NCBI GenBank assembly: GCA_039680605.1
Contig: JBDKTA010000054.1
Location: 62,001 to 126,000 of the forward strand
Reading direction: 5' to 3'
Origin: Planctomycetaceae bacterium
Lineage (GTDB): Bacteria > Planctomycetota > Phycisphaerae > SM23-33
Length of the DNA: 64,000 bases
The translations under genes were made by a program, and so were the position numbers. Shown one piece after another: positions 1 through 64,000 of the stretch; position 1 is the stretch's first letter; each line of letters opens with the position of its first letter. The notes below the pieces were generated by a model. It was given only the letters and a program-made list of their open reading frames with translations, was not told the DNA's origin and did not search any database.

Positions 1-1
1 C

Positions 2-550
2 CATCCCGACCAGTGCCCCAAGATCAAAATCAAAGGGGTGCTGTGGGCCGTGCCGCCCCGGTCGCCGTCCCTGCGGCCGGTATTCGACCCCTCGGGCGCG
101 GCCGTCCTGGAATGCCGCAGCGGCGAACCGTGGCCTCAGGCGGCAACGTGGGCCTCGTCGCGCCCCCGCGGCCACGACCACGTCTGCCCGGCCTGCAGGC
201 GGCCTATCGGCCAGCAGATTGAGATCGACCTGCGCGACGCGCAGGCGCTATCCTGGCTGTCGGAGGGCATCGCCCTGATGGGCCGGATGCTCGACGAGCA
301 GTACACCCTCGACGCGGCGGCCAAGGGGGACCTTCTGGCCTTCGAGGCCGGGATGTTCCCGGAGTACCTCATGCCGTTGCTGCGATGGTGCGTCGGCCTG
401 GAACCCTACGGCCAGTTCGACGACATCGACTGGACCGCCCTTGCGGCATCCGACCAGGACGCCCTGGCCGCCGAGTTGTCTTCCCCAGCGCCGGTCAGGC
501 GCGGCGGCGTCATTGCTCGAATCCTGAGAGGGCTGGTCTATGGCCGATGA
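2..550 (+). CDS. Phage tail-associated protein, 5' end cut by window edge
   Basis: The frame is open from base 2, so the true start lies outside the window; a GTG at 38 is only an internal possibility. The visible part is about 182 residues. It carries a C-x2-C pair (HVCPACRRP), probably one half of a zinc knuckle, followed by a mostly helical region. It overlaps the start of the tape-measure-like gene by 11 bases. The slot just before a tape measure usually holds a tail assembly chaperone, which is a guess from position only. No family was recognised. Confidence 0.6.
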   Translation, partial: HPDQCPKIKIKGVLWAVPPRSPSLRPVFDPSGAAVLECRSGEPWPQAATWASSRPRGHDHVCPACRRPIGQQIEIDLRDAQALSWLSEGIALMGRMLDEQYTLDAAAKGDLLAFEAGMFPEYLMPLLRWCVGLEPYGQFDDIDWTALAASDQDALAAELSSPAPVRRGGVIARILRGLVYGR

Positions 551-2228
551 AGTCATTCGAGCGCGGGTGGACCTTGAGACGCTGGAGGCTGAGCGCAACG
601 CCAGCCGGCTCGGCCAGGCGATGAACAAGGCCGGCCAGAGCGGCGCCGCCGGCATCAAGCCCACGCAAGGGGCGGTGGAAGCTTTAACCGGTTCGTTGAA
701 GAACGCATTTCATGGCGTGGTAGCACTGGGAGCTTCGTACCTGTCCCTGCAGGCGTTGATGGCCGCAATTCAGAAGATCAACGCTTCCTACGAGCGGTCG
801 ATCAAGCTTCGAGACGAGGCTACGCGCGGCGTGTCGGGCGCATGGAAGCAAGTCGCTCCTGCGGCCGCTCAATTCGGTGTCAGCGAGGACGCCATGCGCC
901 AGTACGTGATGGCCCTTGCCAAGCGGGCCGGCGCGGCTCCATCCGATATCGGCTCGATCGCGAACCTGATCACGCAGGCCAGTTCCTCTGGCATCATCGG
1001 CAACATCACCGAGAACGCCCAGGGTCAAGTGGTGGCCAGCGCCACCGACACGAACAAGCTGTCGATGATGGCCACCTTTGCCCAGTTCACCGCAGAGCCC
1101 GAGGTCGGCCCGGATCTGGCCAAGCTGCTCAGAAAGGGCATGGGTACAGACAACTCAACCGAGGGGCTGGCCAAATCGATAGGCCAGACCATGCAGGCCT
1201 TCCGGGGCAGCCAGATGAGCAGGTGGAGCGAGTTCATCTCCGGTGCGGTCTCCGGCGGCTCAACCCTTCTCGAACAAGGCGTCAGTTACCAAACGGTGCT
1301 TTCAGCCTATTCCGGCGCTGCCAAGATGACTCGAAGCGGCAATGCCGCCGGCGAACTGCTGCGAATCATCGGAGGTCGTTTCTTCGCCTCTGACGATCCG
1401 AAAGTCCGCGAGTTTATCGACCAGAAATACGGCCAGGGCGCTTACTGGCGGATGAAGGAGAAGGAGCCGGATAAGCTCTTCCGCTCCGTTCTGGACACGC
1501 TGACAACCGGTACGCCCGAGCAGCGGGCCGAACTCTACGATGCCCTCGAGATTCCGACCGAGCAGCGTGAGCAGCTGGCCCGCATGGCCGGCGGCCGAGC
1601 AGAAATGGCCAAGGTCGAAGCGATGGTGGGTCAGGGCACCGGCGAGGCGGCCCAGGCTGAATTGGCCCGGTGGCGCCGTGGCGGCCGGGCCGTCCTTCAG
1701 GCGGGCGAACTGGAGGGAGCCAACATCTCGCAGACCGCCGGAGCCGATCCAGGCGAAACGCTGTCGGCCTCTCTAAGGTCGATTTCCCAGGAGGAAATGA
1801 AGCTCTGGAATATGCAAGAGCCCGGCACCTTTGCGGCCGAGGACATGGTCACGCTCGACCGTGACATGGTCAACAAAGCCATGACGCGATACGTCAAGCG
1901 TAAGCTTAAGGGCAAGGTGGCCGGCTCAGAAAATATAGCCGTCGACGTCACCGGAAGCGGCGTGACGCTCAGTTATGAAACTCCGTTGGAAGACCGTGGG
2001 TATCCAAGCGAGGACAAGAGCCGTAAGGAAGAGGGGATAGTCCGCTCTTACGGCCCGGCCGTCGGGGAGGTCCTGGGCGAGGCCCTGGGCGTTCCGGTCG
2101 AGTCGCAGTTTAAAGCGGGCGACACATGGAACAAGCCTTCGGTGGTCGTTAACGTGGGGGTGGTATATCCCGTCACTCCCACCGACGCCGCCAACACCGA
2201 CCAGACCCGCGCCAGCGGAGCGAAATAG
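540..2228 (+). CDS. Tape-measure-like phage tail protein
   Basis: This 562-residue protein is rich in Ala, Gly and Gln and largely helical. It has an N-terminal amphipathic stretch (MADEVIRARVDLETLEAERN), then a hydrophobic segment around residues 55-80 (GVVALGASYLSLQALMAAI), as tape-measure or minor tail proteins have. Such proteins set tail length and pass through the tail tube during DNA ejection. It is short for a tape measure, which implies a short tail or a divergent system. The ATG at 540 follows a GAGAGGG ribosome-binding site and overlaps the preceding stop, so the two genes look translationally coupled. The assignment rests on composition and gene order. Confidence 0.6.
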   Translation: MADEVIRARVDLETLEAERNASRLGQAMNKAGQSGAAGIKPTQGAVEALTGSLKNAFHGVVALGASYLSLQALMAAIQKINASYERSIKLRDEATRGVSGAWKQVAPAAAQFGVSEDAMRQYVMALAKRAGAAPSDIGSIANLITQASSSGIIGNITENAQGQVVASATDTNKLSMMATFAQFTAEPEVGPDLAKLLRKGMGTDNSTEGLAKSIGQTMQAFRGSQMSRWSEFISGAVSGGSTLLEQGVSYQTVLSAYSGAAKMTRSGNAAGELLRIIGGRFFASDDPKVREFIDQKYGQGAYWRMKEKEPDKLFRSVLDTLTTGTPEQRAELYDALEIPTEQREQLARMAGGRAEMAKVEAMVGQGTGEAAQAELARWRRGGRAVLQAGELEGANISQTAGADPGETLSASLRSISQEEMKLWNMQEPGTFAAEDMVTLDRDMVNKAMTRYVKRKLKGKVAGSENIAVDVTGSGVTLSYETPLEDRGYPSEDKSRKEEGIVRSYGPAVGEVLGEALGVPVESQFKAGDTWNKPSVVVNVGVVYPVTPTDAANTDQTRASGAK

Positions 2229-2231
2229 CCC

Positions 2232-2645
2232 ATGGCAATCCCCAAGTTCAATAACGTCGAGCTGGTGACTCACGGGGCGCAGGAACTGCTGGGCGCGGCA
2301 GAGCCCCGCTTGGTGCTCGAGCACATGCCAGGCCTCGACGGGCAGTTCGTCCAGCCCCACGGCCGCAGCGGGCGCGACATCATCGTCACCGGCGTGGTCG
2401 CCGGAGGGGTCAACATCGATGTCGATATTGCCATGGCGATGTTCCGCACCAGCATGGAGACCCTCAACGATCTGGCCGACGGCAGGACAGTGGCCGGGTA
2501 CCACTCTGCCAATAACACGCCGTTCACAAACTGCGTCGTCAAGCGGGTCGAGCCTATCAGTCGCCTGATCATGGACAGGACCGCCGAAAGGGCCTACAGC
2601 TTCCGCCAGCACGTCCGATGGACCATACGGCAACTGTCGATCTAA
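2232..2645 (+). CDS. Small phage tail protein
   Basis: This 137-residue protein starts four bases after the tape-measure-like gene stops. It looks beta-rich, without a signal peptide or membrane segment (for example IIVTGVVAGGVNIDVDIAMA in the middle). Its place after the tape measure and before FN3-like and spike genes suggests a distal-tail or baseplate component. No family was recognised with confidence. Confidence 0.55.
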   Translation: MAIPKFNNVELVTHGAQELLGAAEPRLVLEHMPGLDGQFVQPHGRSGRDIIVTGVVAGGVNIDVDIAMAMFRTSMETLNDLADGRTVAGYHSANNTPFTNCVVKRVEPISRLIMDRTAERAYSFRQHVRWTIRQLSI

Positions 2646-2667
2646 TCGCAGTGGCGGGAGTATTGTC

Positions 2668-3411
2668 ATGGGCTACGACCTGACCGGCCTGACCGTCGTC
2701 GAGTGCCGCCGCTACGACCAGGGAAGGCTCTTGCGCGTGGCGTCGGCCCACGGCGACGGCAGCGCCGTCCAGTTGTACGTCAGCGGCCGACTGGCGGCCT
2801 GGCAGCATCCCGTGGCCGGCGTGGTCGAGTTCGTGCTGTCAGACTCGGGCGAGGCTGACGTGTTCTTTCTACTGGCCGTCGACGCCGATAGCGCGGCGAC
2901 CGATTACTGGGAGCAGGCCTTTCCCGAGGCCGCCGCCCACGGCAACCGCATCCGCGTCCGGGTGCCGCTGTACTTCACGTACGCCCCGGGCGACGTGCTG
3001 GAGATCTACCGCGGCGCCGCCGGAGAGGCCCTGGCCGACATCCTGGAGTACCGCACCGAGATCTTCCCCGGCGGCCGCGGCGCGTGTGGGCGGGGCATGG
3101 GCCGTCGAGGCTACGGCGGGAGGGGCTGGCATGTCGACAGCGCCGCCGGCCGGGGCATGGGCGGCCGCGGCTACGGCCCGCGCGGCTTCTACGCCTCGCT
3201 GCTGACGTGGCGCTCCGAGCCGCTGCCTCCGGGCACCTATAAGATTGCCGTACAGGTCACAGACGCCGCCGGCAACGTCTCGACGCAGTTCAGCGGCCTG
3301 GTGGTCCTGGACACGTACGCCCGGCCGGCCTCGGGCCTGACGGTCGAGTCTTACGACAAGGCTACCGACACGCTGAGCCTGTCCTGGACCCACAGCCCCG
3401 ACGTCTATTGA
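2668..3411 (+). CDS. Phage tail protein ending inside an FN3-like domain
   Basis: This 247-residue protein has a beta-rich N-terminal half and a Gly/Arg-rich linker near residues 140-170, with repeated RGMG and RGYG units. It ends with the first strands of a fibronectin type III-like domain (LSLSWTHSPDVY) and stops there, before the GYxVYR-type strand that normally follows. The ATG at 2668 follows a GCGGGAG site. The missing half of such a domain occurs in the spike gene at about 6115-6290, so the gene may have been split by an insertion (see findings). Probable baseplate or tail-fibre component. Confidence 0.55.
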   Translation: MGYDLTGLTVVECRRYDQGRLLRVASAHGDGSAVQLYVSGRLAAWQHPVAGVVEFVLSDSGEADVFFLLAVDADSAATDYWEQAFPEAAAHGNRIRVRVPLYFTYAPGDVLEIYRGAAGEALADILEYRTEIFPGGRGACGRGMGRRGYGGRGWHVDSAAGRGMGGRGYGPRGFYASLLTWRSEPLPPGTYKIAVQVTDAAGNVSTQFSGLVVLDTYARPASGLTVESYDKATDTLSLSWTHSPDVY

Positions 3412-3433
3412 GCCATCACAGAGAAGGTGAGCC

Positions 3434-4420
3434 ATGACCATCCCGACAGAACTGTTCCCAGACGACAGCGAGCTCAATGCCCTGGCCCAGACCCAGGACG
3501 CCGACACGGGCTTTACGTTCCTGGAGATCGCCGAAGCGCCAAGCTACACCAGCGAGCTTCGCGAGCAGTGGCACCTGCAGCGGATGGTCGCCCTGTCCAA
3601 CTCCCTCCGCGTGGTCAAGGACGGGGCGCTGACCTTCGGAGTGATGCCCGGGGCCTTCATGTACCGCGGCGCTTCCGTCGCGTACGCCGGTTCGCGGCTG
3701 CAGGCCCTTGTCGACGACAACACCAATTACATCTACCTCACCAGCGCCGGTGCGCTGACGGTCAACCAGACGGGATTCCCGGCCGCCGCCCACGTGCCAT
3801 TGGCGACGATCGTCACCGCCTCCGGCGACTACGACAACGACGACATCACCGACCAGCGCGGAGGGGCAGTCTTTGCCGCCGTCGGCCAGCAGGAACTGAC
3901 GAGCCTGCAGGTGGACCTGGTCTCCGGCGTGATCGACCCCGACGGCACGGTGATGGACGCCACCGGCGGGGCCGGCCTGTTCAAGCGCGTCCTGGGCGGC
4001 TGGGGATCGGGCACCTTTGTGCTCCAGGGCGAGGACGCCCAGGGCAACACCAAGACCGACACGCTGGCCGCCGTGGTGCAGCTTCCGGCGGATTATATCG
4101 CCGACGCCGACGTGAAGATCAACGTGCGGGCCAAGTACGCCGGGGCCGGCACAGCCGGGGCGAGCAAGACGATTGACGCGGAGGTCTACGAGCTGTCCGT
4201 CGACGGGGCGGTCGGGGCGGATCTGTGCGCCACCGCCGCGATCACGCTGACGGGCAGTTTCGCCGACTGCACGTTCACGATCACCGACGCGGGCCTGGTC
4301 GCCGGCGACCGCCTGATGGTGCTGATCCGCACCGTCCTGCAGGAGACCGGCGGGGCATCCGCGCTGGCCGCCCAGATCGGCAGCATTGCCCTGCAGTACG
4401 ACCGGGCGGTAGGGGCATAG
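3434..4420 (+). CDS. Phage tail/appendage protein of unknown function
   Basis: This 328-residue protein follows a GAAGG ribosome-binding site. The N-terminal part (to about residue 150) resembles receptor-binding or fibre-attachment proteins that carry short repeated beta segments (FTFGVMPGAFMYRG, NYIYLTSAGALTV). The C-terminal part is Ala/Thr/Gly-rich and beta-like. It has no signal peptide and no membrane segment. Its role is inferred only from position between tail genes and the spike gene. Confidence 0.5.
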   Translation: MTIPTELFPDDSELNALAQTQDADTGFTFLEIAEAPSYTSELREQWHLQRMVALSNSLRVVKDGALTFGVMPGAFMYRGASVAYAGSRLQALVDDNTNYIYLTSAGALTVNQTGFPAAAHVPLATIVTASGDYDNDDITDQRGGAVFAAVGQQELTSLQVDLVSGVIDPDGTVMDATGGAGLFKRVLGGWGSGTFVLQGEDAQGNTKTDTLAAVVQLPADYIADADVKINVRAKYAGAGTAGASKTIDAEVYELSVDGAVGADLCATAAITLTGSFADCTFTITDAGLVAGDRLMVLIRTVLQETGGASALAAQIGSIALQYDRAVGA

Positions 4421-4423
4421 GCA

Positions 4424-4455
4424 ATTTCCAATTTGCAATTTCCAATTGGGAATTA
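4424..4455. repeat. AT-rich TTTCCAATT-type palindromic repeat
   Basis: A short AT-rich block of TTCCAATTT, GCAATTTCC and AATTGGGAATT units lies between two phage genes. The same unit appears at 46508-46535, 49599-49628, 50612-50645 and 50691-50712, each time between genes. It stands out against the GC-rich background and can fold on itself. Confidence 0.7.
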
Positions 4456-4462
4456 AAAAACA

Positions 4463-4876
4463 ATGGCCAAGAAGAAACAACCTGTGATCGCGGTGGTCGC
4501 CCTGGAGGGCGACGACAAGGGGCGCAGGCCCGGCGACGTGATCCGCACTTTTGACGGCGGCGTCCCTGCAGGGACGCTCCTGCCGGCGGGCAATTCCCTG
4601 CTGGTCGATCCCGACGCTACGGACACTCCCGCCAAGCGGCGGGACCTGGTGCTGGCCGTGCTGACCAGGCGGGCCGACGCCGCCCGGGCGCAGGCCCAAG
4701 GCATGAAGCGACTGACCAGCAAACTCACGGTCGAAGCCATGAGCTCCGACCCGCTGGACCCGGCGACGGCTGGCAAACACGCCAAGGCCCGCGCGCAGGT
4801 GAAAGAGTCGCTGGCGGCGGAAGATTTTGCGACAGCCGCCCAGGCCCGTCTTGACGCCGCGCGAGGTGCCAAATGA
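4463..4876 (+). CDS. Small hypothetical protein of the phage module
   Basis: This 137-residue protein has a short beta-rich N-terminal part (to about residue 55) with a PGDVIRTF segment, then a charged, Ala-rich helical C-terminal half. It starts directly after an AT-rich repeat and its stop overlaps the ATG of the next gene (ATGA at 4873-4876). No family was recognised; the tight spacing says it is expressed with the tail genes. Confidence 0.55.
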   Translation: MAKKKQPVIAVVALEGDDKGRRPGDVIRTFDGGVPAGTLLPAGNSLLVDPDATDTPAKRRDLVLAVLTRRADAARAQAQGMKRLTSKLTVEAMSSDPLDPATAGKHAKARAQVKESLAAEDFATAAQARLDAARGAK

Positions 4877-5193
4877 CCCGCGTATATTACGTCGTCGACG
4901 CCCGCCCGGTCGAAAAGCAGCACGGTCTGCGGTTCCGTGGCAACATCGTCGCGGCCTGTCTGCTGCCGGTCGATCTGGGCTGCAAGGCGTTTCAATCCCA
5001 CGCCCTGACCGTGACGGAACTGGCCGACGATGATCCGCTGGTGCTGAAGCTCCAGGCCGTCGCCGCCACGGGCGAGCAGCCCATCGTGCCCTGGCCGTAT
5101 CAGACCTTTAAAACCGTTGCCGGCCCGGATGGCCCGATGGAAGTCACCGACGAACTCTGCCCTGTAGGCAGGAGGGTGGACCTTGGCAACTAG
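4873..5193 (+). CDS. Small hypothetical protein of the phage module
   Basis: This 106-residue protein overlaps the preceding stop by four bases and the following TTG start by 11 bases. It starts MTRVYYVVDARPV and appears beta-rich, without signal peptide or membrane segment. Function unknown; it belongs to the tail operon by its overlaps. Confidence 0.55.
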   Translation: MTRVYYVVDARPVEKQHGLRFRGNIVAACLLPVDLGCKAFQSHALTVTELADDDPLVLKLQAVAATGEQPIVPWPYQTFKTVAGPDGPMEVTDELCPVGRRVDLGN

Positions 5194-6715
5194 CATTGTT
5201 GGAACAGGCGGCGACTACGCCACGCTGGCACTGTGGGAGAGTGCGGGCGAAATCGAAACAGGCACCTGGATTGCCTCTTGCCTCTCTGGCAGCGACCTAC
5301 AGTGGTTCACTATTATCGGGGCGGGCTGGGCTGGCCGGCCGCCCATTTTCGAGAACGCCATTGGACATCGGCATGATGGGCAGACTGGGGGGGCATATTG
5401 TACGGCTGGCGCTTCCGCCCATTGCATCTGGAACAACATTACTGGACCAGTGATAGTCAGCGGCATTCATTTTTCAATCGCTGGGACCAAGGTTGGATAC
5501 CGGTTAGATGACAATTCGGGAGGGCATACTGGAGTAGTGATTGAGGACTGCCTGTTTGTTGTCACTTCATCTGGAACCAATACCCAAAGCATCTTTCTTC
5601 AGGAGAGCGGAAACAAGGCGCTAGGGGATGTCACCGTACGAAATTGCCTGTTCTACGGGGTGAACTCTCCGTCGGTGAACTACGGTATCCGGGTGAGCGT
5701 GTACCTGGCTTCATCAACGATAACCCTGAACGTCTATAACTGCTCGCTCTCCCGGATCAGCACCAACGCCGGCGGGCGTGGAATATCGCTTGTCAACGGC
5801 GCTGGCGCCATTACGTACGACATCAAGAACACCATCGCCGTCGGTACCACAACGGACTTCGCAATCAGTGGAGCCGGAACAAGGATCGACGCCGGCAGCA
5901 GCCACAACCTATCGAGCGATGCAACCGCCCCCGGAACGTCAGGCCTGATTAACCAGACCGCCGCCGATGTGTTCGTCAACGCCGCCAGCGATCTGCACCT
6001 CAAGGCGGGCAGCCCGGCCATCGGGGCAGGCAACAAGGTGCTGGACTTCGACGCCCTGGGCAACCCTCGCGGCACTCCCGACGATATGGGAGCTCTGACG
6101 ACGTACACGATCGTTGTCGTCGTGGACGGATACCGCCTCTATCGCGGCAGGGGAGGGCTTGCCAATGTCGACTTCTCGACGCCGATCGGCACTGCCGGCG
6201 TCGATGCCGGCGGCGTCACCTTGACGGCATTGGGTCATGACCCCGCGGCGCGATACACGTACGTCGTGCGGGCGGTCCGCAGAAACGCCCTTCAGCAATG
6301 GGTCGAGACGCCGGACTTCTCCTGCACAGCCCAGATCGAGACCGACGATCAGGGGCAATGGGTTGCCGATCGTCCCTGGGGATTGGGCAAGGTCTGGGCT
6401 CAACCAGCGGCGGCGGGAGAACTGCACGTGGGGTGGGAGTTTCAGACGCCCTACGGCGCGGCGGCGCCCGCCGGATTCGCGGTCTACAGCGGACCGGCCA
6501 GCGGGGCGGTATCGACGCGGCGGCTCTGGCAGCCGTACACGCGCGACGGGCTGTACCTCGCCGCACTCGATCTGCCCGACGGGACGCACTGGATTACCGT
6601 TACCGTCTGCAGCGGCGGCGGGGTGGAATCATGGCCGTCGCCGCCGGCGGGGCCTTTTGTGGTCGCCGGCACACCTGTGGTGCAACTGGCCATCCGTGTG
6701 GAGGAAACGCAATGA
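5183..6715 (+). CDS. Beta-helix tail spike-like protein with C-terminal FN3-like half domain
   Basis: Residues 1-300 have the look of a right-handed parallel beta-helix: many short Ile/Val/Asn strands (VIEDCLFVV, VTVRNCLFYGVN), then an LKAGSPAIGAG segment typical of these proteins. Residues 310-375 read as the second part of an FN3-like domain (VDGYRLYRG ... YTYVVRAV), followed by another beta region. A host-surface-binding or polysaccharide-degrading tail spike is likely. The TTG start at 5183 is chosen because GCAGGAGGG stands 7-13 bases upstream; the gene overlaps the previous one. The final ATGA is shared with the next gene. Confidence 0.65.
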   Translation: MATSIVGTGGDYATLALWESAGEIETGTWIASCLSGSDLQWFTIIGAGWAGRPPIFENAIGHRHDGQTGGAYCTAGASAHCIWNNITGPVIVSGIHFSIAGTKVGYRLDDNSGGHTGVVIEDCLFVVTSSGTNTQSIFLQESGNKALGDVTVRNCLFYGVNSPSVNYGIRVSVYLASSTITLNVYNCSLSRISTNAGGRGISLVNGAGAITYDIKNTIAVGTTTDFAISGAGTRIDAGSSHNLSSDATAPGTSGLINQTAADVFVNAASDLHLKAGSPAIGAGNKVLDFDALGNPRGTPDDMGALTTYTIVVVVDGYRLYRGRGGLANVDFSTPIGTAGVDAGGVTLTALGHDPAARYTYVVRAVRRNALQQWVETPDFSCTAQIETDDQGQWVADRPWGLGKVWAQPAAAGELHVGWEFQTPYGAAAPAGFAVYSGPASGAVSTRRLWQPYTRDGLYLAALDLPDGTHWITVTVCSGGGVESWPSPPAGPFVVAGTPVVQLAIRVEETQ

Positions 6716-8905
6716 CAGCCGTTCAACTGTATAAACCCGCGTCGCGAGGCTGCATGCTACGGCCGCCGCTGATGCGGGTCTACCATACCCCGGTTGTCGC
6801 GGGCCCGTCGCCGCGGTGGCGCACGGAGAGGCTTCGCCCGTACTGGACGCCGATTCACCTGCAGTGGCAGGCCGACGGCGCGCCGGCGGGGTTGGAGGTG
6901 TCCGTTGTGCTGGGCGCCGGTTCAAGCAAGTCCCGCCAACATTCCGAGGACGAGCATTGCCACGCCGGCGACCGCATCCGGCTGGTCCAGGTACACTCAG
7001 GCAGCGGCGGGGGGGGGCCTTGAGCTCGAATGGTTCTGCGGCGTTGTCGCCCGCCAGACGCTGGCGATCCAGTCCGGCCCGGATGTGGAGTCGTTCACGC
7101 TGACGGCGTGCGGGCCCGAGTTGCTGCTGAGCCAGAAGGTGATCGCCGGCCAATGGTGGCCGCGAGCTGACCTGGACGCCCTGGAAGTGCAGGGTGCCCT
7201 GACGAGCAGCGCCGCCTCACGCGAGGGCGTCTGGGAGTCGCGCCTGCCAGTGGTGCTCAACGGCGGCGGGATCGGCAATGCGTCAGGCAGCGACTGGCAG
7301 CTTGTCTGCCCGCCCGGCCAGACCGGCGCGACGCTGATCAACAAGTGCAAAGTCTTCGCCGCGCCCGGCCGGGCTGCCGGGCAAGCCCGCAGCGTTTACT
7401 GGACCCCGTATTCGGCCCTGCGGTCGGTGGTGGAATGGGTCGACGCCGGCGAGACGATCTCGACCCAGGCGACGAACTGGTCCGCCATCGAAGCGCTGCT
7501 GGGCCAGACGCCGCTGGCGACGCTGGACCTGACGGGCATGAACCTGGTCCAGGCCATGCGGGCGATCCTGGAGCCGCTGGGATACGGTTTCGCCATCGAG
7601 CCCTGGCGGGCCGACACGCATGGCGGGCATCGCCTGCTGGTCTTCCCCCGCAACGATCCGGCCAGGCAGGCGCAGGTGTACATGGCCGCCGCGGCAGCGG
7701 GGGTCTCGATCGCGTCCCCGCAGGGCCAGCGGGCGCAGGTGCAGTCGGTGCGGATCGTTCGCGACGCCCAGCAGGTGCGCAACCGCATTCTGGTCTGCGG
7801 CGGTCTCAAACGGACGCAGCGCACGCTGGCGTTTCATCACGACGGCGACACGCGCGACCTGCACCCGTTCTGGGACGCGGCTGTTCACGATCTGGCAGAC
7901 TACGCCCAGGACAATCTCATCGGGATGAGCAACCTCGCCGGCACCAGCGGCCTGGCGACCTGGCAGCAGCGGTACAGCGGAACCGACGAGCAATACGGCC
8001 ACGTCTTTCGCACGTTCGCGTGGAACGAGGACGGCGCCCTTTCGGCGCTCGTCGCCGACGGCCAGGGCGCGCCGCGGATGCCGGACCTGTCGGCGCTGGG
8101 GCGCGACGGCGAAGCCGCCCGCCGGCCCAGGCCCATCGGTCCGCGATTCGAGTTCGCCGACGCCGGCGCGGCGGGGGCGCTCAAGGCCCCGCTGGTGGAA
8201 CTGGGGCTGGCCAGCTATCAGGGCGGGCAGCACGTCGAGGACGCCGATGCGTGGATCGCCCTGGCGCCCAGCCAGGTGCTGGTGCGAAAGGATCGTGCCG
8301 CCGTGACGATTCTCGTGCCGGACCTGCTGGCGTGGCGGCCTTGGATGGCGAACCGAAAAATCTCGCAAGGTCAGTCGCTGCATTACCGCTACGGCCATCT
8401 CAATTACGCCACGCTGCTGCACAACGCGTTGCGAGCGGCCGAGGATGGCAGCGTCATGCTGCGCCTGCGAGTGACCGGCTCGATCGAGATGGATGATTGC
8501 GTCGGTCACGAGGCCGCCCGCTTGAGCGAGTCGGCATGGCCGTTCGACGCGGCGGCGCTGGTGCGCGCCGGTGAGCGGTTCAAGTATCGCGCGGTGGGCG
8601 AGACGGTCAGTCCGTCGCTGAGCGCCACGGTGGATGATACGCCGGCGCTTGAGGCACTGGCCCAGCGCGTGCGAGCGGCCGGTCAGGACGCCGCCACGCA
8701 GGGGTCGGTCCTGCTGCGGGGCCTGCAGCGGGCGTACGCGCCTGGGATGGCGCTGGCGAGCCTGCAGGGACGCGGCATCGACCTGGCGCCGCGACGCAGC
8801 GTCGAGGGCGCCTTACAGCGCGGCGTGCCGGCGATCGTCGCGGTGCGATGGAGCTTCCAGAACGGCGGCGCAGGCAAGACGGAACTGAACGTGGCCTCTC
8901 ACTGA
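6712..8905 (+). CDS. Phage tail hub/tip-like protein, reading frame broken at a G9 run
   Basis: The ATG at 6712 overlaps the spike stop (ATGA). The first frame runs to a TGA at 7021-7023, right after a run of nine G (7009-7017). Skipping one base in that run carries the reading into a frame that stays open to 8905, giving a product of about 730 residues. The downstream frame contains a segment (QVRNRILVCGG) like those of gp27-type hub domains and long beta-rich parts. Function as hub or tail tip is inferred from size and position. The break may be a sequencing error, a real mutation, or a length-variable switch; one base fewer in the G run restores the gene. Confidence 0.6.
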
Positions 8906-8914
8906 GGGAAGAAC

Positions 8915-9757
8915 ATGTGCGATCGCGATTCCACACTTGTAGCCGAGGTCTCAGCCTGCGCCGCCGAGGCGATGATCGTCCGCCAGGGCTATGCCCGCAT
9001 CACCGCCAACGACGGCGGCGGGGCGTACCGCCTGACGGAACTGTCGTGGACGGGAACCGCCGACGCGGACGGGCAGGCGCCGGGACAATTGAGCGCCGCC
9101 GCTGCGCGGGACTTCCAGAACCGCGCCAGCGGGCAGATCGGCGAGGCGGTGATCTGGTGGCAGCAGTATCGCCGCGACGGGGCGCTCGAGACGCTCATCG
9201 ACGTCGGCAGCGCTCACGCCTTGCCGCAGCCGGCGGGCAGCGGGGGCAGCCTGGTCGTCATCAACTCCGGCGGCACCGGATACACCACGCTGCCCGGGGC
9301 GGTGGGGCAGGTGCCCTACTTCAGCGGCGGGGCGTGGTCAGCCGCCCCGCTGGCGAGCCTGGCCGGCGAGATGTGCGTCACGCGGCGGTTGAAGCTCACA
9401 CCCGGCAGCGCCGACGGCACGTGTCTGTTTGACGGCCGTGACTGGCGCGGGCGGTTGCTGCTGCCGGTGTTCTACGTGGTCTGGCAGAACGAGCCCAATG
9501 ACTTCGCCGGCTCCGGCAATGTGCAGAGCATCGTGCAGACGCCGCCGGCGTTCGAGGGTCTTCTCGGCGGACCGGGCTGGGACGTGCTGGCCGGCGACTC
9601 CAGCGGCGGCGCCTACGTCAAGGTGGAGATGGAACTCGACAGCGGCAACTTGCGATGGAACTGGAGCGGCCTGGGGAACATCGCGGCCTACTCGATCGCG
9701 GCATTCGGCATGCTCTCGCTTGGCCGCGTGGCCGCCAACGACGACGTGACCCCGTAG
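8915..9757 (+). CDS. Phage tail fibre-like protein
   Basis: This 280-residue protein starts at an ATG preceded by GAGGGAAG. The N-terminal 95 residues form a compact domain with an alternating pattern (MIVRQGYARI, GAVIWWQQYRRDG-like). A Gly/Ser-rich linker near residue 105-125 then leads to a beta-rich C-terminal domain with several Trp residues. No signal peptide or membrane segment is visible. Its place after the hub gene and before the small membrane-active genes suits a fibre or adaptor; the family is not identified. Confidence 0.5.
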   Translation: MCDRDSTLVAEVSACAAEAMIVRQGYARITANDGGGAYRLTELSWTGTADADGQAPGQLSAAAARDFQNRASGQIGEAVIWWQQYRRDGALETLIDVGSAHALPQPAGSGGSLVVINSGGTGYTTLPGAVGQVPYFSGGAWSAAPLASLAGEMCVTRRLKLTPGSADGTCLFDGRDWRGRLLLPVFYVVWQNEPNDFAGSGNVQSIVQTPPAFEGLLGGPGWDVLAGDSSGGAYVKVEMELDSGNLRWNWSGLGNIAAYSIAAFGMLSLGRVAANDDVTP

Positions 9758-9765
9758 CCGGCAGC

Positions 9766-9852
9766 CCGTAGCACGGGCATCTTGCCCGCCAGTAGCATGG
9801 GCGTCCCGCCCATGCTCCCCGCGTGGCATGGGCGTCCCGCCCATGCTCCCCG
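9766..9852. repeat. Palindromic repeats of the GGGCGTCnCGCCC family, three units
   Basis: Three near-identical hairpin units lie in tandem (a GGGCATCTTGCCC type and two ATGGGCGTCCCGCCCAT types). The same family recurs at 11086-11140, 14695-14975, 16410-16612, 35150-35262, inside a gene at 47279-47307, and at 63958-64000. The arms pair well, so each unit could form a stem-loop in RNA or cruciform DNA. Confidence 0.85.
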
Positions 9853-9874
9853 ACCTTGCATCAGGAAGAACCAT

Positions 9875-10156
9875 ATGACTGACCAATGCACCGAACCGAT
9901 GCGCGCCGACTGTGCCCGTGAACTTGGCCAACTCGGCAGCGAACTGTCGAACCTCAAGAACGCACAGGATTGCCAAAGCCGCAAGCTGAATGAGATCCAC
10001 CAAGCCCTCGTCGGCAACGGCAGAATCGGCTTGGTCACGCGAGTGACGCTGCTGGAGCAGTCCGCCGTCGCGGCCGAGAAACGCGGCGACAAGTTCTGGA
10101 AGATCTTCGCCGTCATCGTGGCGCTGACCTCCGTCCTGGTAGCCGTCGCGAAATGA
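9875..10156 (+). CDS. XhlA-like coiled-coil membrane protein (phage lysis region)
   Basis: This 93-residue protein has an N-terminal coiled-coil region (residues 12-60: ELGQLGSELSNLKNAQ) and one C-terminal membrane segment (residues 75-92). That is the layout of XhlA-type haemolysin or holin-accessory proteins next to phage lysis genes. The ATG at 9875 is chosen because an AGGAAG site stands just upstream; an earlier in-frame ATG lies inside the repeat block. The match is to the general architecture, not to a motif. Confidence 0.5.
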   Translation: MTDQCTEPMRADCARELGQLGSELSNLKNAQDCQSRKLNEIHQALVGNGRIGLVTRVTLLEQSAVAAEKRGDKFWKIFAVIVALTSVLVAVAK

Positions 10157-10163
10157 ACAACCT

Positions 10164-10235
10164 CGCCACAGAGAACACAGAGATCACGAAAGCAGAGGAC
10201 AAAAGCAGTTTCCTCTCTTTGTGATCTCTGTGGCG
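10164..10235. repeat. Inverted repeat of the CACAGAG...CTCTGTG type
   Basis: A CGCCACAGAG...ATCACGAAAG arm is followed after about 12 bases by its near-complement ending CTCTGTGGCG. A related but distinct inverted repeat made of CACAGAGACG units lies at 23618-23715. The element fills the gap between two phage genes. Confidence 0.7.
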
Positions 10236-10268
10236 CAATCATCTTTGAACCCTAATCAGGAGAAATCC

Positions 10269-10907
10269 ATGCAAAAGAGTACAGCAATAATCCTCGTGTG
10301 CGCGTTGGCTGCCGGTTGCAGCGGGGCGGCCGCAACCAACAGCCTCAAGAACGTCTCGCCCAAGGTCAAGTCCTACGAGGGGCCCATGAGCGGCGAGATC
10401 GTCGCCTACATCTCGGGCGAGCGCCCGGCGGCCTCGACCCAGCCGAGTCTCGCCCTGGGCATGGGGCGGTTCACGATCTACGACGGCGGGCTGACGGAAG
10501 GCCGCAAGGAGTTCGCGGGCTTTCGCGGGCTGAGCCCCTTCGACGATTCGCCCAACGACGTCGTCAGCCACGCCAAGGGCAGCGTCTTTGAGATCGACGG
10601 CAAGAGCAAGATCGACGTGGCGCCCGAGGGCGTCAAGAGCAAGACCGCCGTCGACGCCCAGGCCGCCGACAAGGGCGGGCGGCTGGGCTGGATCGACGAG
10701 ATGCTCAACACGGCCTTCAAGATCGCCGGCGTGTCGGTCCTGGTCGTGGTCGTGCTGCTGATCTTTCCCGGCACGCGTGAGTTCCTGATCACCTGGCTGG
10801 GTCGTGCGGCCATCGCCAAGGTGGCGGTGGACGTTGTCAAGACAGCCACGGACAAACCGGATGATGCCAATGTAGTGAAACCCCTAACGCAGGAGACACA
10901 GCAATGA
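10269..10907 (+). CDS. Lipoprotein with C-terminal membrane segment in phage lysis region
   Basis: This 212-residue protein begins with a lipoprotein signal peptide with a lipobox ending at Cys17 (LAAGC). A soluble middle region follows, then a hydrophobic segment around residues 150-172 (IAGVSVLVVVVLLIFPG). The ATG at 10269 is chosen over an upstream frame because of AGGAGAAAT just before it and the signal peptide. A lipoprotein that is also anchored by a C-terminal segment could span the envelope, so a spanin-like role is possible but not shown. Its stop overlaps the next ATG. Confidence 0.5.
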   Translation: MQKSTAIILVCALAAGCSGAAATNSLKNVSPKVKSYEGPMSGEIVAYISGERPAASTQPSLALGMGRFTIYDGGLTEGRKEFAGFRGLSPFDDSPNDVVSHAKGSVFEIDGKSKIDVAPEGVKSKTAVDAQAADKGGRLGWIDEMLNTAFKIAGVSVLVVVVLLIFPGTREFLITWLGRAAIAKVAVDVVKTATDKPDDANVVKPLTQETQQ

Positions 10908-11080
10908 AGAGTATTCTGGAATGGTTTGAAGGCAAGAAGACGTACATCACAGCCGCAGTGACGTTTGTCCTGGGCGGCCTGCAGGCCTTGGGCGTGGAAG
11001 TGCCCGCATGGCTCTACGCCGTGCTGGCGTCGCTGGGCATCACGTTCCTCCGCAGCGGCGTGGAGAAGACGGGCTCGTAA
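10904..11080 (+). CDS. Small holin-like membrane peptide
   Basis: This 58-residue product starts MKSILEWFEGKKTYITA and overlaps the preceding gene by ATGA. It has one or two hydrophobic stretches (residues 13-30 and 35-50) with a charged C-terminus. Small one- or two-segment membrane proteins at the end of a phage late operon are often holins; this is inferred from size and position only. Confidence 0.55.
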   Translation: MKSILEWFEGKKTYITAAVTFVLGGLQALGVEVPAWLYAVLASLGITFLRSGVEKTGS

Positions 11081-11085
11081 AAGAA

Positions 11086-11140
11086 TAGTGTCGCGGGCGT
11101 CTCGCCCGCGGAACTCGCGGACAAGATGTCCGCGACACGG
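11086..11140. repeat. Palindromic repeat pair of the GCGGGCGTCTCGCCCGC family
   Basis: Two hairpin units (GTCGCGGGCGTCTCGCCCGCG and CGCGGACAAGATGTCCGCG) sit between the last phage gene and the tRNA terminator. They belong to the same broad family as 9766-9852. Confidence 0.8.
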
Positions 11141-11144
11141 TCAT

Positions 11145-11183
11145 TAAAAACGACCAGCCCGCCAATCGTGGCGGGCTGGTCGG
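11145..11183 (-). terminator. Rho-independent terminator of the tRNA-Glu gene
   Basis: On the minus strand a perfect 14-pair stem (CGACCAGCCCGCCA with its complement, loop of four) is followed by TTTTT. It begins 5 bases beyond the tRNA 3' end and is read in the tRNA direction. Confidence 0.9.
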
Positions 11184-11187
11184 CCGA

Positions 11188-11260
11188 TGACCCCAAGGGG
11201 AATCGAACCCCTGTTACCGGGATGAAAACCCGGTGTCCTAGGCCTCTAGACGATGGGGCC
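11188..11260 (-). tRNA. tRNA-Glu (anticodon TTC)
   Basis: The minus strand folds as a tRNA. It has a seven-pair acceptor stem with one G-T pair, an anticodon stem CCGGG/CCCGG with loop TTTTCAT giving anticodon TTC, and a T arm with GGTTCGAATCC. No CCA is encoded. The 3' end points at the phage genes, the usual geometry when a phage integrates into the 3' end of a tRNA gene. Confidence 0.95.
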
Positions 11261-11507
11261 GCTGGGTCCCATCCGGAATCGCTCCGGAAAGTCATCGGGG
11301 TGACACATCATACAGATTCTACCACGTCCGTCAATGCCACAGTTGGGAATCTGCCTGACCTTGAGCCACTGAGGGGGCTATGGAACTCGGTTGCAGTGAC
11401 TATAGTAAGAGATATGCACAATCACCAGAATCAGGCCAGGACCACAAAGGGACACATAGGATGTCTGCCGCGATGGAGACAAGAATGCCTCCATATGCAC
11501 TAATTCT
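11261..11507. other. Intergenic region without recognised gene
   Basis: About 250 bases between the tRNA-Glu 5' end and the stop of the interrupted minus-strand gene. It should hold the tRNA promoter, but no convincing -35/-10 pair was read. No repeat of the palindromic families is present here. Confidence 0.5.
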
Positions 11508-11889
11508 CTAGCTCAATGAGTCAGCGTTCATTTCTTCACCCTCCAAAGCATTGCTGATAAGTCCGCCAATGTAGTTGACTGGAACAGCGGCAATAACACG
11601 GCTAGGTCTGTGCCATGAACTCTGCAGCCCAGCGACCCAGTAGCGACAGGTGCCATCATCGCAACGCTTGATTCCCAAGATCGGGCCGCCACTCATGCCC
11701 ACGATGCTATCGAGGATATTCCCATCTCTGCCTCTAATCCTATCGGGGAGTCTCGCGTAAAGCCTCGGCGCCCTTTTGCGGATCTCATCCGGCGGATCGG
11801 AAATGGGTTGCGCGGCAAGTTGTATGCATTGTCTATCAACTTGGAAGTGGTCCCCACAATTTCTTGACGAAACCAAGGCGTTAGAGCAT

Positions 11890-12848
11890 CTAGCGATCAT
11901 CTGTAGCGTATCCGCAGCTACGGAAGTAGCCTTGGCACTCCTCCGCGCTCACGGCCCTGAGAGCTTGGCCGATCACACCAATGAGTTCCTCCAACGTACG
12001 CCCGGCGGCCCGACGCAACCACGCCTTGACCTTGCTCCAGAGTTTCTCGATGGGATTCATGTCCGGCGAGTAAGGGGGCAGATACCACAGATCCGCCCCG
12101 GCCGCTTCGATCGCCTCGCGAACGCCCGTGGCCTTATGGCTGGACAGATTGTCCATCACCACGATGTCTCCAGGTCGTAACGCCGGCGCCAGGCACTGCT
12201 CCACGTACCCACGGAAGGTCACCGCGTTGGTGGGACCGTCGAAGACGATGCTCGCCTGGCGGATGACTTGGTCGCTGCGAATCGCGCTGATCATCGTTGT
12301 GGTCTTCCAGTGCCCATGTGGCACGGCATCCAGACAGCGTTGCCCGATCAACGCGCGGCCGTACCGACGGGTCATATTCGTTTTGGCACCGGATTCATCA
12401 AGGAAGATGAATCGTTGGGCTTCGGCGAATCGCGCGGCGATCTGGAAGTTGCGGCGATGGGCCGCAATGTCGGGCCGATCCTGCTCGCTGGCTCTCAGCG
12501 TTTTTTTTTAAGTGACAGACCCAGCTTTCTGCAGGCCCGCCAGACGGCCATCACGCTGCAGTGAATGCCCAGTTCCTGCCCACATCGCTCCTGCAGTTGC
12601 GGCAATGTCGCGCCGGGCTGCTCTTGGACAAACTCGTGAAGTCGAGTCAGAGCCTGGCCGCATATCTTGCTGACCCGGTCGCCCCCGCAGGCCCGCGGAG
12701 CAATTGTGCCATCCTCGCGACGACGTTGTTTGAGCCGGCGTACCCAGGCCGAGCTAACGTTCAGCACTCGCGCAACATCCGCCGTGCCATGCCCCGCGTC
12801 GCACATTGCCAACACACGCTTACGTAAATCCATTGAGTATGCTTTCAT
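11890..12848 (-). CDS. IS630-family transposase made by -1 frameshifting on A9
   Basis: The first frame (ATG at 12848, GGAGG seven bases upstream) encodes a helix-turn-helix DNA-binding part of 117 residues, ending just after an A9 run (12509-12501 on the minus strand). A -1 slip on that run enters the second frame, which carries the DDE catalytic core. The core residues are FLDESG (first Asp), [10 protein letters not shown] (second Asp) and [11 protein letters not shown] (Glu). The first catalytic Asp lies before any ATG of the second frame, so the fused product is needed for activity. The stop TAG includes the left-hand TA duplication. Confidence 0.88.
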
Positions 12849-12898
12849 TTCAAGCCTCCATGCTTGACCCAAGCATACACAACTTCTTCAGAGGGCGC
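11893..12898 (-). mobile_element. IS630-family insertion sequence, TA target duplication
   Basis: A 1006-base element is flanked by TA on both sides (11891-11892 and 12899-12900). Its ends are imperfect inverted repeats, both starting GCG and sharing a TCTG-AG block. It encodes one transposase in two overlapping frames. Duplication of TA is the hallmark of the IS630/Tc1/mariner group. Frame, ends and target duplication are all intact, so it may still be active. Confidence 0.9.
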
Positions 12899-13542
12899 TA
12901 GATGTGTTCGTGACTTGCTCTAGAAGGTTTACCACGTCGGGAATGTCGACATGGTGGAAAGGGGACGGAGGCGACGGCGGCCTCCAGAATCGGGCACCTC
13001 CCAAGGTGACAAAGGCGTAAGTAGTCGGTTCGTCGCCATGCGGACCCGCTATCCAGCCATCATGGAAAGCCTGACACTGCCTATCGTGGTTCCCTGTTCC
13101 CTCGACTTTGTATTCGCACAGAATCCAGTGCGTTTGGCCCGTCCGCTTGTGATGGAAACGGATCCGAAGATCGATCACAGATCCTTTTGCGATCCTATAT
13201 TCCCGTTCGGCCGTCGGCTGTTCCATGTCATCAACGACGATTTTTGCAGCGGGATTGAGCAAGTTCCAAATTGCGGCAGCCAGTTCCCGGCCATGTTCCC
13301 CATTCACAAGATGTGCCATCACACCACTATGCACCTTTTCCAATGCATATCCGACAGCATATACAAAACTGGGGGACTTCACGTGGGTCCGAAGCAATGA
13401 AACAGTCTGCTCCAGGCATTCCGCAGTCATAATGTTTGGCATTGTTAACGCATTCTCTTTTAAGACAGACGCTGTGTTGTCCCAGCCGAAAGAGCTGACA
13501 CGATGATTCGACTCTTTCATTCTCCGCCCGCTGGTGGAAAAG

Positions 13543-14606
13543 TCAATGCTCCAGTTCCTTGCAGAAGTTCTTGCAGGCCTTCTTTGTCGCCCAGTAATTG
13601 CACATCACGCTGGCCGCTTCGGCGGCGATGGTTTTCTTCAGGGCTTGGGGGGAGAGGACCTTGGCCTGGCGGCCCCAGGAGAGGATCCAGGGGAGGATGT
13701 CGTCGAGGTGGGAGATGTCCACTTCGAACTTCAGGCGGCCGCGGGGCTGGGGGGTGAGCTTTTGCGAACTGTGCCAGCGGCGCTCCTGCACGAGTTTGGC
13801 GGCGGTGCCGGTGAACTCGACGGCCACGTGGTGGACGTCCTTAGTCTCGAACGCCCCGAACGTGTTCTTGAAATAGTCGGCGGGATTGAATCCTGACTTC
13901 TGGTAGTCGAATGTCTGGCCGGTGGTGCCGAAAGAGCCGATGCGCATCAGGTTGAACAGCGGTACGTGGCCGCTGCGGTGGTCGCGGGCGGCCAGGTACC
14001 ACGCGCCTCGCATTCGCCGCAGCACGTAGGGGTCGACGGTGTACTCGCGCGGGCGCGGGGCGCCGAGGGGCCGGTATTTCATCCGGATGGTCTGGTTGTG
14101 GCTGATGATCTTGGCGAGGCTGTCCAGCAGGACCGGGCTGACTTCGGCGGCCCCGTTGGGGTCGAACTCGACCCTGGCCAGCAGGTCCTGCGGGGCGATC
14201 TCGATGCGGTCGGGCAGCGAGGCGATCATGCGGCCGAACACGCGGCCGAGCATGTTGGCCCACATCGTTCCGTCGTAGGCGGCCAGGGCCTTTTCGGCGA
14301 CGAGCAGGGCGAAAAGCTCGCCCTCGCTGATTCGGACGTTGGCATGATCCAGTTGGGCTCGCCGTAGACGTATCCGCGCCGGGCGGCGTCGTAATCCAGC
14401 GGGGCGCCCAGGTCGTACTTCATGAAGTCGATGTCGCGCAGGATGGTGCGGCGGCTGACCTCCAGTTCGCCGGCCAGTTGCATGCAGTTGGGGGCGTCGT
14501 TGTCGCGGATTCGCTGGTCGATGTGCAGCACGTGCCGCCAGCGGGTGCGGAACTTGGAATAGGCGTCTTCGGTGCGCGGCGGCCGGGTTTTGTCAGATCG
14601 TTTCAT
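13543..14606 (-). pseudogene. WYL-domain transcriptional regulator, one-base frameshift
   Basis: The N-terminal frame (ATG at 14606) has a winged-helix domain with an LEVSRRTILRDIDF segment, then a GYVYGEPNW turn. Near 14340-14341 the frame must shift by one base to continue as NVRISEGELFALLVAEKAL and into the WYL domain (TIRMKYRPLG, YLAARD) ending at 13543. A single missing base (for example CCG in place of CC) explains it. Intact proteins of this kind sense ligands or DNA ends and often control phage-defence operons (BrxR/CapW group). The shift may be real decay or a sequencing error. The 23-base spacing to the split nuclease-like gene suggests that it controlled that gene. Confidence 0.8.
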
Positions 14607-14970
14607 GGTTTCTTCCCGCAAGGGTAGCGAACTGGTATGCCAGATGATGGCACACCTGAGCCGACTCCGCAAAATATTTTCTGCCGGCGGCGGGGCGTGT
14701 CGCGGACGTCTCGTCCGCGTGTACCGCGGGCGTCTCGCCCGCGAGGTGGCATGGATGTGTGGGCTTGCGTCGGGGAGCATGGGCGAGACGCCCATGCCAC
14801 ACGGGGAGCGAGGGCGGAATGCCCATGCCACACGGGGAGCGAGGGCAGGATGCCCTCGGCACGCGCGGGCGAGACGCCCATGCTACTCACGGGCAAGATG
14901 CCCGTGCTACTCATGGGCGAGACGCCCATGCTACTGGTGGGACGCCCATGCTACTGGCGGGACGGCTGCG
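14607..14970. repeat. Dense block of GGGCGAGACGCCC-type palindromes (14695-14975)
   Basis: After about 90 bases of ordinary upstream DNA, this gap holds at least eight hairpin units of the same family in a row, such as CATGGGCGAGACGCCCATG and CACGGGCAAGATGCCCGTG, many separated by the same GCTACT or CCACAC joints. The arrangement looks like repeated insertion or local amplification. The block runs into the stop of dnaB. No gene is seen. Confidence 0.85.
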
Positions 14971-16308
14971 CTACTGGGCGGCGGATTCGAATCTGGTGAA
15001 CTCCTCGCGGAAGATCAGCGGGACGGTGCCGGTGGGGCCGTTGCGCTGCTTGGCCAGGATCAGTTCGGTGATGCCGGACTCCATGTAGCCCTCCTCGCCG
15101 GCATGGAAGTAATCCTCCCGGTGCAGCAGGGCAATCACATCGGCGTCCTGCTCAATGGATCCGCTCTCGCGCAGGTCGCTCATCTGTGGGCGGTGGCTGG
15201 GGCGGTCGGCTGGTTTGCGGTTCAACTGGGCGGCCGTGATTACCGGAATCTTCAGTTCACGAGCGAGGCTCTTGAGCCCGCGAGACATTTCGGCAACCTC
15301 GGTCTGGCGGTTTTCGCTGCGGCCGTAGAACCGCACGAGTTGCAGATAGTCCACGAAGATGCAGTCGATGCGGTGTTGCGCCCAGAGGCGCCGCGCGCGG
15401 CCACGAATCTGCGTGATCGACAAGTCGGCAGAATCGTCAATGATGATCCTGGCCGTGGACAGGTCGCCGGCGGCCAGTTGAAGCTGCGTCCAATCCTCGG
15501 CCGAGATCACGCCGCGGCGCATCTTCTGGAGCGACACGCGGGCATAGGAAGCGAGGAATCGCTGCATGAGCTGCTCGGTGGACATTTCCAGCGAGAACAG
15601 GGCCACCGTCTTGCCCTCGACCACGCCCATGTGCTCGGCCATGTTCAGCAGGAGGCTGGTCTTGCCCATGCTCGGCCGCGCCGCCAGGATGATCAGGTCG
15701 CCATTCTGGAACCCGCTGGTGAGGCCGTCCAACTGCGGGTAGCCCGACGGCTGGCCCAGAAGGCAGCGGCCATTGTGGCTTTCGAGCTTCTCGAACGTTT
15801 GCTGGAGCATGGTGCCCAGGAACACGCCTTGGGCGGTGATGTTGTCCGATGAGATGGCGAAGATGCGCTTCTCAGCTTCCTCGACGACGCCCTCGGCGGC
15901 AGCATCAGGTGTGAAAGCGTGAGCAGCCATGTCGCCGCCAGCTCGGATGATCTGCCGCAAGATCGCCTTGTCGCGGACGATCTTGGCATAGTACTCGGCG
16001 TTGGCGGCGCTGGGCAAGCCTTCGATCATCGCCACGAGGTACTCGGTGCCGCCGACGTGTTCGAGCTGGTTGCGTCTGGTCAGTTCATCCTTAAGCAGCA
16101 CCAGATCGACCGCTTTGCCGGCGTCGCGCATCTCAACCAGCGTCTGAAACACCACCGCGTGGGCCGGGCGGAAGAAGTGGTCGGCCTTGTTGATCTGGAC
16201 GACCAGGTCGATCGTCGCCGCGTCGAGCATCATCGAACCCAGAACGCAGACCTCGGCTTCGATCGACTGCGGCGGGACTCTCAGGGGCGTCATGCCTTTG
16301 GCTGTCAT
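14971..16308 (-). CDS. dnaB: Replicative DNA helicase DnaB
   Basis: This 445-residue protein has the DnaB N-terminal domain (residues 8-110), then the RecA-like helicase domain with Walker A ARPSMGKTS, Walker B IFVDYLQL, and the QLNRK and DLRESGSIEQDAD segments. It unwinds DNA at the replication fork and recruits primase. The ATG at 16308 is chosen because AGGAG lies 8 bases upstream and because the frame further upstream is only palindromic repeat DNA. The length is usual for the family. It is transcribed alone. Confidence 0.96.
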   Translation of the reverse strand: MTAKGMTPLRVPPQSIEAEVCVLGSMMLDAATIDLVVQINKADHFFRPAHAVVFQTLVEMRDAGKAVDLVLLKDELTRRNQLEHVGGTEYLVAMIEGLPSAANAEYYAKIVRDKAILRQIIRAGGDMAAHAFTPDAAAEGVVEEAEKRIFAISSDNITAQGVFLGTMLQQTFEKLESHNGRCLLGQPSGYPQLDGLTSGFQNGDLIILAARPSMGKTSLLLNMAEHMGVVEGKTVALFSLEMSTEQLMQRFLASYARVSLQKMRRGVISAEDWTQLQLAAGDLSTARIIIDDSADLSITQIRGRARRLWAQHRIDCIFVDYLQLVRFYGRSENRQTEVAEMSRGLKSLARELKIPVITAAQLNRKPADRPSHRPQMSDLRESGSIEQDADVIALLHREDYFHAGEEGYMESGITELILAKQRNGPTGTVPLIFREEFTRFESAAQ

Positions 16309-16628
16309 GGCTGGTCTCCTTTGTACCATGCCAGGACTGTAAGCAACTGCTGTGACAGATGGTGTCATAGCGGGAGGGGTCTCGCAAAATGAATCCGCAG
16401 TGGAGTTCCTTCGTGTCGCGGACATCTTGTCCGCGCGTGCTGCGGGCGTCCCGCCCGCGGAATCCGGGGAGCGAGGGCAGGATGCCCTCGGCACGCGCGG
16501 GCGGGACGCCCGCGACACGACGGGGGAGTATGGGCGAGACGCCCATGCCACTCACGGGCGAGACGCCCGTGCTACTCATGGGCAAGATGCCCATGCTACG
16601 GTCGGGGTGGCCGTGATATGATGCGGGC
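16309..16628. repeat. Palindromic repeat block (16410-16612)
   Basis: Between dnaB and the LigD-type gene lie about seven units of the GGGCGTCCCGCCC / GGGCAAGATGCCC family, joined by the same short linkers as at 14695-14975. Bases 16309-16409 show no gene. Confidence 0.8.
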
Positions 16629-17000
16629 ATGGCCGAACGGTTTGTCATTCTGGAGCACAGCGGGCATGGGGCGGTGCATTGGGACTTCATGCTCGAAAGC
16701 GGGGCGGCGCTGGCGACTTGGCAGGTCGGGTGCGATCCGTGTGGGTTGGCGGTGGGGGAGGAGGCGGCTGCGCGGCGGCTGGCGGATCATCGGTTGGCGT
16801 ATCTGACGTATGAAGGAGCGGTCAGCGGCGGGCGGGGCAGCGTGCGGCGGGTGGCCTCAGGTCAGTACGAGTTGGTTGAGCGGCAACTCGACCGTTGGCA
16901 GGTAACATTGCAGAGTGGACGTGGCGGCGAGGTCGCGGAGTTCGCCATCACTTTGACGTCGCCGGGCGGGACTGACTGGACGCTGGTGCGCTTGTCATAG
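16629..17000 (+). CDS. Stand-alone LigD-type 3'-phosphoesterase domain protein
   Basis: This 123-residue protein begins with FVILEHSGHGAVHWDFMLE, which fits the phosphoesterase (PE) domain found at the N-terminus of bacterial ligase D. The His and Asp residues of HSGHGAVHWD would bind the metal. In the family, the domain trims 3'-phosphate or ribonucleotide ends before non-homologous end joining. Single-domain forms of this size exist. Its 3' end overlaps the convergent minus-strand gene by 53 bases. No Ku or ligase gene is present here. Confidence 0.85.
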   Translation: MAERFVILEHSGHGAVHWDFMLESGAALATWQVGCDPCGLAVGEEAAARRLADHRLAYLTYEGAVSGGRGSVRRVASGQYELVERQLDRWQVTLQSGRGGEVAEFAITLTSPGGTDWTLVRLS

Positions 17001-17835
17001 GGGGCGCCGGTTCGTGCTGCGATTCCTCGCGCGACACGGGCGAAAAGTGCAGCGTGATTTTGCCTTCTTCCACGTCGATGGCCGTGATGCGGATGCGGCT
17101 GCCCTTGCTGGTCAAGCCCGCCGATGAAATGGGTTTCTCGTCGATGGCGGTGATGGCCGCGGCGATGGCTGTGCCGATCTCGGCGGTGCTGAAGCCGATC
17201 ATCCCCACGCCGCGGTTTTTGGTCGGCTGCGACGTCGCCGACTCGATCTTCTGCAGTTCTTTCTGCAGCAGCGGCTTGAGGGCCATCAGGCGGTCGCGCA
17301 CGAACCAGTCAGGCACGCGGAGGCGTCCGACGTACGCGCCGGACATGCCGACGTGCAGTTGGCGGTTCTCGTCGAAGTTGAACGTGATCGCGGCCGAGAG
17401 CATCTTGTCGAACTGCTGGCTGCGGATCATGACCGTCAGGACGCCGGGGGCGAAGTTTACCGCCGGGTCGGCCAGGCCCGCGCGGGCGAGCAGGGCGTAC
17501 ACGCTGCCGTACTGGGTCTTGACGTTGGCCTTGTTGGGCCTGGCGCCGACGATGGCGTCGATCGACGCGAGGTACTGGTTGACTTCCTTCTGGGTGTAGG
17601 TGACGGAGAACGGCTCGCGGCTGCGGGAATGGTTGGCGAAGGTTTCGATGACGTTGTTGTAGAACGCCATGGTGACCTGGTGCTTGTCGTATTCGCAGAG
17701 GCGTTCGGGCTGGTAGTTCTTGGGCAGGAGGCTGGCCAGCACATACGCCCCTGCCGCCAGAATGAGCAGCAGCCCCAGCAGGCCCAGCGGGGTCCAGAGG
17801 ATGATTTTCCATCGTGTCTTCAAGAGCGACTCCAT
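16948..17835 (-). CDS. Membrane-anchored protein of unknown function
   Basis: This 295-residue protein has one N-terminal membrane segment (residues 12-36) and a periplasmic part to residue 265, followed by a Pro/Ser/Ala-rich tail. No motif was recognised. It is the last of four closely spaced minus-strand genes (pseudopilin, HEAT protein, membrane protein, this one), so they may be co-transcribed and work on the same envelope process. Confidence 0.6.
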   Translation of the reverse strand: MESLLKTRWKIILWTPLGLLGLLLILAAGAYVLASLLPKNYQPERLCEYDKHQVTMAFYNNVIETFANHSRSREPFSVTYTQKEVNQYLASIDAIVGARPNKANVKTQYGSVYALLARAGLADPAVNFAPGVLTVMIRSQQFDKMLSAAITFNFDENRQLHVGMSGAYVGRLRVPDWFVRDRLMALKPLLQKELQKIESATSQPTKNRGVGMIGFSTAEIGTAIAAAITAIDEKPISSAGLTSKGSRIRITAIDVEEGKITLHFSPVSREESQHEPAPPMTSAPASSQSRPATSK

Positions 17836-17880
17836 TCGTGCATCAGGGCAATCCGGATCGGATTGTAACGCTGGGCGTTG

Positions 17881-19080
17881 TCAGCGAGGGGAGAAAAACT
17901 CCTGAATCATGCGGCGGTAGTGTGGGGGCAGTTCGTCCAGGTTGGTGCGACCGCGGTCGCTCGCCTGTGCCTGTGCGGCCTGCCATGCGGTCTGCAGCGG
18001 CACGTAGGGCGAAGGGGCCTGCGACGCCGCGGCGGCGCCTCGGCGGGCCGCTTCGGCCAGGGCCGGATCGTAGACCATCACGTAGTCCGGCGCCGGCGGC
18101 AGGGCAGGGCGCGTCTGAGCGGGCGGCGGAAGCGACGGTCCGCTCAGGCCGGCGCCGCGGCCGCCGGTCATGCCCGCCGCTCCGGCCAGTTGGAGACCCA
18201 TGAGGGCGTCGACATCGATCCCGGCTTCCTTGAGCCTGGCCATCAGGTCCGCCAGCTTTCGCGCGTCGCCGGCCAGCAGCAGTTGACGGGCCTCGAGGAG
18301 CATCTGCTCGATCTGGGCGTCGGACTTGGCCGAGGCGTTCTGCAGGCGCGAGGCGGCCTGGTCTTTTTCGAGCGGGGCCAACTGCTCCATCGCCCGGGCC
18401 AGCGCCTCGACGCGAGCCATTTCGGCGGCGCTCATGGCCGTGGGGACAGCCGCCAGGGCGGCGCAGAGAACCACTCCAGTGGCCAAGGCGGCGACTGCGG
18501 CGGCGGCGGGGCGCGCGGGCCAGGCGCGGTCGGCGCCGCTGGATCTCCAGGCGGCCAGCGCCTGGGCGGAGACGAAGTCGGCCAGGGGCGTCTGCGCCCG
18601 CAGCGAGTTGGCCAGTTCGACGGCCGTGCTGAGGCGTTCGCGCAGGGCGTGCCGGGCATCGAGCAGCGCCGCGGCCGTCTCGGGCGCAACGCCGCGCGAC
18701 GCTTCGATGATCGCCGCGACGGCCGCTGTCAGCAGCGGCACGACGATCGCCAGCGGGCGGGACAGGTGAAGGAACCACTGGCCCTGCACGCTCCAGACGG
18801 CCGCGGCGGCAGTTACAAGGCCGATGACGGCGATAAGGACCCAGATCGGGCGTCTTCGGGCTGAGCGTCGCAGCAGCACGATCATCGCGAGGGCGGGCAA
18901 GGCGGCGGCCAGCGTGGCGGCCAGGAGAAAGCGGGGGGCAATCGTCCATGCCGCTTCGACGGCGGCGGCGAAGAAGAACGCCGCGGCGGCGGCCAGAACG
19001 GCCGACTGCGTCATGCGTGCCAGGAGCAGTCGCCGCGCGGCGGCCGTCATCGCGGTCAGGATGTTCTGGCGGTCGTTCAC
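17881..19080 (-). CDS. Multi-pass membrane protein of unknown function
   Basis: This 399-residue protein has about four membrane segments in the first 220 residues, Ala-rich and hydrophobic. A helical segment with coiled-coil character follows (residues 225-290), then a Gly/Pro-rich region and a conserved-looking end (ELPPHYRRMIQEFF). Similar end pieces occur in membrane proteins next to MoxR and von Willebrand-type genes in planctomycetes; this likeness is from memory only. Spacing to both neighbours is below 50 bases. Confidence 0.6.
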   Translation of the reverse strand: MNDRQNILTAMTAAARRLLLARMTQSAVLAAAAAFFFAAAVEAAWTIAPRFLLAATLAAALPALAMIVLLRRSARRRPIWVLIAVIGLVTAAAAVWSVQGQWFLHLSRPLAIVVPLLTAAVAAIIEASRGVAPETAAALLDARHALRERLSTAVELANSLRAQTPLADFVSAQALAAWRSSGADRAWPARPAAAAVAALATGVVLCAALAAVPTAMSAAEMARVEALARAMEQLAPLEKDQAASRLQNASAKSDAQIEQMLLEARQLLLAGDARKLADLMARLKEAGIDVDALMGLQLAGAAGMTGGRGAGLSGPSLPPPAQTRPALPPAPDYVMVYDPALAEAARRGAAAASQAPSPYVPLQTAWQAAQAQASDRGRTNLDELPPHYRRMIQEFFSPR

Positions 19081-19127
19081 GACTGGCCGGAGAATAAGAC
19101 GCTCGCGAGGGCGGAAAGTTCCGTCAG

Positions 19128-19820
19128 TCAGCGGGCGAACCTCTTGTAAATTCTCTTGAAGCGTCCCTGATAGTACTCTTCGATGCGTTCCCGAAAGCCG
19201 GGCTGTTTCCAGGCCGACCGGATCATCTGCACCATTTGGCGCCGCTTGGGTTCTGGATCGTCAGCCTTGAAAGGATAATCTAACCCCAACACTTTTCGCA
19301 TGGCCTGGTGGGCGGCTTCGCGCACGGCAGGGCTGGCGTCTTCCATCCCGTCGAGGATCGTATCCATCGTCTCGTACGCGCGGGCGTGCCCGAGCGTGGT
19401 GATGGCCGAAGAACGGACGCCCTCGTCCGGATCGGTTTTGGCCGCCTCCACCAGGGCCTGCTGGGCATCCTTCTGTTCAATCACGCCTTTGGAGATGGTT
19501 TGATTGAGCGTGACCGCGGCCTTCGATCGCACCATGGGGCGCGAGTCTTTCATGGCGACGATCAAGGCGGGTGTGGCCTTTTCGCCCAGAGGCCCCAGGG
19601 CGCCGACGGCCTTGCGGGCGATATCCGTATCCTGCTTGCGGGTCATCTCGACGAGCCCGCCGACATCGCCGGATTGCTGAAGCTGGCGGATGCGGGCCAG
19701 ATCGGGGTTGGCGTCCTGATCGTTCTGCCAGGTCATGGCCAGCGTCACCAGCGCGCCGGCGATAAGAACGCCGGCAATAATGAGCGTGACAATCGACCAT
19801 GTGCTGAATCGTGCTGCCAT
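19128..19820 (-). CDS. Membrane-anchored HEAT-repeat protein
   Basis: This 230-residue protein has one N-terminal membrane segment (residues 10-29), then at least three HEAT/PBS-lyase-like repeats between residues 60 and 170 (for example KAVGALGPLGEKATPALIVA and GVRSSAITTLGHA). Such repeats make a curved surface for protein-protein contacts. It starts 12 bases after the stop of the pseudopilin gene, so the two are probably translated from one message. Confidence 0.8.
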   Translation of the reverse strand: MAARFSTWSIVTLIIAGVLIAGALVTLAMTWQNDQDANPDLARIRQLQQSGDVGGLVEMTRKQDTDIARKAVGALGPLGEKATPALIVAMKDSRPMVRSKAAVTLNQTISKGVIEQKDAQQALVEAAKTDPDEGVRSSAITTLGHARAYETMDTILDGMEDASPAVREAAHQAMRKVLGLDYPFKADDPEPKRRQMVQMIRSAWKQPGFRERIEEYYQGRFKRIYKRFAR

Positions 19821-19832
19821 GGAACCTCACAT

Positions 19833-21209
19833 CTAGTCCGGCTGCCAGTAGTTCTGCCGGATGAACGCTTCCTTGGGATTGATCTCGTCGGGATCCATGC
19901 CGCGGACTCTGCCGTCGACGAACAGGACGTTGACCTTGCCGCGATGGCGGGCGAAGTCCAGCACGTTGTCGTTGTTGGAGTCGTAGGTGGCCTGGGTGTC
20001 CCAGTCGTCCAGCGCCGGGTCGATCTTGACGCTGGGCGCCACATAGTCGATGGCGAAAATCTGGTTGGGATTTTTGAGCGTCTCGGCCAGTTCATTCATC
20101 CCGTAGTTGGTGCGCAGATCCTCGTCCGGCTCGGCGGATGGGGTGCCGCCACCGCCTTCTTCGCTGGATGCCCCCGGGGGCAGGATGACGTAATCTTCAT
20201 AGCCGGCGGTGGTGCAGCACAGCAGGGAACCGGGCACGACGTTCAGGTCGCCTTTGGGCACGCCCGGCTGCGGATTGAAGCAGCTCAGAGCCCATTGGCT
20301 GATGGCGAACTGGCGGTCCGGCATCAGAATGAGCGGCCCCTTGTTGCTGGCGGCGGTGGCGGAGGTCTTACCGACGATCGAAAAGTCGGTGCTGTTGCTA
20401 CCGTAGTAGCCGCTGCCCACAACCACCGTATCACCCGGATATACCGGCACCCGCGGACTGACCCAGACCTTCACGCCGCTGCCAAAGGGCTCGACCTTGA
20501 TGAACGGCTTGGTAAAGCGGTAATGGTTGGCGCCGGTTCCGTAGTACCCGCCGCCGCCCCAGGAGTAGATCTCCACCGCCCAGAAGTGTGTGCCTGAACC
20601 GTCGCCGCCATCGTACACCGTGTCTCTGAGCTTGAGGTAGTCCGCTCCCCACCACTGCACCTGGTCCCCAGGATTACCCGCCTGGCAACTGCCCACCACC
20701 CGGTTGCCGAAATTGGAGTTCGTCATCCCATTGCGCTGCGTCTGGGACATGTGGATGCTCCAGGGCGTGTCGTCGTTGAAGGAGTACATGCCCCCGTTGA
20801 GCCCGCCCCGCGTCTCGTTATTGTACCCGTTGAGGGCCCAGGCCTGAATGAACTGGGAGATGTCCACGGCGTTGGGGCTTGTCCCTTCGCCGCCGCTCTT
20901 GCCGGCACTGGCCGTGGCGTAGTAATCGTCCGATTCCGGACAGCGGAAGACGCTGGCCGTGCCGTCGACGTGCGGGCGAAGCGTTGCCACCCACGCCGCC
21001 GGGGTAATCTTTCGCTTCCCGTCCGATTCCACCCAGACCGCCTGGCCGATGCTCTTGAGATTGTTGGCGCAGATAAAATTGTTGGCCGCTGACGTGAGGT
21101 TCGACACCGAGGGAATGAGCAGGGTGACCAGGATCGCCAGCACGGCGATGACCACAAGCAGTTCGGTTAAGGTGAATGCCTGCAGACGCGGGTGGCTCGA
21201 CCTAATCAT
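19833..21209 (-). CDS. Type II pseudopilin-like protein (DUF1559-like, planctomycetal)
   Basis: The start at 21209 follows GGAGAC and gives a 458-residue protein. It has the prepilin N-terminus FTLTELLVVIAVLAIL (residues 13-28) used by type II secretion or type IV pilus systems, and ends with NVLFVDGRVRG, the closing motif of planctomycetal pseudopilins. The family is abundant in Planctomycetota, and its exact cargo is unknown. The frame upstream of 21209 has no ribosome-binding site and is not kept. A prepilin peptidase is not encoded here. Confidence 0.85.
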   Translation of the reverse strand: MIRSSHPRLQAFTLTELLVVIAVLAILVTLLIPSVSNLTSAANNFICANNLKSIGQAVWVESDGKRKITPAAWVATLRPHVDGTASVFRCPESDDYYATASAGKSGGEGTSPNAVDISQFIQAWALNGYNNETRGGLNGGMYSFNDDTPWSIHMSQTQRNGMTNSNFGNRVVGSCQAGNPGDQVQWWGADYLKLRDTVYDGGDGSGTHFWAVEIYSWGGGGYYGTGANHYRFTKPFIKVEPFGSGVKVWVSPRVPVYPGDTVVVGSGYYGSNSTDFSIVGKTSATAASNKGPLILMPDRQFAISQWALSCFNPQPGVPKGDLNVVPGSLLCCTTAGYEDYVILPPGASSEEGGGGTPSAEPDEDLRTNYGMNELAETLKNPNQIFAIDYVAPSVKIDPALDDWDTQATYDSNNDNVLDFARHRGKVNVLFVDGRVRGMDPDEINPKEAFIRQNYWQPD

Positions 21210-21334
21210 GGCATGTCTCCGTGAATTACCGGGGAGGCTGTCCCGCAATACCGCTACCGCGCCCCGGGTATAGTATATTATGACTTCGGACGGGGCCCAT
21301 GTCCACCTTTGGCTCAAAGGAATCTTTTGTTTGG
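21210..21334. other. Divergent promoter region between pseudopilin operon and typA
   Basis: The region holds the leader of the pseudopilin gene (minus) with an AT-rich TATACTATA area at 21268-21282 that could be its -10, and the upstream side of the typA promoter. No palindromic repeats lie here. Confidence 0.4.
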
Positions 21335-21363
21335 TTGATTTGTCGCCGCCGCTGCGGTATATT
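21335..21363 (+). promoter_or_regulatory. Predicted sigma-70-type promoter of typA
   Basis: TTGATT (21335-21340), 17 bases, then TATATT (21358-21363). Transcription would start near 21370, leaving a leader of about 150 bases before typA. Confidence 0.5.
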
Positions 21364-21522
21364 GCTGCTCCCATGGTTCCTTCATCCGGGTATGACGTGA
21401 TGAACGTGACGGCCTTGCACCGGTGCAAGACCCTGCGTGCGATGCGCGCGGCCAATTGGCCGCTGAGCTAGCGGGACTCGACGAAGCCATACACCACCGG
21501 CCTCTTTTTCTGGGAACGCCCC

Positions 21523-23352
21523 ATGCCTCGACAGAACATTCGCAACATTGCCATTATCGCTCACGTGGACCACGGCAAGACGTCGCTGGTCGATCAGCTC
21601 CTGCGCCAGTGCGGACAGTTCCGCAAGGGCGAGATGATGGGGCAGTTCATCCTCGACTCCAACCCCCTCGAGCGCGAGCGCGGGATCACCATCCTGGCCA
21701 AGAACTGCGCCATCGAGTACACCGACCGCGCGGGGCAGCACTACCACATCAACATCGTCGACACGCCCGGACACGCCGACTTCTCCGGCGAGGTCGAACG
21801 CGTGCTCAAGATGGCCGACGGCGTGCTGCTGCTGGTCGACGCCTTCGACGGCGTCATGCCCCAGACGCGCTACGTGCTGAGCAAGGCCCTCGAGGTCGGG
21901 CTCGAGCCCATCGTCGTCGTCAACAAGATGGACCGCCCCGACGCCCGCCCCAAGCAGGTGATCGACCAGGTCTTCGACCTGCTGGTGGACCTGGGGGCCG
22001 AAGAGCACGCCATGAACTTCCCGCTGGTGTTCGCCTCGGCCAAGGAAGGCTGGGCGGCCATCGACATCGACAACCTGCCCCCCCCCGGCACTGGAGACAT
22101 CCACCCGCTGTTCGAGGCGATCATCCGCCACGTGCCGGCCCCGACGTTCGACCCCGAGGCCCCCCTGCAGGCGCTGGTGACGACGCTGGACTACAGCGAC
22201 TACGTCGGGCGCATCGGGATCGGGCGAGTCTTCGCCGGGCGGCTCAAGAAGGGCGCCAATATCATGGTGATCAATCGCGCGGGCGAGCACACGCCGCGCA
22301 CCGTCTCGCAGGTCATGCAGTTCGAGGGCCTCGGCCGGCACGAGGTCGACGTGATCGAGGCGGGGGACCTGTTCGCCGTCGTCGGCCTCGAGGCCATCGA
22401 CATCGGCGACACGCTGGCGTGCCCGGACTTCCCCAAGGCCCTGCCCACGCTGCCGGTGGATGAGCCGACGCTGCACATGACCTTCCGCATCAACGACGGA
22501 CCCTTCGCCGGGCAGGACGGAAAGTACGTCACCAACCGCCAGCTCCGCGAGCGGCTGATGAAGGAGCTGCAGTCTAACGTCGCCCTGCGAGTGGAAGACC
22601 TCGGCGACGAGTACACCGTCAGCGGCCGCGGGCTGCTGCACCTGGGCATCCTGCTGGAGAACATGCGTCGCGAGGGGTACGAGCTGACCGTCGGCAAGCC
22701 CGAGGTGATCTACCACATCGAGGACGGCAAGAAGCAAGAGCCCATCGAGCGGCTGGTCGTCGACGTGGCCAGCGAGGCCGTCGGCTCGATGATGCAGCTC
22801 ATGGGCGACCGCCGCGCCGAGATGCTCAACATGGAGACGCAGGGCTCGCGCACGCTGGCCGAGTTCACCATCCCCGCCCGCGGGCTCATCGGCCTGCGAA
22901 ACCGCATGCTCACCGCCACGCAGGGCGAGGCGATCATGCACCACCGATTCTGGCGCTACGAGCCGGTCCGCGGCGACATCCCCGGCCGCGCCAACGGCGT
23001 CATGATCGCCACCGATTCCGGACCGGTGACGGGCTACGCCCTGGAAGGCCTGGCCGACCGCGGCGTGATGTTCGTCACCCCCGGCGACGAAGTGTACGAG
23101 GGGCAGATCGTCGGCGAGCACTGCAAAGACACCGACATCCCCGTCAACGCCGTGCGGGCCAAGAAGCTCACCAACATGCGCGTCTCGAACAAGGAACAGA
23201 CCGTCACCCTCAAGGCCGCCCGCAGCATGTCGCTGGAGTCGGCCCTGGAGTACATCGAGTCCGACGAGCTGGTCGAGCTGACCCCCAAGACCATCCGCAT
23301 CCGCAAGCGCTACCTGAAAGAAACCGACCGCAAGCGCCACGCGCGGCAGTAG
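21523..23352 (+). CDS. typA: Ribosome-associated GTPase TypA/BipA
   Basis: This 609-residue protein has the translational GTPase G1 motif AHVDHGKTS (residues 13-21), switch [18 protein letters not shown], and NKMDRPDA (G4). The domain II, EF-G III/V-like and TypA C-terminal domains follow, at family length. It acts on the ribosome in 50S assembly and stress or cold adaptation. The ATG at 21523 follows GGAACG. It is transcribed alone; a long unrelated antisense frame across it is a codon-bias artefact. Confidence 0.97.
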
Positions 23353-24127
23353 AGAAGCAGTGGTGAGTTGTGGGCCTGCCCGCCGTAGCCTTGGCAAAGG
23401 CGGGAGGTCAGTGGTGAGAAAGAGCAGTGGGTCGCCGTCGTTAGCGGCGGAGCTTGCTCCGCGCGTTCGCCGCAGATCGTCCGGTCGCGAAGTCTGCGCG
23501 AAAGCGGTATGCGCTATACCACAATTCCACTTCCTTGCACTTTGTTGTACTTTTCACAGCACTTTCGCGGGAACCCGCCCCATCCGCTCTCTCGCACCCA
23601 GAAGCCGGGGAATATGCGACACAGAGACGCAGAGAAAACAGAGAAAAGCAACAGCATTAAGAGGAAGTCTTAAAGAAGCCTATCCCGTCACTGTTTTCTC
23701 TGCGTCTCTGTGTCGAAAGGTTTTTGCCACCTGAAAGCGGTACGCGCTATACCACAATTCCACTTCCTTGCACTTTGTTGTACTTTTCACAGCGGTTTCG
23801 GGGAAGTGCAACGAATTAATATTGACAGAGTCCGCAAAGATCAGTGTAGACCAGTAGGCGGCACCCCCGGATAAGCGGATAACCGCAAAGATCGCAGCAA
23901 GCCCCCTAAAGTTCGACGGCGGCGCTCGCCACGCCGAAGCCTTGGCGAAGGTGGGACGCCGCCCTGGCTGTTGTTCTCTTCCGATCCCCCGAACCAACGG
24001 GGATAACCACAAAGGACACAAAGGGCGCAAAGGGCCGCTGTGTTACAGAGAAAGCAAAAACATTCCCGCCGACCGCGATTTGAATTGAGGTATCTGTCCC
24101 ACTCTGCCCACTCTGCCCAGGTTTCAA
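23353..24127. repeat. Repeat-filled intergenic region between typA and the hsd operon
   Basis: No gene is seen in this 775-base gap. It contains a CCCGCCGTAGCCTTGGCAAAGGCGGG palindrome type near 23372-23403 and a TTAGCGGCGGAGCTTGCTCCGC unit at 23440-23465. Two 60-base direct repeats (23501-23560 and 23734-23793) differ by one base. Between them lies a perfect 25-base inverted repeat (23618-23642 with 23691-23715) starting CGACACAGAG. A further palindrome of the CCTTGGCGAAGG kind lies at 23930-23960. Confidence 0.85.
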
Positions 24128-25735
24128 CTATGGCAGCGGGGGTAATCCGAGCTCTTTCAAGTATCCGTTGTGCTTTGTCTTCGCGGCCTGGATGGCTTTC
24201 TCGATTTCTACCAACTCGTCATGAGTCGCCGCCAGATCGATTTCCTGTTCCTGTTGGGCAGTGCTGACGTAACGCGATATGTTCAGATTGTAGTCGTTGG
24301 CAACGATTTCCTTCATCCCGACGCGCCGGGAATACCGTTTCTCTTTCTTGCGGAACTGGTATGTCTCGATGATCTTATTGATATCCTCTTCCGTCAGTTG
24401 GTTCTGGCGCTTGCCTTTCTGGAAGTGTTCGCTGGCATTGATGAAGAGCACGTCGTCGGGCTTTTTGCACTTCTTGAGCACGAGAATGCAGACCGGGATG
24501 CCAGTCGAATAGAACAAGTTGGCCGGGAGGCCGATCACCGTATCAATGTGTCCGTCATCAAGCAGTTTTGTGCGGATGCGTTCCTCCGCACCGCCCCGGA
24601 ACAGAACACCGTGCGGCAGGATGATCGCCATCACACCTTCGTCCTTGAGGTAGTGAAACCCGTGCAGGAGAAATGCAAAGTCGGCCGCGCTCTTGGGGGC
24701 AAGCCCATGGTTCTTGAACCGTACATCCTGGCCCATCGCCTCGCTCGGGTCCCAGCGGTAGCTGAAGGGAGGATTGGCCACCACTGCGTCGAACTTGGGC
24801 ATCTTCGCCGGGTTGCTTTCCCGGAGCATATCCCAGTCGTTGGTCAGCGTATCACCGTGGTAGATTTCGAACTCTGAATCTTTCACTCCGTGCAGCAGCA
24901 TGTTCATGCGGGCCAGGTTGTAGGTGGTGATATTCTTTTCCTGACCAAAGATCTTACCAATCCCATGCGAGGGCATCATATTCCGCACGTTCAGCAGGAG
25001 TGAGCCCGATCCGCAGGCGAAGTCGAGGACGCGTTCTAATCGCGGCTTCTTCCCCGTGGCCGGCTCCTGGCTGTCCAACGTGACGATTGCGGAGAGGATG
25101 CTCGAAATCTGCTGCGGCGTGTAAAACTCGCCCGCTTTCTTGCCTGACCCTGCGGCAAACTGGCCGATCAGGTATTCGTAGGCGTCCCCCAGCGCGTCGA
25201 TGTTCGTGGAGAACTCGGCCAGTCCCTCGGCGATTTTCTGGATGATCGTGCAGAGTTTGGCGTTACGGTCACTGTAGGTTTTGCCAAGTTTATCGGAGCC
25301 AAGATTGATTTCGGAGAACAAGCCCTGAAAGGTGCTCTCAAAGGATTCATTCTCGATGTACTTGAAACCAGCCTGGAGGGTGTTAAGCAGATCGGTACTC
25401 TGCGTGCGGGCCATGTTGGCGATACTGGCCCAAAGGTGGTCAGGCTTGATTACGTAGTGTACCTTGCGGCGCATCTGTTTTTCAAACTCCACCACGTCAT
25501 CGGGGTTGTTGGCATACCACACGGCCAGCGAAACGCAGCGCTGGTCGTCGGCAACCTTCGGGTAGTCTGACCCCAGTTCCCTCCTGGCGGCGGCGTCATA
25601 GTTGTCAGATAGATACCGCAGGAACAGGAACGCCAGCATGTAGTCGCGGAAATCATCCGCATTCATCGCGCCCCGTAGTTGGTCGGCGATGCTCCAAAGT
25701 GTTTGCCCCAGTTGTCTTTGGTCACGGTCGTTCAT
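24128..25735 (-). CDS. hsdM: Type I restriction-modification DNA methyltransferase subunit HsdM
   Basis: This 535-residue N6-adenine methyltransferase subunit has the HsdM N-terminal helical domain, the SAM-binding motif DFACGSGS (residues 238-245) and the catalytic motif NPPF (321-324). Two HsdM with one HsdS methylate the recognition sequence and protect the host DNA. It is the last gene of the operon; its ATG at 25735 overlaps the stop of the PrrC-like gene (ATGA). Length is usual. Confidence 0.96.
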   Translation of the reverse strand: MNDRDQRQLGQTLWSIADQLRGAMNADDFRDYMLAFLFLRYLSDNYDAAARRELGSDYPKVADDQRCVSLAVWYANNPDDVVEFEKQMRRKVHYVIKPDHLWASIANMARTQSTDLLNTLQAGFKYIENESFESTFQGLFSEINLGSDKLGKTYSDRNAKLCTIIQKIAEGLAEFSTNIDALGDAYEYLIGQFAAGSGKKAGEFYTPQQISSILSAIVTLDSQEPATGKKPRLERVLDFACGSGSLLLNVRNMMPSHGIGKIFGQEKNITTYNLARMNMLLHGVKDSEFEIYHGDTLTNDWDMLRESNPAKMPKFDAVVANPPFSYRWDPSEAMGQDVRFKNHGLAPKSAADFAFLLHGFHYLKDEGVMAIILPHGVLFRGGAEERIRTKLLDDGHIDTVIGLPANLFYSTGIPVCILVLKKCKKPDDVLFINASEHFQKGKRQNQLTEEDINKIIETYQFRKKEKRYSRRVGMKEIVANDYNLNISRYVSTAQQEQEIDLAATHDELVEIEKAIQAAKTKHNGYLKELGLPPLP

Positions 25736-26943
25736 TGTGCGGGTCCTGGTGAGGCCGATGCTGCTTGCGCAGATGCGGCTGCCGGCGCTACTGCCACTGT
25801 GGCTGCTTGTGCAGGTATGGCTGCCGGCGCTACTGCTACTATAGCTGCTTGCGCGGGTGTGGCTGCTGTCTTCTCCAGAAGATCCGGCAGTGCGAAGCTG
25901 TAACGAGTGAAGAAGGCGGTAAGGATGTCCTGAAAGAGGGATTTATTATCGTCACCCATTTCCCGTGGTTCGTAGAGGGAGTACGCGCCGTGACTCAGAA
26001 CGTTCAGCGCCCTTGAGTAGAAGGCCTGATCCTTTTCCCCATCCAAGCAGTCTGCAAAGGAGTGATACCCGAAGAAGACCGCCGTCTTCTCCAAAACACT
26101 TCGAAGCATGTTGAAGTGATAAGTGTAGAGGATTCCCGATTCTGCTGCGGATTGAAGCTCGCTCAACATCGCGACATGGTGAAAGAAGGGAGTATCGTCT
26201 GTGGCACGCAGCGTAAGTTCATCTCCATTACGTGGCCGATCCAGGAAGTACTTCTTGTGAGGAATCTTCTTGAACTCGTTGGCAATAACGTTGAAAAAGA
26301 GCGCGTGATGCGACGAGATAACGGCCTTGCACCGGCCCCTTCCCTTCTTAAGCAACTTCGCCAAATCGCTCGCCACTGCGATGGCGTTGTTATCATCAAG
26401 TGAGGAAATGGGATCATCAATGTAGAAGTACTTCACCCACGAATAGGATTCCTGGCCGTCGATTACCCTTTCGCAAATAGCCATGAAGAGGCACCAGATG
26501 AAGATATTTTCTTCCCCCCGCGAAATCTTGATGTTGGAGTTATCTCCCTTGCGAAAACTGACGGTCCAAGCGGTATAGTCGATGTCAAAGTCGAAGTCGG
26601 CGTACCTGCCCAGATATGCTTGTATGCTTTCCTCCAAGGCCAAATCCCTCAGGCCAGCGAAGAACTTGGATTCCGAGTTAATTCTCAGCTTCCGGTCACT
26701 GTCATCCTCAAAATCATTGTCCCACGTAAAAAGATCTTCGGTATAGGCATTGAAGTAGAGCGTATCAGGAGTACCCTTGTTCTGTCGCTTCCCGGCCTCC
26801 TTGAACTCCATAGAAAGTCTGGTCTTGCCTACGCGGTTATAGGCGTAGACGAACACAAAGTCGGAGTTGGCAAGGTCCCTCCGCACTCGCGACCCAAGCG
26901 TCTGCATCGTTCTATATCGATGGATTGTTGGAATACTGCTCAT
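25732..26943 (-). CDS. PrrC-like anticodon nuclease/ATPase inside the hsd operon
   Basis: This 403-residue protein has an ABC-type ATPase half with an unusual Walker A (AYNRVGKT, residues 34-41; the first Gly is Ala), an SRGEENIF signature (141-148), Walker B IDDPISSLDD (175-184) and an ISSHH H-loop (209-213). The C-terminal half has R281-x3-E285 and H318. In PrrC anticodon nuclease the catalytic triad is R320, E324 and H356, with almost the same spacing. PrrC is held silent by the type I enzyme and cuts tRNA-Lys when a phage inhibits it. Here the gene overlaps hsdS (ATGA at 26940-26943) and hsdM by four bases each. The Ala-rich tail after residue 358 is unusual. RloC-like alternatives are less likely because no coiled-coil/zinc-hook insert is seen. 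Confidence 0.75.
   Translation of the reverse strand: MSSIPTIHRYRTMQTLGSRVRRDLANSDFVFVYAYNRVGKTRLSMEFKEAGKRQNKGTPDTLYFNAYTEDLFTWDNDFEDDSDRKLRINSESKFFAGLRDLALEESIQAYLGRYADFDFDIDYTAWTVSFRKGDNSNIKISRGEENIFIWCLFMAICERVIDGQESYSWVKYFYIDDPISSLDDNNAIAVASDLAKLLKKGRGRCKAVISSHHALFFNVIANEFKKIPHKKYFLDRPRNGDELTLRATDDTPFFHHVAMLSELQSAAESGILYTYHFNMLRSVLEKTAVFFGYHSFADCLDGEKDQAFYSRALNVLSHGAYSLYEPREMGDDNKSLFQDILTAFFTRYSFALPDLLEKTAATPAQAAIVAVAPAAIPAQAATVAVAPAAASAQAASASPGPAQ
25757..25870 (-). repeat. 42-base tandem repeat coding an Ala-rich tail
   Basis: About 2.6 copies of a 42-base unit (14 codons) encode repeats like PAQAATVAVAPAA at the C-terminus of the PrrC-like protein, just before the overlap with hsdM. 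The copies differ at a few bases. Whole-unit changes would keep the frame, so the tail length can vary without loss of either gene. Confidence 0.85.
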
Positions 26944-28247
26944 GCTTCACTCTCCTGAGGGGAGGGGAAAAGTTGCTGCATTAGGCCTCTCTTGTGGACC
27001 CTGAGGGCAACGACCTTCGTGGCTTGACTGAGCATTACCGTATCAAGGGAAGCGAGGCAACCGGCAACTCGTTGCTGCTCACCCTTTGTAGGGGGACGTG
27101 GAATCAGAAAAGACCGAATCTGCCCGAAGTTCAAACCTTGCCTGTTGCCGCCGGCTTGAAAGTTGTCGATTTGCTTTTGGCCTCGGTCCGAGATCAGGTA
27201 TTGATTGAGCAACACCGGATAAAGCTCGTTCTGCTTCAGTCGGATAATACAGACGTGCTGATTGACGTTGCCGCCGACAATTCTCGAATCTGCGACCGCA
27301 CTTCTACCGATTGACGCTCCGGTAATGTTCAGAAGGACGTCAGAAGGCTGAATTTCGGACGCAACGAATGACTTGTGCGTTTCCTCGTCTATGTACGCAA
27401 CGTCTTCCAATATTAGCTCTCCCCAACCTACGTTTTGGCTACGGATAAATGGCCGACCGCTCGACTTGTAGTTCTTGTCGCCCCCGAGGGGAGTAATTCC
27501 GCTGCCGATCCTACTGGTCATTGGCCCGAGTTCGTACATTTCCCACGCCGGAGCGCTGCAAAACTCGGGAAAACGGAGGCGCGAGCGAGTTTCGCCTTCT
27601 CGCGGAAAGAGAAGCTGCATCAGTCCTTGTTTGTGGGCCCGCATCGCCTCCAACTTCCGGACCTCGGCGGCAATTAGCTCGTCCAGCGAAGTCAGACAGT
27701 CGGCGATCTTCTGCTGCTCAGCGGAGGAGGAACTCCCGCTCGGGACGGGGACGGGCAACCTCATCAGATCGTCGTCGTTCACACTCAGGGAGCCGTGAGC
27801 GCGCGCACCGATGGTGATGTATTTCTTCAGCCACCTGCCATGCAGATTGCCTGCGAAAACATAGTCAAGATATGCCGGATCAATTTGTAACTCGTCCGGT
27901 CGAAAGCAGGTGAAGATGCTGTTGGGAACTGCGGCTTGGTCCTTGCCCAGGTATCGTGCGATGTAACCTTGGGGGAAGGCTTTCGTGGCACTCTTGTTGT
28001 ACGCAAAGTCGTTCTTCTTCAGCCGGAGATAGTTCTTGAGTGAGTCGCCCGCAATTGTGCGGCCAAATTTGTTCTCCTGGCTCACCAGCCCAACTCCGGT
28101 CGTGACTGTGTAGGGCGTGCATTGGGTTGTGCCGACTCGGTCATCAATCAATGTTGCGATTTGTGCAAGGGGCTTTTGAATCCAGCTATCCCTGAACTCG
28201 GGAAACCGCAGCTTCGGAATTAGCGTGTGTTTGGTATCGCCCTTCAT
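26940..28247 (-). CDS. hsdS: Type I restriction-modification specificity subunit HsdS
   Basis: This 435-residue protein has two target-recognition domains, each followed by a conserved helix. PKLRFPEF begins the first half and SRLRFPEF the second, and LTSLDELIAAEVRKLEAM and LASLDTVMLSQATKVVAL end the halves. HsdS chooses the bipartite DNA site for methylation and cleavage. It starts 4 bases after hsdR stops and its stop overlaps the next start. The two recognition domains look different from each other, as usual. Confidence 0.95.
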   Translation of the reverse strand: MKGDTKHTLIPKLRFPEFRDSWIQKPLAQIATLIDDRVGTTQCTPYTVTTGVGLVSQENKFGRTIAGDSLKNYLRLKKNDFAYNKSATKAFPQGYIARYLGKDQAAVPNSIFTCFRPDELQIDPAYLDYVFAGNLHGRWLKKYITIGARAHGSLSVNDDDLMRLPVPVPSGSSSSAEQQKIADCLTSLDELIAAEVRKLEAMRAHKQGLMQLLFPREGETRSRLRFPEFCSAPAWEMYELGPMTSRIGSGITPLGGDKNYKSSGRPFIRSQNVGWGELILEDVAYIDEETHKSFVASEIQPSDVLLNITGASIGRSAVADSRIVGGNVNQHVCIIRLKQNELYPVLLNQYLISDRGQKQIDNFQAGGNRQGLNFGQIRSFLIPRPPTKGEQQRVAGCLASLDTVMLSQATKVVALRVHKRGLMQQLFPSPQESEA

Positions 28248-28251
28248 CGTT

Positions 28252-31221
28252 TCACTGCTCGTATGCGCTTAGTCCCGAAATATCCCGGCCGGCGGCGCGC
28301 TTCTTCAGCAGCGGCACCAGGTCGGCCATGAGTGCCAGTTCTTTTTCCCTGCGTTGTCGCCAGTTCAGGCCCAGCGGTTCCATCAGGACGGTAAGCTGTT
28401 CGCCGTCGAAGATCATACGGCCGAGGATGGTGTCGATGAATTCCTGCAGGGCGCCGGGCGACAGGCCGTGCTTACTGGCCTGTTGGGCAAGCTCGGCGGC
28501 GTTCCTCTGGGCCTTGAAGAGATGGTACCCCTCGCGAACGCCTTTCTCGTCCAGCCTCTTACCCGCTTCGAGAGAGCGGACATAGTCGGTGATGATCTCG
28601 CGCTCGTCCATGAACTTGGCATCGGACGCGATAAGGCCGATCAGCCTTTCGCGGCTCATCTCCCACTTGGCCGGGGTCTGCTGCGAATACCGGGCGATCA
28701 GGGCCATGATGTAGTCGTAATCGATCAGGGCCGAGGCGAAGAGGACAAACTCAAAGTCAAGTTGATCTGCCCCAGTTGCGTCGCCACTCTTGCCGCGCTG
28801 CTCCCTGAGCCGCTGGGCCGTTTCGAGGTAGACGCCGCGGAAGCCCTTGAGATGTTCCTCGGGCAGAATCTGCTCGATAGTCTTCTTCTGTTCTTCGGAA
28901 AGATCGGTGTACTGGTCGAGTTGGGTCTGGAGGCGCTGCACTTCCTTGAAGCGGAGGATGAACTGAGCGCGGGCGTCGTCCCCCTTGAGATTCGGCACGT
29001 CTTCCGGTCTGGGCTGGAGGCCCTGCGACTTCATAAACTCGCCCAGGTCGCCGACGGCGGTCTTGAGCTTTTCGATGACGACGGGGGCCTTGTCCACAAG
29101 CCAGATTTCTCGGGCCTTCTCCATCTCGGCCCCGGAGAAGAGAATCACGGCGGCATCGACGGCGGCCTGCTGCTGGCGGAAGTCGAGGATGTTTCCGTAG
29201 GGCTTGGTGGCATTGAGGATGCGGTTTGTGCGGGAAAGAGCTTGGATCAGCCCGTGGTGCTTGAGGTTCTTGTCCACGTAAAGCGTGTTGAGATACTTTG
29301 AGTCGAAACCGGTCAGGAGCATATCGACAACGATGGTGATGTCGATCTTCTCCCGGCCTTTCTTGGGCAGGTCGGCGTTGGGGAACTGCTGGTCTTTGAT
29401 GCGCTTCTGGACATCCTGATAGTAAAGATCGAACTCGAAAAGGGAGTGATTGGTGTCGAAGCGGGCGTTGTAATCGGCGATGATGGCCTTGAGGGCTTTC
29501 TTCTTCTTTTCGGGCTCCTGCTCGTTGTCGGCCTTTTCCTGCGGCAGGTCCTCCTGAATCTGTTTCACGTCCGGGTTATCATCGGCGGGTGGGGAGAAGA
29601 CGGCGGCGATGTTGAGGGGGACAAATTCAGGATCGGCCTGCTGCTTCTCCGCCTGCACGGTCTGGAAGAGGTCAAAGTACTCGATGGCCTGGTTGATGGA
29701 GGCGGTGGCCAGAAGAGCGTTGAACCTGCGCCCGCCGGTGGCCGCGTCGTGTTTGGCGAGAATGGCCTCAACGACAGCGCGCTTGGTCAGGGTTTCGCCG
29801 GGCTTTACGGCTTGGCCGTCGGGCTTGTAGTAATCCACGTGAAAACGCAGGACGTTCTGGTCCTCGATGGCGTGGGTGATGGTGTAGGCATGGAGTTCTT
29901 TCTCGAAGAGGTCCTGCGTGGTTCTATAGGTGGCCTGATCGCCTTCGATCTTCTGGTAGGTGGCGTTCTCTTCAAAGATGGGCGTGCCGGTGAACCCGAA
30001 GAGCTGCGCGTTGGGGAAGAACTCCTTTATGGCCTGATGGTTGTCGCCGAACTGGGAGCGGTGGCACTCGTCGAAGATGAAGACCATGCGCTTCTTGCGG
30101 AGCGATTCGAGGCGCTGCTTGTAGTTGCGCCGGTTCGTGCCATCCAGCGCCAGGCCGAGCTTCTGGATGGTGGTGACGATCACTTTGTCGGCGTAGTCCT
30201 CGGATAGGAGCCGGCGGACGAGCGTTTCGGTGTTGGTGTTTTCCTCGACGCAGCCTTCCTGAAACTTATTGAACTCCTCCCGCGTCTGGCGGTCCAGGTC
30301 CTTGCGGTCCACGACAAAGAGGCACTTTTCGATGTCGGGGTTGTCCTTGAGGAGCGTGGAAGCCTTGAAGGAGGTGAGCGTTTTTCCGCTGCCGGTGGTG
30401 TGCCAGATGTAACCGTTACCGCAGTTTCGGTGGATGCAGTCCACAATGGCCTTGACCGCGTAGATCTGGTACGGCCGCATCATCAGCAGCTTCTGTTCGC
30501 TAGCGATGAGAACCATATAGCGGCTGATCATCTGGCCCAGGGAACACTTGAGAAGGAACTTCTCCGCGAAAGTGTCAAGGTGGGTGATCTTGGTGTTGTC
30601 TTCGGCCGCGAACTGGTAGACGGGAAGGAATCGCTCCTCGGCGTTGAAGCTGAAGTGGCGGGCGTTGTTGTTGGCGAAGTACCAGGTGTCAGTGCGATTG
30701 CTGACGATGAACAATTGGATGAAGCACAGGAGGGTGCGAGTGTAGCCGTTTCCCGTATCGTTCTTGTAGTCGACGATCTGCTCCATGGCCCGGCGAGGGC
30801 TGATGCCGAGGGTTTTCAGTTCAATCTGGACGGCCGGCACGCCGTTGATGAGCAAAATGACATCGTAGCGGTGGTGGCTGTAGTCGGTATTGATGCGGAG
30901 TTGATTGACCACCTCAAAGGTGTTCTTGCACCAGTCCTTAATGTTGACCAGCGTGTAATTCAGAGGCGTGCCATCGTCACGGATGAAGCTGTTAATGTCG
31001 CGAAGCCTACGGGCAGCGGTGAATACATCCGGCGTGATGATTTCATCCAGCAGTCGCTGGAATTCGCCGTCGGTCAGTTGGACGCGGTTGAGCGCGTCGA
31101 ACTTCTGTCGGAAATTGTTCTCCAGCGTGTCGCGGTCTCGGATGTCCGATCGGTATTCGTATTTCAGGCTGCGGAGCTTCTCGATAAGCTGTTCTTCAAG
31201 ATGGCGTTCGGGTGAACTCAT
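28252..31221 (-). CDS. hsdR: Type I restriction endonuclease/translocase subunit HsdR
   Basis: With the ATG at 31221 the protein has 989 residues. It carries a PD-(D/E)XK nuclease core (D120, E134-x-K136), then a superfamily 2 helicase motor with TTGSGKT (residues 275-281) and DECH (384-387), and a C-terminal helical part. HsdR pulls DNA through the complex and cuts unmethylated DNA away from the site. A TTG seven codons upstream is possible but has no better ribosome-binding site. It leads the operon hsdR-hsdS-prrC-like-hsdM. Confidence 0.96.
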   Translation of the reverse strand: MSSPERHLEEQLIEKLRSLKYEYRSDIRDRDTLENNFRQKFDALNRVQLTDGEFQRLLDEIITPDVFTAARRLRDINSFIRDDGTPLNYTLVNIKDWCKNTFEVVNQLRINTDYSHHRYDVILLINGVPAVQIELKTLGISPRRAMEQIVDYKNDTGNGYTRTLLCFIQLFIVSNRTDTWYFANNNARHFSFNAEERFLPVYQFAAEDNTKITHLDTFAEKFLLKCSLGQMISRYMVLIASEQKLLMMRPYQIYAVKAIVDCIHRNCGNGYIWHTTGSGKTLTSFKASTLLKDNPDIEKCLFVVDRKDLDRQTREEFNKFQEGCVEENTNTETLVRRLLSEDYADKVIVTTIQKLGLALDGTNRRNYKQRLESLRKKRMVFIFDECHRSQFGDNHQAIKEFFPNAQLFGFTGTPIFEENATYQKIEGDQATYRTTQDLFEKELHAYTITHAIEDQNVLRFHVDYYKPDGQAVKPGETLTKRAVVEAILAKHDAATGGRRFNALLATASINQAIEYFDLFQTVQAEKQQADPEFVPLNIAAVFSPPADDNPDVKQIQEDLPQEKADNEQEPEKKKKALKAIIADYNARFDTNHSLFEFDLYYQDVQKRIKDQQFPNADLPKKGREKIDITIVVDMLLTGFDSKYLNTLYVDKNLKHHGLIQALSRTNRILNATKPYGNILDFRQQQAAVDAAVILFSGAEMEKAREIWLVDKAPVVIEKLKTAVGDLGEFMKSQGLQPRPEDVPNLKGDDARAQFILRFKEVQRLQTQLDQYTDLSEEQKKTIEQILPEEHLKGFRGVYLETAQRLREQRGKSGDATGADQLDFEFVLFASALIDYDYIMALIARYSQQTPAKWEMSRERLIGLIASDAKFMDEREIITDYVRSLEAGKRLDEKGVREGYHLFKAQRNAAELAQQASKHGLSPGALQEFIDTILGRMIFDGEQLTVLMEPLGLNWRQRREKELALMADLVPLLKKRAAGRDISGLSAYEQ

Positions 31222-31385
31222 GGCGGCCTTTAGATAGAACAATCTGAATCCTACCGCGCGAAGGCGGGGCTCCGCTCGGGGTCTTTCGCCGGATTCTACG
31301 ATGCGCCCAAGGCAAAGTCACGTGGCAAAAGACCAGGGCTTGCTTGGCGGGTCGTGTCGGGTTTTGCGTAAAACTTTTGCAGCCT
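31222..31385. other. Divergent region between hsdR and the asr operon
   Basis: The hsdR leader (minus) and the upstream side of the asr promoter share this gap. A GGCGAAAGACCCCGAGCGG-type imperfect hairpin lies near 31270-31295. No clear hsdR promoter was read. Confidence 0.35.
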
Positions 31386-31427
31386 TTGACGTAGGTCAAG
31401 GTTCGGTCTCTGGGATCGTCTTACTAT
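31386..31427 (+). promoter_or_regulatory. CRP/FNR-like operator and -10 box of the asr operon
   Basis: A perfect palindrome TTGAC-GTAG-GTCAA (31386-31399) has the layout of CRP/FNR-family sites (FNR: TTGAT-N4-ATCAA). TACTAT at 31422-31427 is a good -10 box. The palindrome centre (31392.5) lies 41.5 bases before the expected start at 31434, the exact class II activator position, and takes the place of a -35 box. An anaerobic or nitrosative-stress regulator such as an FNR/HcpR relative is a fitting candidate. Confidence 0.65.
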
Positions 31428-31471
31428 ACGGCACGGCAAGAAGCATGCTGCAGGCCGCACCGGAGATTGAC

Positions 31472-32503
31472 GTGAATGAGACCGAACTTAGTGTCGAGCA
31501 GTTTGACGCCGCTCTGGCGGCCCTGGGGACGCGGTATCGGCTGTACGCCCCGGTGCGATTTGCCGGCCAGGGGCGACTCGCCGACACCGACGTCGTCCGA
31601 TATGCCGAGGTGACGGCCTTCGCCCAGATCGAGTTCGATCGCAAGTCCGACTTCTCGCCCAAGGAGGTCCTCCTGCCGGTCAGTCAGCCGATGCTGGAGT
31701 ACACGGCCGCCGGCGGTTGGGTCGACGCGGCGGCCGACGACGGCAAGGGAATCCTGATCTTCCTGCGGGCGTGCGACATCCACGCGATGCAGCGGCTGGA
31801 CACGATCTACCTTCACAACGGTCCGGCCGACCCGTGGTACCAGCGGCTGCGTGGGCGGACGAAGTTCATCCTGATCGAATGCCGCCAGAGCTTCGAGAAC
31901 TGTTTCTGCGTGTCCATGGGCTGCAATCGCACCGACGATTACGCCATGGCCGTGCGGGCGGCCGAGGGCGCGGTGCTGGTGCAACTGCGCGACGAGCAGC
32001 TCCGCTACGCGATACCCCCCGGCGCCAGGCCCGCGGCGTTTACCCCGCATTTCGTGGACGCCGACACGACGGCCGTGGAACTGCCCGATGAGGCCCGCCT
32101 GGCGGCGGCGGTGCCGGCCGGGCTGTTCGAGCATGACTTCTGGAAGGAGTACTCGCAGCGGTGCATCGCGTGCGGACGGTGCACGGTTGTCTGCGGCGAT
32201 TGCACGTGCTTCACGACCGTCGACGCCCCCAAGGACGGCCACGCCGGCGTCATCGAGCGGCGCCGCGTGTGGGCGTCGTGCCATCTCGACCGCTTCACCG
32301 ACATGGCCGGCGGGCACGAGTTCCGCAAAGACTACGGGTCGCGCATGCGGTTCCGGGTGATGCACAAGATCTACGATTACCCGCGCCGCTTCGGCCAGCC
32401 GATGTGTACCGGCTGCGGCCGCTGCGACAGCATCTGCCCGGAGTACATCTCGCTGTCGAGCTGCATCAACAAGCTCTCGGCGCTGGTGAAGGAGGAGTTC
32501 TAG
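31472..32503 (+). CDS. asrA: Anaerobic sulfite reductase subunit A
   Basis: This 343-residue iron-sulfur subunit takes electrons to the sulfite reductase. It has two ferredoxin-type clusters (C231, C234, C237, C241 and C312, C315, C318, C322), the second as CTGCGRCDSICP. The GTG at 31472 is chosen because GGAG lies 6 bases upstream, because the protein then begins like known AsrA, and because an ATG at 31445 would leave a leader of only about 10 bases. First gene of asrA-asrB-asrC-channel; asrB follows at once. Confidence 0.9.
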   Translation: MNETELSVEQFDAALAALGTRYRLYAPVRFAGQGRLADTDVVRYAEVTAFAQIEFDRKSDFSPKEVLLPVSQPMLEYTAAGGWVDAAADDGKGILIFLRACDIHAMQRLDTIYLHNGPADPWYQRLRGRTKFILIECRQSFENCFCVSMGCNRTDDYAMAVRAAEGAVLVQLRDEQLRYAIPPGARPAAFTPHFVDADTTAVELPDEARLAAAVPAGLFEHDFWKEYSQRCIACGRCTVVCGDCTCFTTVDAPKDGHAGVIERRRVWASCHLDRFTDMAGGHEFRKDYGSRMRFRVMHKIYDYPRRFGQPMCTGCGRCDSICPEYISLSSCINKLSALVKEEF

Positions 32504-32504
32504 C

Positions 32505-33299
32505 GTGTGCCGGAATCCGTACGTACCGCAGATTTCGCAGGTGCTGGACATCCATCGCGAGACGGCTGTGGATTGGACCTTCCGCCTGGCGTGGGACGCC
32601 GAACCGGCGGCGGGGCAGTTCTTCGAGGTATCGCTGCCGGGCCTGGGCGAGGCGCCGATCTCGGTGAGCGACTTTGGCCCGGGGTACATCGAGATGACGA
32701 TCCGCAAGGTCGGGCGCGTGACGGGCGGGCTCTTCGCCCTGGCGCCGGGGGAGCGGTTGTTCCTTCGCGGACCGTACGGGTGCGGATTTCCTCTGGAGCG
32801 TTTTGCCGGGCGGCACCTGGTGATTGCGGCCGGCGGAACGGGCGTGGCGCCGGTCAAGCCGGTGATCAAGCACTTCCTCTCGCACGGCGAGGGTCTGGCG
32901 GGGCTGGATGTTCTGATCGGGTTCAAGTCGCCGCACGATATCCTGTTTCGCCAGGAGGTGCTGGCGTGGCAGTCGCGAGCGGGCGTGGTGCTGACGGTCG
33001 ATCACGCCGAGGCGGGCTGGACCGGGCCGGTGGGGCTGGTGACGCAGACGATCCCGGACCTGCCCCTGCCCGACAAGGCCAACGTGGCGGCCATCGTCGT
33101 GGGCCCGCCGGCGATGATGAAGCACACGATCGCGGCCCTGCAGGCTCGCGGCCTGCAAGGCGATCAGATCTGGGTTTCGTACGAGCGGCGGATGTCGTGC
33201 GGGCTGGGTAAGTGCGGGCACTGCAAGATCAACGACAAGTACGTATGCCTCGAGGGCCCCGTGTTCAGCTTCGCCCAGGCCCAAGGGCTGAAGGACTGA
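32505..33299 (+). CDS. asrB: Anaerobic sulfite reductase subunit B
   Basis: This 264-residue flavoprotein has a ferredoxin-reductase fold: FAD-binding part (FLRGPYGCGFPLE), NAD-binding part (AAGGTGVAPVKPVIKH), and a C-terminal 2Fe-2S site with CGLGKCGHCKI. It oxidises NAD(P)H and passes electrons to AsrA and AsrC. It starts with GTG one base after the asrA stop and is 8 bases from asrC, so translation is coupled. Confidence 0.92.
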   Translation: MCRNPYVPQISQVLDIHRETAVDWTFRLAWDAEPAAGQFFEVSLPGLGEAPISVSDFGPGYIEMTIRKVGRVTGGLFALAPGERLFLRGPYGCGFPLERFAGRHLVIAAGGTGVAPVKPVIKHFLSHGEGLAGLDVLIGFKSPHDILFRQEVLAWQSRAGVVLTVDHAEAGWTGPVGLVTQTIPDLPLPDKANVAAIVVGPPAMMKHTIAALQARGLQGDQIWVSYERRMSCGLGKCGHCKINDKYVCLEGPVFSFAQAQGLKD

Positions 33300-33306
33300 G
33301 GAAATC

Positions 33307-34323
33307 GTGAGCCTGGACCTCAATACAAAGTCGGTGATCCGCAACGCCTGGCGCATCACCTCGCAGCGCGGCCGGACCTGCCTGCGCATCCGTGTTCCCG
33401 GCGGGCATCTGCCGGCCGAGCTGATGACCGACATCCAGCAGATCGCCCAGCAGTACGGCAACGGCAGCGTCCATATCACCACGCGGCAGGGCTTTGAAGT
33501 GCCGGGAATCCGCTTCGAGGACATGGCGGCTGTCAACCGCCGCATGCAGCCGATCCTCGACGCCCTGGAGGTCGCCATCGGCGTGCCGATGGGGCAGCGC
33601 GGTTCGGGCTATCCTGCCGCGGGCACGCGGAACGTGGCGGCGTGCATCGGCAGCCGCGTGTGCCCGTTCGCCAACTACGACACGACGGCGCTGGCGGCGC
33701 GGATCGAGCGGCAGGTGTATCCCAATCACCGCCACCTCAAGATCGCATGCACCGGCTGCCCCAATGACTGCATCAAGGCGCACCTGCAGGATTTCGGCAT
33801 CCTGGGCCAGACCGACGTGCAACTGGACGCCGCCCGCTGCATCGGCTGCGAGGCCTGCCAGAAGAACTGCAAGGCGCGCGTGACCGACGCGCTGGAAATG
33901 CGGCACGGTCGGCCGGTGCGCGACGCGGACCAGTGCATCGGCTGCGGCGAGTGCGTGCTCAAGTGTCCCACCGGCGCCTGGCGGCGCAGCGCCACGAAGT
34001 ACTACCGCATGATCATCCTGGGACGCACCGGCAAAAAGAACCCGCGCCTGGCCGCGACGTTCCTCGAGTGGGCGACCGAAGAAGTGATCCTGGCCGTGCT
34101 GCGCAACGTCTACCCGTTTATCGAGACGCACATCGACAACCGCCTGCCCAAGGAACACCTGGGCTACATCGTCGACCGCGTCGGCTACGAAACGTTCAAG
34201 AACGCCCTGCTCAAGGGCGTGACCCTCAACGACAAGGCCGTGGTGGCCGGCGAACTGCACTTCGCCGGATATCGCCATCGGCCGCAGACCCACGAGCCCA
34301 GGCATGAACCAAGCGGTAGATAA
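33307..34323 (+). CDS. asrC: Anaerobic sulfite reductase subunit C (siroheme)
   Basis: This 338-residue catalytic subunit has nitrite/sulfite reductase half domains. Siroheme/4Fe-4S ligands are CIGSRVC and CTGCPNDC, and two extra ferredoxin-type clusters are CIGCEACQKNC and CIGCGECVLKC. It reduces sulfite to sulfide with six electrons. The GTG at 33307 follows a GAGGAAATC site. The 3' end overlaps the channel gene by 20 bases. Confidence 0.95.
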   Translation: MSLDLNTKSVIRNAWRITSQRGRTCLRIRVPGGHLPAELMTDIQQIAQQYGNGSVHITTRQGFEVPGIRFEDMAAVNRRMQPILDALEVAIGVPMGQRGSGYPAAGTRNVAACIGSRVCPFANYDTTALAARIERQVYPNHRHLKIACTGCPNDCIKAHLQDFGILGQTDVQLDAARCIGCEACQKNCKARVTDALEMRHGRPVRDADQCIGCGECVLKCPTGAWRRSATKYYRMIILGRTGKKNPRLAATFLEWATEEVILAVLRNVYPFIETHIDNRLPKEHLGYIVDRVGYETFKNALLKGVTLNDKAVVAGELHFAGYRHRPQTHEPRHEPSGR

Positions 34324-35140
34324 TCTGGCGGAACTGGCAGTGACGAAGATCCGGACCCTGGACAGCAGCCCGGCGCGGGTGTTCGTCTCGGCCATGTTGG
34401 CCGGAGTGTACGTGGGGTTCGGGATCGTGCTGATCTTTTCGATCGGCGCGCCGCTGCAGGCGGCCGGCTCGCCCGCGGTGCGACTGGCGATGGGGGCTTC
34501 GTTCGGCGTGGCGCTGACGCTGGTGATCTTCGCCGGGTCGGAACTGTTCACCGGCAACAATATGATCATGACGATCGGCTGCCTGAGGCGCCGGATCGGG
34601 TGGGGGCAGATGATGCGGGCCTGGACGGTCTGCTACGCCGGGAACCTGGCCGGTTCGCTGGCGCTGGCGGCCCTGATGGCGATGTCCGGACTGTCGCGCG
34701 GGGCGGTGGGGGAGTTCGTCACCGCGACGGCGGCCGCCAAGATGAGCGCCCCGGCCGCGGAATTGTTCGCCCGCGGCGTGCTGTGCAACATGCTGGTGTG
34801 CCTGGCGATCTGGACGGCCAGCCGCACCAAAAGCGACGCGGCCAAGCTGGGTCTGATCTTCTGGTGCCTCTTTGCGTTTATCGGTTCGGGGTTCGAGCAC
34901 AGCATCGCCAACATGACGCTGCTGGGCTGGAGCCTGCTGATCCCGCACGGCCCCGCCGTCTCCTGGGCAGGCCTGGCCGCCAACTTGATCCCCGTGACAG
35001 CCGGCAACATCCTGGGCGGCGCATTCTTCGTCGGGGCCGCCTACGCGTACATTGGATCAAGCAAGAAGGCTGAAGCCAAAGCCGCCCCCCAGCAATCGCC
35101 CGACCATCCATGCGCCGCAGGTTGTATCGAGAACCCCTGA
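34304..35140 (+). CDS. Formate/nitrite-family channel, probably for hydrosulfide export
   Basis: This 278-residue integral membrane protein has six hydrophobic segments and the FNT signature region (FAGSELFTGNNMIM, GNLAGSL, LCNMLVCLA). FNT channels carry small anions such as formate, nitrite or hydrosulfide. A hydrosulfide channel of this family is encoded with asrABC in Clostridioides difficile, so export of the sulfide made by AsrABC is the best guess. It overlaps asrC by 20 bases. Confidence 0.85.
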   Translation: MNQAVDNLAELAVTKIRTLDSSPARVFVSAMLAGVYVGFGIVLIFSIGAPLQAAGSPAVRLAMGASFGVALTLVIFAGSELFTGNNMIMTIGCLRRRIGWGQMMRAWTVCYAGNLAGSLALAALMAMSGLSRGAVGEFVTATAAAKMSAPAAELFARGVLCNMLVCLAIWTASRTKSDAAKLGLIFWCLFAFIGSGFEHSIANMTLLGWSLLIPHGPAVSWAGLAANLIPVTAGNILGGAFFVGAAYAYIGSSKKAEAKAAPQQSPDHPCAAGCIENP

Positions 35141-35149
35141 ACCCCTGCC

Positions 35150-35262
35150 GCGTGCCATGCCCGTGTGGCATGGGCGTCTCGCCCATGCTCCCGCCGTGTG
35201 GCATGGGCGTCTCGCCCATGCTCTTGCCGTGTGGCATGGGCGTCTCGCCCATGCTCCCCCGG
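35150..35262. repeat. Three GTGTGGCATGGGCGTCTCGCC-type palindromic units
   Basis: Three almost identical units of about 34 bases each follow the FNT gene in tandem. They match the family at 14695-14975. As stem-loops right after the asr operon they could also act as a transcription end, though no T tract follows. Confidence 0.85.
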
Positions 35263-35632
35263 GGACCGGTGCGATGCACAACTTCCGTTGTGCGTGTCCC
35301 CGCCCGCAGTTCCCCCGTCGCCGCAAGGCGACCCTGGAGTGCGGCGGCCGTGACGCCGCCCTGGATGTCTTTCGCACAAGTCAAACCGTCATCATGCAGG
35401 GAGGCCGGAACCGGAGAATGCCAAGGCATCGATCGTCTTCTGCCAGAGTCTATATGCCTTTGAGGTGGTGATTTCCAAGCCAACAACAGCCAAGGCGGCG
35501 TCGCTGCCGCCGCACTCCAGGGGGCTCTCTCAGCCCCGTCAGAGGCGACCGATAATACCGACCGACCGCAGCCGCAAGCGCCGAGCAGAGTACGGAGCCG
35601 CCCAATTTCCTGGAGCACTAATAGGGGGCTGT
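35263..35632. repeat. Intergenic region with GGAGTGCGGCGGC inverted repeats
   Basis: The element GGAGTGCGGCGGC...GACGCCGCCCTGGA (35335-35363) and its complement GGCGGCGTCGCTGCCGCCGCACTCC (near 35493-35522) face each other. The same family occurs at 39668-39705 and 56097-56180. No gene is seen. Confidence 0.7.
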
Positions 35633-37093
35633 TCACCGTTTCCCGGCGCCGCCGTAGTCGATGCTGCCGTGGGGGGCCAGCTTATAGCCCCATCTGGCAA
35701 TGTACTGCTGGCGCGGCTTGAAGTCGTCGCCGGCCTTCTTGAGTTGTGCGTGAAGCTGATCGTCGAGCTGTTTCTGCAGCGCGGCGTGCTCGGGTTTGTT
35801 CGCCAGGTTGCTCATCTGCCAGGGGTCGGCCTGATTGTCGTACATCAGCCACGGGGCTTCTTCGCTTCGCACGTAGGTATATCGCGAGGTGCGGATCGCG
35901 CGGTAAGCATGCCGCAAGGCTCCGGAGAAGGGCGAGACCGACATATACAACGCCGCGCGGCCGGCGTTCTCGCGCCCGCCCGCCGCCAGGGCCGACACGT
36001 CCTCGCCCTCGACGCTTTTGGGTACAGCCACGCCCGCCAGACCCAGCAGCGTCGGCAAAATGTCCGGCGTGTTGATCGGCGTTGCGACGGTGCGGCCGCC
36101 GGCGATCTTCCGCGCGGGGTAGCGCATCAGGAACGGCACGCGGCAGGACTCGTCCCAGGGCACCTGCTTGGTGCACGGGGCTATGCCCTGAGCGCCCATC
36201 ATCTCGCCATGGTCGGAGGTGAAGATCAGGATCGTGTTGTCGGCCACGCCCGCATCGGCCAGCGTCTGCACCACCTGGCCTACGCACTCGTCCACGGCCG
36301 AGCAGTGCCCGTAGTAGCCGGGCAGTTCCCCCAGCACGCGCTGCCGCATGGCCGTCGGTACGTTGGGGTTGAGCTTGAGCTTCTCCGGCGGGTACAGATC
36401 CTTGTACCGCTTCGGCGCCGTGCCGTGCGGGAAGTGCGGCGACCCGTACGAGACCACCAGCAGGAAAGGTTTCTTGGAGGCCGCGCGGCCACGGATGTAC
36501 TGCCGCGCGTCGGCCGTCTGAGCGAAGGCGTCGTAGCCGTCCCAGAACTTCTTCTCCTGCGACTGGCCGGTGTAATAGTGCGAGTGCGGATAGTTGTGGT
36601 CGCACTCAGCCGCCTTCCAGTACTCGAACCCCTGCCGCCGAGCTGGCGGAATATACGCCCCGCGCCCGTGGCCGTCGAGGTGCCACTTGCCGATGTACGC
36701 CGTGTCGTACCCCGCCGCCGCGAAAATCTCGCCCATGCACACTTCCCGATCGGGCAGGTGCAGGTCGTTGAGGAACATGCCCGTCGAGGTGGGATATCGC
36801 CCGGTCATCAAGGCCGCCCGGTACGGCGTGCAGACCGGGCAGACCGAGACGGCCGTGGAAAAATTGACGCTCTGCCCCGCCAGCCGATCAAGACAAGGCG
36901 TCTTGACGTTAGGGTCGCCCGCGTACCCGGTGGCGCAGCCCCGCCACTGATCTGCCAGCAGAAAAACGATGTTAGGCCTCTTCGCCCCCGGCAAGTCCGC
37001 CCCCGCGGCAACCCGCCCAAGAATTGCGGCCGCCGCAGCAGCGCCAGAAACCTGCAGAAATGTGCGGCGCGAAATGGACTGCGATGCGTGCAT
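35633..37093 (-). CDS. Tat-exported sulfatase
   Basis: This 486-residue sulfatase starts with a twin-arginine signal (SRRTFLQ, residues 8-14). The formylglycine motif is C88-T-P-Y-R92 in the CxPxR form, and LADQW and KWHLDGH are metal- or substrate-binding segments. It removes sulfate esters, probably from sulfated polysaccharides, outside the cytoplasm. Activation needs a formylglycine-generating enzyme, which is not in this window. It is divergent from the PEP-CTERM gene and close to the GH95/GH32 genes, which fits glycan use. Confidence 0.93.
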   Translation of the reverse strand: MHASQSISRRTFLQVSGAAAAAAILGRVAAGADLPGAKRPNIVFLLADQWRGCATGYAGDPNVKTPCLDRLAGQSVNFSTAVSVCPVCTPYRAALMTGRYPTSTGMFLNDLHLPDREVCMGEIFAAAGYDTAYIGKWHLDGHGRGAYIPPARRQGFEYWKAAECDHNYPHSHYYTGQSQEKKFWDGYDAFAQTADARQYIRGRAASKKPFLLVVSYGSPHFPHGTAPKRYKDLYPPEKLKLNPNVPTAMRQRVLGELPGYYGHCSAVDECVGQVVQTLADAGVADNTILIFTSDHGEMMGAQGIAPCTKQVPWDESCRVPFLMRYPARKIAGGRTVATPINTPDILPTLLGLAGVAVPKSVEGEDVSALAAGGRENAGRAALYMSVSPFSGALRHAYRAIRTSRYTYVRSEEAPWLMYDNQADPWQMSNLANKPEHAALQKQLDDQLHAQLKKAGDDFKPRQQYIARWGYKLAPHGSIDYGGAGKR

Positions 37094-37179
37094 GTCAGAC
37101 TCAATACGATATCAGGGAACGGGGTTGGTGGGAACCGAGAAACCGGGTGTCCCCCATACGGCGTTTCCAGTTTTACCTA

Positions 37180-37207
37180 TTGACGATTCCGGAGTCCGTG
37201 GTATGAT
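37180..37207 (+). promoter_or_regulatory. Predicted promoter of the PEP-CTERM gene
   Basis: TTGACG (37180-37185), 16 bases, TATGAT (37202-37207). The start would lie near 37214, giving a leader of about 135 bases that holds a CGGCCGGGAAGAAGGACGG-like purine-rich stretch; no known riboswitch was recognised in it. Confidence 0.55.
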
Positions 37208-37349
37208 CCCTTTTGCTTCAATCGGCCACGATTGCCCCGTTTAACATCCCAGGAGAGGCTGCCCGTCATGGGCGGCCGGGAAGAAGGACGGAGGCGGGCA
37301 TTTCAGCCGGGATATACAGGTCATATTCTATTGGGAAAGGGAATATCGC

Positions 37350-38027
37350 ATGAGTAGGAACGTTGGCTTGATGATAGCTTTCGCGGCTGTACTTGCTGTT
37401 GCGGGTGTGACTGAGGGTGCCCCGATTCCGGTATCCAGCTATGCTCCTGTCGGGAGCACCGTGCTGAACCACACTTTTGCCCCGGACCCTGACAGAGTGA
37501 AACTGACCGATGGGGTCTTTCCAACAGGCCTGACCTACAGCTCTGCCGGTTGGGTCGGGTTTGGAACTTCAGTGAAATACGTCACCTTGGATTTCGACCT
37601 CGGGTCAGTCAACACGGTCGGCTCGGTGGAGGTCTACTACCTTTGCGCCGATGCCGATCTGGCAAGGCCCAGCCGGATGCGGGTCTATGGCAGCACGGAT
37701 GGAACCTTCGCCGGGACAGGCTGGGGCAGCAACAGTGACGCGGGCCTGCCGACGACAGCGGCCGACTTCGGCGTGGCCAACTTTCCAGACACATATAAGT
37801 TCGGCAATCCCTCCACCCGCAGTGCACAGGATGTCCTGCTGACACTGACAACGCCGCTCAATGCCCGATATGTGCGCGTGGTATTCGATCATTTCACCAA
37901 CGGGACATTGGACGGCAATAACCTGTGGGTGGGCGAAGTGGGATTCTTCCAGCCCATCCCCGAGCCGGCGACGCTGGCCCTGCTGTCGATGGGCGCCTTG
38001 GCGCTGATCCGCCGTCGTCGAGCCTGA
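37350..38027 (+). CDS. PEP-CTERM sorted exported protein with discoidin-like domain
   Basis: This 225-residue protein has a signal peptide (residues 1-24) and a beta-rich middle resembling F5/8 type C carbohydrate-binding modules (VEVYYLCAD, MRVYGSTDG, ARYVRVVF). It ends with a PEP-CTERM signal: IPEPATLALLSMGALALIRRRR. Such tails are cut by an exosortase and the protein goes to the surface or matrix. AAAGGGAATATCGC precedes the ATG. A G+C hairpin follows at 38054-38081. Confidence 0.88.
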   Translation: MSRNVGLMIAFAAVLAVAGVTEGAPIPVSSYAPVGSTVLNHTFAPDPDRVKLTDGVFPTGLTYSSAGWVGFGTSVKYVTLDFDLGSVNTVGSVEVYYLCADADLARPSRMRVYGSTDGTFAGTGWGSNSDAGLPTTAADFGVANFPDTYKFGNPSTRSAQDVLLTLTTPLNARYVRVVFDHFTNGTLDGNNLWVGEVGFFQPIPEPATLALLSMGALALIRRRRA

Positions 38028-38053
38028 GCCAGAACCACCAGAGAACCAACCAT

Positions 38054-38081
38054 AGCGCCCCGCGAGCAATCCCGGGGCGCT
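38054..38081 (+). terminator. Hairpin after the PEP-CTERM gene
   Basis: A nine-pair stem AGCGCCCCG...CGGGGCGCT with a 10-base loop lies 27 bases after the stop. The T tract is weak (TGTTA), so termination is likely but imperfect. Confidence 0.6.
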
Positions 38082-38230
38082 GTTATGCGCACGGCCATCT
38101 CCACTCACCACCCGCCTTTGAATGTAGTATGGTGTCCCCGGAACCTCCTCCGAACTCCTAGGGATAAGGGATATATATGTCTAAGCCGCTATACCTGATT
38201 CGGCTCCGCTGTTTCCTTCGCGCAGGGAAA

Positions 38231-39472
38231 TCAGATCAATATGCCTTTTTCCCAAGCGTAGTATACATCGCAGTCATCTGGCTCAATAGGAATAGGATCC
38301 AGCTTCGTCTCCTTGTCTTGGCGAAAGACTTTGTATGCGATGAACTGGTCTAGCTCAAACTTCTTCGTACGCATTCTGTCCAAGAAACCATAGAAGATCT
38401 CAGGGCTATGGGTCTCTATGACTATATTTGCTTTGCACCTTTTAACCGTGTCAATGAAAACATCCACTAGTGCCTTAGCGGCAATATGGTGCAGATGCAG
38501 TTCCGGCTGCTCGAAAAGCAGTGTGGCATTCTGCGCGCAATAACTACATTGTGCCAGAACGGGCAGCACTTGTGAGCAACCATACCCCAAGTCTGCCAGC
38601 GGAATCTTCTCTCCATCATGTAGCCCTAGGGAAACATCAAATAGATCCGTGCTTCCGACGCGACTCAAGCCAATTTGCTTGGCTAGCCCAAGCTGATTCA
38701 ACCATCCCGCAATCCGTTTAATATGTTCGCGCGATCGCGACTGAACCGTCTCATTTGCCAACATTGGAACAGCTGCTTCTCCTGTAGCCCCAACTTCAGT
38801 GGGGTTAGAGCCGTGGGTTCTATATCGTCGAAGAGGCGATTGTCTAAAGGGGCCTAGGTATCTTACAGCAGTAAGTTCCTCTCGGATTGTATTCTGCAGT
38901 CCAAATGCCGACATGAATTCCTTCAGGACGTCTAGATCTTGCTTTGGGAACCTCATGAAACTCATTAAGTCGAAGATGAGGGATTGACTCTTCTTTAGCT
39001 CCATTGTCGCTCCGCTCTTCTCATTCTTCATCACATAGTCTTTGCCACGATTCTTCAAGGTGAAGGTGACGTCTTCTAAAGTAAAAGTGGCCGACTGAAT
39101 AAAGGTCTCCTGTGTTCTACGCTTGCATCTGAACTCCCACCTCGCCACGGCACGGACATTCTTCTTCTCTTTGGCAGCCGATGTACCTGAAGAGTCAATG
39201 CCAATCCCAAGACAAACTGATTCTTTGTATGATCTTGAGTGCGCAACCTCAGTGAACCGTCCCAGGTGCACGTAAGCAGATTCGCCGTCAAGTGTCATGG
39301 GGCTCGGATTACTGGCGTTCTTGACTGTCTGTGCTAGGCAGGCGATGGCATGAATACACGTGCTCTTACCGGATGAATTTGGACCTAAGATAACAGTAAT
39401 CGGCTTCAGCGGGATAGTGACTTCGCCTTTGATTCCCTTGAAATTGCTTATTGTCACTGAAGTAATTGCCAT
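38231..39472 (-). CDS. Stand-alone AAA/ABC-type ATPase (SMC/OLD-like)
   Basis: This 413-residue ATPase has Walker A GPNSSGKST (residues 30-38), a long insert with charged stretches (100-200), and a C-terminal FEQPELHLH Walker B with VIETHSPE. This is the arrangement of DUF3696/OLD-like ATPases. Some members act in phage defence with a nuclease partner; none is adjacent here. Its codons are clearly more AT-rich than those of the neighbours, a sign of recent transfer. Function cannot be fixed. Confidence 0.75.
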   Translation of the reverse strand: MAITSVTISNFKGIKGEVTIPLKPITVILGPNSSGKSTCIHAIACLAQTVKNASNPSPMTLDGESAYVHLGRFTEVAHSRSYKESVCLGIGIDSSGTSAAKEKKNVRAVARWEFRCKRRTQETFIQSATFTLEDVTFTLKNRGKDYVMKNEKSGATMELKKSQSLIFDLMSFMRFPKQDLDVLKEFMSAFGLQNTIREELTAVRYLGPFRQSPLRRYRTHGSNPTEVGATGEAAVPMLANETVQSRSREHIKRIAGWLNQLGLAKQIGLSRVGSTDLFDVSLGLHDGEKIPLADLGYGCSQVLPVLAQCSYCAQNATLLFEQPELHLHHIAAKALVDVFIDTVKRCKANIVIETHSPEIFYGFLDRMRTKKFELDQFIAYKVFRQDKETKLDPIPIEPDDCDVYYAWEKGILI

Positions 39473-39794
39473 TGGTGGCTCCTTGATTCAAATGACGCTC
39501 ATATGGTGCTTCCTTTTACCATGAGAAATTGGCATTTGCCAAAGTAAAATGTCCGTCGCACAGACAATAGATGGTTTCACCCGAACACTTATGATCGGTT
39601 ATGCCGGCTGGGGGAGAACAAAGGGGCAGGAACCTTTCTTGCTTTCCTGGGCCACCGCTTTCGCCGATCCAAAGCGGCGTCGTTGCCGCTGCACTCCAAG
39701 GGGCCTCGCTGCCTCCAAGGCTTCTTATCCCCTAGCCTCAGCGTCCTCTGCGACCTCCCGCCTTCGCCTTCGGCTACGGCGTGGCAAGCTGCGG
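39473..39794. other. Intergenic region with two palindromic repeats
   Basis: Contains an AAGCGGCGTCGTTGCCGCTGCACTCC unit (39668-39705), of the same family as 35335 and 56097, and a CCTTCGCCTTCGGCTACGGCG palindrome near 39765-39783. The first 130 bases are AT-rich like the ATPase gene and may hold its promoter. No gene is seen. Confidence 0.6.
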
Positions 39795-40916
39795 CTAAGA
39801 ACTTTGCCGTGTCAGATTCAATCCCGCGCCTTCCGGGTCGAACACGTGGACGCGCTGCATGTCGATGTGGAACTGGGCGGGGGTGTCGGCTTTCAGGTCG
39901 CGCTGGGCGTCTACTCGGGCGACGATGTGGCCGTGCTTTTGCGTGGCGGCGAAGAGGTCCATTTTGTCGCCTAGGGGCTCGATCACCAGAAGCGTGACGG
40001 GCAGGGTGTTGCCGGGGCCGGCGAAGCGGCCTTGCTGGTGCAGGGCGATCGCCTCGGGGCGAACGCCCAGGACGGCGGGCTTGCCGATCCAGCCGGACAG
40101 CTTGGCGGCGTGGGCGTCGGTCAGGCGGAGTTGGGCGGCGCCTTCGTCGAAATAAACGCCGCCGTCTTTGGCGACGAGCTTGCCGTTGAAGAAATTCATG
40201 GGCGGGGTGCCGACGAAGCTGGCAACGAACCGGTTCGCCGGCGCTTCGTAGACTTCCAGCGGGGCGCCGACCTGGTGTACGCGGCCGTCCTTCATCACCA
40301 CGATCCGGTCGCCCAGGGTCATGGCTTCTTCCTGGTCGTGGGTGACGTAGATCGTGGTGGTCTGGAGCTGGCGGTGGAGGCGTTTGAGTTCGGCCCGCAT
40401 TTCGACGCGCAGCTTGGCGTCGAGGTTGCTCAGCGGCTCGTCGAACAGGAACGCCGCCGGGTGACGGACGATGGCCCGCCCGACGGCGACGCGCTGTCTC
40501 TGCCCGCCGGAGAGGGCCTTGGGTTTGCGTTCGAGCAGGTTCTCGATGCCCAGGATCCTGGCGGCTTCGCGCACGCGCGTGTCGATTTCGGCCTTGGGCA
40601 TGCGACGGAGTTTGAGGGCGAAGCCCATGTTTTTGTACACGCTCATGTGCGGGTACAGGGCGTAGTTCTGGAAGACCATGGCGATGTCGCGGTCTTTGGG
40701 CGGCGTGTCGTTGACGACGCGATCGCCGATGCGGATCTCGCCGGCGGTGATCTCCTCGAGCCCGGCCACCATGCGCAGCGTGGTGCTCTTGCCGCAACCG
40801 CTGGGTCCGACGAGCACGACAAACTCCGCGTCGGCGATCTCGAGCGAGACGGCGTCGACGGCCGTCACGTCGCCGGGAAAAACCTTCGTCACGTCCTGCA
40901 ACAGTACCTGTGCCAT
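39795..40916 (-). CDS. Sugar ABC transporter ATP-binding protein (UgpC/MalK type)
   Basis: This 373-residue ATPase has Walker [10 protein letters not shown] (residues 37-45), the Q-loop [13 protein letters not shown], the [10 protein letters not shown] signature, Walker B FLFDEP and a VTHDQ H-loop. A C-terminal TOBE/MalK-type regulatory region follows ([17 protein letters not shown]). It drives uptake of sugars or glycerol phosphate. The ATG at 40916 has GGAG nine bases upstream. No permease or binding protein is nearby, so it may serve several transporters, as MsmK does. Confidence 0.92.
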
Positions 40917-41169
40917 GTGCTTCTCCAAAAGCAGCATGCCTATCTTACCGGGCGGGCGTGGCATTGCAAGACACACCAGGTGTCAGTTAGGGAAACACTA
41001 AATCCTAAACACTAAATTCTAAACAAGAGTCAAAATTCAAAACCCCAATGACAAAAAGTGGCGCCGATCCAAGGGTGAGCTTTGGGCAGCGCGAGCGTTT
41101 TGGATTTTGAGTCTTTGAATTTGGCGTTTGTTTAGGATTTAGAAATTAGTATTTAGAATTTCGCCTGCG
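40917..41169. repeat. AT-rich inverted repeat region upstream of the ABC ATPase
   Basis: Direct and inverted copies of AAATCCTAAACACTAAATTCTAAAC (40998-41022) and GTTTAGGATTTAGAAATTAG (41126-41160) face each other over about 100 bases. Their low GC is out of place here. No gene is seen. Confidence 0.65.
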
Positions 41170-41255
41170 TCACGGAGTCACGATATACGTCTTTCCCGCC
41201 TCGACATTGAACTTCAGGCGGTGGCCGTCGGCGTGCGTTGAGGTTTCCTTGCCGC
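41170..41255 (-). pseudogene. Duplicated 3' fragment of the GH95 gene
   Basis: About 86 bases on the minus strand match the last 28 codons of the GH95 gene (44168-44255) with only a few changes, including the same HRLKFNVEAGKTYI ending and a stop. It has no start and no upstream part. It lies 10 bases after the stop of the 864-aa gene, so a former second GH95 gene or a copied fragment is likely. Confidence 0.85.
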
Positions 41256-41265
41256 GCGGTTGGTG

Positions 41266-43860
41266 CTATTCCACCTTCTGGCGGTACGTGAGCGTGGCGG
41301 CGGGCACTTCGTCGGTCACCAGGAACTTTTCCAGGCGGTGGATCTGCCCGGTGATCGGGATCTCTACGCGGACCGGCAGCACGCCCTGGGCCTTGGCGGT
41401 CTGGGCCATTTCCTGGGCGGCCCTTAACTGGTCAACCTTTTCCGCCAGGGCTTCCTGCATTTTCATTTGTGCCGCGGCCTGGCGCTGGTATTCCACGTCG
41501 CCGAAGTGCTTGAAGGGCAGCGTGAAGGCGGCTACTTCCTTGCAGTTGCTCTCGACATTGACGACGTTGAGGTTCTTGGGCACAAAGGTCGCCCACGCCA
41601 TTTGTCTGCAGGGGATGTCGCTGCCGGGCAGGGCAAGGGCAATCTGCCCTTGCGCGGCGAGCTTGACAGCCGGGGCGACAAAAACGATCTCGACGTCATA
41701 GGGCTTGAGCTCTCCCTGGGCATTGTCCTCGCCCGCCCGTTTTACGAGCGTTTCGCCGTCGACAGAGCGGCGGCGGTCGCGGCGGGCTTTGTAGCTGTCG
41801 TGGTCGTACGCGTCGCCCGTCTCGGAACGCTTGAGCGGGATGAGCAACTCGCCCTTGGCGTTGCGCACCGGGGTCACGGGCCGATCGTCAACGAACGCGC
41901 TCCAGATCGCCGCCTCTTGCGGAAGGCGCAGCGACATGAACTGCTTGAGATTGTTGCGCACGACGTACATCATCTTGGTGACGACCTTGCCGTCGGGCGT
42001 GACGGTGGTAGTGGCTTCGCAGACGTCGCTGATGGCCACCAGCACGTCCACTTCCTTGTGCTGCGTGACGTCCATCGTCAACTGCGCGTGCGGCGTCAGG
42101 TATCGATACGCAAACAGCAGCGGCGACCTGGCCTGCTCCCACAGGCCCCGGGGCAGCTCGCGCACGTCCATGCGGTCGGCGCCTTTGGCGGTGACATTGA
42201 GTTCGGCCCCGCCTCGCACTTCGACGCCCACGCTGCCGCGATCTTGCGCCGCCTCGACGTGCCACACCAGCGGCACGTCCGCGCCGGCGGCGGGGCGGTC
42301 TTTGGGCAGATGCAGGTCGTACGTTACCGTCAGGGCGTAGCTGCCCTGGGCAGGATCTTTGAGGTCTACCGTCAGGATCTCGTGGGCATCAGCCTTCTTG
42401 CCCGGGGCCGGCGCGACGGTGGTCTGGCGAATGCCCTCGCCGGTGACGCCCACCAGTTCTGCGCCCTTGGGCAGGGCGATGCGCAGCGAACCCACCGCCG
42501 CGTGCAGGATGTCGTATCGGATGTCCGCGCGCCCGCGCACGGCGGCGGCCTCGACGGTGATGAGCGTGTTGGTGGTGGCGAAGATCTTGGCTGGTTGCGG
42601 TTTGGGGCGCGCCAGTTCCAGGCTCACCTGGACCGGTTGGCGCACGTAGGCATAGCCAAAGACCATGTGCTGGGGCTCTCTGTCGCCCAGGGCCGGCATC
42701 GTCGAGGGCGTGCTTCGGACGCCCACGCGCGGCACGTTGCTCTTGCCCGGATTGACTTCGAACTCGCCGGTGGCCTGGATAGCAATGTTTCCGCGGTCGC
42801 GCTTGGAGTCCACGACGGTCACGATCGCCAGCGGCGCCTCGCCCCCGGCGGGCGCCACGTCGTGCTCATACGTCAGATGCACGCGCTGGACGCCTTGCAC
42901 CGGCGCGCTGAAGGTGGCCAGCACGTACCGCTTGCCGTCGCGCGTCTCTTCGCTCCAGCGGGCGAGGTTGGATGTGTCGTCGCCCTTGGCGGCCTCGACC
43001 TTCAGGATGACGGCGCGGGCATCAAGGGCAAATTGCATCTGCGACACGGGCGCCTGGAGAATCTCGGCATGCACGCGGGCCACATAGCGAATCAGGCCGT
43101 CTTCGACATCCACCAGCGTATTGGTGTCGGTGTAGATGCGGCTGGCCTGGGCCGCTCCGCGCCAGGCGATCGTCGCCTCAGTGCCCCAGTCGCACGTGGC
43201 CGCGAAGACGGTCTTGCCGTCCTTTTCCTCAACTCGCCTGACGGCCTCTTGCAGGGCATCGCCGGCTGTGACGATCAACCCACCGCCGGGCAGGGTCATC
43301 GTGACGTTGATGATCGGGGCGGGGACCAGCGGAAACCACAGCCCGCTGAGCCCCTCGGAGGTCCAGACCTGACGCAGGATATGCACATCGATCGTGTGAT
43401 CGCCTTTGCCTCGCAACAACGCGATCACCTGCCCGTTGACGGTCTGCAGGGCACAGCCCTTGCCGTCGGCGGTGACTTTGCTGAGCCCGCCGGCCTTGCC
43501 CAGCACGACGGCCGTCCAGGAGTCCTGCAGCAGCGTCACGTCGCAGGTCCCGACGATGGTCGCGACATCGCCGGCGACGCTGCCCTTGTACGACACGCGC
43601 GTGAAGAAATACGGTACGGGCGGCCCGGCCGGCGCAGCGGCGCCGCCGCGCTCCATGACCGTCTTGAGCTGGTCCCAAGGCACGGTAACCGTCGCGCCAG
43701 GCATGGACGGAACGGCCGCTTTAGCCTCAGCCACAGCCGGGCGGGCGGGCTCAGCGGCCCCTTCGGCCGCCGGCTGCGATGAAGCAATCTCCAAACCGTC
43801 GGCAAGGGTGATTCCGGATAGAAGAAGAAGTGTGCAAACCGAGAAGCGCAGCATAGCCAT
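41266..43860 (-). CDS. Large secreted protein of unknown function
   Basis: This 864-residue protein has a signal peptide (residues 1-20, MLRFSVCTLLLLSGITLADG) and several repeats of a beta-sandwich type. Two similar units begin TNTLVDVEDG and TNTLITVEAA. A low-complexity Pro/Ala-rich segment follows the signal, and a coiled-coil-like stretch (MKMQEALAEKVDQLRAAQEM) near residue 805 precedes the end. It resembles large planctomycetal envelope proteins; no catalytic motif was seen. It may belong to the surface glycan machinery of its neighbours. Confidence 0.7.
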   Translation of the reverse strand: MAMLRFSVCTLLLLSGITLADGLEIASSQPAAEGAAEPARPAVAEAKAAVPSMPGATVTVPWDQLKTVMERGGAAAPAGPPVPYFFTRVSYKGSVAGDVATIVGTCDVTLLQDSWTAVVLGKAGGLSKVTADGKGCALQTVNGQVIALLRGKGDHTIDVHILRQVWTSEGLSGLWFPLVPAPIINVTMTLPGGGLIVTAGDALQEAVRRVEEKDGKTVFAATCDWGTEATIAWRGAAQASRIYTDTNTLVDVEDGLIRYVARVHAEILQAPVSQMQFALDARAVILKVEAAKGDDTSNLARWSEETRDGKRYVLATFSAPVQGVQRVHLTYEHDVAPAGGEAPLAIVTVVDSKRDRGNIAIQATGEFEVNPGKSNVPRVGVRSTPSTMPALGDREPQHMVFGYAYVRQPVQVSLELARPKPQPAKIFATTNTLITVEAAAVRGRADIRYDILHAAVGSLRIALPKGAELVGVTGEGIRQTTVAPAPGKKADAHEILTVDLKDPAQGSYALTVTYDLHLPKDRPAAGADVPLVWHVEAAQDRGSVGVEVRGGAELNVTAKGADRMDVRELPRGLWEQARSPLLFAYRYLTPHAQLTMDVTQHKEVDVLVAISDVCEATTTVTPDGKVVTKMMYVVRNNLKQFMSLRLPQEAAIWSAFVDDRPVTPVRNAKGELLIPLKRSETGDAYDHDSYKARRDRRRSVDGETLVKRAGEDNAQGELKPYDVEIVFVAPAVKLAAQGQIALALPGSDIPCRQMAWATFVPKNLNVVNVESNCKEVAAFTLPFKHFGDVEYQRQAAAQMKMQEALAEKVDQLRAAQEMAQTAKAQGVLPVRVEIPITGQIHRLEKFLVTDEVPAATLTYRQKVE

Positions 43861-44167
43861 GGCGTTCTCCTTTTGTCGGGCGCTTCTGCCCGCTCATATA
43901 ACCCATTGACTGACGATTGTTCCCCAAACAACACGGTCATTCTAAATGGAATGGTGGAAGAATGGAATGGACAGATGGGAGGAAAGCGGATGGGTGGATG
44001 ATTGCATGATTGGATGGGTGGCATGGCGACACGCGTTTTTGTTTCTTGCGGGTCGCCATGGGGCAGGACGAAACCAACGACGAGGACACGTTAGCGGCGG
44101 AGCTTGCTCCGCGCGGTTGTTCGGTCGGGGAAACAACCGCGTCGAGCAAGCTCGACCGCTAACACAA
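43861..44167. repeat. Intergenic repeats of two palindromic families
   Basis: GGGTGGCATGGCGACACGCG...GGGTCGCCATGGGGC (44019-44062) belongs to the family at 60546-60645 and 61864-61950. GTTAGCGGCGGAGCTTGCTCC...GAGCAAGCTCGACCGCTAAC (44091-44163) belongs to the family at 23440. No gene is seen. Confidence 0.8.
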
Positions 44168-46450
44168 CTACGGAGTCATGATATACGTCTTTCCCGCCTC
44201 GACATTGAACTTCAGGCGGTGGCCGTCGGTGTGGGTTGAGATTTCCTTGCCGCCCAGATCGGTCACGCGGTAGTTGCCGGCGGCGCAGCGGATGGTGCAC
44301 TCGCGCGTTGTCAGGGGGCGGATTCTGGCCTCGGTGAGTTTGCCGCCCGACCAGGCGACGTCGACGGCGTACCCGCCGCGGGCGCGCATGCCGGCGATCT
44401 TGCCCGTCGGCCACGCCGGCGGCAGGGCCGGCAGGAAGTGCAGCTCTTCGTGGTAGCTCTGCAGGAGCATCTCCATGACGGCGGCGGTTCCGCCGAAATT
44501 GCCGTCGATCTGGAAGACCCTTGGCGGGTGCAGGTCCAGCAGCGTGTCGGTGGCCTGCTCGGCGATGAGATTGATCAGGTGCTTCCAGGCTTCGGCGCCA
44601 TCGCCCATGCGGGCGAAGCAGCAGGCCACCCACGAGCGGCTCCAACCGGTGTGCCCGCCGCCCTTGGACAGGCGCCGCTCGAGCGAGGTGCGGGCGGCCT
44701 GGTACAGCTCCGCGCTGCGGTCGGGGTCGAACAGGTCGCCGGGGAACAGCCCGTACAGGTGCGAGATGTGCCTGTGGCCGGGCTCGGCTTCCTCGAACTC
44801 CTGGTTCCACTCGAGCAGTTGGCCGGCACTGCCGATCTTGAGCTTGGGCAGCCGCGCCAGCATGTCGCGCCACTGACGGGCCTTGCCGGCGTCGACGCCG
44901 AGAATCTCCGCGGCTTCGATGGCGTGCGTCAACACGTCGGTGCAGAGCTGAACGTCCATCGCCGACGAAACGCACAGCGTCACTGGATGCTTGCCGCCGC
45001 CGACGAAGCGGTTTTCCGGGCTCTGCGAGGGCACGATCTGCAACGTTCCGTCTTTGTCCTCGATCAGGTACGACTCGTAGAACGCCGCGACCTCCTTGAA
45101 GAACGGATACGCCCGCTCGGCGAGGAAGGTCTTGTCCTGTCCGTACTGCCAGTGCCACCACAGGTGCTGGGCCAGCCAGGGAGCCGCCCCGATCCAGACC
45201 GCCCATCCGTGGGCCTCCGGCGTGCAGCGCCCCCAGGCGTCGGTCGTGATGGGGATGAACACGCCGTTGCAGCCGTAGAGGTCCATGGCCGCCTTGCGGC
45301 CGTGGGGGACCATGCGCTCGATGTGCTGGAACAGCGCCTCGGTGGTGTACTGCAGGTGGCCGTTCTCGGCCGGCCAGAAGTTCATCTGCAGATTGATGTC
45401 GTGGTGGTAGTCGGCCTCCCAGGCGGCGAGGATGTGCTCGTTCCACTTGCCCTGGAGGTTGGGCGGCAGTTGGGCGGTGACGGTGCTGGCCATGAGCAGG
45501 TATCGCCCGTAGTTGAAGTACAGCAGCGGCAGGGCGGGGTCCTGCTCGCCCTTGCGGGCGGCGGCCATCCGCTGATCGGTCGGCGCGGCGTTTTCGGCTA
45601 CGTCCACGGTCAGCGTCAGCGTGCCGTAGTAGCGGTCGTAGACGGCCTGGTTCTGCGCCAGCAGCGCCGCCCACGCATCGGCGGGCATGGGTTTGGATCG
45701 GCACTCGGCGGCCGGGGCCATGCCCGTGGCGGTCGTGCCGACGTTGAGGCCGATCAGGACTTCGCGCGCGTCGGCGATGATGAGCCGGTCGCCCTCGATG
45801 CGGGCCGAGCCGCCGCTGCGGCGCACGTCGCCCTGCACGCGGAAGGACAGGCCCTGGTGAATGTGTCCGTCCATCACCAGTCGCTCGTGCGAGGTGTCCC
45901 ATCGCAGGAAGCACGCGTCGTCCTTCACTCGGTCCAGCCAGAACTCGCCGCCGAAGGGCTTGTCTGCCGATACGCGCACCAGGATTAAGTCGTGCGCCAG
46001 ATCCGCCAGGTACTGGCAGAGATAGTGTACGCCATCGGAGTCGTACTCGACGCTCACCAGGCCGCTGGCCAGGTCGAGCTGGCGGCGGTAGTTCCGCACG
46101 TCGCCATGGTCGAGCTGGAAGTGGAAGTCGCCGGCGGGCTGGTACGAGTCCACGCGGTTGCGCTGGCCGCCGATCAGCTCGCCGGCCGTACCGAACGCGT
46201 CGTCGCCGGCGGCGGTGCCCTCGTCGTACTTGCCCGCCAGCAGCAGTTCGCGCACGTGGGGCAGCAGGTGGGCGCGTTTTTCGACGTCGCGCGTGCGGTT
46301 GCACCCGCGCCAGAACCATTCGTGGTTCAGCGCGACGCGCTGCGGGTCGGTCGTGCCCAGGATCATCGCCGCCAGGCGACCCGTGCCGATGGGCAGCCCG
46401 CTCATGTATTCGGTCGGGGGCGTCGTGTACCAGAGTTTTGTTGCCGACAC
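44168..46450 (-). CDS. GH95-family alpha-L-fucosidase-type glycosidase
   Basis: This 760-residue protein fits GH95 from end to end: N-terminal beta domain (PIGTGRLAAMILG, LNHEWFWRG), the active-site barrel (DINLQMNFWPAENG; SQSPENRF; GHRHISHLYGLFPG) and QIDGNFGGTA near the end. The two Asn of LQMN and the Asp of IDGN match the catalytic residues of bifidobacterial AfcA. It releases alpha-1,2-linked fucose or galactose from glycans. The GTG start at 46450 is chosen because AAGGAG stands 7 bases upstream; the longer frame has none. No signal peptide is seen, so it probably acts in the cytoplasm. Confidence 0.9.
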   Translation of the reverse strand: MSATKLWYTTPPTEYMSGLPIGTGRLAAMILGTTDPQRVALNHEWFWRGCNRTRDVEKRAHLLPHVRELLLAGKYDEGTAAGDDAFGTAGELIGGQRNRVDSYQPAGDFHFQLDHGDVRNYRRQLDLASGLVSVEYDSDGVHYLCQYLADLAHDLILVRVSADKPFGGEFWLDRVKDDACFLRWDTSHERLVMDGHIHQGLSFRVQGDVRRSGGSARIEGDRLIIADAREVLIGLNVGTTATGMAPAAECRSKPMPADAWAALLAQNQAVYDRYYGTLTLTVDVAENAAPTDQRMAAARKGEQDPALPLLYFNYGRYLLMASTVTAQLPPNLQGKWNEHILAAWEADYHHDINLQMNFWPAENGHLQYTTEALFQHIERMVPHGRKAAMDLYGCNGVFIPITTDAWGRCTPEAHGWAVWIGAAPWLAQHLWWHWQYGQDKTFLAERAYPFFKEVAAFYESYLIEDKDGTLQIVPSQSPENRFVGGGKHPVTLCVSSAMDVQLCTDVLTHAIEAAEILGVDAGKARQWRDMLARLPKLKIGSAGQLLEWNQEFEEAEPGHRHISHLYGLFPGDLFDPDRSAELYQAARTSLERRLSKGGGHTGWSRSWVACCFARMGDGAEAWKHLINLIAEQATDTLLDLHPPRVFQIDGNFGGTAAVMEMLLQSYHEELHFLPALPPAWPTGKIAGMRARGGYAVDVAWSGGKLTEARIRPLTTRECTIRCAAGNYRVTDLGGKEISTHTDGHRLKFNVEAGKTYIMTP

Positions 46451-46637
46451 TGTTTGGCTCCTTATAGGCTTTACTTGCCGCAGAAGTTTTACGCGGTTGC
46501 GAGGAAATTGCCAATTGCCAATTTCCAATTGCCGATTGTCGGATACCCCGGCGCCTTGGGTCGAGGGCCTCGTAATCGTCCTCGTCCTCGTCGTTGACTC
46601 GATTGACAGACCGAGTATGGCCGGGTATGAGGTGGCC
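46451..46637. other. Divergent region between GH95 and GH32 genes
   Basis: It contains the AT-rich TTGCCAATTTCCAATTG repeat (46508-46535), CTCGTCCTCGTCGTTGACTC and leaders of both genes. Divergent arrangement suggests shared control; no operator was recognised. Confidence 0.4.
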
Positions 46638-48023
46638 ATGGCTACGACAGAACTTTACCGCGAGTTTCATCGGCCGGGGTTTCATTTCACGCCGGCCCAG
46701 GGATGGATGAACGACCCCAACGGCCTGGTGTTTTACCAGGGCCAGTACCACCTGTTCTTTCAGCACAATCCTTTCGGCACGAGCTGGGGGAACATGACCT
46801 GGGGCCATGCCGTCAGCGAAGACCTCGTACGCTGGCGGCAGATCGACAACGCCATCTGCCCCGACGAACTGGGCCACATCTTCTCCGGATCGGCCGTGAT
46901 CGACTGGCGAGACTCGGCGGGCTTTGGCGGTGGGCGCGAGACGATGGTCGCGTTCTACACCTCGGCGGGCTCGATGGTCAGCCCGCCCAGGCCCTTCACG
47001 CAGTCGCTGGCCTGGAGCAGCGACCGCGGGCGCACGTGGACCAAGTATCCCGGAAACCCGATCGTGCCGGAGTTCCGTGGCGGCAACCGCGACCCCAAGG
47101 TGATCTGGCACGAAGCCGCCGGCCGGTGGCTCATGGCGCTGTACCTGGACGCCAACGACTACCTCCTGCTGAGTTCCAGCGACCTGAAGCACTGGGCGAA
47201 GCTGTGCGAGGTGACCGTCAGCGGCGCCAGCGAGTGTCCGGATATCTTCGAGCTGCCGGTGCTCGAAGGCGAAGAATCGGGGAGCATGGGCGAGATGCCC
47301 GTGCCACTCCAGGAGAAGCGCTGGGTCTTCTGGGGCGCGTCGGGCTTGTATCTGCTGGGCGACCTGACGGCCGACGGCTTTGTACCGCGCGGCGCGGCGC
47401 AGAAATCGGAACTGGGCTCCACCGGATATGCGGCACAGACCTTCAGCGACATCCCGGCCTCGGACGGGCGGCGCATCCAGATCTCATGGATGGCCGGGAC
47501 GAAGTTCCCGCGCATGCCCTTCAACGGCCAGATGTCCTTCCCCGTCGAGCTAACGCTGCGGCGATTCAGCGACGGCGTGTTCCTCTGCCGCACGCCCGTG
47601 CGCGAGATCGAGCGTCTCTACGGCCGCTGCGTTGAGGTGATCGAGACCGACTTGACCGCCGGCGGGCAATTCGTGCCCGAGACGCGCCACGACCTGCTGG
47701 ACGTGTCGATGGACATCGAGGCCCCCGCGTCGGCGGCCGTTGTCGTGCTGGTCTACGGCAATGCGCTGCACCTCACGCCGGACCAGGGTAAGTTCAACTT
47801 TCTCGGCCGCGACGTGCCCCTGACGCCGCCGCATGATGGGCGCGTAACGCTGCGGCTGCTGATCGACCGCACGAGCGTCGAGATCTTCGACGCCAGCGGG
47901 CGCCTGTCTGCCGGGTTCGCCATGCTGCCCGAGGCGGGCGATATCCCGCTGGTCTTGCAGGCCCATGTTAAGCACGTCCACCTGCACCGGCTGACGGTTC
48001 ATGAACTGCGCACGATCTGGTGA
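46638..48023 (+). CDS. GH32-family fructosidase (levanase/invertase type)
   Basis: This 461-residue protein has the GH32 nucleophile motif WMNDPNG (residues 23-29, D26), NRDPK (150-154) and EC of ASECPDIFE (E199), and a C-terminal beta-sandwich. It hydrolyses fructans or sucrose. The ATG at 46638 is chosen because GAGGTG precedes it; one at 46617 is also in frame. No signal peptide. Residues 213-224 are encoded by a palindromic repeat inserted in frame (see the next entry). The divergent GH95 gene points to joint use of glycans. Confidence 0.93.
   Translation: MATTELYREFHRPGFHFTPAQGWMNDPNGLVFYQGQYHLFFQHNPFGTSWGNMTWGHAVSEDLVRWRQIDNAICPDELGHIFSGSAVIDWRDSAGFGGGRETMVAFYTSAGSMVSPPRPFTQSLAWSSDRGRTWTKYPGNPIVPEFRGGNRDPKVIWHEAAGRWLMALYLDANDYLLLSSSDLKHWAKLCEVTVSGASECPDIFELPVLEGEESGSMGEMPVPLQEKRWVFWGASGLYLLGDLTADGFVPRGAAQKSELGSTGYAAQTFSDIPASDGRRIQISWMAGTKFPRMPFNGQMSFPVELTLRRFSDGVFLCRTPVREIERLYGRCVEVIETDLTAGGQFVPETRHDLLDVSMDIEAPASAAVVVLVYGNALHLTPDQGKFNFLGRDVPLTPPHDGRVTLRLLIDRTSVEIFDASGRLSAGFAMLPEAGDIPLVLQAHVKHVHLHRLTVHELRTIW
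47279..47307 (+). repeat. Palindromic repeat inside the GH32 reading frame
   Basis: A 29-base unit starting GGGGAGCATGGGCGAGATGCC is 27/29 identical to a unit at 14772-14800. It adds residues SGSMGEMPVPLQ after the ECPDIFE site. The match and the location in a coding frame make insertion much more likely than chance. Confidence 0.85.
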
Positions 48024-48145
48024 GGCGGGCATCGAGATAGGGGACAATCCTAAAACATATTACTGCGCTAGCCCGAAACGGGGGCGTGACCTATCCATCA
48101 TAGAATGTCTCTGGAGTTACGGAAGCACTCCCACAGGAGGCAGCG

Positions 48146-48514
48146 ATGACTGAAAATTCAGTACATGACGTACCCAACACTCTAGATCAATCTCAAGAAG
48201 AGGGGATCATGGCTAGACAAGAAGCAGTTGACGAACTTCGCGACGACGTCAAGCGGCTCAAAGAAGACCTCAAAGCTATTCTTGAAAGCGTCAGCGAGAC
48301 GGGCAGTGCAAAGTGGGAACACATCAGCGGTCGGATGAAAGACCAGGCGGCCGCGAAGTACGACCAATTGAAGGACGCCGCGGAGTATGCGCGTCAGCGA
48401 GGCAGCCAGGCGACGCATGCGGCACGGGAGACGGTGGCGTCTCATCCGCTGAGCTGGGTGCTGGGAGCGATGGGCCTGGGCATCGTCCTGGGCAAGCTCA
48501 TGGGGAGAAAATGA
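48146..48514 (+). CDS. ElaB/YqjD/DUF883-like membrane-anchored protein
   Basis: This 122-residue protein has a long charged amphipathic helix (DELRDDVKRLKEDLKAIL) and one C-terminal membrane segment (LSWVLGAMGLGIVLGK), the layout of ElaB/YqjD proteins that bind ribosomes at the inner membrane in stationary phase. The ATG at 48146 is chosen for its perfect AGGAGG six bases upstream; an internal ATG at 48209 with GGGG is also possible. Its stop overlaps the next start (ATGA). Confidence 0.8.
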   Translation: MTENSVHDVPNTLDQSQEEGIMARQEAVDELRDDVKRLKEDLKAILESVSETGSAKWEHISGRMKDQAAAKYDQLKDAAEYARQRGSQATHAARETVASHPLSWVLGAMGLGIVLGKLMGRK

Positions 48515-48789
48515 TGAAGGTGATCCTCGACTTGATCATGCTGGCGCGCCACTGGATCCGCTATGAAGCGGTGCGGGCGAAACGGACGGCCGTGGAGGCT
48601 GTGATGTCCGTAGCAATGATCCTGCTGGCTTTCGTGCTGGTGCTGGGGGCGGTGGGATTGTTGCTGACGTCGGCGTTCATAGCGATATCGGTGCATCTGG
48701 GGGCGGCGCTGGCGGCGCTGTTAACCGGCGGGGGGTTGCTGATGCTGGCGCTGGTGCTGCTCCTGCTGGCCCGTTCGATGTCGAGGTAG
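48511..48789 (+). CDS. Small DUF1469/holin-like membrane protein
   Basis: This 92-residue protein has two long hydrophobic segments (residues 32-58 and 62-85). It resembles the phage-holin superfamily III or YqjE-type proteins that follow a DUF883 gene, and the ATGA overlap supports that pairing. A stress-linked envelope role is known for the pair in enterobacteria; here it is inferred. Confidence 0.75.
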   Translation: MMKVILDLIMLARHWIRYEAVRAKRTAVEAVMSVAMILLAFVLVLGAVGLLLTSAFIAISVHLGAALAALLTGGGLLMLALVLLLLARSMSR

Positions 48790-48908
48790 TCCGCCGCCCG
48801 CGAGACGCCAGATTCCACGGCGCCGGAATTATTGCCGTGTGAGGGATATAATACGTTCGGTCTTGTCGGACGATCCCGATCTGTCGCCTCGTGGCGGGTG
48901 CGCAACGT

Positions 48909-49592
48909 ATGGAAAAGAACAACGCGAATAAGGGTTCCGGTAAATGGTCAGTCCTTCTGGTTGACGATCATCCCGTCGTGCGCCAGGGTCTGAGGTCCCT
49001 GATCGAAGGCGAGAATGACATCTGCGTCTGCGCCGAGGCGGACTCGCCGTCGGAGGCTTTGCGCCGGATCGACAAGCACCACCCGGACGCGGCTGTGATC
49101 GATCTGAGCCTCCAGGAAGGCAGCGGTCTGGAACTGATCAAGGACATCCGCATCCGCTACCCGAAGATGCTGCTGCTGGTCTGGTCGATGCGGGACGAGT
49201 TTTTCTATGCCGAGCGCGTGCTGCGTGCGGGCGCGCGAGGCTACGTCATCAAGACCGAACCGGGCGAGAAGGTGGTCGAAGGCCTGCGGCGCATCCGCGA
49301 GGGGCAGATATACCTCAGCGATCGCATGACATCCCGCATGATCAACCGCCTGGCGAACAATCGGGTGGCGCCGGGGCAGCCCTCGGTGCAGGACCTGACC
49401 GACCGCGAGATGGAAGTGTTCGAGTTGATCGGCAGCGGGTTGCCCACGCGCGAGATCGCCGACCGCCTCCACCTGAGTGTCAAGACGATCGATTCGCACC
49501 GCGAGCACATCAAGGACAAGCTCCAGCTCGACAACGCGACCGAACTGCTCAAGCACGCCATCCGGTGGGTTCAGTCCGGCGCGTACGGTTAA
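48909..49592 (+). CDS. NarL/FixJ-type response regulator
   Basis: This 227-residue protein has a receiver domain with the acidic pair DD at residues 19-20, the phosphoacceptor D65 (VIDLS) and Lys in VIKTE. A LuxR-type helix-turn-helix follows (LTDREMEVFELIGSGLPTREIADRL, residues 160-185). It controls transcription when phosphorylated; the kinase gene is not adjacent. The ATG at 48909 is used; a TATAAT lies at 48847-48852. Mild overlap of function with the preceding stress genes is possible. Confidence 0.9.
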   Translation: MEKNNANKGSGKWSVLLVDDHPVVRQGLRSLIEGENDICVCAEADSPSEALRRIDKHHPDAAVIDLSLQEGSGLELIKDIRIRYPKMLLLVWSMRDEFFYAERVLRAGARGYVIKTEPGEKVVEGLRRIREGQIYLSDRMTSRMINRLANNRVAPGQPSVQDLTDREMEVFELIGSGLPTREIADRLHLSVKTIDSHREHIKDKLQLDNATELLKHAIRWVQSGAYG

Positions 49593-49598
49593 GACGCA

Positions 49599-49755
49599 TT
49601 TCCAATTTCCAATTTGGAATTTGCCATTGGCCGGGGCGGGTGCCGTGGCGCGCAGGGCCGAAGGCCCGGAGAGCCACGATCCCTGTACGTTGAGCGCACG
49701 GCGGTTTCGGGGATCGTGGCTGTCGGGCTTCGCCCTCCCGCCACGGCACCCGTCC
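49599..49755. repeat. AT-rich repeat followed by a large imperfect inverted repeat
   Basis: After TTTCCAATTTCCAATTTGG (49599-49628), an arm starting GGGTGCCGTGGCG (about 49637-49682) is matched by its near-complement ending CCACGGCACCC (about 49713-49755), with smaller hairpins inside each arm. The fold would be a stem of about 45 bases with mismatches. Confidence 0.75.
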
Positions 49756-49771
49756 GCCATGGCGCCTGCCC

Positions 49772-50260
49772 TCAGCCTTCATGCCATCGGTTGTACCAGT
49801 GCATGCACAGGCTCTTGGCGCAGGCGCAGAGCGAAACGCTCTCGGGGTCGTCCACGTCCGCCAGCGCGGCGCGAACGGCTTTGAGCTGGTTGCAGGCCCA
49901 GGCGATGCCTTGCCGCCGTGCGCTGCGGCTGGCGCGATGGCGGCAGAGCAGCTTGAGGTCGCGGTCGAGTTCGGCCATGAGCTGTCGCAGGCGCGGGCTG
50001 TACTGGCGAACAAAGGGAACGTGCCAGAAGCCTTTGCGAAAGGTTGCCGGCTGAGCGGTGCTTCGGGCTGCCTGCTCGATCAGGCCCAGGCAGAACGCCA
50101 GGTCGCCAGCCGTATCGGCCAGGCTTTTGGGTCGGGCGCGGTTGCGGCGCATGTGGTGGAACGCCACGACAACCAGTCCCATGGAACTGGCATCCTGAAG
50201 ACGATAGACCTTCCGCGGCGCCGCCGGCGCAGACGAAATGTGGATCTCGGCCAGACTCAC
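49772..50260 (-). CDS. Hypothetical cytoplasmic protein
   Basis: This 162-residue protein is rich in Arg, Ala and Leu, without signal peptide or membrane segment. A hydrophobic helix (AFCLGLIEQAA) and a Cys-containing end (SLCACAKSLCMHWYNRW) are visible. No family was recognised. It is divergent from infA. Confidence 0.45.
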   Translation of the reverse strand: MSLAEIHISSAPAAPRKVYRLQDASSMGLVVVAFHHMRRNRARPKSLADTAGDLAFCLGLIEQAARSTAQPATFRKGFWHVPFVRQYSPRLRQLMAELDRDLKLLCRHRASRSARRQGIAWACNQLKAVRAALADVDDPESVSLCACAKSLCMHWYNRWHEG

Positions 50261-50319
50261 GCAATATCCTATGCCCCCCGGGCGGCCGATCGCGGGGGGA
50301 ATTCATTTTTTGCGTTGCG

Positions 50320-50348
50320 TTGACCGCCGCGCCCGTGCTTGTTATAGT
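50320..50348 (+). promoter_or_regulatory. Promoter of infA
   Basis: TTGACC (50320-50325), 17 bases, TATAGT (50343-50348), close to the sigma-70 consensus. The start would be near 50355, about 27 bases before the ATG; AAAGGAAG is the ribosome-binding site. Confidence 0.75.
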
Positions 50349-50381
50349 TCTTAGACTCTTGCGGCGAGCTAAAGGAAGTGT

Positions 50382-50609
50382 ATGGCCAAAGAAGGCGTCA
50401 TCGAGATCGAAGCGGTGGTCAAGAAGTCGATGCCCAACGCGATGTTCCTGCTGGAAATCGAGACCGGCGGAAAGAAGCATGAGATCGTCGGGCACATCTC
50501 CGGGCGCATGCGCCGCAATTACATTCGTATCACCCCCGGCGACCGCGTCATGGTCGAGATGAGCCCCTACGACCTGACCAAAGGCCGCATTGTCTACCGA
50601 CAGCGGTAG
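50382..50609 (+). CDS. infA: Translation initiation factor IF-1
   Basis: This 75-residue OB-fold protein begins [11 protein letters not shown] and has the conserved [19 protein letters not shown] and the YDLTKGRI end. IF-1 binds the 30S A site during initiation. It is monocistronic here, with its own strong promoter, unlike the ribosomal-protein operon seen in many bacteria. Confidence 0.97.
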
Positions 50610-50611
50610 TC

Positions 50612-50712
50612 ATTTCCAATTTCCAATTGGGAATTTCCAATTGGAACAACGGCAATCGGCATTGCGCTGCTCGCCCGCGTTTTCTCTAAATTGGAAATTC
50701 CAAATTGGAAAT
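50612..50712. repeat. TTTCCAATT palindromic repeats, two copies
   Basis: Two AT-rich copies, one TTTCCAATTTCCAATTGGG and one AATTGGAAATTCCAAATTGG, lie between infA and the convergent PHP gene. They can pair with each other as a hairpin and may serve as a shared transcription end. Confidence 0.75.
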
Positions 50713-50715
50713 TCT

Positions 50716-51330
50716 TCAATCGCTGTTGCGGCGATTGCGATAGTCGCGGCGCAGGACGATGCGGCGGATGTCTTCGGCTTCGGCGAAGGGCTCGGTCGTC
50801 TCGATCCAGAATCGCCCCATGAAATCCAGGTCATGCACGTCGCCGCTGTTGACCAGTCGCACGTGGAACTTCGTCGCGGCGGCCTTGGACTGCTCCTTCA
50901 TCTCCGGCGCGTCGTGGTTGCACGTGAGGTACTCAATGGCGTCGGGGTTGTTGCCCCGGTCCATCATGGTCTCGTCTTCCTTCCATCGGAAGGGGTGGGC
51001 CAGGATCGTCAGGTGCCCCTCGTGACGGGCCTTCTTGAGGATGGCCTCTTCTTCGCCGGCCAGGTCGATGTATTCCGGGTCGCTCGTCCCCAGCACCAGC
51101 AGGTGCTGCATGCGGGCGAACCCGACGGTCAACTCGACGCCGCCGAAGATCTTGATATTGGGGAACTGCTCGCGCAGGTCATCGAGCTCGAACGGCGACC
51201 AGACCCGGTCGTGCTCGGTGATATACACCGCGTCGTACCCCAGCTCGATGAGGCGCTGCATCGCCTCGGCCGGCGAGATCGCCGCGCAGCCGCTGTAACG
51301 TGACGTGTGTAGATGCAGTTCAACCTTCAT
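50716..51330 (-). CDS. PHP-domain metal-dependent phosphoesterase
   Basis: This 204-residue protein has PHP motifs in order: HLHTSRYSGC (residues 6-15), TEHD, GGVELTV, LAHPFR and NSGDVHD. The His and Asp residues would bind two or three metals. It probably hydrolyses a phosphoester such as a nucleotide or sugar phosphate; the substrate is unknown. It is divergent from the 63-base repeat region. Confidence 0.88.
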   Translation of the reverse strand: MKVELHLHTSRYSGCAAISPAEAMQRLIELGYDAVYITEHDRVWSPFELDDLREQFPNIKIFGGVELTVGFARMQHLLVLGTSDPEYIDLAGEEEAILKKARHEGHLTILAHPFRWKEDETMMDRGNNPDAIEYLTCNHDAPEMKEQSKAAATKFHVRLVNSGDVHDLDFMGRFWIETTEPFAEAEDIRRIVLRRDYRNRRNSD

Positions 51331-51349
51331 GGGCGATTCCGAAAATGGG

Positions 51350-51672
51350 AACGGGGACGGGGAGTGCGGGATTACGCGGATTTAAGGGATTAAGAGGATT
51401 AAGAAAAAGATCCGGGGAGGCCGGGAGTGCGGGATTACGCGGATTTAAGAGATTAAGAGGATTAAGAAAAAGATTGGGGGAGGCCGGGAGTGCGGGATTG
51501 CGCGGATTTAATGGATTAAGAGGATTAAGGAAAAGATCACGGGATGGGGAAGGCGTAAAGAAACTGTAGATTCTGGAAAGATATTGTTGTCTCCCTGGCT
51601 TCATCCCAATCCTCTTAATCCTCTCAATCCGGTAACCTGCCTGCCGGCAGGCAGGTCCCGCACTCCCGTCCC
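51350..51672. repeat. 63-base tandem repeats flanked by inverted copies
   Basis: About 2.8 copies of a 63-base unit (GATTACGCGGATTTAAGGGA at its start) run from 51370 to 51545. After a spacer, bases 51605-51672 hold the complement of the same words (AATCCTCTTAATCCTC, CCCGCACTCCCGTCCCCG) and a GCCTGCCGGCAGGC palindrome. The unit is a multiple of three, so open frames of NPLNPLNPRN type appear on both strands; they are artefacts. No spacers of CRISPR type. Confidence 0.85.
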
Positions 51673-51683
51673 CGAGCGTTACA

Positions 51684-53075
<1,392 letters not shown>

Positions 53076-53131
53076 CGGATGCACCGCATTAGTACGCCGT
53101 TGCAGCATCGAAAGTGCGGTATCGAAAAATG

Positions 53132-53190
53132 CCTATGGTGGCACAGCCTTTCCAGGCTGTGAGCCCACAGGCTGGAAAGCCTGTGCCACA
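53132..53190. repeat. GGCACAGCCTTTCCAGGCTGTG-type inverted repeat
   Basis: A stem of the form TGGCACAGCC...CAGGCTGTG and its partner ACAGGCTGGAAAGCCTGTGCC make a hairpin pair. The family returns at 60338-60405. It lies between pta and asnS. Confidence 0.85.
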
Positions 53191-54189
53191 CTAGCCCGCC
53201 TGCAGGGCCGTGATGGCCGTGATCAGCACGATGTCTTCCACGCTGCAGCCGCGGGAGAGGTCGTTGATCGGCTTGGCCAGGCCCAGCAGCAGCGGGCCCA
53301 GGGCTTCGGCCTTGCCGAATCGCTCCACGAGCTTGTAGGCGATATTTCCGCAGGACAGGTCCGGGAAGACCAGCGTGTTGGCGCGCCCGGCGACGAGCGA
53401 GCCCTTAGCCTTGCGGGAAGCGATATCCGGCATCATTGCGGCGTCGACCTGCAGTTCGCCGTCGATCTTCAGGTCCGGGCGTCGCTTCTGGGCGATGGCC
53501 GTGGCGTCGATCACCTTCTGCACCGCCGGGCTGTACGCCGAACCCTTGGTCGAGAAGCTCATCATGGCCACGAACGGTTCGACGTTGAGGAGTTGGCGGC
53601 ACGCCTCGGCCGCGGCGATGGCGATGTCGGCAAGTTGCTCGGTGGTCGGCTCGGGCACCACGCCGGTGTCGGCGAAGATCACGGATCCGTCGACGCCGAA
53701 CTCGGGGATGATCGAGTTCATCACGCTGCACGAGGAGACGGTTTTGTTGCCTACCGTGCAGCCGACGGCGTACAGGGCGCTGCGGACGGTGTCGGCGGTG
53801 GGGGAGACGCTGCCGGCGACCATGCCGTCGGCCACGCCCACGCCCACCATGGCCCCGCCGAAGTAGATGGGGCTTTTGAGCAGGTCGGCCGCCTGGTCGA
53901 GGGTCATGCCCTTGGCTTTTCGGCGTTCGAAGATGTGCTGCACGCATCGGTCGCGCAACTGGCCCTGGGAATGATCGACGACTTCGACGTTCGACAGATC
54001 CAACCCGAGCGTCTTGGCGCGGGCGGCGATCTCCGGCGGCGAGCCGACCACCTGTACGCGGGCGTATCGCAGCCGCGCGGCCTCCTGGGCGGCCTGCAGG
54101 ACGCGGTCGTCCTGGGCCTCGGGGATCACGATGGTCTTTCCGGCGGCGATGGCTCGCTGCTTGATCTGCTCGACGACGACGTTGCTCAT
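53191..54189 (-). CDS. pta: Phosphate acetyltransferase
   Basis: This 332-residue enzyme of the short Pta class converts acetyl-CoA and phosphate to acetyl phosphate and CoA. It has the typical IVIPEAQDDRVLQAA start, MVAGSVSPTADTVRSAL, and PDLSCGNIAYKL near the end. The ATG at 54189 is chosen because AAAGGA lies 6 bases upstream. With acetate kinase (not in the window) it gives ATP in fermentation, in line with an anaerobe. Confidence 0.95.
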   Translation of the reverse strand: MSNVVVEQIKQRAIAAGKTIVIPEAQDDRVLQAAQEAARLRYARVQVVGSPPEIAARAKTLGLDLSNVEVVDHSQGQLRDRCVQHIFERRKAKGMTLDQAADLLKSPIYFGGAMVGVGVADGMVAGSVSPTADTVRSALYAVGCTVGNKTVSSCSVMNSIIPEFGVDGSVIFADTGVVPEPTTEQLADIAIAAAEACRQLLNVEPFVAMMSFSTKGSAYSPAVQKVIDATAIAQKRRPDLKIDGELQVDAAMMPDIASRKAKGSLVAGRANTLVFPDLSCGNIAYKLVERFGKAEALGPLLLGLAKPINDLSRGCSVEDIVLITAITALQAG

Positions 54190-54282
54190 GGGATTCCTTT
54201 GCATGACAGCCGTGGGCGGGATATTATCCCTGCCCGTAGACGAAGAATACTACACTTTGGTTTCGGCGTTGTCGAGGCAGTG

Positions 54283-55296
54283 ATGAAATACCGGCGACTG
54301 CATCTGATCGAGAAGCTCCGCGTGCAAGCGGCGGCGGTGGCTGCCCTTGTCGCGGTTTACTTCTGGGCGTATCAGGCTTTGTCGCGGACCGACCCGCAAT
54401 CGCCCGTGATCTTCCTGGGCGGCGGGGCGGGCAACCTGGTCTATTTCGTCGCCATCCTGATGGGCCTGGCCGTTTTTGCCGGCGCGGTCACCGTGGGACT
54501 GCGCTCGTCGGCAGCCGTGCTGGCGACGCTGGTGGGCGCGGCCGGTCTGAGCCTTCGCTCGCCGATCATTCTTCCGCTGCTGTGGAATAACCAGGACGCC
54601 CTGGGCACGCTGATGGGGCGAATGATTCTGGAGACGATGCTGCTGGCGGCGCTGGTGCTGGCGGCCGTTCTGGTCGCCGGTTGGGTTCGGAGACGGATCA
54701 TTTCGCTGAATCCCGCGTGGGCGTGGCAGGACCCGCTGGCCACTCTGACAGAAGAGCAACGCCGCAAGATCAAGCCCAAGCATATGAACGAGTTGAATGG
54801 CGGGTATGGGACTGGGGCGGGGCTCCCGGGGTATCTTATATATATGCTCTCTGTCCGGGGCACGCGCCGTGTCGGCGGAGACCACAATATCAAAGCTGCG
54901 TTGCTTCAGGGGCTCTACGGTCTGTTGTTGGGGACTTTGGCAGGGTTCATCCTTCTGTTGCTGCTGATGCGTTCGCCCGATCGCGCTCAGATTCTGTTCG
55001 CCGTTGCCGGCAGCCTGTTCTTGGCGGCGCTGCTGGGCTATCAGGTGTTTCCGTTCCGATCGGCGAGCGTGGCCCTGCTGCTTCCAGTCGTGCTGGCGGT
55101 GGCGATGTACGCCCTGGGTGCCTTGAAGGCTATCAGCGGGATGCACCTGTCTTGGCTGACGGTGGCGCCCTTCGCCTGCGCCGTGCCGCTGGACTGGGTG
55201 ACCGCCGGCGCCGCCGGGGCCGTGGCGGGCTACTGGGTGAGCAGCCGCATTCACGAAGCGCGATACGGCGAGCTTGACGAAACCGACCAAGAATAG
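54283..55296 (+). CDS. Multi-pass membrane protein of unknown function
   Basis: This 337-residue protein has about eight hydrophobic segments and a charged cytoplasmic loop around residues 145-190 (with EEQRRKIKPKH). GAGGCA precedes the ATG at 54283, and a GTG three bases upstream is also possible. No transporter motif was recognised. The sugar isomerase-like gene follows after 27 bases and may be co-transcribed. Confidence 0.65.
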   Translation: MKYRRLHLIEKLRVQAAAVAALVAVYFWAYQALSRTDPQSPVIFLGGGAGNLVYFVAILMGLAVFAGAVTVGLRSSAAVLATLVGAAGLSLRSPIILPLLWNNQDALGTLMGRMILETMLLAALVLAAVLVAGWVRRRIISLNPAWAWQDPLATLTEEQRRKIKPKHMNELNGGYGTGAGLPGYLIYMLSVRGTRRVGGDHNIKAALLQGLYGLLLGTLAGFILLLLLMRSPDRAQILFAVAGSLFLAALLGYQVFPFRSASVALLLPVVLAVAMYALGALKAISGMHLSWLTVAPFACAVPLDWVTAGAAGAVAGYWVSSRIHEARYGELDETDQE

Positions 55297-55323
55297 ATCA
55301 TGCCACGAAGATAGGAGAGCGTG

Positions 55324-56091
55324 ATGATTACCGGCAAAGCAGGCGTGCAGTTGTTCACCCTTCGCGAGTACACCCAGAACATCACCGACTTCGCCGCCAC
55401 GATGGCCAAGGTCCGCAAGATCGGATACACCGCCGTTCAGATTTCCGCCATCGGGCCGATCGATCCCCAGGAGGTCGCCAAGGCCGTGGAAGGCGAGGGG
55501 CTCAAAGTCGCCGCCACGCACATCGGCTGGGGCGAGTTCCTGACTGATCTGCCGCGCGTCATCGAAAAGCACCTGCTCTGGAAGTGCCCGCACCCGGCCA
55601 TCGGCGGCCTGCCGCAGGAATACTTCTCGGCCGAGGGCGTCAAGCGTTTCATCGCCGAGTTGACGCCCGTCGCGGCCGAGCTGGCCAGGAATGGCATGGA
55701 TTTCTCCTATCACAATCACAGCCACGAGCTGATCCGCTACGGGCCCAAGACCTGGCTGCAGGAACTCTACGACCAGGCGCCCGGTAGCGTCCTCAAGGCC
55801 GAGATCGACACGTACTGGATCCAGCACGGCGGCGGCGACCCGACGTGTTGGATCAACCACTGCGCCGGCCGCGAGCCCGTCATCCACCTCAAGGACATGG
55901 CCCGCGGACCGGACGGGCAACTGATGGCCCCGATCGGCGAGGGCAACCTGAACTGGCCGGCGATCCTGGCAGCCGGTGAGGCCGGCGGCGTCGAGTACTA
56001 CCTCGTCGAGCAGGACAACTGCAACGGCATCGACCCCTTCGAGTGCGTCGCCACCAGCTACCGCAACCTGCAAAAACTCGGCGTAAGCTGA
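55324..56091 (+). CDS. Sugar phosphate isomerase/epimerase-like TIM-barrel protein
   Basis: This 255-residue protein resembles the xylose isomerase-like TIM-barrel family (AP_endonuc_2). It has VQLFTLREY near the start, FSYHNHSHEL, VLKAEIDTYWIQHGG, HLKDMARG and a closing YLVEQDNC. The His, Glu and Asp residues would bind a metal. Members act on sugars or inositol; the substrate is unknown here. The ATG at 55324 sits 6 bases after AGGAG. Confidence 0.88.
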   Translation: MITGKAGVQLFTLREYTQNITDFAATMAKVRKIGYTAVQISAIGPIDPQEVAKAVEGEGLKVAATHIGWGEFLTDLPRVIEKHLLWKCPHPAIGGLPQEYFSAEGVKRFIAELTPVAAELARNGMDFSYHNHSHELIRYGPKTWLQELYDQAPGSVLKAEIDTYWIQHGGGDPTCWINHCAGREPVIHLKDMARGPDGQLMAPIGEGNLNWPAILAAGEAGGVEYYLVEQDNCNGIDPFECVATSYRNLQKLGVS

Positions 56092-56351
56092 CTATGGAGT
56101 GCGGCAGCCTTAGCTGCCGCTTTGGGAGTTTCTCGATCCGAACAACTCTAAAAGCGGCAGCTAAGGCTGCCGCACTCCATAAAGTCCGGTGCTACGCGTC
56201 AGCGAAGTTGCGCGTCCGCCCCTGCAACATATCGCGTTGGCTTGCTCTGCGGCATGGTGGAAGGTATCATACAATTATGCCTAATGGCGCGGATTTCGCG
56301 CCAGAATTCCTTTACGAGATGCTTCAAATCGCTGCCTGAAGAAGGGCTTTT
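56092..56351. repeat. GGAGTGCGGCAGC palindromic repeat and gap (56097-56180)
   Basis: GAGTGCGGCAGCCTTAGCTGCC and its complement GGCAGCTAAGGCTGCCGCACTC form a long hairpin with a 30-base loop. This is the family of 35335 and 39668. Bases 56181-56351 show nothing further. Confidence 0.85.
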
Positions 56352-57065
56352 TCACTGTCTGTCGTACTTCAGTTCCGGCCGGCCCGCTCTTTTACGCAGA
56401 TCGGTTTGCATCTCGATCATCTGGCGGCGCATCGTGGCGATGAGTTCGTCGGATGAGAGCTTCTTGGCCTGTTCCTGTGGCATCGGCGTGCCGTACTGGA
56501 CCATCATGCTGCCGGCGCCGGGGAACTTGCGATTTCGCGGCCAGGCCTCGTACGCGCCGTCGATCACCACCGGCACGACCCACTTGGCCGCCCGCTGGGC
56601 CAGCAGCGCCACGCCGGGCAGCATCGGCCCGATGCGGCCGTCTTCGGTGCGCGTGCCCTCGGCGAAAATCACCAGGCACCCGCCGGCCTTGAGGCGGCGC
56701 ATGGCTTCCTTGATCGCCCCGGTGTCGGCCGTGCCGCGCTTGACGGGGAAGGCGTTGAATGTGCTGATGACCTTGGCGAAAAACGCGTTGCGGAAGAGGC
56801 TGTCGCGGGCCATGTAATTGCACGGGCGCTGGAGCATGCAACTGGCGATGATCGGGTCGAGGAAGCTCTGGTGATTGCAGATGTAGAGCACGCCGCCGCT
56901 GGCCGGCTCGAGGTGGCGGTTGAACGTGCGCAGCTTGTAGATGACGGCAAACAGCGCCTGCAGGATCGCCCGCATGATCAGGTAGGGCGTGCTTGCGTGG
57001 GGGATGTCGGCCGGCAGGTGAAGCTTGGGCAGGGCGGGGTTGGTGTGGCTGCGAACGTTGCTCAT
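56352..57065 (-). CDS. plsC: 1-acyl-sn-glycerol-3-phosphate acyltransferase
   Basis: This 237-residue membrane-associated enzyme has the NHQSFLDP (HX4D) motif and FAEGTRTEDG (the glycerophosphate-binding EGTR block), which define PlsC. It adds the second acyl chain to make phosphatidic acid. It overlaps the end of cmk (ATGA), a pairing also found in many other genomes. Confidence 0.93.
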   Translation of the reverse strand: MSNVRSHTNPALPKLHLPADIPHASTPYLIMRAILQALFAVIYKLRTFNRHLEPASGGVLYICNHQSFLDPIIASCMLQRPCNYMARDSLFRNAFFAKVISTFNAFPVKRGTADTGAIKEAMRRLKAGGCLVIFAEGTRTEDGRIGPMLPGVALLAQRAAKWVVPVVIDGAYEAWPRNRKFPGAGSMMVQYGTPMPQEQAKKLSSDELIATMRRQMIEMQTDLRKRAGRPELKYDRQ

Positions 57066-57724
57066 CGCGACGGCTCCAGGCGGGTCTTCATCGCCGCGAC
57101 CACCTGGTCGATGGTCATGTCGGAGGTGTCGATCTCGACGGCCGCGGCGGGCTTGACCAGCGGGCCGACGGCGCGCGTCATGTCGCGATGGTCGCGCGAG
57201 ACGACGCTGTCGAGCACCTGCTGGTAGTCCGCCGCTTCGCCGGCGGCGACCAGTTCCGACCAGCGCCGCCGTGCCCGCACCTCGGCCGAGGCGTTGAGGA
57301 AGAACTTCACGTCGGCATGCGGGAAGACGACCGAGCCCTGGTCGCGCCCCTCGGTGACGAAGCTGCCCAGTTCCCCGCCGATGCGGCGCTGCAGTTCGAC
57401 CAGCACGTGACGCACCCGAGGTTCATCGGCCAGAAAGTGAATGTTGTCCGTCACGTCGCTGGTGCGGATGGCCGCGCTGACGTCTCGGCCGTCCAGCAGC
57501 ACGCGCAGCTTGCCGTCTTTGTCGATGAGCTGGATGTCGGCCGAGCGGGCGACGGACGCCAGGGCGGCGGGGTCTGTGAGATCGGCGCGGGCCTGCATCG
57601 CCTTGAGCGTGGCGGCGCGGTAGGTCGCGCCGGTGTCGAAGTGGGCCACGCCCATCGCCGCGGCCAACCGCCGCGCAACGGTGCTCTTGCCCGACCCCGC
57701 CGGTCCGTCAATGGTGATGATCAT
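57062..57724 (-). CDS. cmk: Cytidylate kinase
   Basis: This 220-residue kinase has the P-loop GPAGSGKST (residues 7-15), the substrate segments HFDTGATYRA and TEGRDQGSVVFP, and RARRRW in the lid. It phosphorylates CMP and dCMP. The ATG at 57724 gives the usual N-terminus MIITIDGPAG; the upstream frame is noncoding. It overlaps plsC. Confidence 0.95.
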   Translation of the reverse strand: MIITIDGPAGSGKSTVARRLAAAMGVAHFDTGATYRAATLKAMQARADLTDPAALASVARSADIQLIDKDGKLRVLLDGRDVSAAIRTSDVTDNIHFLADEPRVRHVLVELQRRIGGELGSFVTEGRDQGSVVFPHADVKFFLNASAEVRARRRWSELVAAGEAADYQQVLDSVVSRDHRDMTRAVGPLVKPAAAVEIDTSDMTIDQVVAAMKTRLEPSR

Positions 57725-57791
57725 AGACCGCGCATGATACCCGCCGCGGGCGGCGGTTTCCAGACAGCAAGCGGCGCCAGAGCCGAGGAGA

Positions 57792-58085
57792 TTATTTTGA
57801 ATGCAGCGCGTCCAGGACAGCTTTTGGATTGCGGAATGCGATGCGCAACAATGCCTTGGCGGGGCCTTCAGGCTTCCTGCGGCCCTGTTCCCAGTTCTGT
57901 AAGGTCCGGGGGCTGACGCCAATCATCAGGGCAAACTCCGGCTGGGAGACGTTGAGCTTGTCGCGGACCTTGCGGATATCCGGCGGCGCGATCGTGTACT
58001 GGCGGCTGGGCTTCTTGCGACCGCTCCTGATCTGCCCAGCTTCCTGAATGCTTGTAACAAGTTTGGCAAAATGTTCTTTCTTCAT
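57792..58085 (-). CDS. HigA-type antitoxin, XRE family
   Basis: This 97-residue protein has an Arg-rich middle and a Cro/C1-type helix-turn-helix (RDKLNVSQPEFALMIGVSPR, about residues 45-65; NWEQGRRKPEG follows), and ends in a short tail. In this toxin-first arrangement the antitoxin binds the toxin and represses the operon. Its ATG overlaps the toxin stop (ATGA). Confidence 0.85.
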   Translation of the reverse strand: MKKEHFAKLVTSIQEAGQIRSGRKKPSRQYTIAPPDIRKVRDKLNVSQPEFALMIGVSPRTLQNWEQGRRKPEGPAKALLRIAFRNPKAVLDALHSK

Positions 58086-58396
58086 GACAGCCACTCCTCC
58101 ACCAGAGCGCTCAGCAACCTGATCTGCTGGGGCGTAAGATTTTCTTGCCGATTCTTCTTATACGCGAACAGCATAAAGACAGTATCCGGCCGGTCCCAAG
58201 AATAGATCACCCTCAGCGAGCCGCGTTTGCCGGCCCCGGGGGAATTCCATCTCAGCTTTCTCAAACCTCCACCGCCGCGGATCAAATCTCCTGTGTCAGG
58301 CCGCAACGACAGAGCCATCTGCAGCATCCGGTAATGAGAGTCCGGCAAGAGCTGCTTGATTTCGTGCGTGAAGATAGTTGTCTCAATAAAGAGCAC
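58082..58396 (-). CDS. HigB/RelE-type toxin
   Basis: This 104-residue protein resembles HigB-2/RelE-like ribosome-dependent mRNA interferases: FIETTIFTHEI at the start, LRKLRWNSPGAGKRG, LRVIYSWD and FMLFAYKKN. GTG at 58396 is chosen because the family begins at this point. The TTG at 58414 lies inside the operator and would come before the predicted transcription start. With the promoter below, the message may be leaderless or nearly so. Confidence 0.85.
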   Translation of the reverse strand: MLFIETTIFTHEIKQLLPDSHYRMLQMALSLRPDTGDLIRGGGGLRKLRWNSPGAGKRGSLRVIYSWDRPDTVFMLFAYKKNRQENLTPQQIRLLSALVEEWLS

Positions 58397-58402
58397 ACAG
58401 GC

Positions 58403-58430
58403 ATTATACGCCAATGGCGTATAGGATCAA
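58403..58430 (-). promoter_or_regulatory. Toxin-antitoxin promoter with embedded palindromic operator
   Basis: On the minus strand TTGATC (58430-58425), 16 bases, TATAAT (58408-58403). A perfect odd palindrome TATACGCCA-A-TGGCGTATA (58405-58423) fills the spacer and part of the -10 box, the expected place for the antitoxin-toxin complex to bind. Transcription would start about 1 base from the GTG. Confidence 0.75.
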
Positions 58431-58431
58431 G

Positions 58432-58473
58432 ATCCAACAAAACAACCGCGTGGCTTTTGAGGGCCACGCGGTT
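58432..58473 (-). terminator. Rho-independent terminator after the Spy-like gene
   Basis: On the minus strand the stem AACCGCGTGGC...GCCACGCGGTT (11 pairs, 8-base loop) is followed by TTGTTTTGTT. It lies 40 bases after the stop of the Spy-like gene and just upstream of the toxin promoter, isolating the two. Confidence 0.85.
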
Positions 58474-58512
58474 GAGAGTCTCTTGCTTAGAACTTAGAAC
58501 GTCGAACCGGTC

Positions 58513-59301
58513 TCACTCATTGGAGGCCGGCGCCGGGGCGGCGTCGCCGGTCTTGGGCTGGGCGCCTCTGCGCGAGCCGTCACGGCCGGGGCCTCGGCGG
58601 CCTGCCGGACGGAGCTTCTGCATCTGGGCCTTCTGCTCGTCGGTCATGGTCGAGCGGACCTTTTCCATCGCGGTGCGCATGATCTCGCGTTTCTTCTGCG
58701 CGTCGTCGGTCTTGGCGGCTTCTTCGCGGGCGGTCTTCATGACGGCCTTCTGATCGTCGGTGAGGATCTTGTCCATCTCCTCGCGGCCTTTGGCCTCGCG
58801 TTCGCTGCGCATTTTGGCGAGCTGGTCTTTCTGTTCCTGGGTCATGGAGGCCTGGACCTTGTCCATGGCGGCCTTCATGATCTCGCCCTTCTTTTCGCGG
58901 GAGTCGGCTTTGGCGGCTTCTTCGCGAGCGGTTTTCAGGACGGCCTTCTGCTCGTCGGTGAGGACCTTGTCCATGTCGCCCATTCCGCGCATGCCCGGTC
59001 CGCGCTGTGCTTCGGCGGCGGCGATCTTGGCCTTCTGCTCGTCGGTCAGAGAGGCCTGGACTTTATCCATGGCGGCCTTGTGAATCGCGGCCTTCTTCTC
59101 GGGGGTGTCGGCCTTGGCGGCCTCTTCGCGAGCGGCTTTCATGACGGCCTTCTGCTCGTCGTTGAGCACCCGCATCATGGGCATGCGGTTTTGTCCTCTC
59201 TGGCGGACGGCGGGTTTGGCGTCGCCGGCTTCCTGGGCCAGGGCGGGCAGGGCGATGGCCGCGACGGCCAGCACCAGCGCTACAGTCACGATACGTTTCA
59301 T
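58513..59301 (-). CDS. Secreted Spy/LTxxQ-like protein with three internal repeats
   Basis: This 262-residue protein has a signal peptide (residues 1-22, cut near ALA-Q) and three repeats of about 60 residues, each like LTDEQKAVLKTAREEAAK...KAAMDKVQASMTQEQK. LTxxQ-type helical repeats occur in periplasmic chaperones Spy and CpxP, so a periplasmic chaperone or metal/stress role is possible. The C-terminus is Arg/Gly/Pro-rich. The ATG at 59301 is preceded by GGAGTCTGACC. Confidence 0.8.
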   Translation of the reverse strand: MKRIVTVALVLAVAAIALPALAQEAGDAKPAVRQRGQNRMPMMRVLNDEQKAVMKAAREEAAKADTPEKKAAIHKAAMDKVQASLTDEQKAKIAAAEAQRGPGMRGMGDMDKVLTDEQKAVLKTAREEAAKADSREKKGEIMKAAMDKVQASMTQEQKDQLAKMRSEREAKGREEMDKILTDDQKAVMKTAREEAAKTDDAQKKREIMRTAMEKVRSTMTDEQKAQMQKLRPAGRRGPGRDGSRRGAQPKTGDAAPAPASNE

Positions 59302-59608
59302 GGTCAGACTCCTGATAGTTGGCGCCGCGGCGCCAGGGTGGGGTTCCGTCAGCTCAACGCTTGAGCCGGCGGTTTTATTGCGTAGCCGCAAGCATAGTGA
59401 TCGCAGACGAGCGGGCGTTACAGGTGCGGCGGGAAGATCTGCACCAACCTGCCGGTGCGATGACGAATATGAGGCAGGCCGCACGCTCGAGGATTTGACT
59501 TGGGGTTTCCGAAAAACATACCGGCCGGAGCCGAGGGTGAGTCGCACAGGCGATTGAGTCTGTTGCATGCACGTCAGCCTCGGTCCGGCCGGAATCATTG
59601 ACATTACT
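59302..59608. other. Gap between two secreted-protein genes
   Basis: This 307-base gap holds the leader and promoter of the Spy-like gene. No palindromic repeat of the known families and no gene were seen. Confidence 0.5.
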
Positions 59609-60322
59609 CTAGCGACGGTCGCCGCCGCGGCGACGGTCGAAACGCTGCATCGTCTCGCCTCGCGAGCGAGAAGAGCGGCCGCGGAACATCTGTCCGCGAT
59701 CGCGGCCGAAGCGGCCTTGAGTCATCTGGCTGCGACTGCGATCGCTGCGTCCGCGGGTCATCTGGCTGCGACGCTCGCTCAGGCGTTTCTGGATCATCTC
59801 CCGGATGCCCTGGAAGCGCCCCGCGGCCATCTGGCTGCGGCCCTTGCCGGAGCGGCCTTGGGCCATCTGGCTGCGGCCCTTGCCGAAGCGGCTCTGGGCC
59901 ATCTGGCTGCGACCCTTGCCGAAGCGGCTCTGGGCCATCTGGCTGCGGCCCTTGCCAAACCGGGCCGATGCCATCTTCTGGTCTTTGCCGGAGCGGCTTC
60001 TGGCCATCATGCCTCGGGCGTCCTTGGCACGTTGATCGCGGGCGACGGGCTTGCGATCATCCTTGGGGGCCTTGGCCATTCGCTGACCCCAGGCGGGGCG
60101 GTCGGCCTTGGGAGCGGCCTTGGCGGCCTCTAGCTTCGCGATCCGCGCCTTGAGCGAGCGGATCTCGGCAACCAACTGGTCGTTGGTCAGCTTGGAGGTA
60201 TCGGCCGGTTTCGCTTGCGGGCCGCGCTGTCGGCGGCTCTGTCGGTCGGGGGCGGCCTGGGCGAAGGCGGCCGTTGCCATCGCCAGAACCAGCGCCCCTG
60301 CGAGTGCTGCGGTTCGGGTCAT
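59609..60322 (-). CDS. Secreted basic protein with 12-residue repeats
   Basis: This 237-residue protein has a signal peptide (residues 1-22) and a short coiled-coil (LTNDQLVAEIRSLKARIAKLE, residues 45-66). A strongly basic region follows with at least four copies of a 12-residue unit such as GRSQMAQSRFGK, then more degenerate units to the end. The charge suggests binding of polyanions such as polysaccharide or nucleic acid at the envelope; no enzyme motif is seen. It shares the signal-peptide type of the preceding Spy-like gene. Confidence 0.65.
   Translation of the reverse strand: MTRTAALAGALVLAMATAAFAQAAPDRQSRRQRGPQAKPADTSKLTNDQLVAEIRSLKARIAKLEAAKAAPKADRPAWGQRMAKAPKDDRKPVARDQRAKDARGMMARSRSGKDQKMASARFGKGRSQMAQSRFGKGRSQMAQSRFGKGRSQMAQGRSGKGRSQMAAGRFQGIREMIQKRLSERRSQMTRGRSDRSRSQMTQGRFGRDRGQMFRGRSSRSRGETMQRFDRRRGGDRR
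59838..59980 (-). repeat. 36-base tandem repeat in the basic secreted protein gene
   Basis: About four copies of a 36-base unit (CTTGCCGAAGCGGCTCTGGG as the forward part) code for the 12-residue repeat. Neighbouring copies are nearly identical, a sign of recent expansion or gene conversion. Confidence 0.85.
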
Positions 60323-60679
60323 GTCGTGAACTCCTTTCGTGGCACAGCCCTATCCAGGCTGTGTGTTGAAGGTGGAACTCACAGGCTGGTAAGCCTGTGC
60401 CACCGCGGCAAGACGGGTTACACAATCCGTCTTCTGCTATAACTGTTGCCGGGGGTGCGGTATTTCTTCCGCTGGAAAAATCATTTTTCACCAGTGGATA
60501 CTCCGACGCGGATAGTGGAATATGGAGCGGCAGGCACGCGTGCCATGGGTGGCATGGCGACACCGGTTGTATCGGGGTCGCCATGAGCCCGGCAGCGCGG
60601 CGTGCCCCATGGCGACCCGCTTTGCGTGTCGCCATGCCACCCCGGACTGCCTCATGCACAAGCGAAAGGATTTGTGGTT
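60323..60679. repeat. Two palindromic repeat families before dapL (60338-60650)
   Basis: GTGGCACAGCC...GGCTGTG and CACAGGCTGG...CCTGTGCCAC (60338-60405) form the same hairpin type as at 53132. GGTGGCATGGCGACACC...GGGTCGCCATG and its variants (60546-60645) belong to the family of 44019 and 61864. dapL starts right after. Confidence 0.8.
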
Positions 60680-61858
60680 ATGGATGTGGAATTTTCTGAT
60701 CGCCTGAAGAAGCTTCCGCCGTATCTCTTTGCCGACCTGCGGCGCAAGATCGCCGCTGCGCGCGAGCGGGGCGTCAAGGTCATCACGCTGGGCATCGGCG
60801 ACCCCGACATGCCCGCCCCCGAGCCGATCGTGCGCGAACTCCAGCGAGCCGTCGACGACGCGGGCGACCCCAACCGCCACCGCTACGGCTGCGACGTGCC
60901 CGTGCCGCAGTTCGCCCAGTCCGTGCGCGACTTCTACAAGCGCCGCTGGAACGTGGACCTGGCGCCCGAGCAGGTCGTCACCACCAGCGGCAGCAAGGAC
61001 GCCATCGCCCAACTCCCTGCCGCCATCATGAACCCGGGCGACCTGGGCATTGCGCCCGAGCCGGGCTACCCGACGTACAACATCGGCCACGTCTTCGCCG
61101 GGGCCGGCACGTACTACATGCCCCTCCAGGCCAAGGACGGTTTCCTGATGGACTTTGACGCCATCCCCAAGGACGTCGCCGCCCAGGCCAAGCTGCTGTG
61201 GATCAACTACCCCAACAATCCCACCACGGCGGTGGCCGACCTGGCGTTCTTTCAGCGGGCAGTGGATTTCGGCCGCAAGCACAACGTCCTGATCGCTCAC
61301 GACAGCGCCTACAGCGAGAACACGTATGACGGCTATCGCTCGCCGAGCATCATGCAGGTTCCCGGCGCCGCCGACGTGGCGGTGGAGTTCTTCTCGCTGA
61401 GCAAGGCCTTCTGCATGACCGGATGGCGGGCCGGATGCATGGTGGGCAACGTCTCGGCCGTCAAGGCCCTGGCGACCGTCAAGGACAATATCGACAACGG
61501 CGTGCTGCGGGGCATCCAGTTCGCCGCCGCCAAGGCGCTGGATCTGGCCGAGCAGATCATCCCGCCGATCAACGCGGTGTACCAGCGTCGGCGCGACCTG
61601 GTAGCCGACGCCCTGAACGCCAACGGATGGAACATCGCCAAGCCCAAGGCCACGATCTACATCTGGGCGCCGGTGCCCGAGAAGTACAAGGGCTCCAGCG
61701 GCGAGTTCGCCGCCGACCTGCTGGAAAAGGCCGGCGTGGTGGTGACCCCCGGCCGCGGCTACGGTCCCGCCGGCGAAGGCTTCTTCCGCATCTCGCTGAC
61801 GTACCCCGATGCGGTGCTGAAAGAAGCGATCGGCCGCATGGTTGAGGCGATACGGTAA
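60680..61858 (+). CDS. dapL: LL-diaminopimelate aminotransferase
   Basis: This 392-residue class I/II aminotransferase has the PLP lysine K242 (SLSKAFCMTGWRAG), the NYPNNPTTAVA segment, and Arg in FFRISLTYP near the end. DapL makes LL-diaminopimelate from tetrahydrodipicolinate in one step; it is found in Planctomycetota and other groups that lack the succinylase route. The ATG at 60680 follows GAAAGGA. The DapL assignment over other aminotransferases rests on overall likeness. Confidence 0.85.
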   Translation: MDVEFSDRLKKLPPYLFADLRRKIAAARERGVKVITLGIGDPDMPAPEPIVRELQRAVDDAGDPNRHRYGCDVPVPQFAQSVRDFYKRRWNVDLAPEQVVTTSGSKDAIAQLPAAIMNPGDLGIAPEPGYPTYNIGHVFAGAGTYYMPLQAKDGFLMDFDAIPKDVAAQAKLLWINYPNNPTTAVADLAFFQRAVDFGRKHNVLIAHDSAYSENTYDGYRSPSIMQVPGAADVAVEFFSLSKAFCMTGWRAGCMVGNVSAVKALATVKDNIDNGVLRGIQFAAAKALDLAEQIIPPINAVYQRRRDLVADALNANGWNIAKPKATIYIWAPVPEKYKGSSGEFAADLLEKAGVVVTPGRGYGPAGEGFFRISLTYPDAVLKEAIGRMVEAIR

Positions 61859-61863
61859 AGGGC

Positions 61864-61950
61864 GGGTGGCATGGCGACACCAGTTTTTCGGGGTCGCCAT
61901 GGGCGTCCGTAGAACATGGCGACCCCTTCGGTGTCGCCATGCCACCCGGC
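61864..61950. repeat. GGTGGCATGGCGACACC-type palindromic repeats
   Basis: Two facing copies, GGGTGGCATGGCGACACC...GGGGTCGCCATGGGC and CATGGCGACCCC...GGTGTCGCCATGCCACC, form a long hairpin after dapL. Same family as 44019 and 60546. A short ATTACTGATTACTGATTACTG direct repeat follows at 61960-61982. Confidence 0.85.
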
Positions 61951-61993
61951 CGGGGCTACTGATTACTGATTACTGATTACTGTTCACTAAACC

Positions 61994-62467
61994 ATGATCG
62001 CGTACATCGGCATGGGCAGTAACGTGGGGGACCGGGCGCAGACCTTGCTGCGGGCGGCGGGGATTCTGGCGCGCGCTTCGGGCGTGCATGTGCGGCGCAT
62101 CTCGCGATTCATCGAGACCAAGGCCCAGGGCGGGCCGCCCGGTCAGCCGCCGTACCTCAACGCGGCCATGGAGATCGAGACCGACCTGGAACCGCTGGAA
62201 CTGCTCGATGTGCTCAACGAGGTCGAGACCGATCTCGGGCGCGACCGCGACTTCGAGGAGCGGTGGGGCCCCCGCACCTGCGACCTGGACATCCTGATGA
62301 TGGAAGACCTGGTGATGGACAGCCCGCGGCTGACGATCCCCCACCCGCGCATGCACGAGCGCCTGTTCGTGCTGCGCCCGCTGGCCGAGATCGCCCCCGG
62401 CGTGCTTCACCCGGTGCTGCGACTGACGGTGCTGGACATGCTCGCCGACGCCGAGGTGGGGCAATGA
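61994..62467 (+). CDS. folK: 2-amino-4-hydroxy-6-hydroxymethyldihydropteridine pyrophosphokinase
   Basis: This 157-residue enzyme has the HPPK signature: GMGSNVGDR near the start, WGPRTCDLDIL (metal and substrate residues) and PHPRMHERLFVL. It transfers pyrophosphate to the pterin in folate synthesis. Its stop overlaps the next ATG (ATGA). It leads a three-gene operon. Confidence 0.96.
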   Translation: MIAYIGMGSNVGDRAQTLLRAAGILARASGVHVRRISRFIETKAQGGPPGQPPYLNAAMEIETDLEPLELLDVLNEVETDLGRDRDFEERWGPRTCDLDILMMEDLVMDSPRLTIPHPRMHERLFVLRPLAEIAPGVLHPVLRLTVLDMLADAEVGQ

Positions 62468-63093
62468 GCGCGACCTTGATCAGCCTGATCGGTCCGCCGG
62501 CGGTGGGCAAGACCACCCTGGCCGGTCTGCTGGCGGCGGATCTGTCGGCCGGGCAGATTCACGAAGACTTCGAGGGCAATCCGTTCCTGGCCGACTCGTT
62601 CCAGGGTCGCGACGAAGCCCGCCTGCCGGCGCAGCTATACTATCTCCTGTCGCGCGTGCGGCAGCTTTCGGTGCGATCGTGGCCGGCGTCGGGCCTGTTC
62701 GTCAGCGACTACGGATTCTGCCAGGACGACCTTTTCGCCCGTGTGCGGCTGGCCGATGACGAACTGGCGGCGTATCAGAAAGTGGCCGCCCCCCTGGCGA
62801 CGCTGGTTCGCCCGCCGGACGTGCTGGTGGCGCTGGACGCGCCGGTCGAGGTGCTGCTGGCGCGCCTGGCGTCGCGCGGGCGAGCATTCGAAGCATTCAT
62901 GACCGGCGACTTCCTGGAGTCGATGCGGCAGGAATACCGCAAGCTCCTAGCTGAAGCGACGTGTCCGGTGGTGGAGATCGATACATCGCTGCTGGATATT
63001 CGTGACGCGCAGGCGAGACAGGAGATTCTAACATCGCTGAATTCAGTTAGCGGCGGAGGGCGACCGCTGACGGAGTGGGAGTCATCATGCTGA
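62464..63093 (+). CDS. Deoxynucleoside kinase family protein
   Basis: This 209-residue kinase has the P-loop GPPAVGKTT (residues 10-18), HEDFEGNPFLADSF (substrate-binding), SDYGFCQDDLFA and a lid region (LASRGRAFE). It matches the deoxynucleoside/deoxyadenosine kinase fold; the substrate is unclear. It is coupled to folK upstream and overlaps panC by 7 bases downstream, an arrangement seen in other bacterial genomes. Confidence 0.9.
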   Translation: MSATLISLIGPPAVGKTTLAGLLAADLSAGQIHEDFEGNPFLADSFQGRDEARLPAQLYYLLSRVRQLSVRSWPASGLFVSDYGFCQDDLFARVRLADDELAAYQKVAAPLATLVRPPDVLVALDAPVEVLLARLASRGRAFEAFMTGDFLESMRQEYRKLLAEATCPVVEIDTSLLDIRDAQARQEILTSLNSVSGGGRPLTEWESSC

Positions 63094-63941
63094 CGGTAAC
63101 AACCATCCAGGACGTTCGTGCCGCCGTCGCCGCGGCGCGCGGGCAGGGGATGCGCATCGGGTTCGTTCCCACGATGGGCGCCCTGCACGCGGGGCATTGC
63201 TCGCTCATCCGCGCCGCGCGCAAGGAATGCGGGTTTGTCGTGGTCAGCATCTTCGTCAACCCGACTCAGTTCGCGCCCGGGGAGGATCTCTCGCGCTATC
63301 CCCGCACTCCCGAGACCGACCTGGCCGCCTGCAGCGGCGAAGGAGCCGACCTGGTCTTCATGCCCGACGTCGAGGCGATGTATCGGCCCGGGGCCGCCAC
63401 CACCGTCAGCGTCTCGGGACTGACGCGCAGCCTCTGCGGCGCCAGTCGTCCCACGCATTTCGCCGGCGTCTGCACGATCGTGACCAAGCTGTTCAACATC
63501 GTCGCCCCCGACCGGGCGTATTTCGGAAACAAGGACTTCCAGCAGGCCTGTGTCATCGAGCAGATGGCGGCCGACCTGGACATGCCCGTGACGATCGTGC
63601 GCTGCCCGATCGTCCGCGAGAGCGACGGGCTGGCGATGTCCAGCCGCAACGCCCGCCTGTCGAGCGAGCACCGCCGCCAGGCCGCGGCGCTGCACGAGGC
63701 GCTGTCGCTGGCGGCCGCGGCGATACGCGATTCGGCGCCGCCGGCGTCGGACGTGATCGCGATGATGCGGCGCTGCCTGGCCGAGTCGGCGCCGGCGGGG
63801 CAGGTCGATTACATTCAGATCGTCGACCCGCGGACCCTTCGCGACGTAGAAGAGACGGACGCGCCGGTGCTGGTAGCCCTGGCGGTGAAGTTCGGCCAGA
63901 CGCGATTGATCGACAACGTTCTGGTAGGCACCGAGGCCTGA
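63087..63941 (+). CDS. panC: Pantothenate synthetase
   Basis: This 284-residue enzyme has the HxGH motif as HAGH (residues 34-37), FVNPTQF, ADLVFMPDVEAMY, FGNKDFQQ and AMSSRNARLS near the end. It joins pantoate to beta-alanine with ATP. The ATG at 63087 is chosen because GGGAG lies 5 bases upstream and the family begins here; a GTG at 63075 is less likely. Last gene of folK-kinase-panC. Confidence 0.96.
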   Translation: MLTVTTIQDVRAAVAAARGQGMRIGFVPTMGALHAGHCSLIRAARKECGFVVVSIFVNPTQFAPGEDLSRYPRTPETDLAACSGEGADLVFMPDVEAMYRPGAATTVSVSGLTRSLCGASRPTHFAGVCTIVTKLFNIVAPDRAYFGNKDFQQACVIEQMAADLDMPVTIVRCPIVRESDGLAMSSRNARLSSEHRRQAAALHEALSLAAAAIRDSAPPASDVIAMMRRCLAESAPAGQVDYIQIVDPRTLRDVEETDAPVLVALAVKFGQTRLIDNVLVGTEA

Positions 63942-63957
63942 CGTTACAATCCCTCAC

Positions 63958-64000
63958 GTGTCGCGGGCGTCTCGCCCGCGCGTAGCGAGGGCATCTTGCC
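63958..64000. repeat. GCGGGCGTCTCGCCCGC palindromic repeat at window edge
   Basis: GTCGCGGGCGTCTCGCCCGCGC and the start of a GGGCATCTTGCC unit follow panC. Same family as 11086-11140; the block runs past the window. Confidence 0.85.

Follow-up and report, generated by a model that had tools for sequence, protein, structure and literature searches.

PrrC170 of Klebsiella quasipneumoniae was cloned as HsdR-HsdS-PrrC-HsdM and is 35% identical to the E. coli protein EcoPrrC; it blocks T1 and T7, produces growth arrest on induction and has tRNA-Lys as its target as determined by tRNA sequencing (PMC11555353). For EcoPrrC, PMC3014915 describes peptide 284-294 as the anticodon contact responsible for tRNA-Lys specificity, and the nuclease domain of PrrC has been assigned to the HEPN fold (PMC3710099). 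The EcoPrrC reference used here for all comparisons was a natural E. coli copy of 396 aa on plasmid CP057689 (locus L085), which was checked by its R320/E324/H356 numbering, with order and residues as given in PMC3014915.

The window, meaning the whole 64,000-nucleotide stretch of DNA analyzed, carries a prrC gene in the same gene order and the same type I restriction-modification (R-M) context as the PrrC170 system. The four genes of the operon are as follows:

28252 to 31221, minus strand: hsdR, type I restriction subunit (Pfam HSDR_N, SWI2_SNF2, ResIII, T1R_D3-like and EcoR124_C; PADLOC REase_I, 1138 bits)
26940 to 28247, minus strand: hsdS, specificity subunit (Pfam Methylase_S, E=5e-14; PADLOC Specificity_I, 300 bits)
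25732 to 26943, minus strand: prrC, latent anticodon nuclease, 403 aa (PADLOC PrrC, E=1.9e-135)
24128 to 25735, minus strand: hsdM, methyltransferase subunit (Pfam HsdM_N and N6_Mtase, E=9.5e-106; NPPF motif)

Each of hsdR, hsdS and hsdM contains the expected domains in an intact frame, and all are on the same strand as prrC. The hsdR open reading frame opens with a TTG at 31242, and the internal ATG at 31221 is the likelier start. With hsdS running to 26940 and hsdM beginning at 25735, there is a four-base ATGA overlap at both prrC junctions, confirming the first-pass annotation of a 403-aa reading frame between hsdS and hsdM that overlaps both neighbours. A typA-like gene lies on one side of the operon and sulfite-reductase/ferredoxin-type genes on the other, as judged by eye. 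The GC content of the operon (0.50-0.58) was below that of its flanks (0.59-0.68), which suggests that the operon was acquired.

PADLOC model PDLC02360 for PrrC matched residues 12-361 of the window protein with 450 bits (E=1.9e-135), as compared with 490 bits (E=7.7e-148) for EcoPrrC and 471-473 bits for the Klebsiella/E. coli plasmid relatives; other PADLOC families reached at most 48 bits on the window protein. The Pfam match was to AAA_13 (E=1.9e-11) and the NCBIfam search returned no match, while PDB sequence searches with both the protein query and the family profile gave no significant match and no solved PrrC relative. By tblastn 241 relatives were confirmed, and none was found in the phage records searched. 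Aligned over 342 residues, the window protein and EcoPrrC share 33% identity; with other PrrCs of the hsdR-hsdS-prrC-hsdM (R-S-C-M) type the window protein shares about 50-71%. The family model, the alignment with EcoPrrC including the catalytic triad, the type I R-M operon and the published R-S-C-M PrrC that targets tRNA-Lys together support assignment of the gene to the PrrC family of anticodon nucleases, as a new copy of an already known anti-phage system. This agrees with the initial proposal of a PrrC-type nuclease in a type I restriction operon.

Conservation was counted across 83 aligned homologues, the window protein and EcoPrrC included, at the following motifs:

26821 to 26844, minus strand: Walker A, AYNRVGKT, residues 34-41 (Ala34 in 83/83)
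26395 to 26424, minus strand: Walker B/D-loop, YIDDPISSLD, residues 174-183 (D183 corresponds to EcoPrrC D222)
26089 to 26103, minus strand: catalytic R281-x3-E285 (R in 83/83, E in 82/83)
25990 to 25992, minus strand: catalytic H318 (82/83)

In the alignment R281, E285 and H318 lie opposite R320, E324 and H356 of EcoPrrC, with a Glu-to-His spacing of 33 in the window protein versus 32 in EcoPrrC, so the PrrC-like R281-x3-E285...H318 pattern noted at first pass stands. When the homologues were inspected for loss of the triad, as had been proposed, its three residues were kept in 83/83, 82/83 and 82/83; the single substitution at the E285 position is by Asp and that at the H318 position by Arg. 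Residues D176, D177, P178, S181, L182 and D183 were each kept in 83/83, and Walker A, the degenerate signature, Walker B/D-loop and the linchpin His were conserved over all 83 homologues. The sequence AYNRVGKT had been read correctly, but its description as degenerate and unusual did not hold. EcoPrrC, with AFNGTGKT, also has Ala at the first Gly position, and as Ala is universal there in the 83 homologues it is a family trait; the degenerate Walker A was therefore rejected as an oddity. The one Arg at the catalytic His position (LSRG) belongs to the prrC of a Planctomycetota MAG (L038:251-1441). That copy is possibly inactive, or the change is possibly a sequencing error, since the contig name gives very low coverage.

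The gene, its operon, its family membership, its catalytic and ATPase residues and the host tRNA-Lys(UUU) are direct observations. Our preferred reading, to which we assign a probability of roughly 0.87, is that the window PrrC is a member of the R-S-C-M branch, an Hsd-held, ABC-gated R-E-H nuclease that would cut host tRNA, most likely tRNA-Lys(UUU), on perturbation by phage. The ATGA overlaps would couple translation of prrC to that of the restriction subunits, and the type I enzyme would keep PrrC silent by holding it in a complex. Through nucleotide binding and hydrolysis, the Rad50/PtuA-like ABC head may detect blockage or perturbation of the restriction complex when a phage infects, and then free the C-terminal R-E-H nuclease, which would cut the anticodon loop of a host tRNA, most probably tRNA-Lys(UUU), and so stop translation. 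We infer latency, trigger, cleavage and substrate of the window PrrC from EcoPrrC and PrrC170.

With respect to the tRNA substrate, genes for both tRNA-Lys(UUU), whose anticodon loop is CUUUUAA, and tRNA-Lys(CUU) are present in the host genome. The part of the protein aligned with the EcoPrrC contact peptide is:

26182 to 26202, minus strand: residues 248-254, opposite EcoPrrC anticodon-contact peptide 284-294 in the alignment (D250 = D287)

Here KYGDSNKSFS of EcoPrrC is aligned with TD-DT--PFF of the window protein, and only D250 (D287) and F253 are shared. This divergence means that the substrate could differ from that of EcoPrrC, and PMC3014915 allows that variability of the segment among PrrCs may mean variable substrates. 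A catalytically live PrrC-family nuclease with a tRNA target other than tRNA-Lys(UUU), owing to its differing contact segment, is nevertheless unlikely, at about one chance in five, as PrrC170, with the same operon order, targets tRNA-Lys, the plasmid relatives L082 and L105 have the same DTPFFHHV segment as the window protein, and the acidic contact residue is Asp or Glu in 80/80 members of the window branch. tRNA-Lys is our best guess for the substrate.

All four genes were found in R-S-C-M order on one strand in 60/80 loci fetched from genome contigs; with L082 and L105 from plasmids, and the window locus counted twice, the full listing comes to 64 R-S-C-M loci. The remaining 20/80 lacked one or two of the genes, through contig ends or a divergent hsdS that escaped detection, but were otherwise in that order, and in three of these incomplete loci an hsdS-like match lay beyond hsdM. 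The EcoPrrC operon order was found in 0/80 loci of the window branch, and the three complete Eco-type loci were all M-(S)-C-R. The R-S-C-M order is the rule for the window-type PrrC branch, and the search for hsdR-hsdS-x-hsdM elsewhere that had been suggested at the outset thus recovered it in many phyla. ATGA junctions were present in relatives at the 5' end in 40/71 testable cases and at the 3' end in 30/73.

In a maximum-likelihood tree, rooted at the midpoint and with long separating branches, the Eco-type and window-type branches stood apart with full support. The window PrrC branched beside the one from a Thiotrichales MAG, with mostly Pseudomonadota around them, a placement that points to horizontal spread. 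Relatives occur in many phyla, mostly Pseudomonadota and Bacteroidota, and the origin of the system is not planctomycetal. The planctomycete context itself has weak backing: PF07596, a family associated with planctomycetes, gave 3 matches, of which 2 exceeded the cut-off, against none in 14 control genomes. Strong PrrC matches were present in 2/392 genomes of the window's phylum, and 34 other genomes of its family contained no true PrrC relative. With this locus, an intact R-S-C-M-type PrrC is recorded in a phylum that rarely carries the system; the known picture of PrrC is unchanged. PrrCs form two well-separated branches with differing operon orders and tRNA-contact segments, which bears on generalising the EcoPrrC mechanism.

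A genome of the same phylum (G040) has two PrrC loci, the Eco-type L086, whose match contains one in-frame TGA, and C11:67885-69051. On the L105 plasmid, genes for an RNA-binding protein and a TrlF-like ATPase separate hsdR from hsdS, and additional stretches of ~0.9-4 kb interrupt the series of R, S, C and M genes at L009, L012, L016, L029, L073, L082 and L105, suggesting that this operon type has recurrent cargo sites. Some Klebsiella and E. coli plasmids (OW849538, OW968246 and NC_019069) have a prrC that is broken into two parts or lacks annotation, which suggests that the gene has been inactivated repeatedly.

The C-terminal end of the window PrrC is encoded by a repeat:

25760 to 25866, no strand assigned: tandem repeat with a 42-base unit, coding for the Ala-rich tail at about residues 360-395 (TRF score 158)

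The repeat comprises 2.5 copies with 84% matches; it keeps the reading frame and leaves the ATGA junction intact, and no second copy was found elsewhere in the genome. An Ala-rich tail built from a 42-base tandem repeat had been recognized at first pass; it covers about 36 residues (360-395), however, not the last 45, and what was called unusual is the extreme case of a C-terminus that varies family-wide. Beyond the F-x-LP motif the tail differs in length among homologues and is often Ala/Pro-rich (e.g. L007, L018, L038 and L075), the longest Ala-rich tail is that of the window PrrC, and repeat expansion was seen in the window genome only. Tail residues 353-398 had pLDDT values below 50 and are predicted to be disordered. 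Most likely the tail is a dispensable extension without fixed structure. Slippage of the repeat might vary tail length between strains and so adjust docking of PrrC on the restriction complex or coupled translation with hsdM, a highly improbable idea in our estimation; the 34 other genomes of the same taxonomic family held no close relatives to show copy-number variation.

The P-loop and the tail also bear on whether this copy is still functional. Position 37 is Gly in 72/83 homologues and Arg in 8/83, the window protein included, and this Arg37 or the repeat tail, the latter expanded only in the window genome, might have abolished function and left a structural R-M accessory. We consider such decay very unlikely. 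The other seven Arg37 relatives form one clade near the window protein and retain frame and motifs, the catalytic and ATPase residues of the window PrrC are all intact with departures from strong family consensus at only five positions, all mild, and the tail keeps both the frame and the ATGA junction.

Elsewhere in the window, a dispersed palindromic motif, GGGCGAGACGCCC, had 16 occurrences at ≤1 mismatch versus 0.39 expected, partly as tandem arrays, at these sites:

9799-9842, 11095, 14728-14927, 16444-16568, 35172-35250, 47288 and 63965: motif GGGCGAGACGCCC

Positions 540-8905 on the plus strand contain open reading frames which by eye resemble phage tail/structural proteins; these may form a prophage or a tail-like element. 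Well away from the operon, at 58624-59170 and 59825-59963, long tandem repeats have unit lengths of 204 and 36 bases, both multiples of three, so that the repeats are possibly coding.

The full-length AlphaFold model of the window PrrC had a mean pLDDT of 78 and a pTM of 0.63. Among solved structures the best matches to the ABC head were PtuA, RecN, Rad50 and SMC, with low whole-chain TM-scores. The C-terminal domain modelled alone was a small helical bundle predicted with confidence (mean pLDDT 86); a fold search of this domain against the PDB gave no significant match, and Pfam gave no domain within it. The coiled-coil with CXXC zinc hook that is the hallmark of RloC was absent from both the 403-aa sequence and the model. 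While the general AAA_13 match in Pfam and the resemblance of the head to PtuA, RecN and Rad50 could speak for an RloC/AAA_13-type or PtuA-type ABC-ATPase nuclease, this identity has a negligible chance of being correct and was rejected on family scores (450 bits for PrrC versus ≤48 for any other PADLOC family) and size (403 aa is too short for the RloC coiled-coil/zinc hook), and the type I R-M operon location is rare for RloC (PMC2610378).

Like EcoPrrC and its EcoprrI system (prrABCD), the window locus combines an ABC head and C-terminal R-E-H nuclease with an Ala-type Walker A, the D-loop Asp and a type I R-M operon. It differs in its 33% identity, in the hsdM-hsdS-prrC-hsdR order of EcoprrI and in the tRNA-contact peptide, and the HsdM and HsdR of EcoprrI are only about 33-38% identical to their window counterparts. 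Among solved structures, those of PtuA (Septu, retron-Eco7) come closest to the ABC head; PtuA works with a partner, PtuB, and is not known to have an R-E-H C-domain of the PrrC kind. RloC likewise fuses an ABC-ATPase to an R-x3-E...H anticodon nuclease, but it contains a coiled-coil/zinc-hook insert, removes the wobble nucleotide by excision and is seldom R-M-linked (PMC2610378). Identity to EcoPrrC is 35% for both PrrC170 and L082/L105 and 33% for the window PrrC. L082 and L105, likely relatives of PrrC170, have short tails and are 50-52% identical to the window PrrC. Because these two, with the same identity to EcoPrrC as PrrC170, fall in the window branch, PrrC170 is very probably a member of this branch that has been tested by experiment, as judged by its identity figure and gene order.
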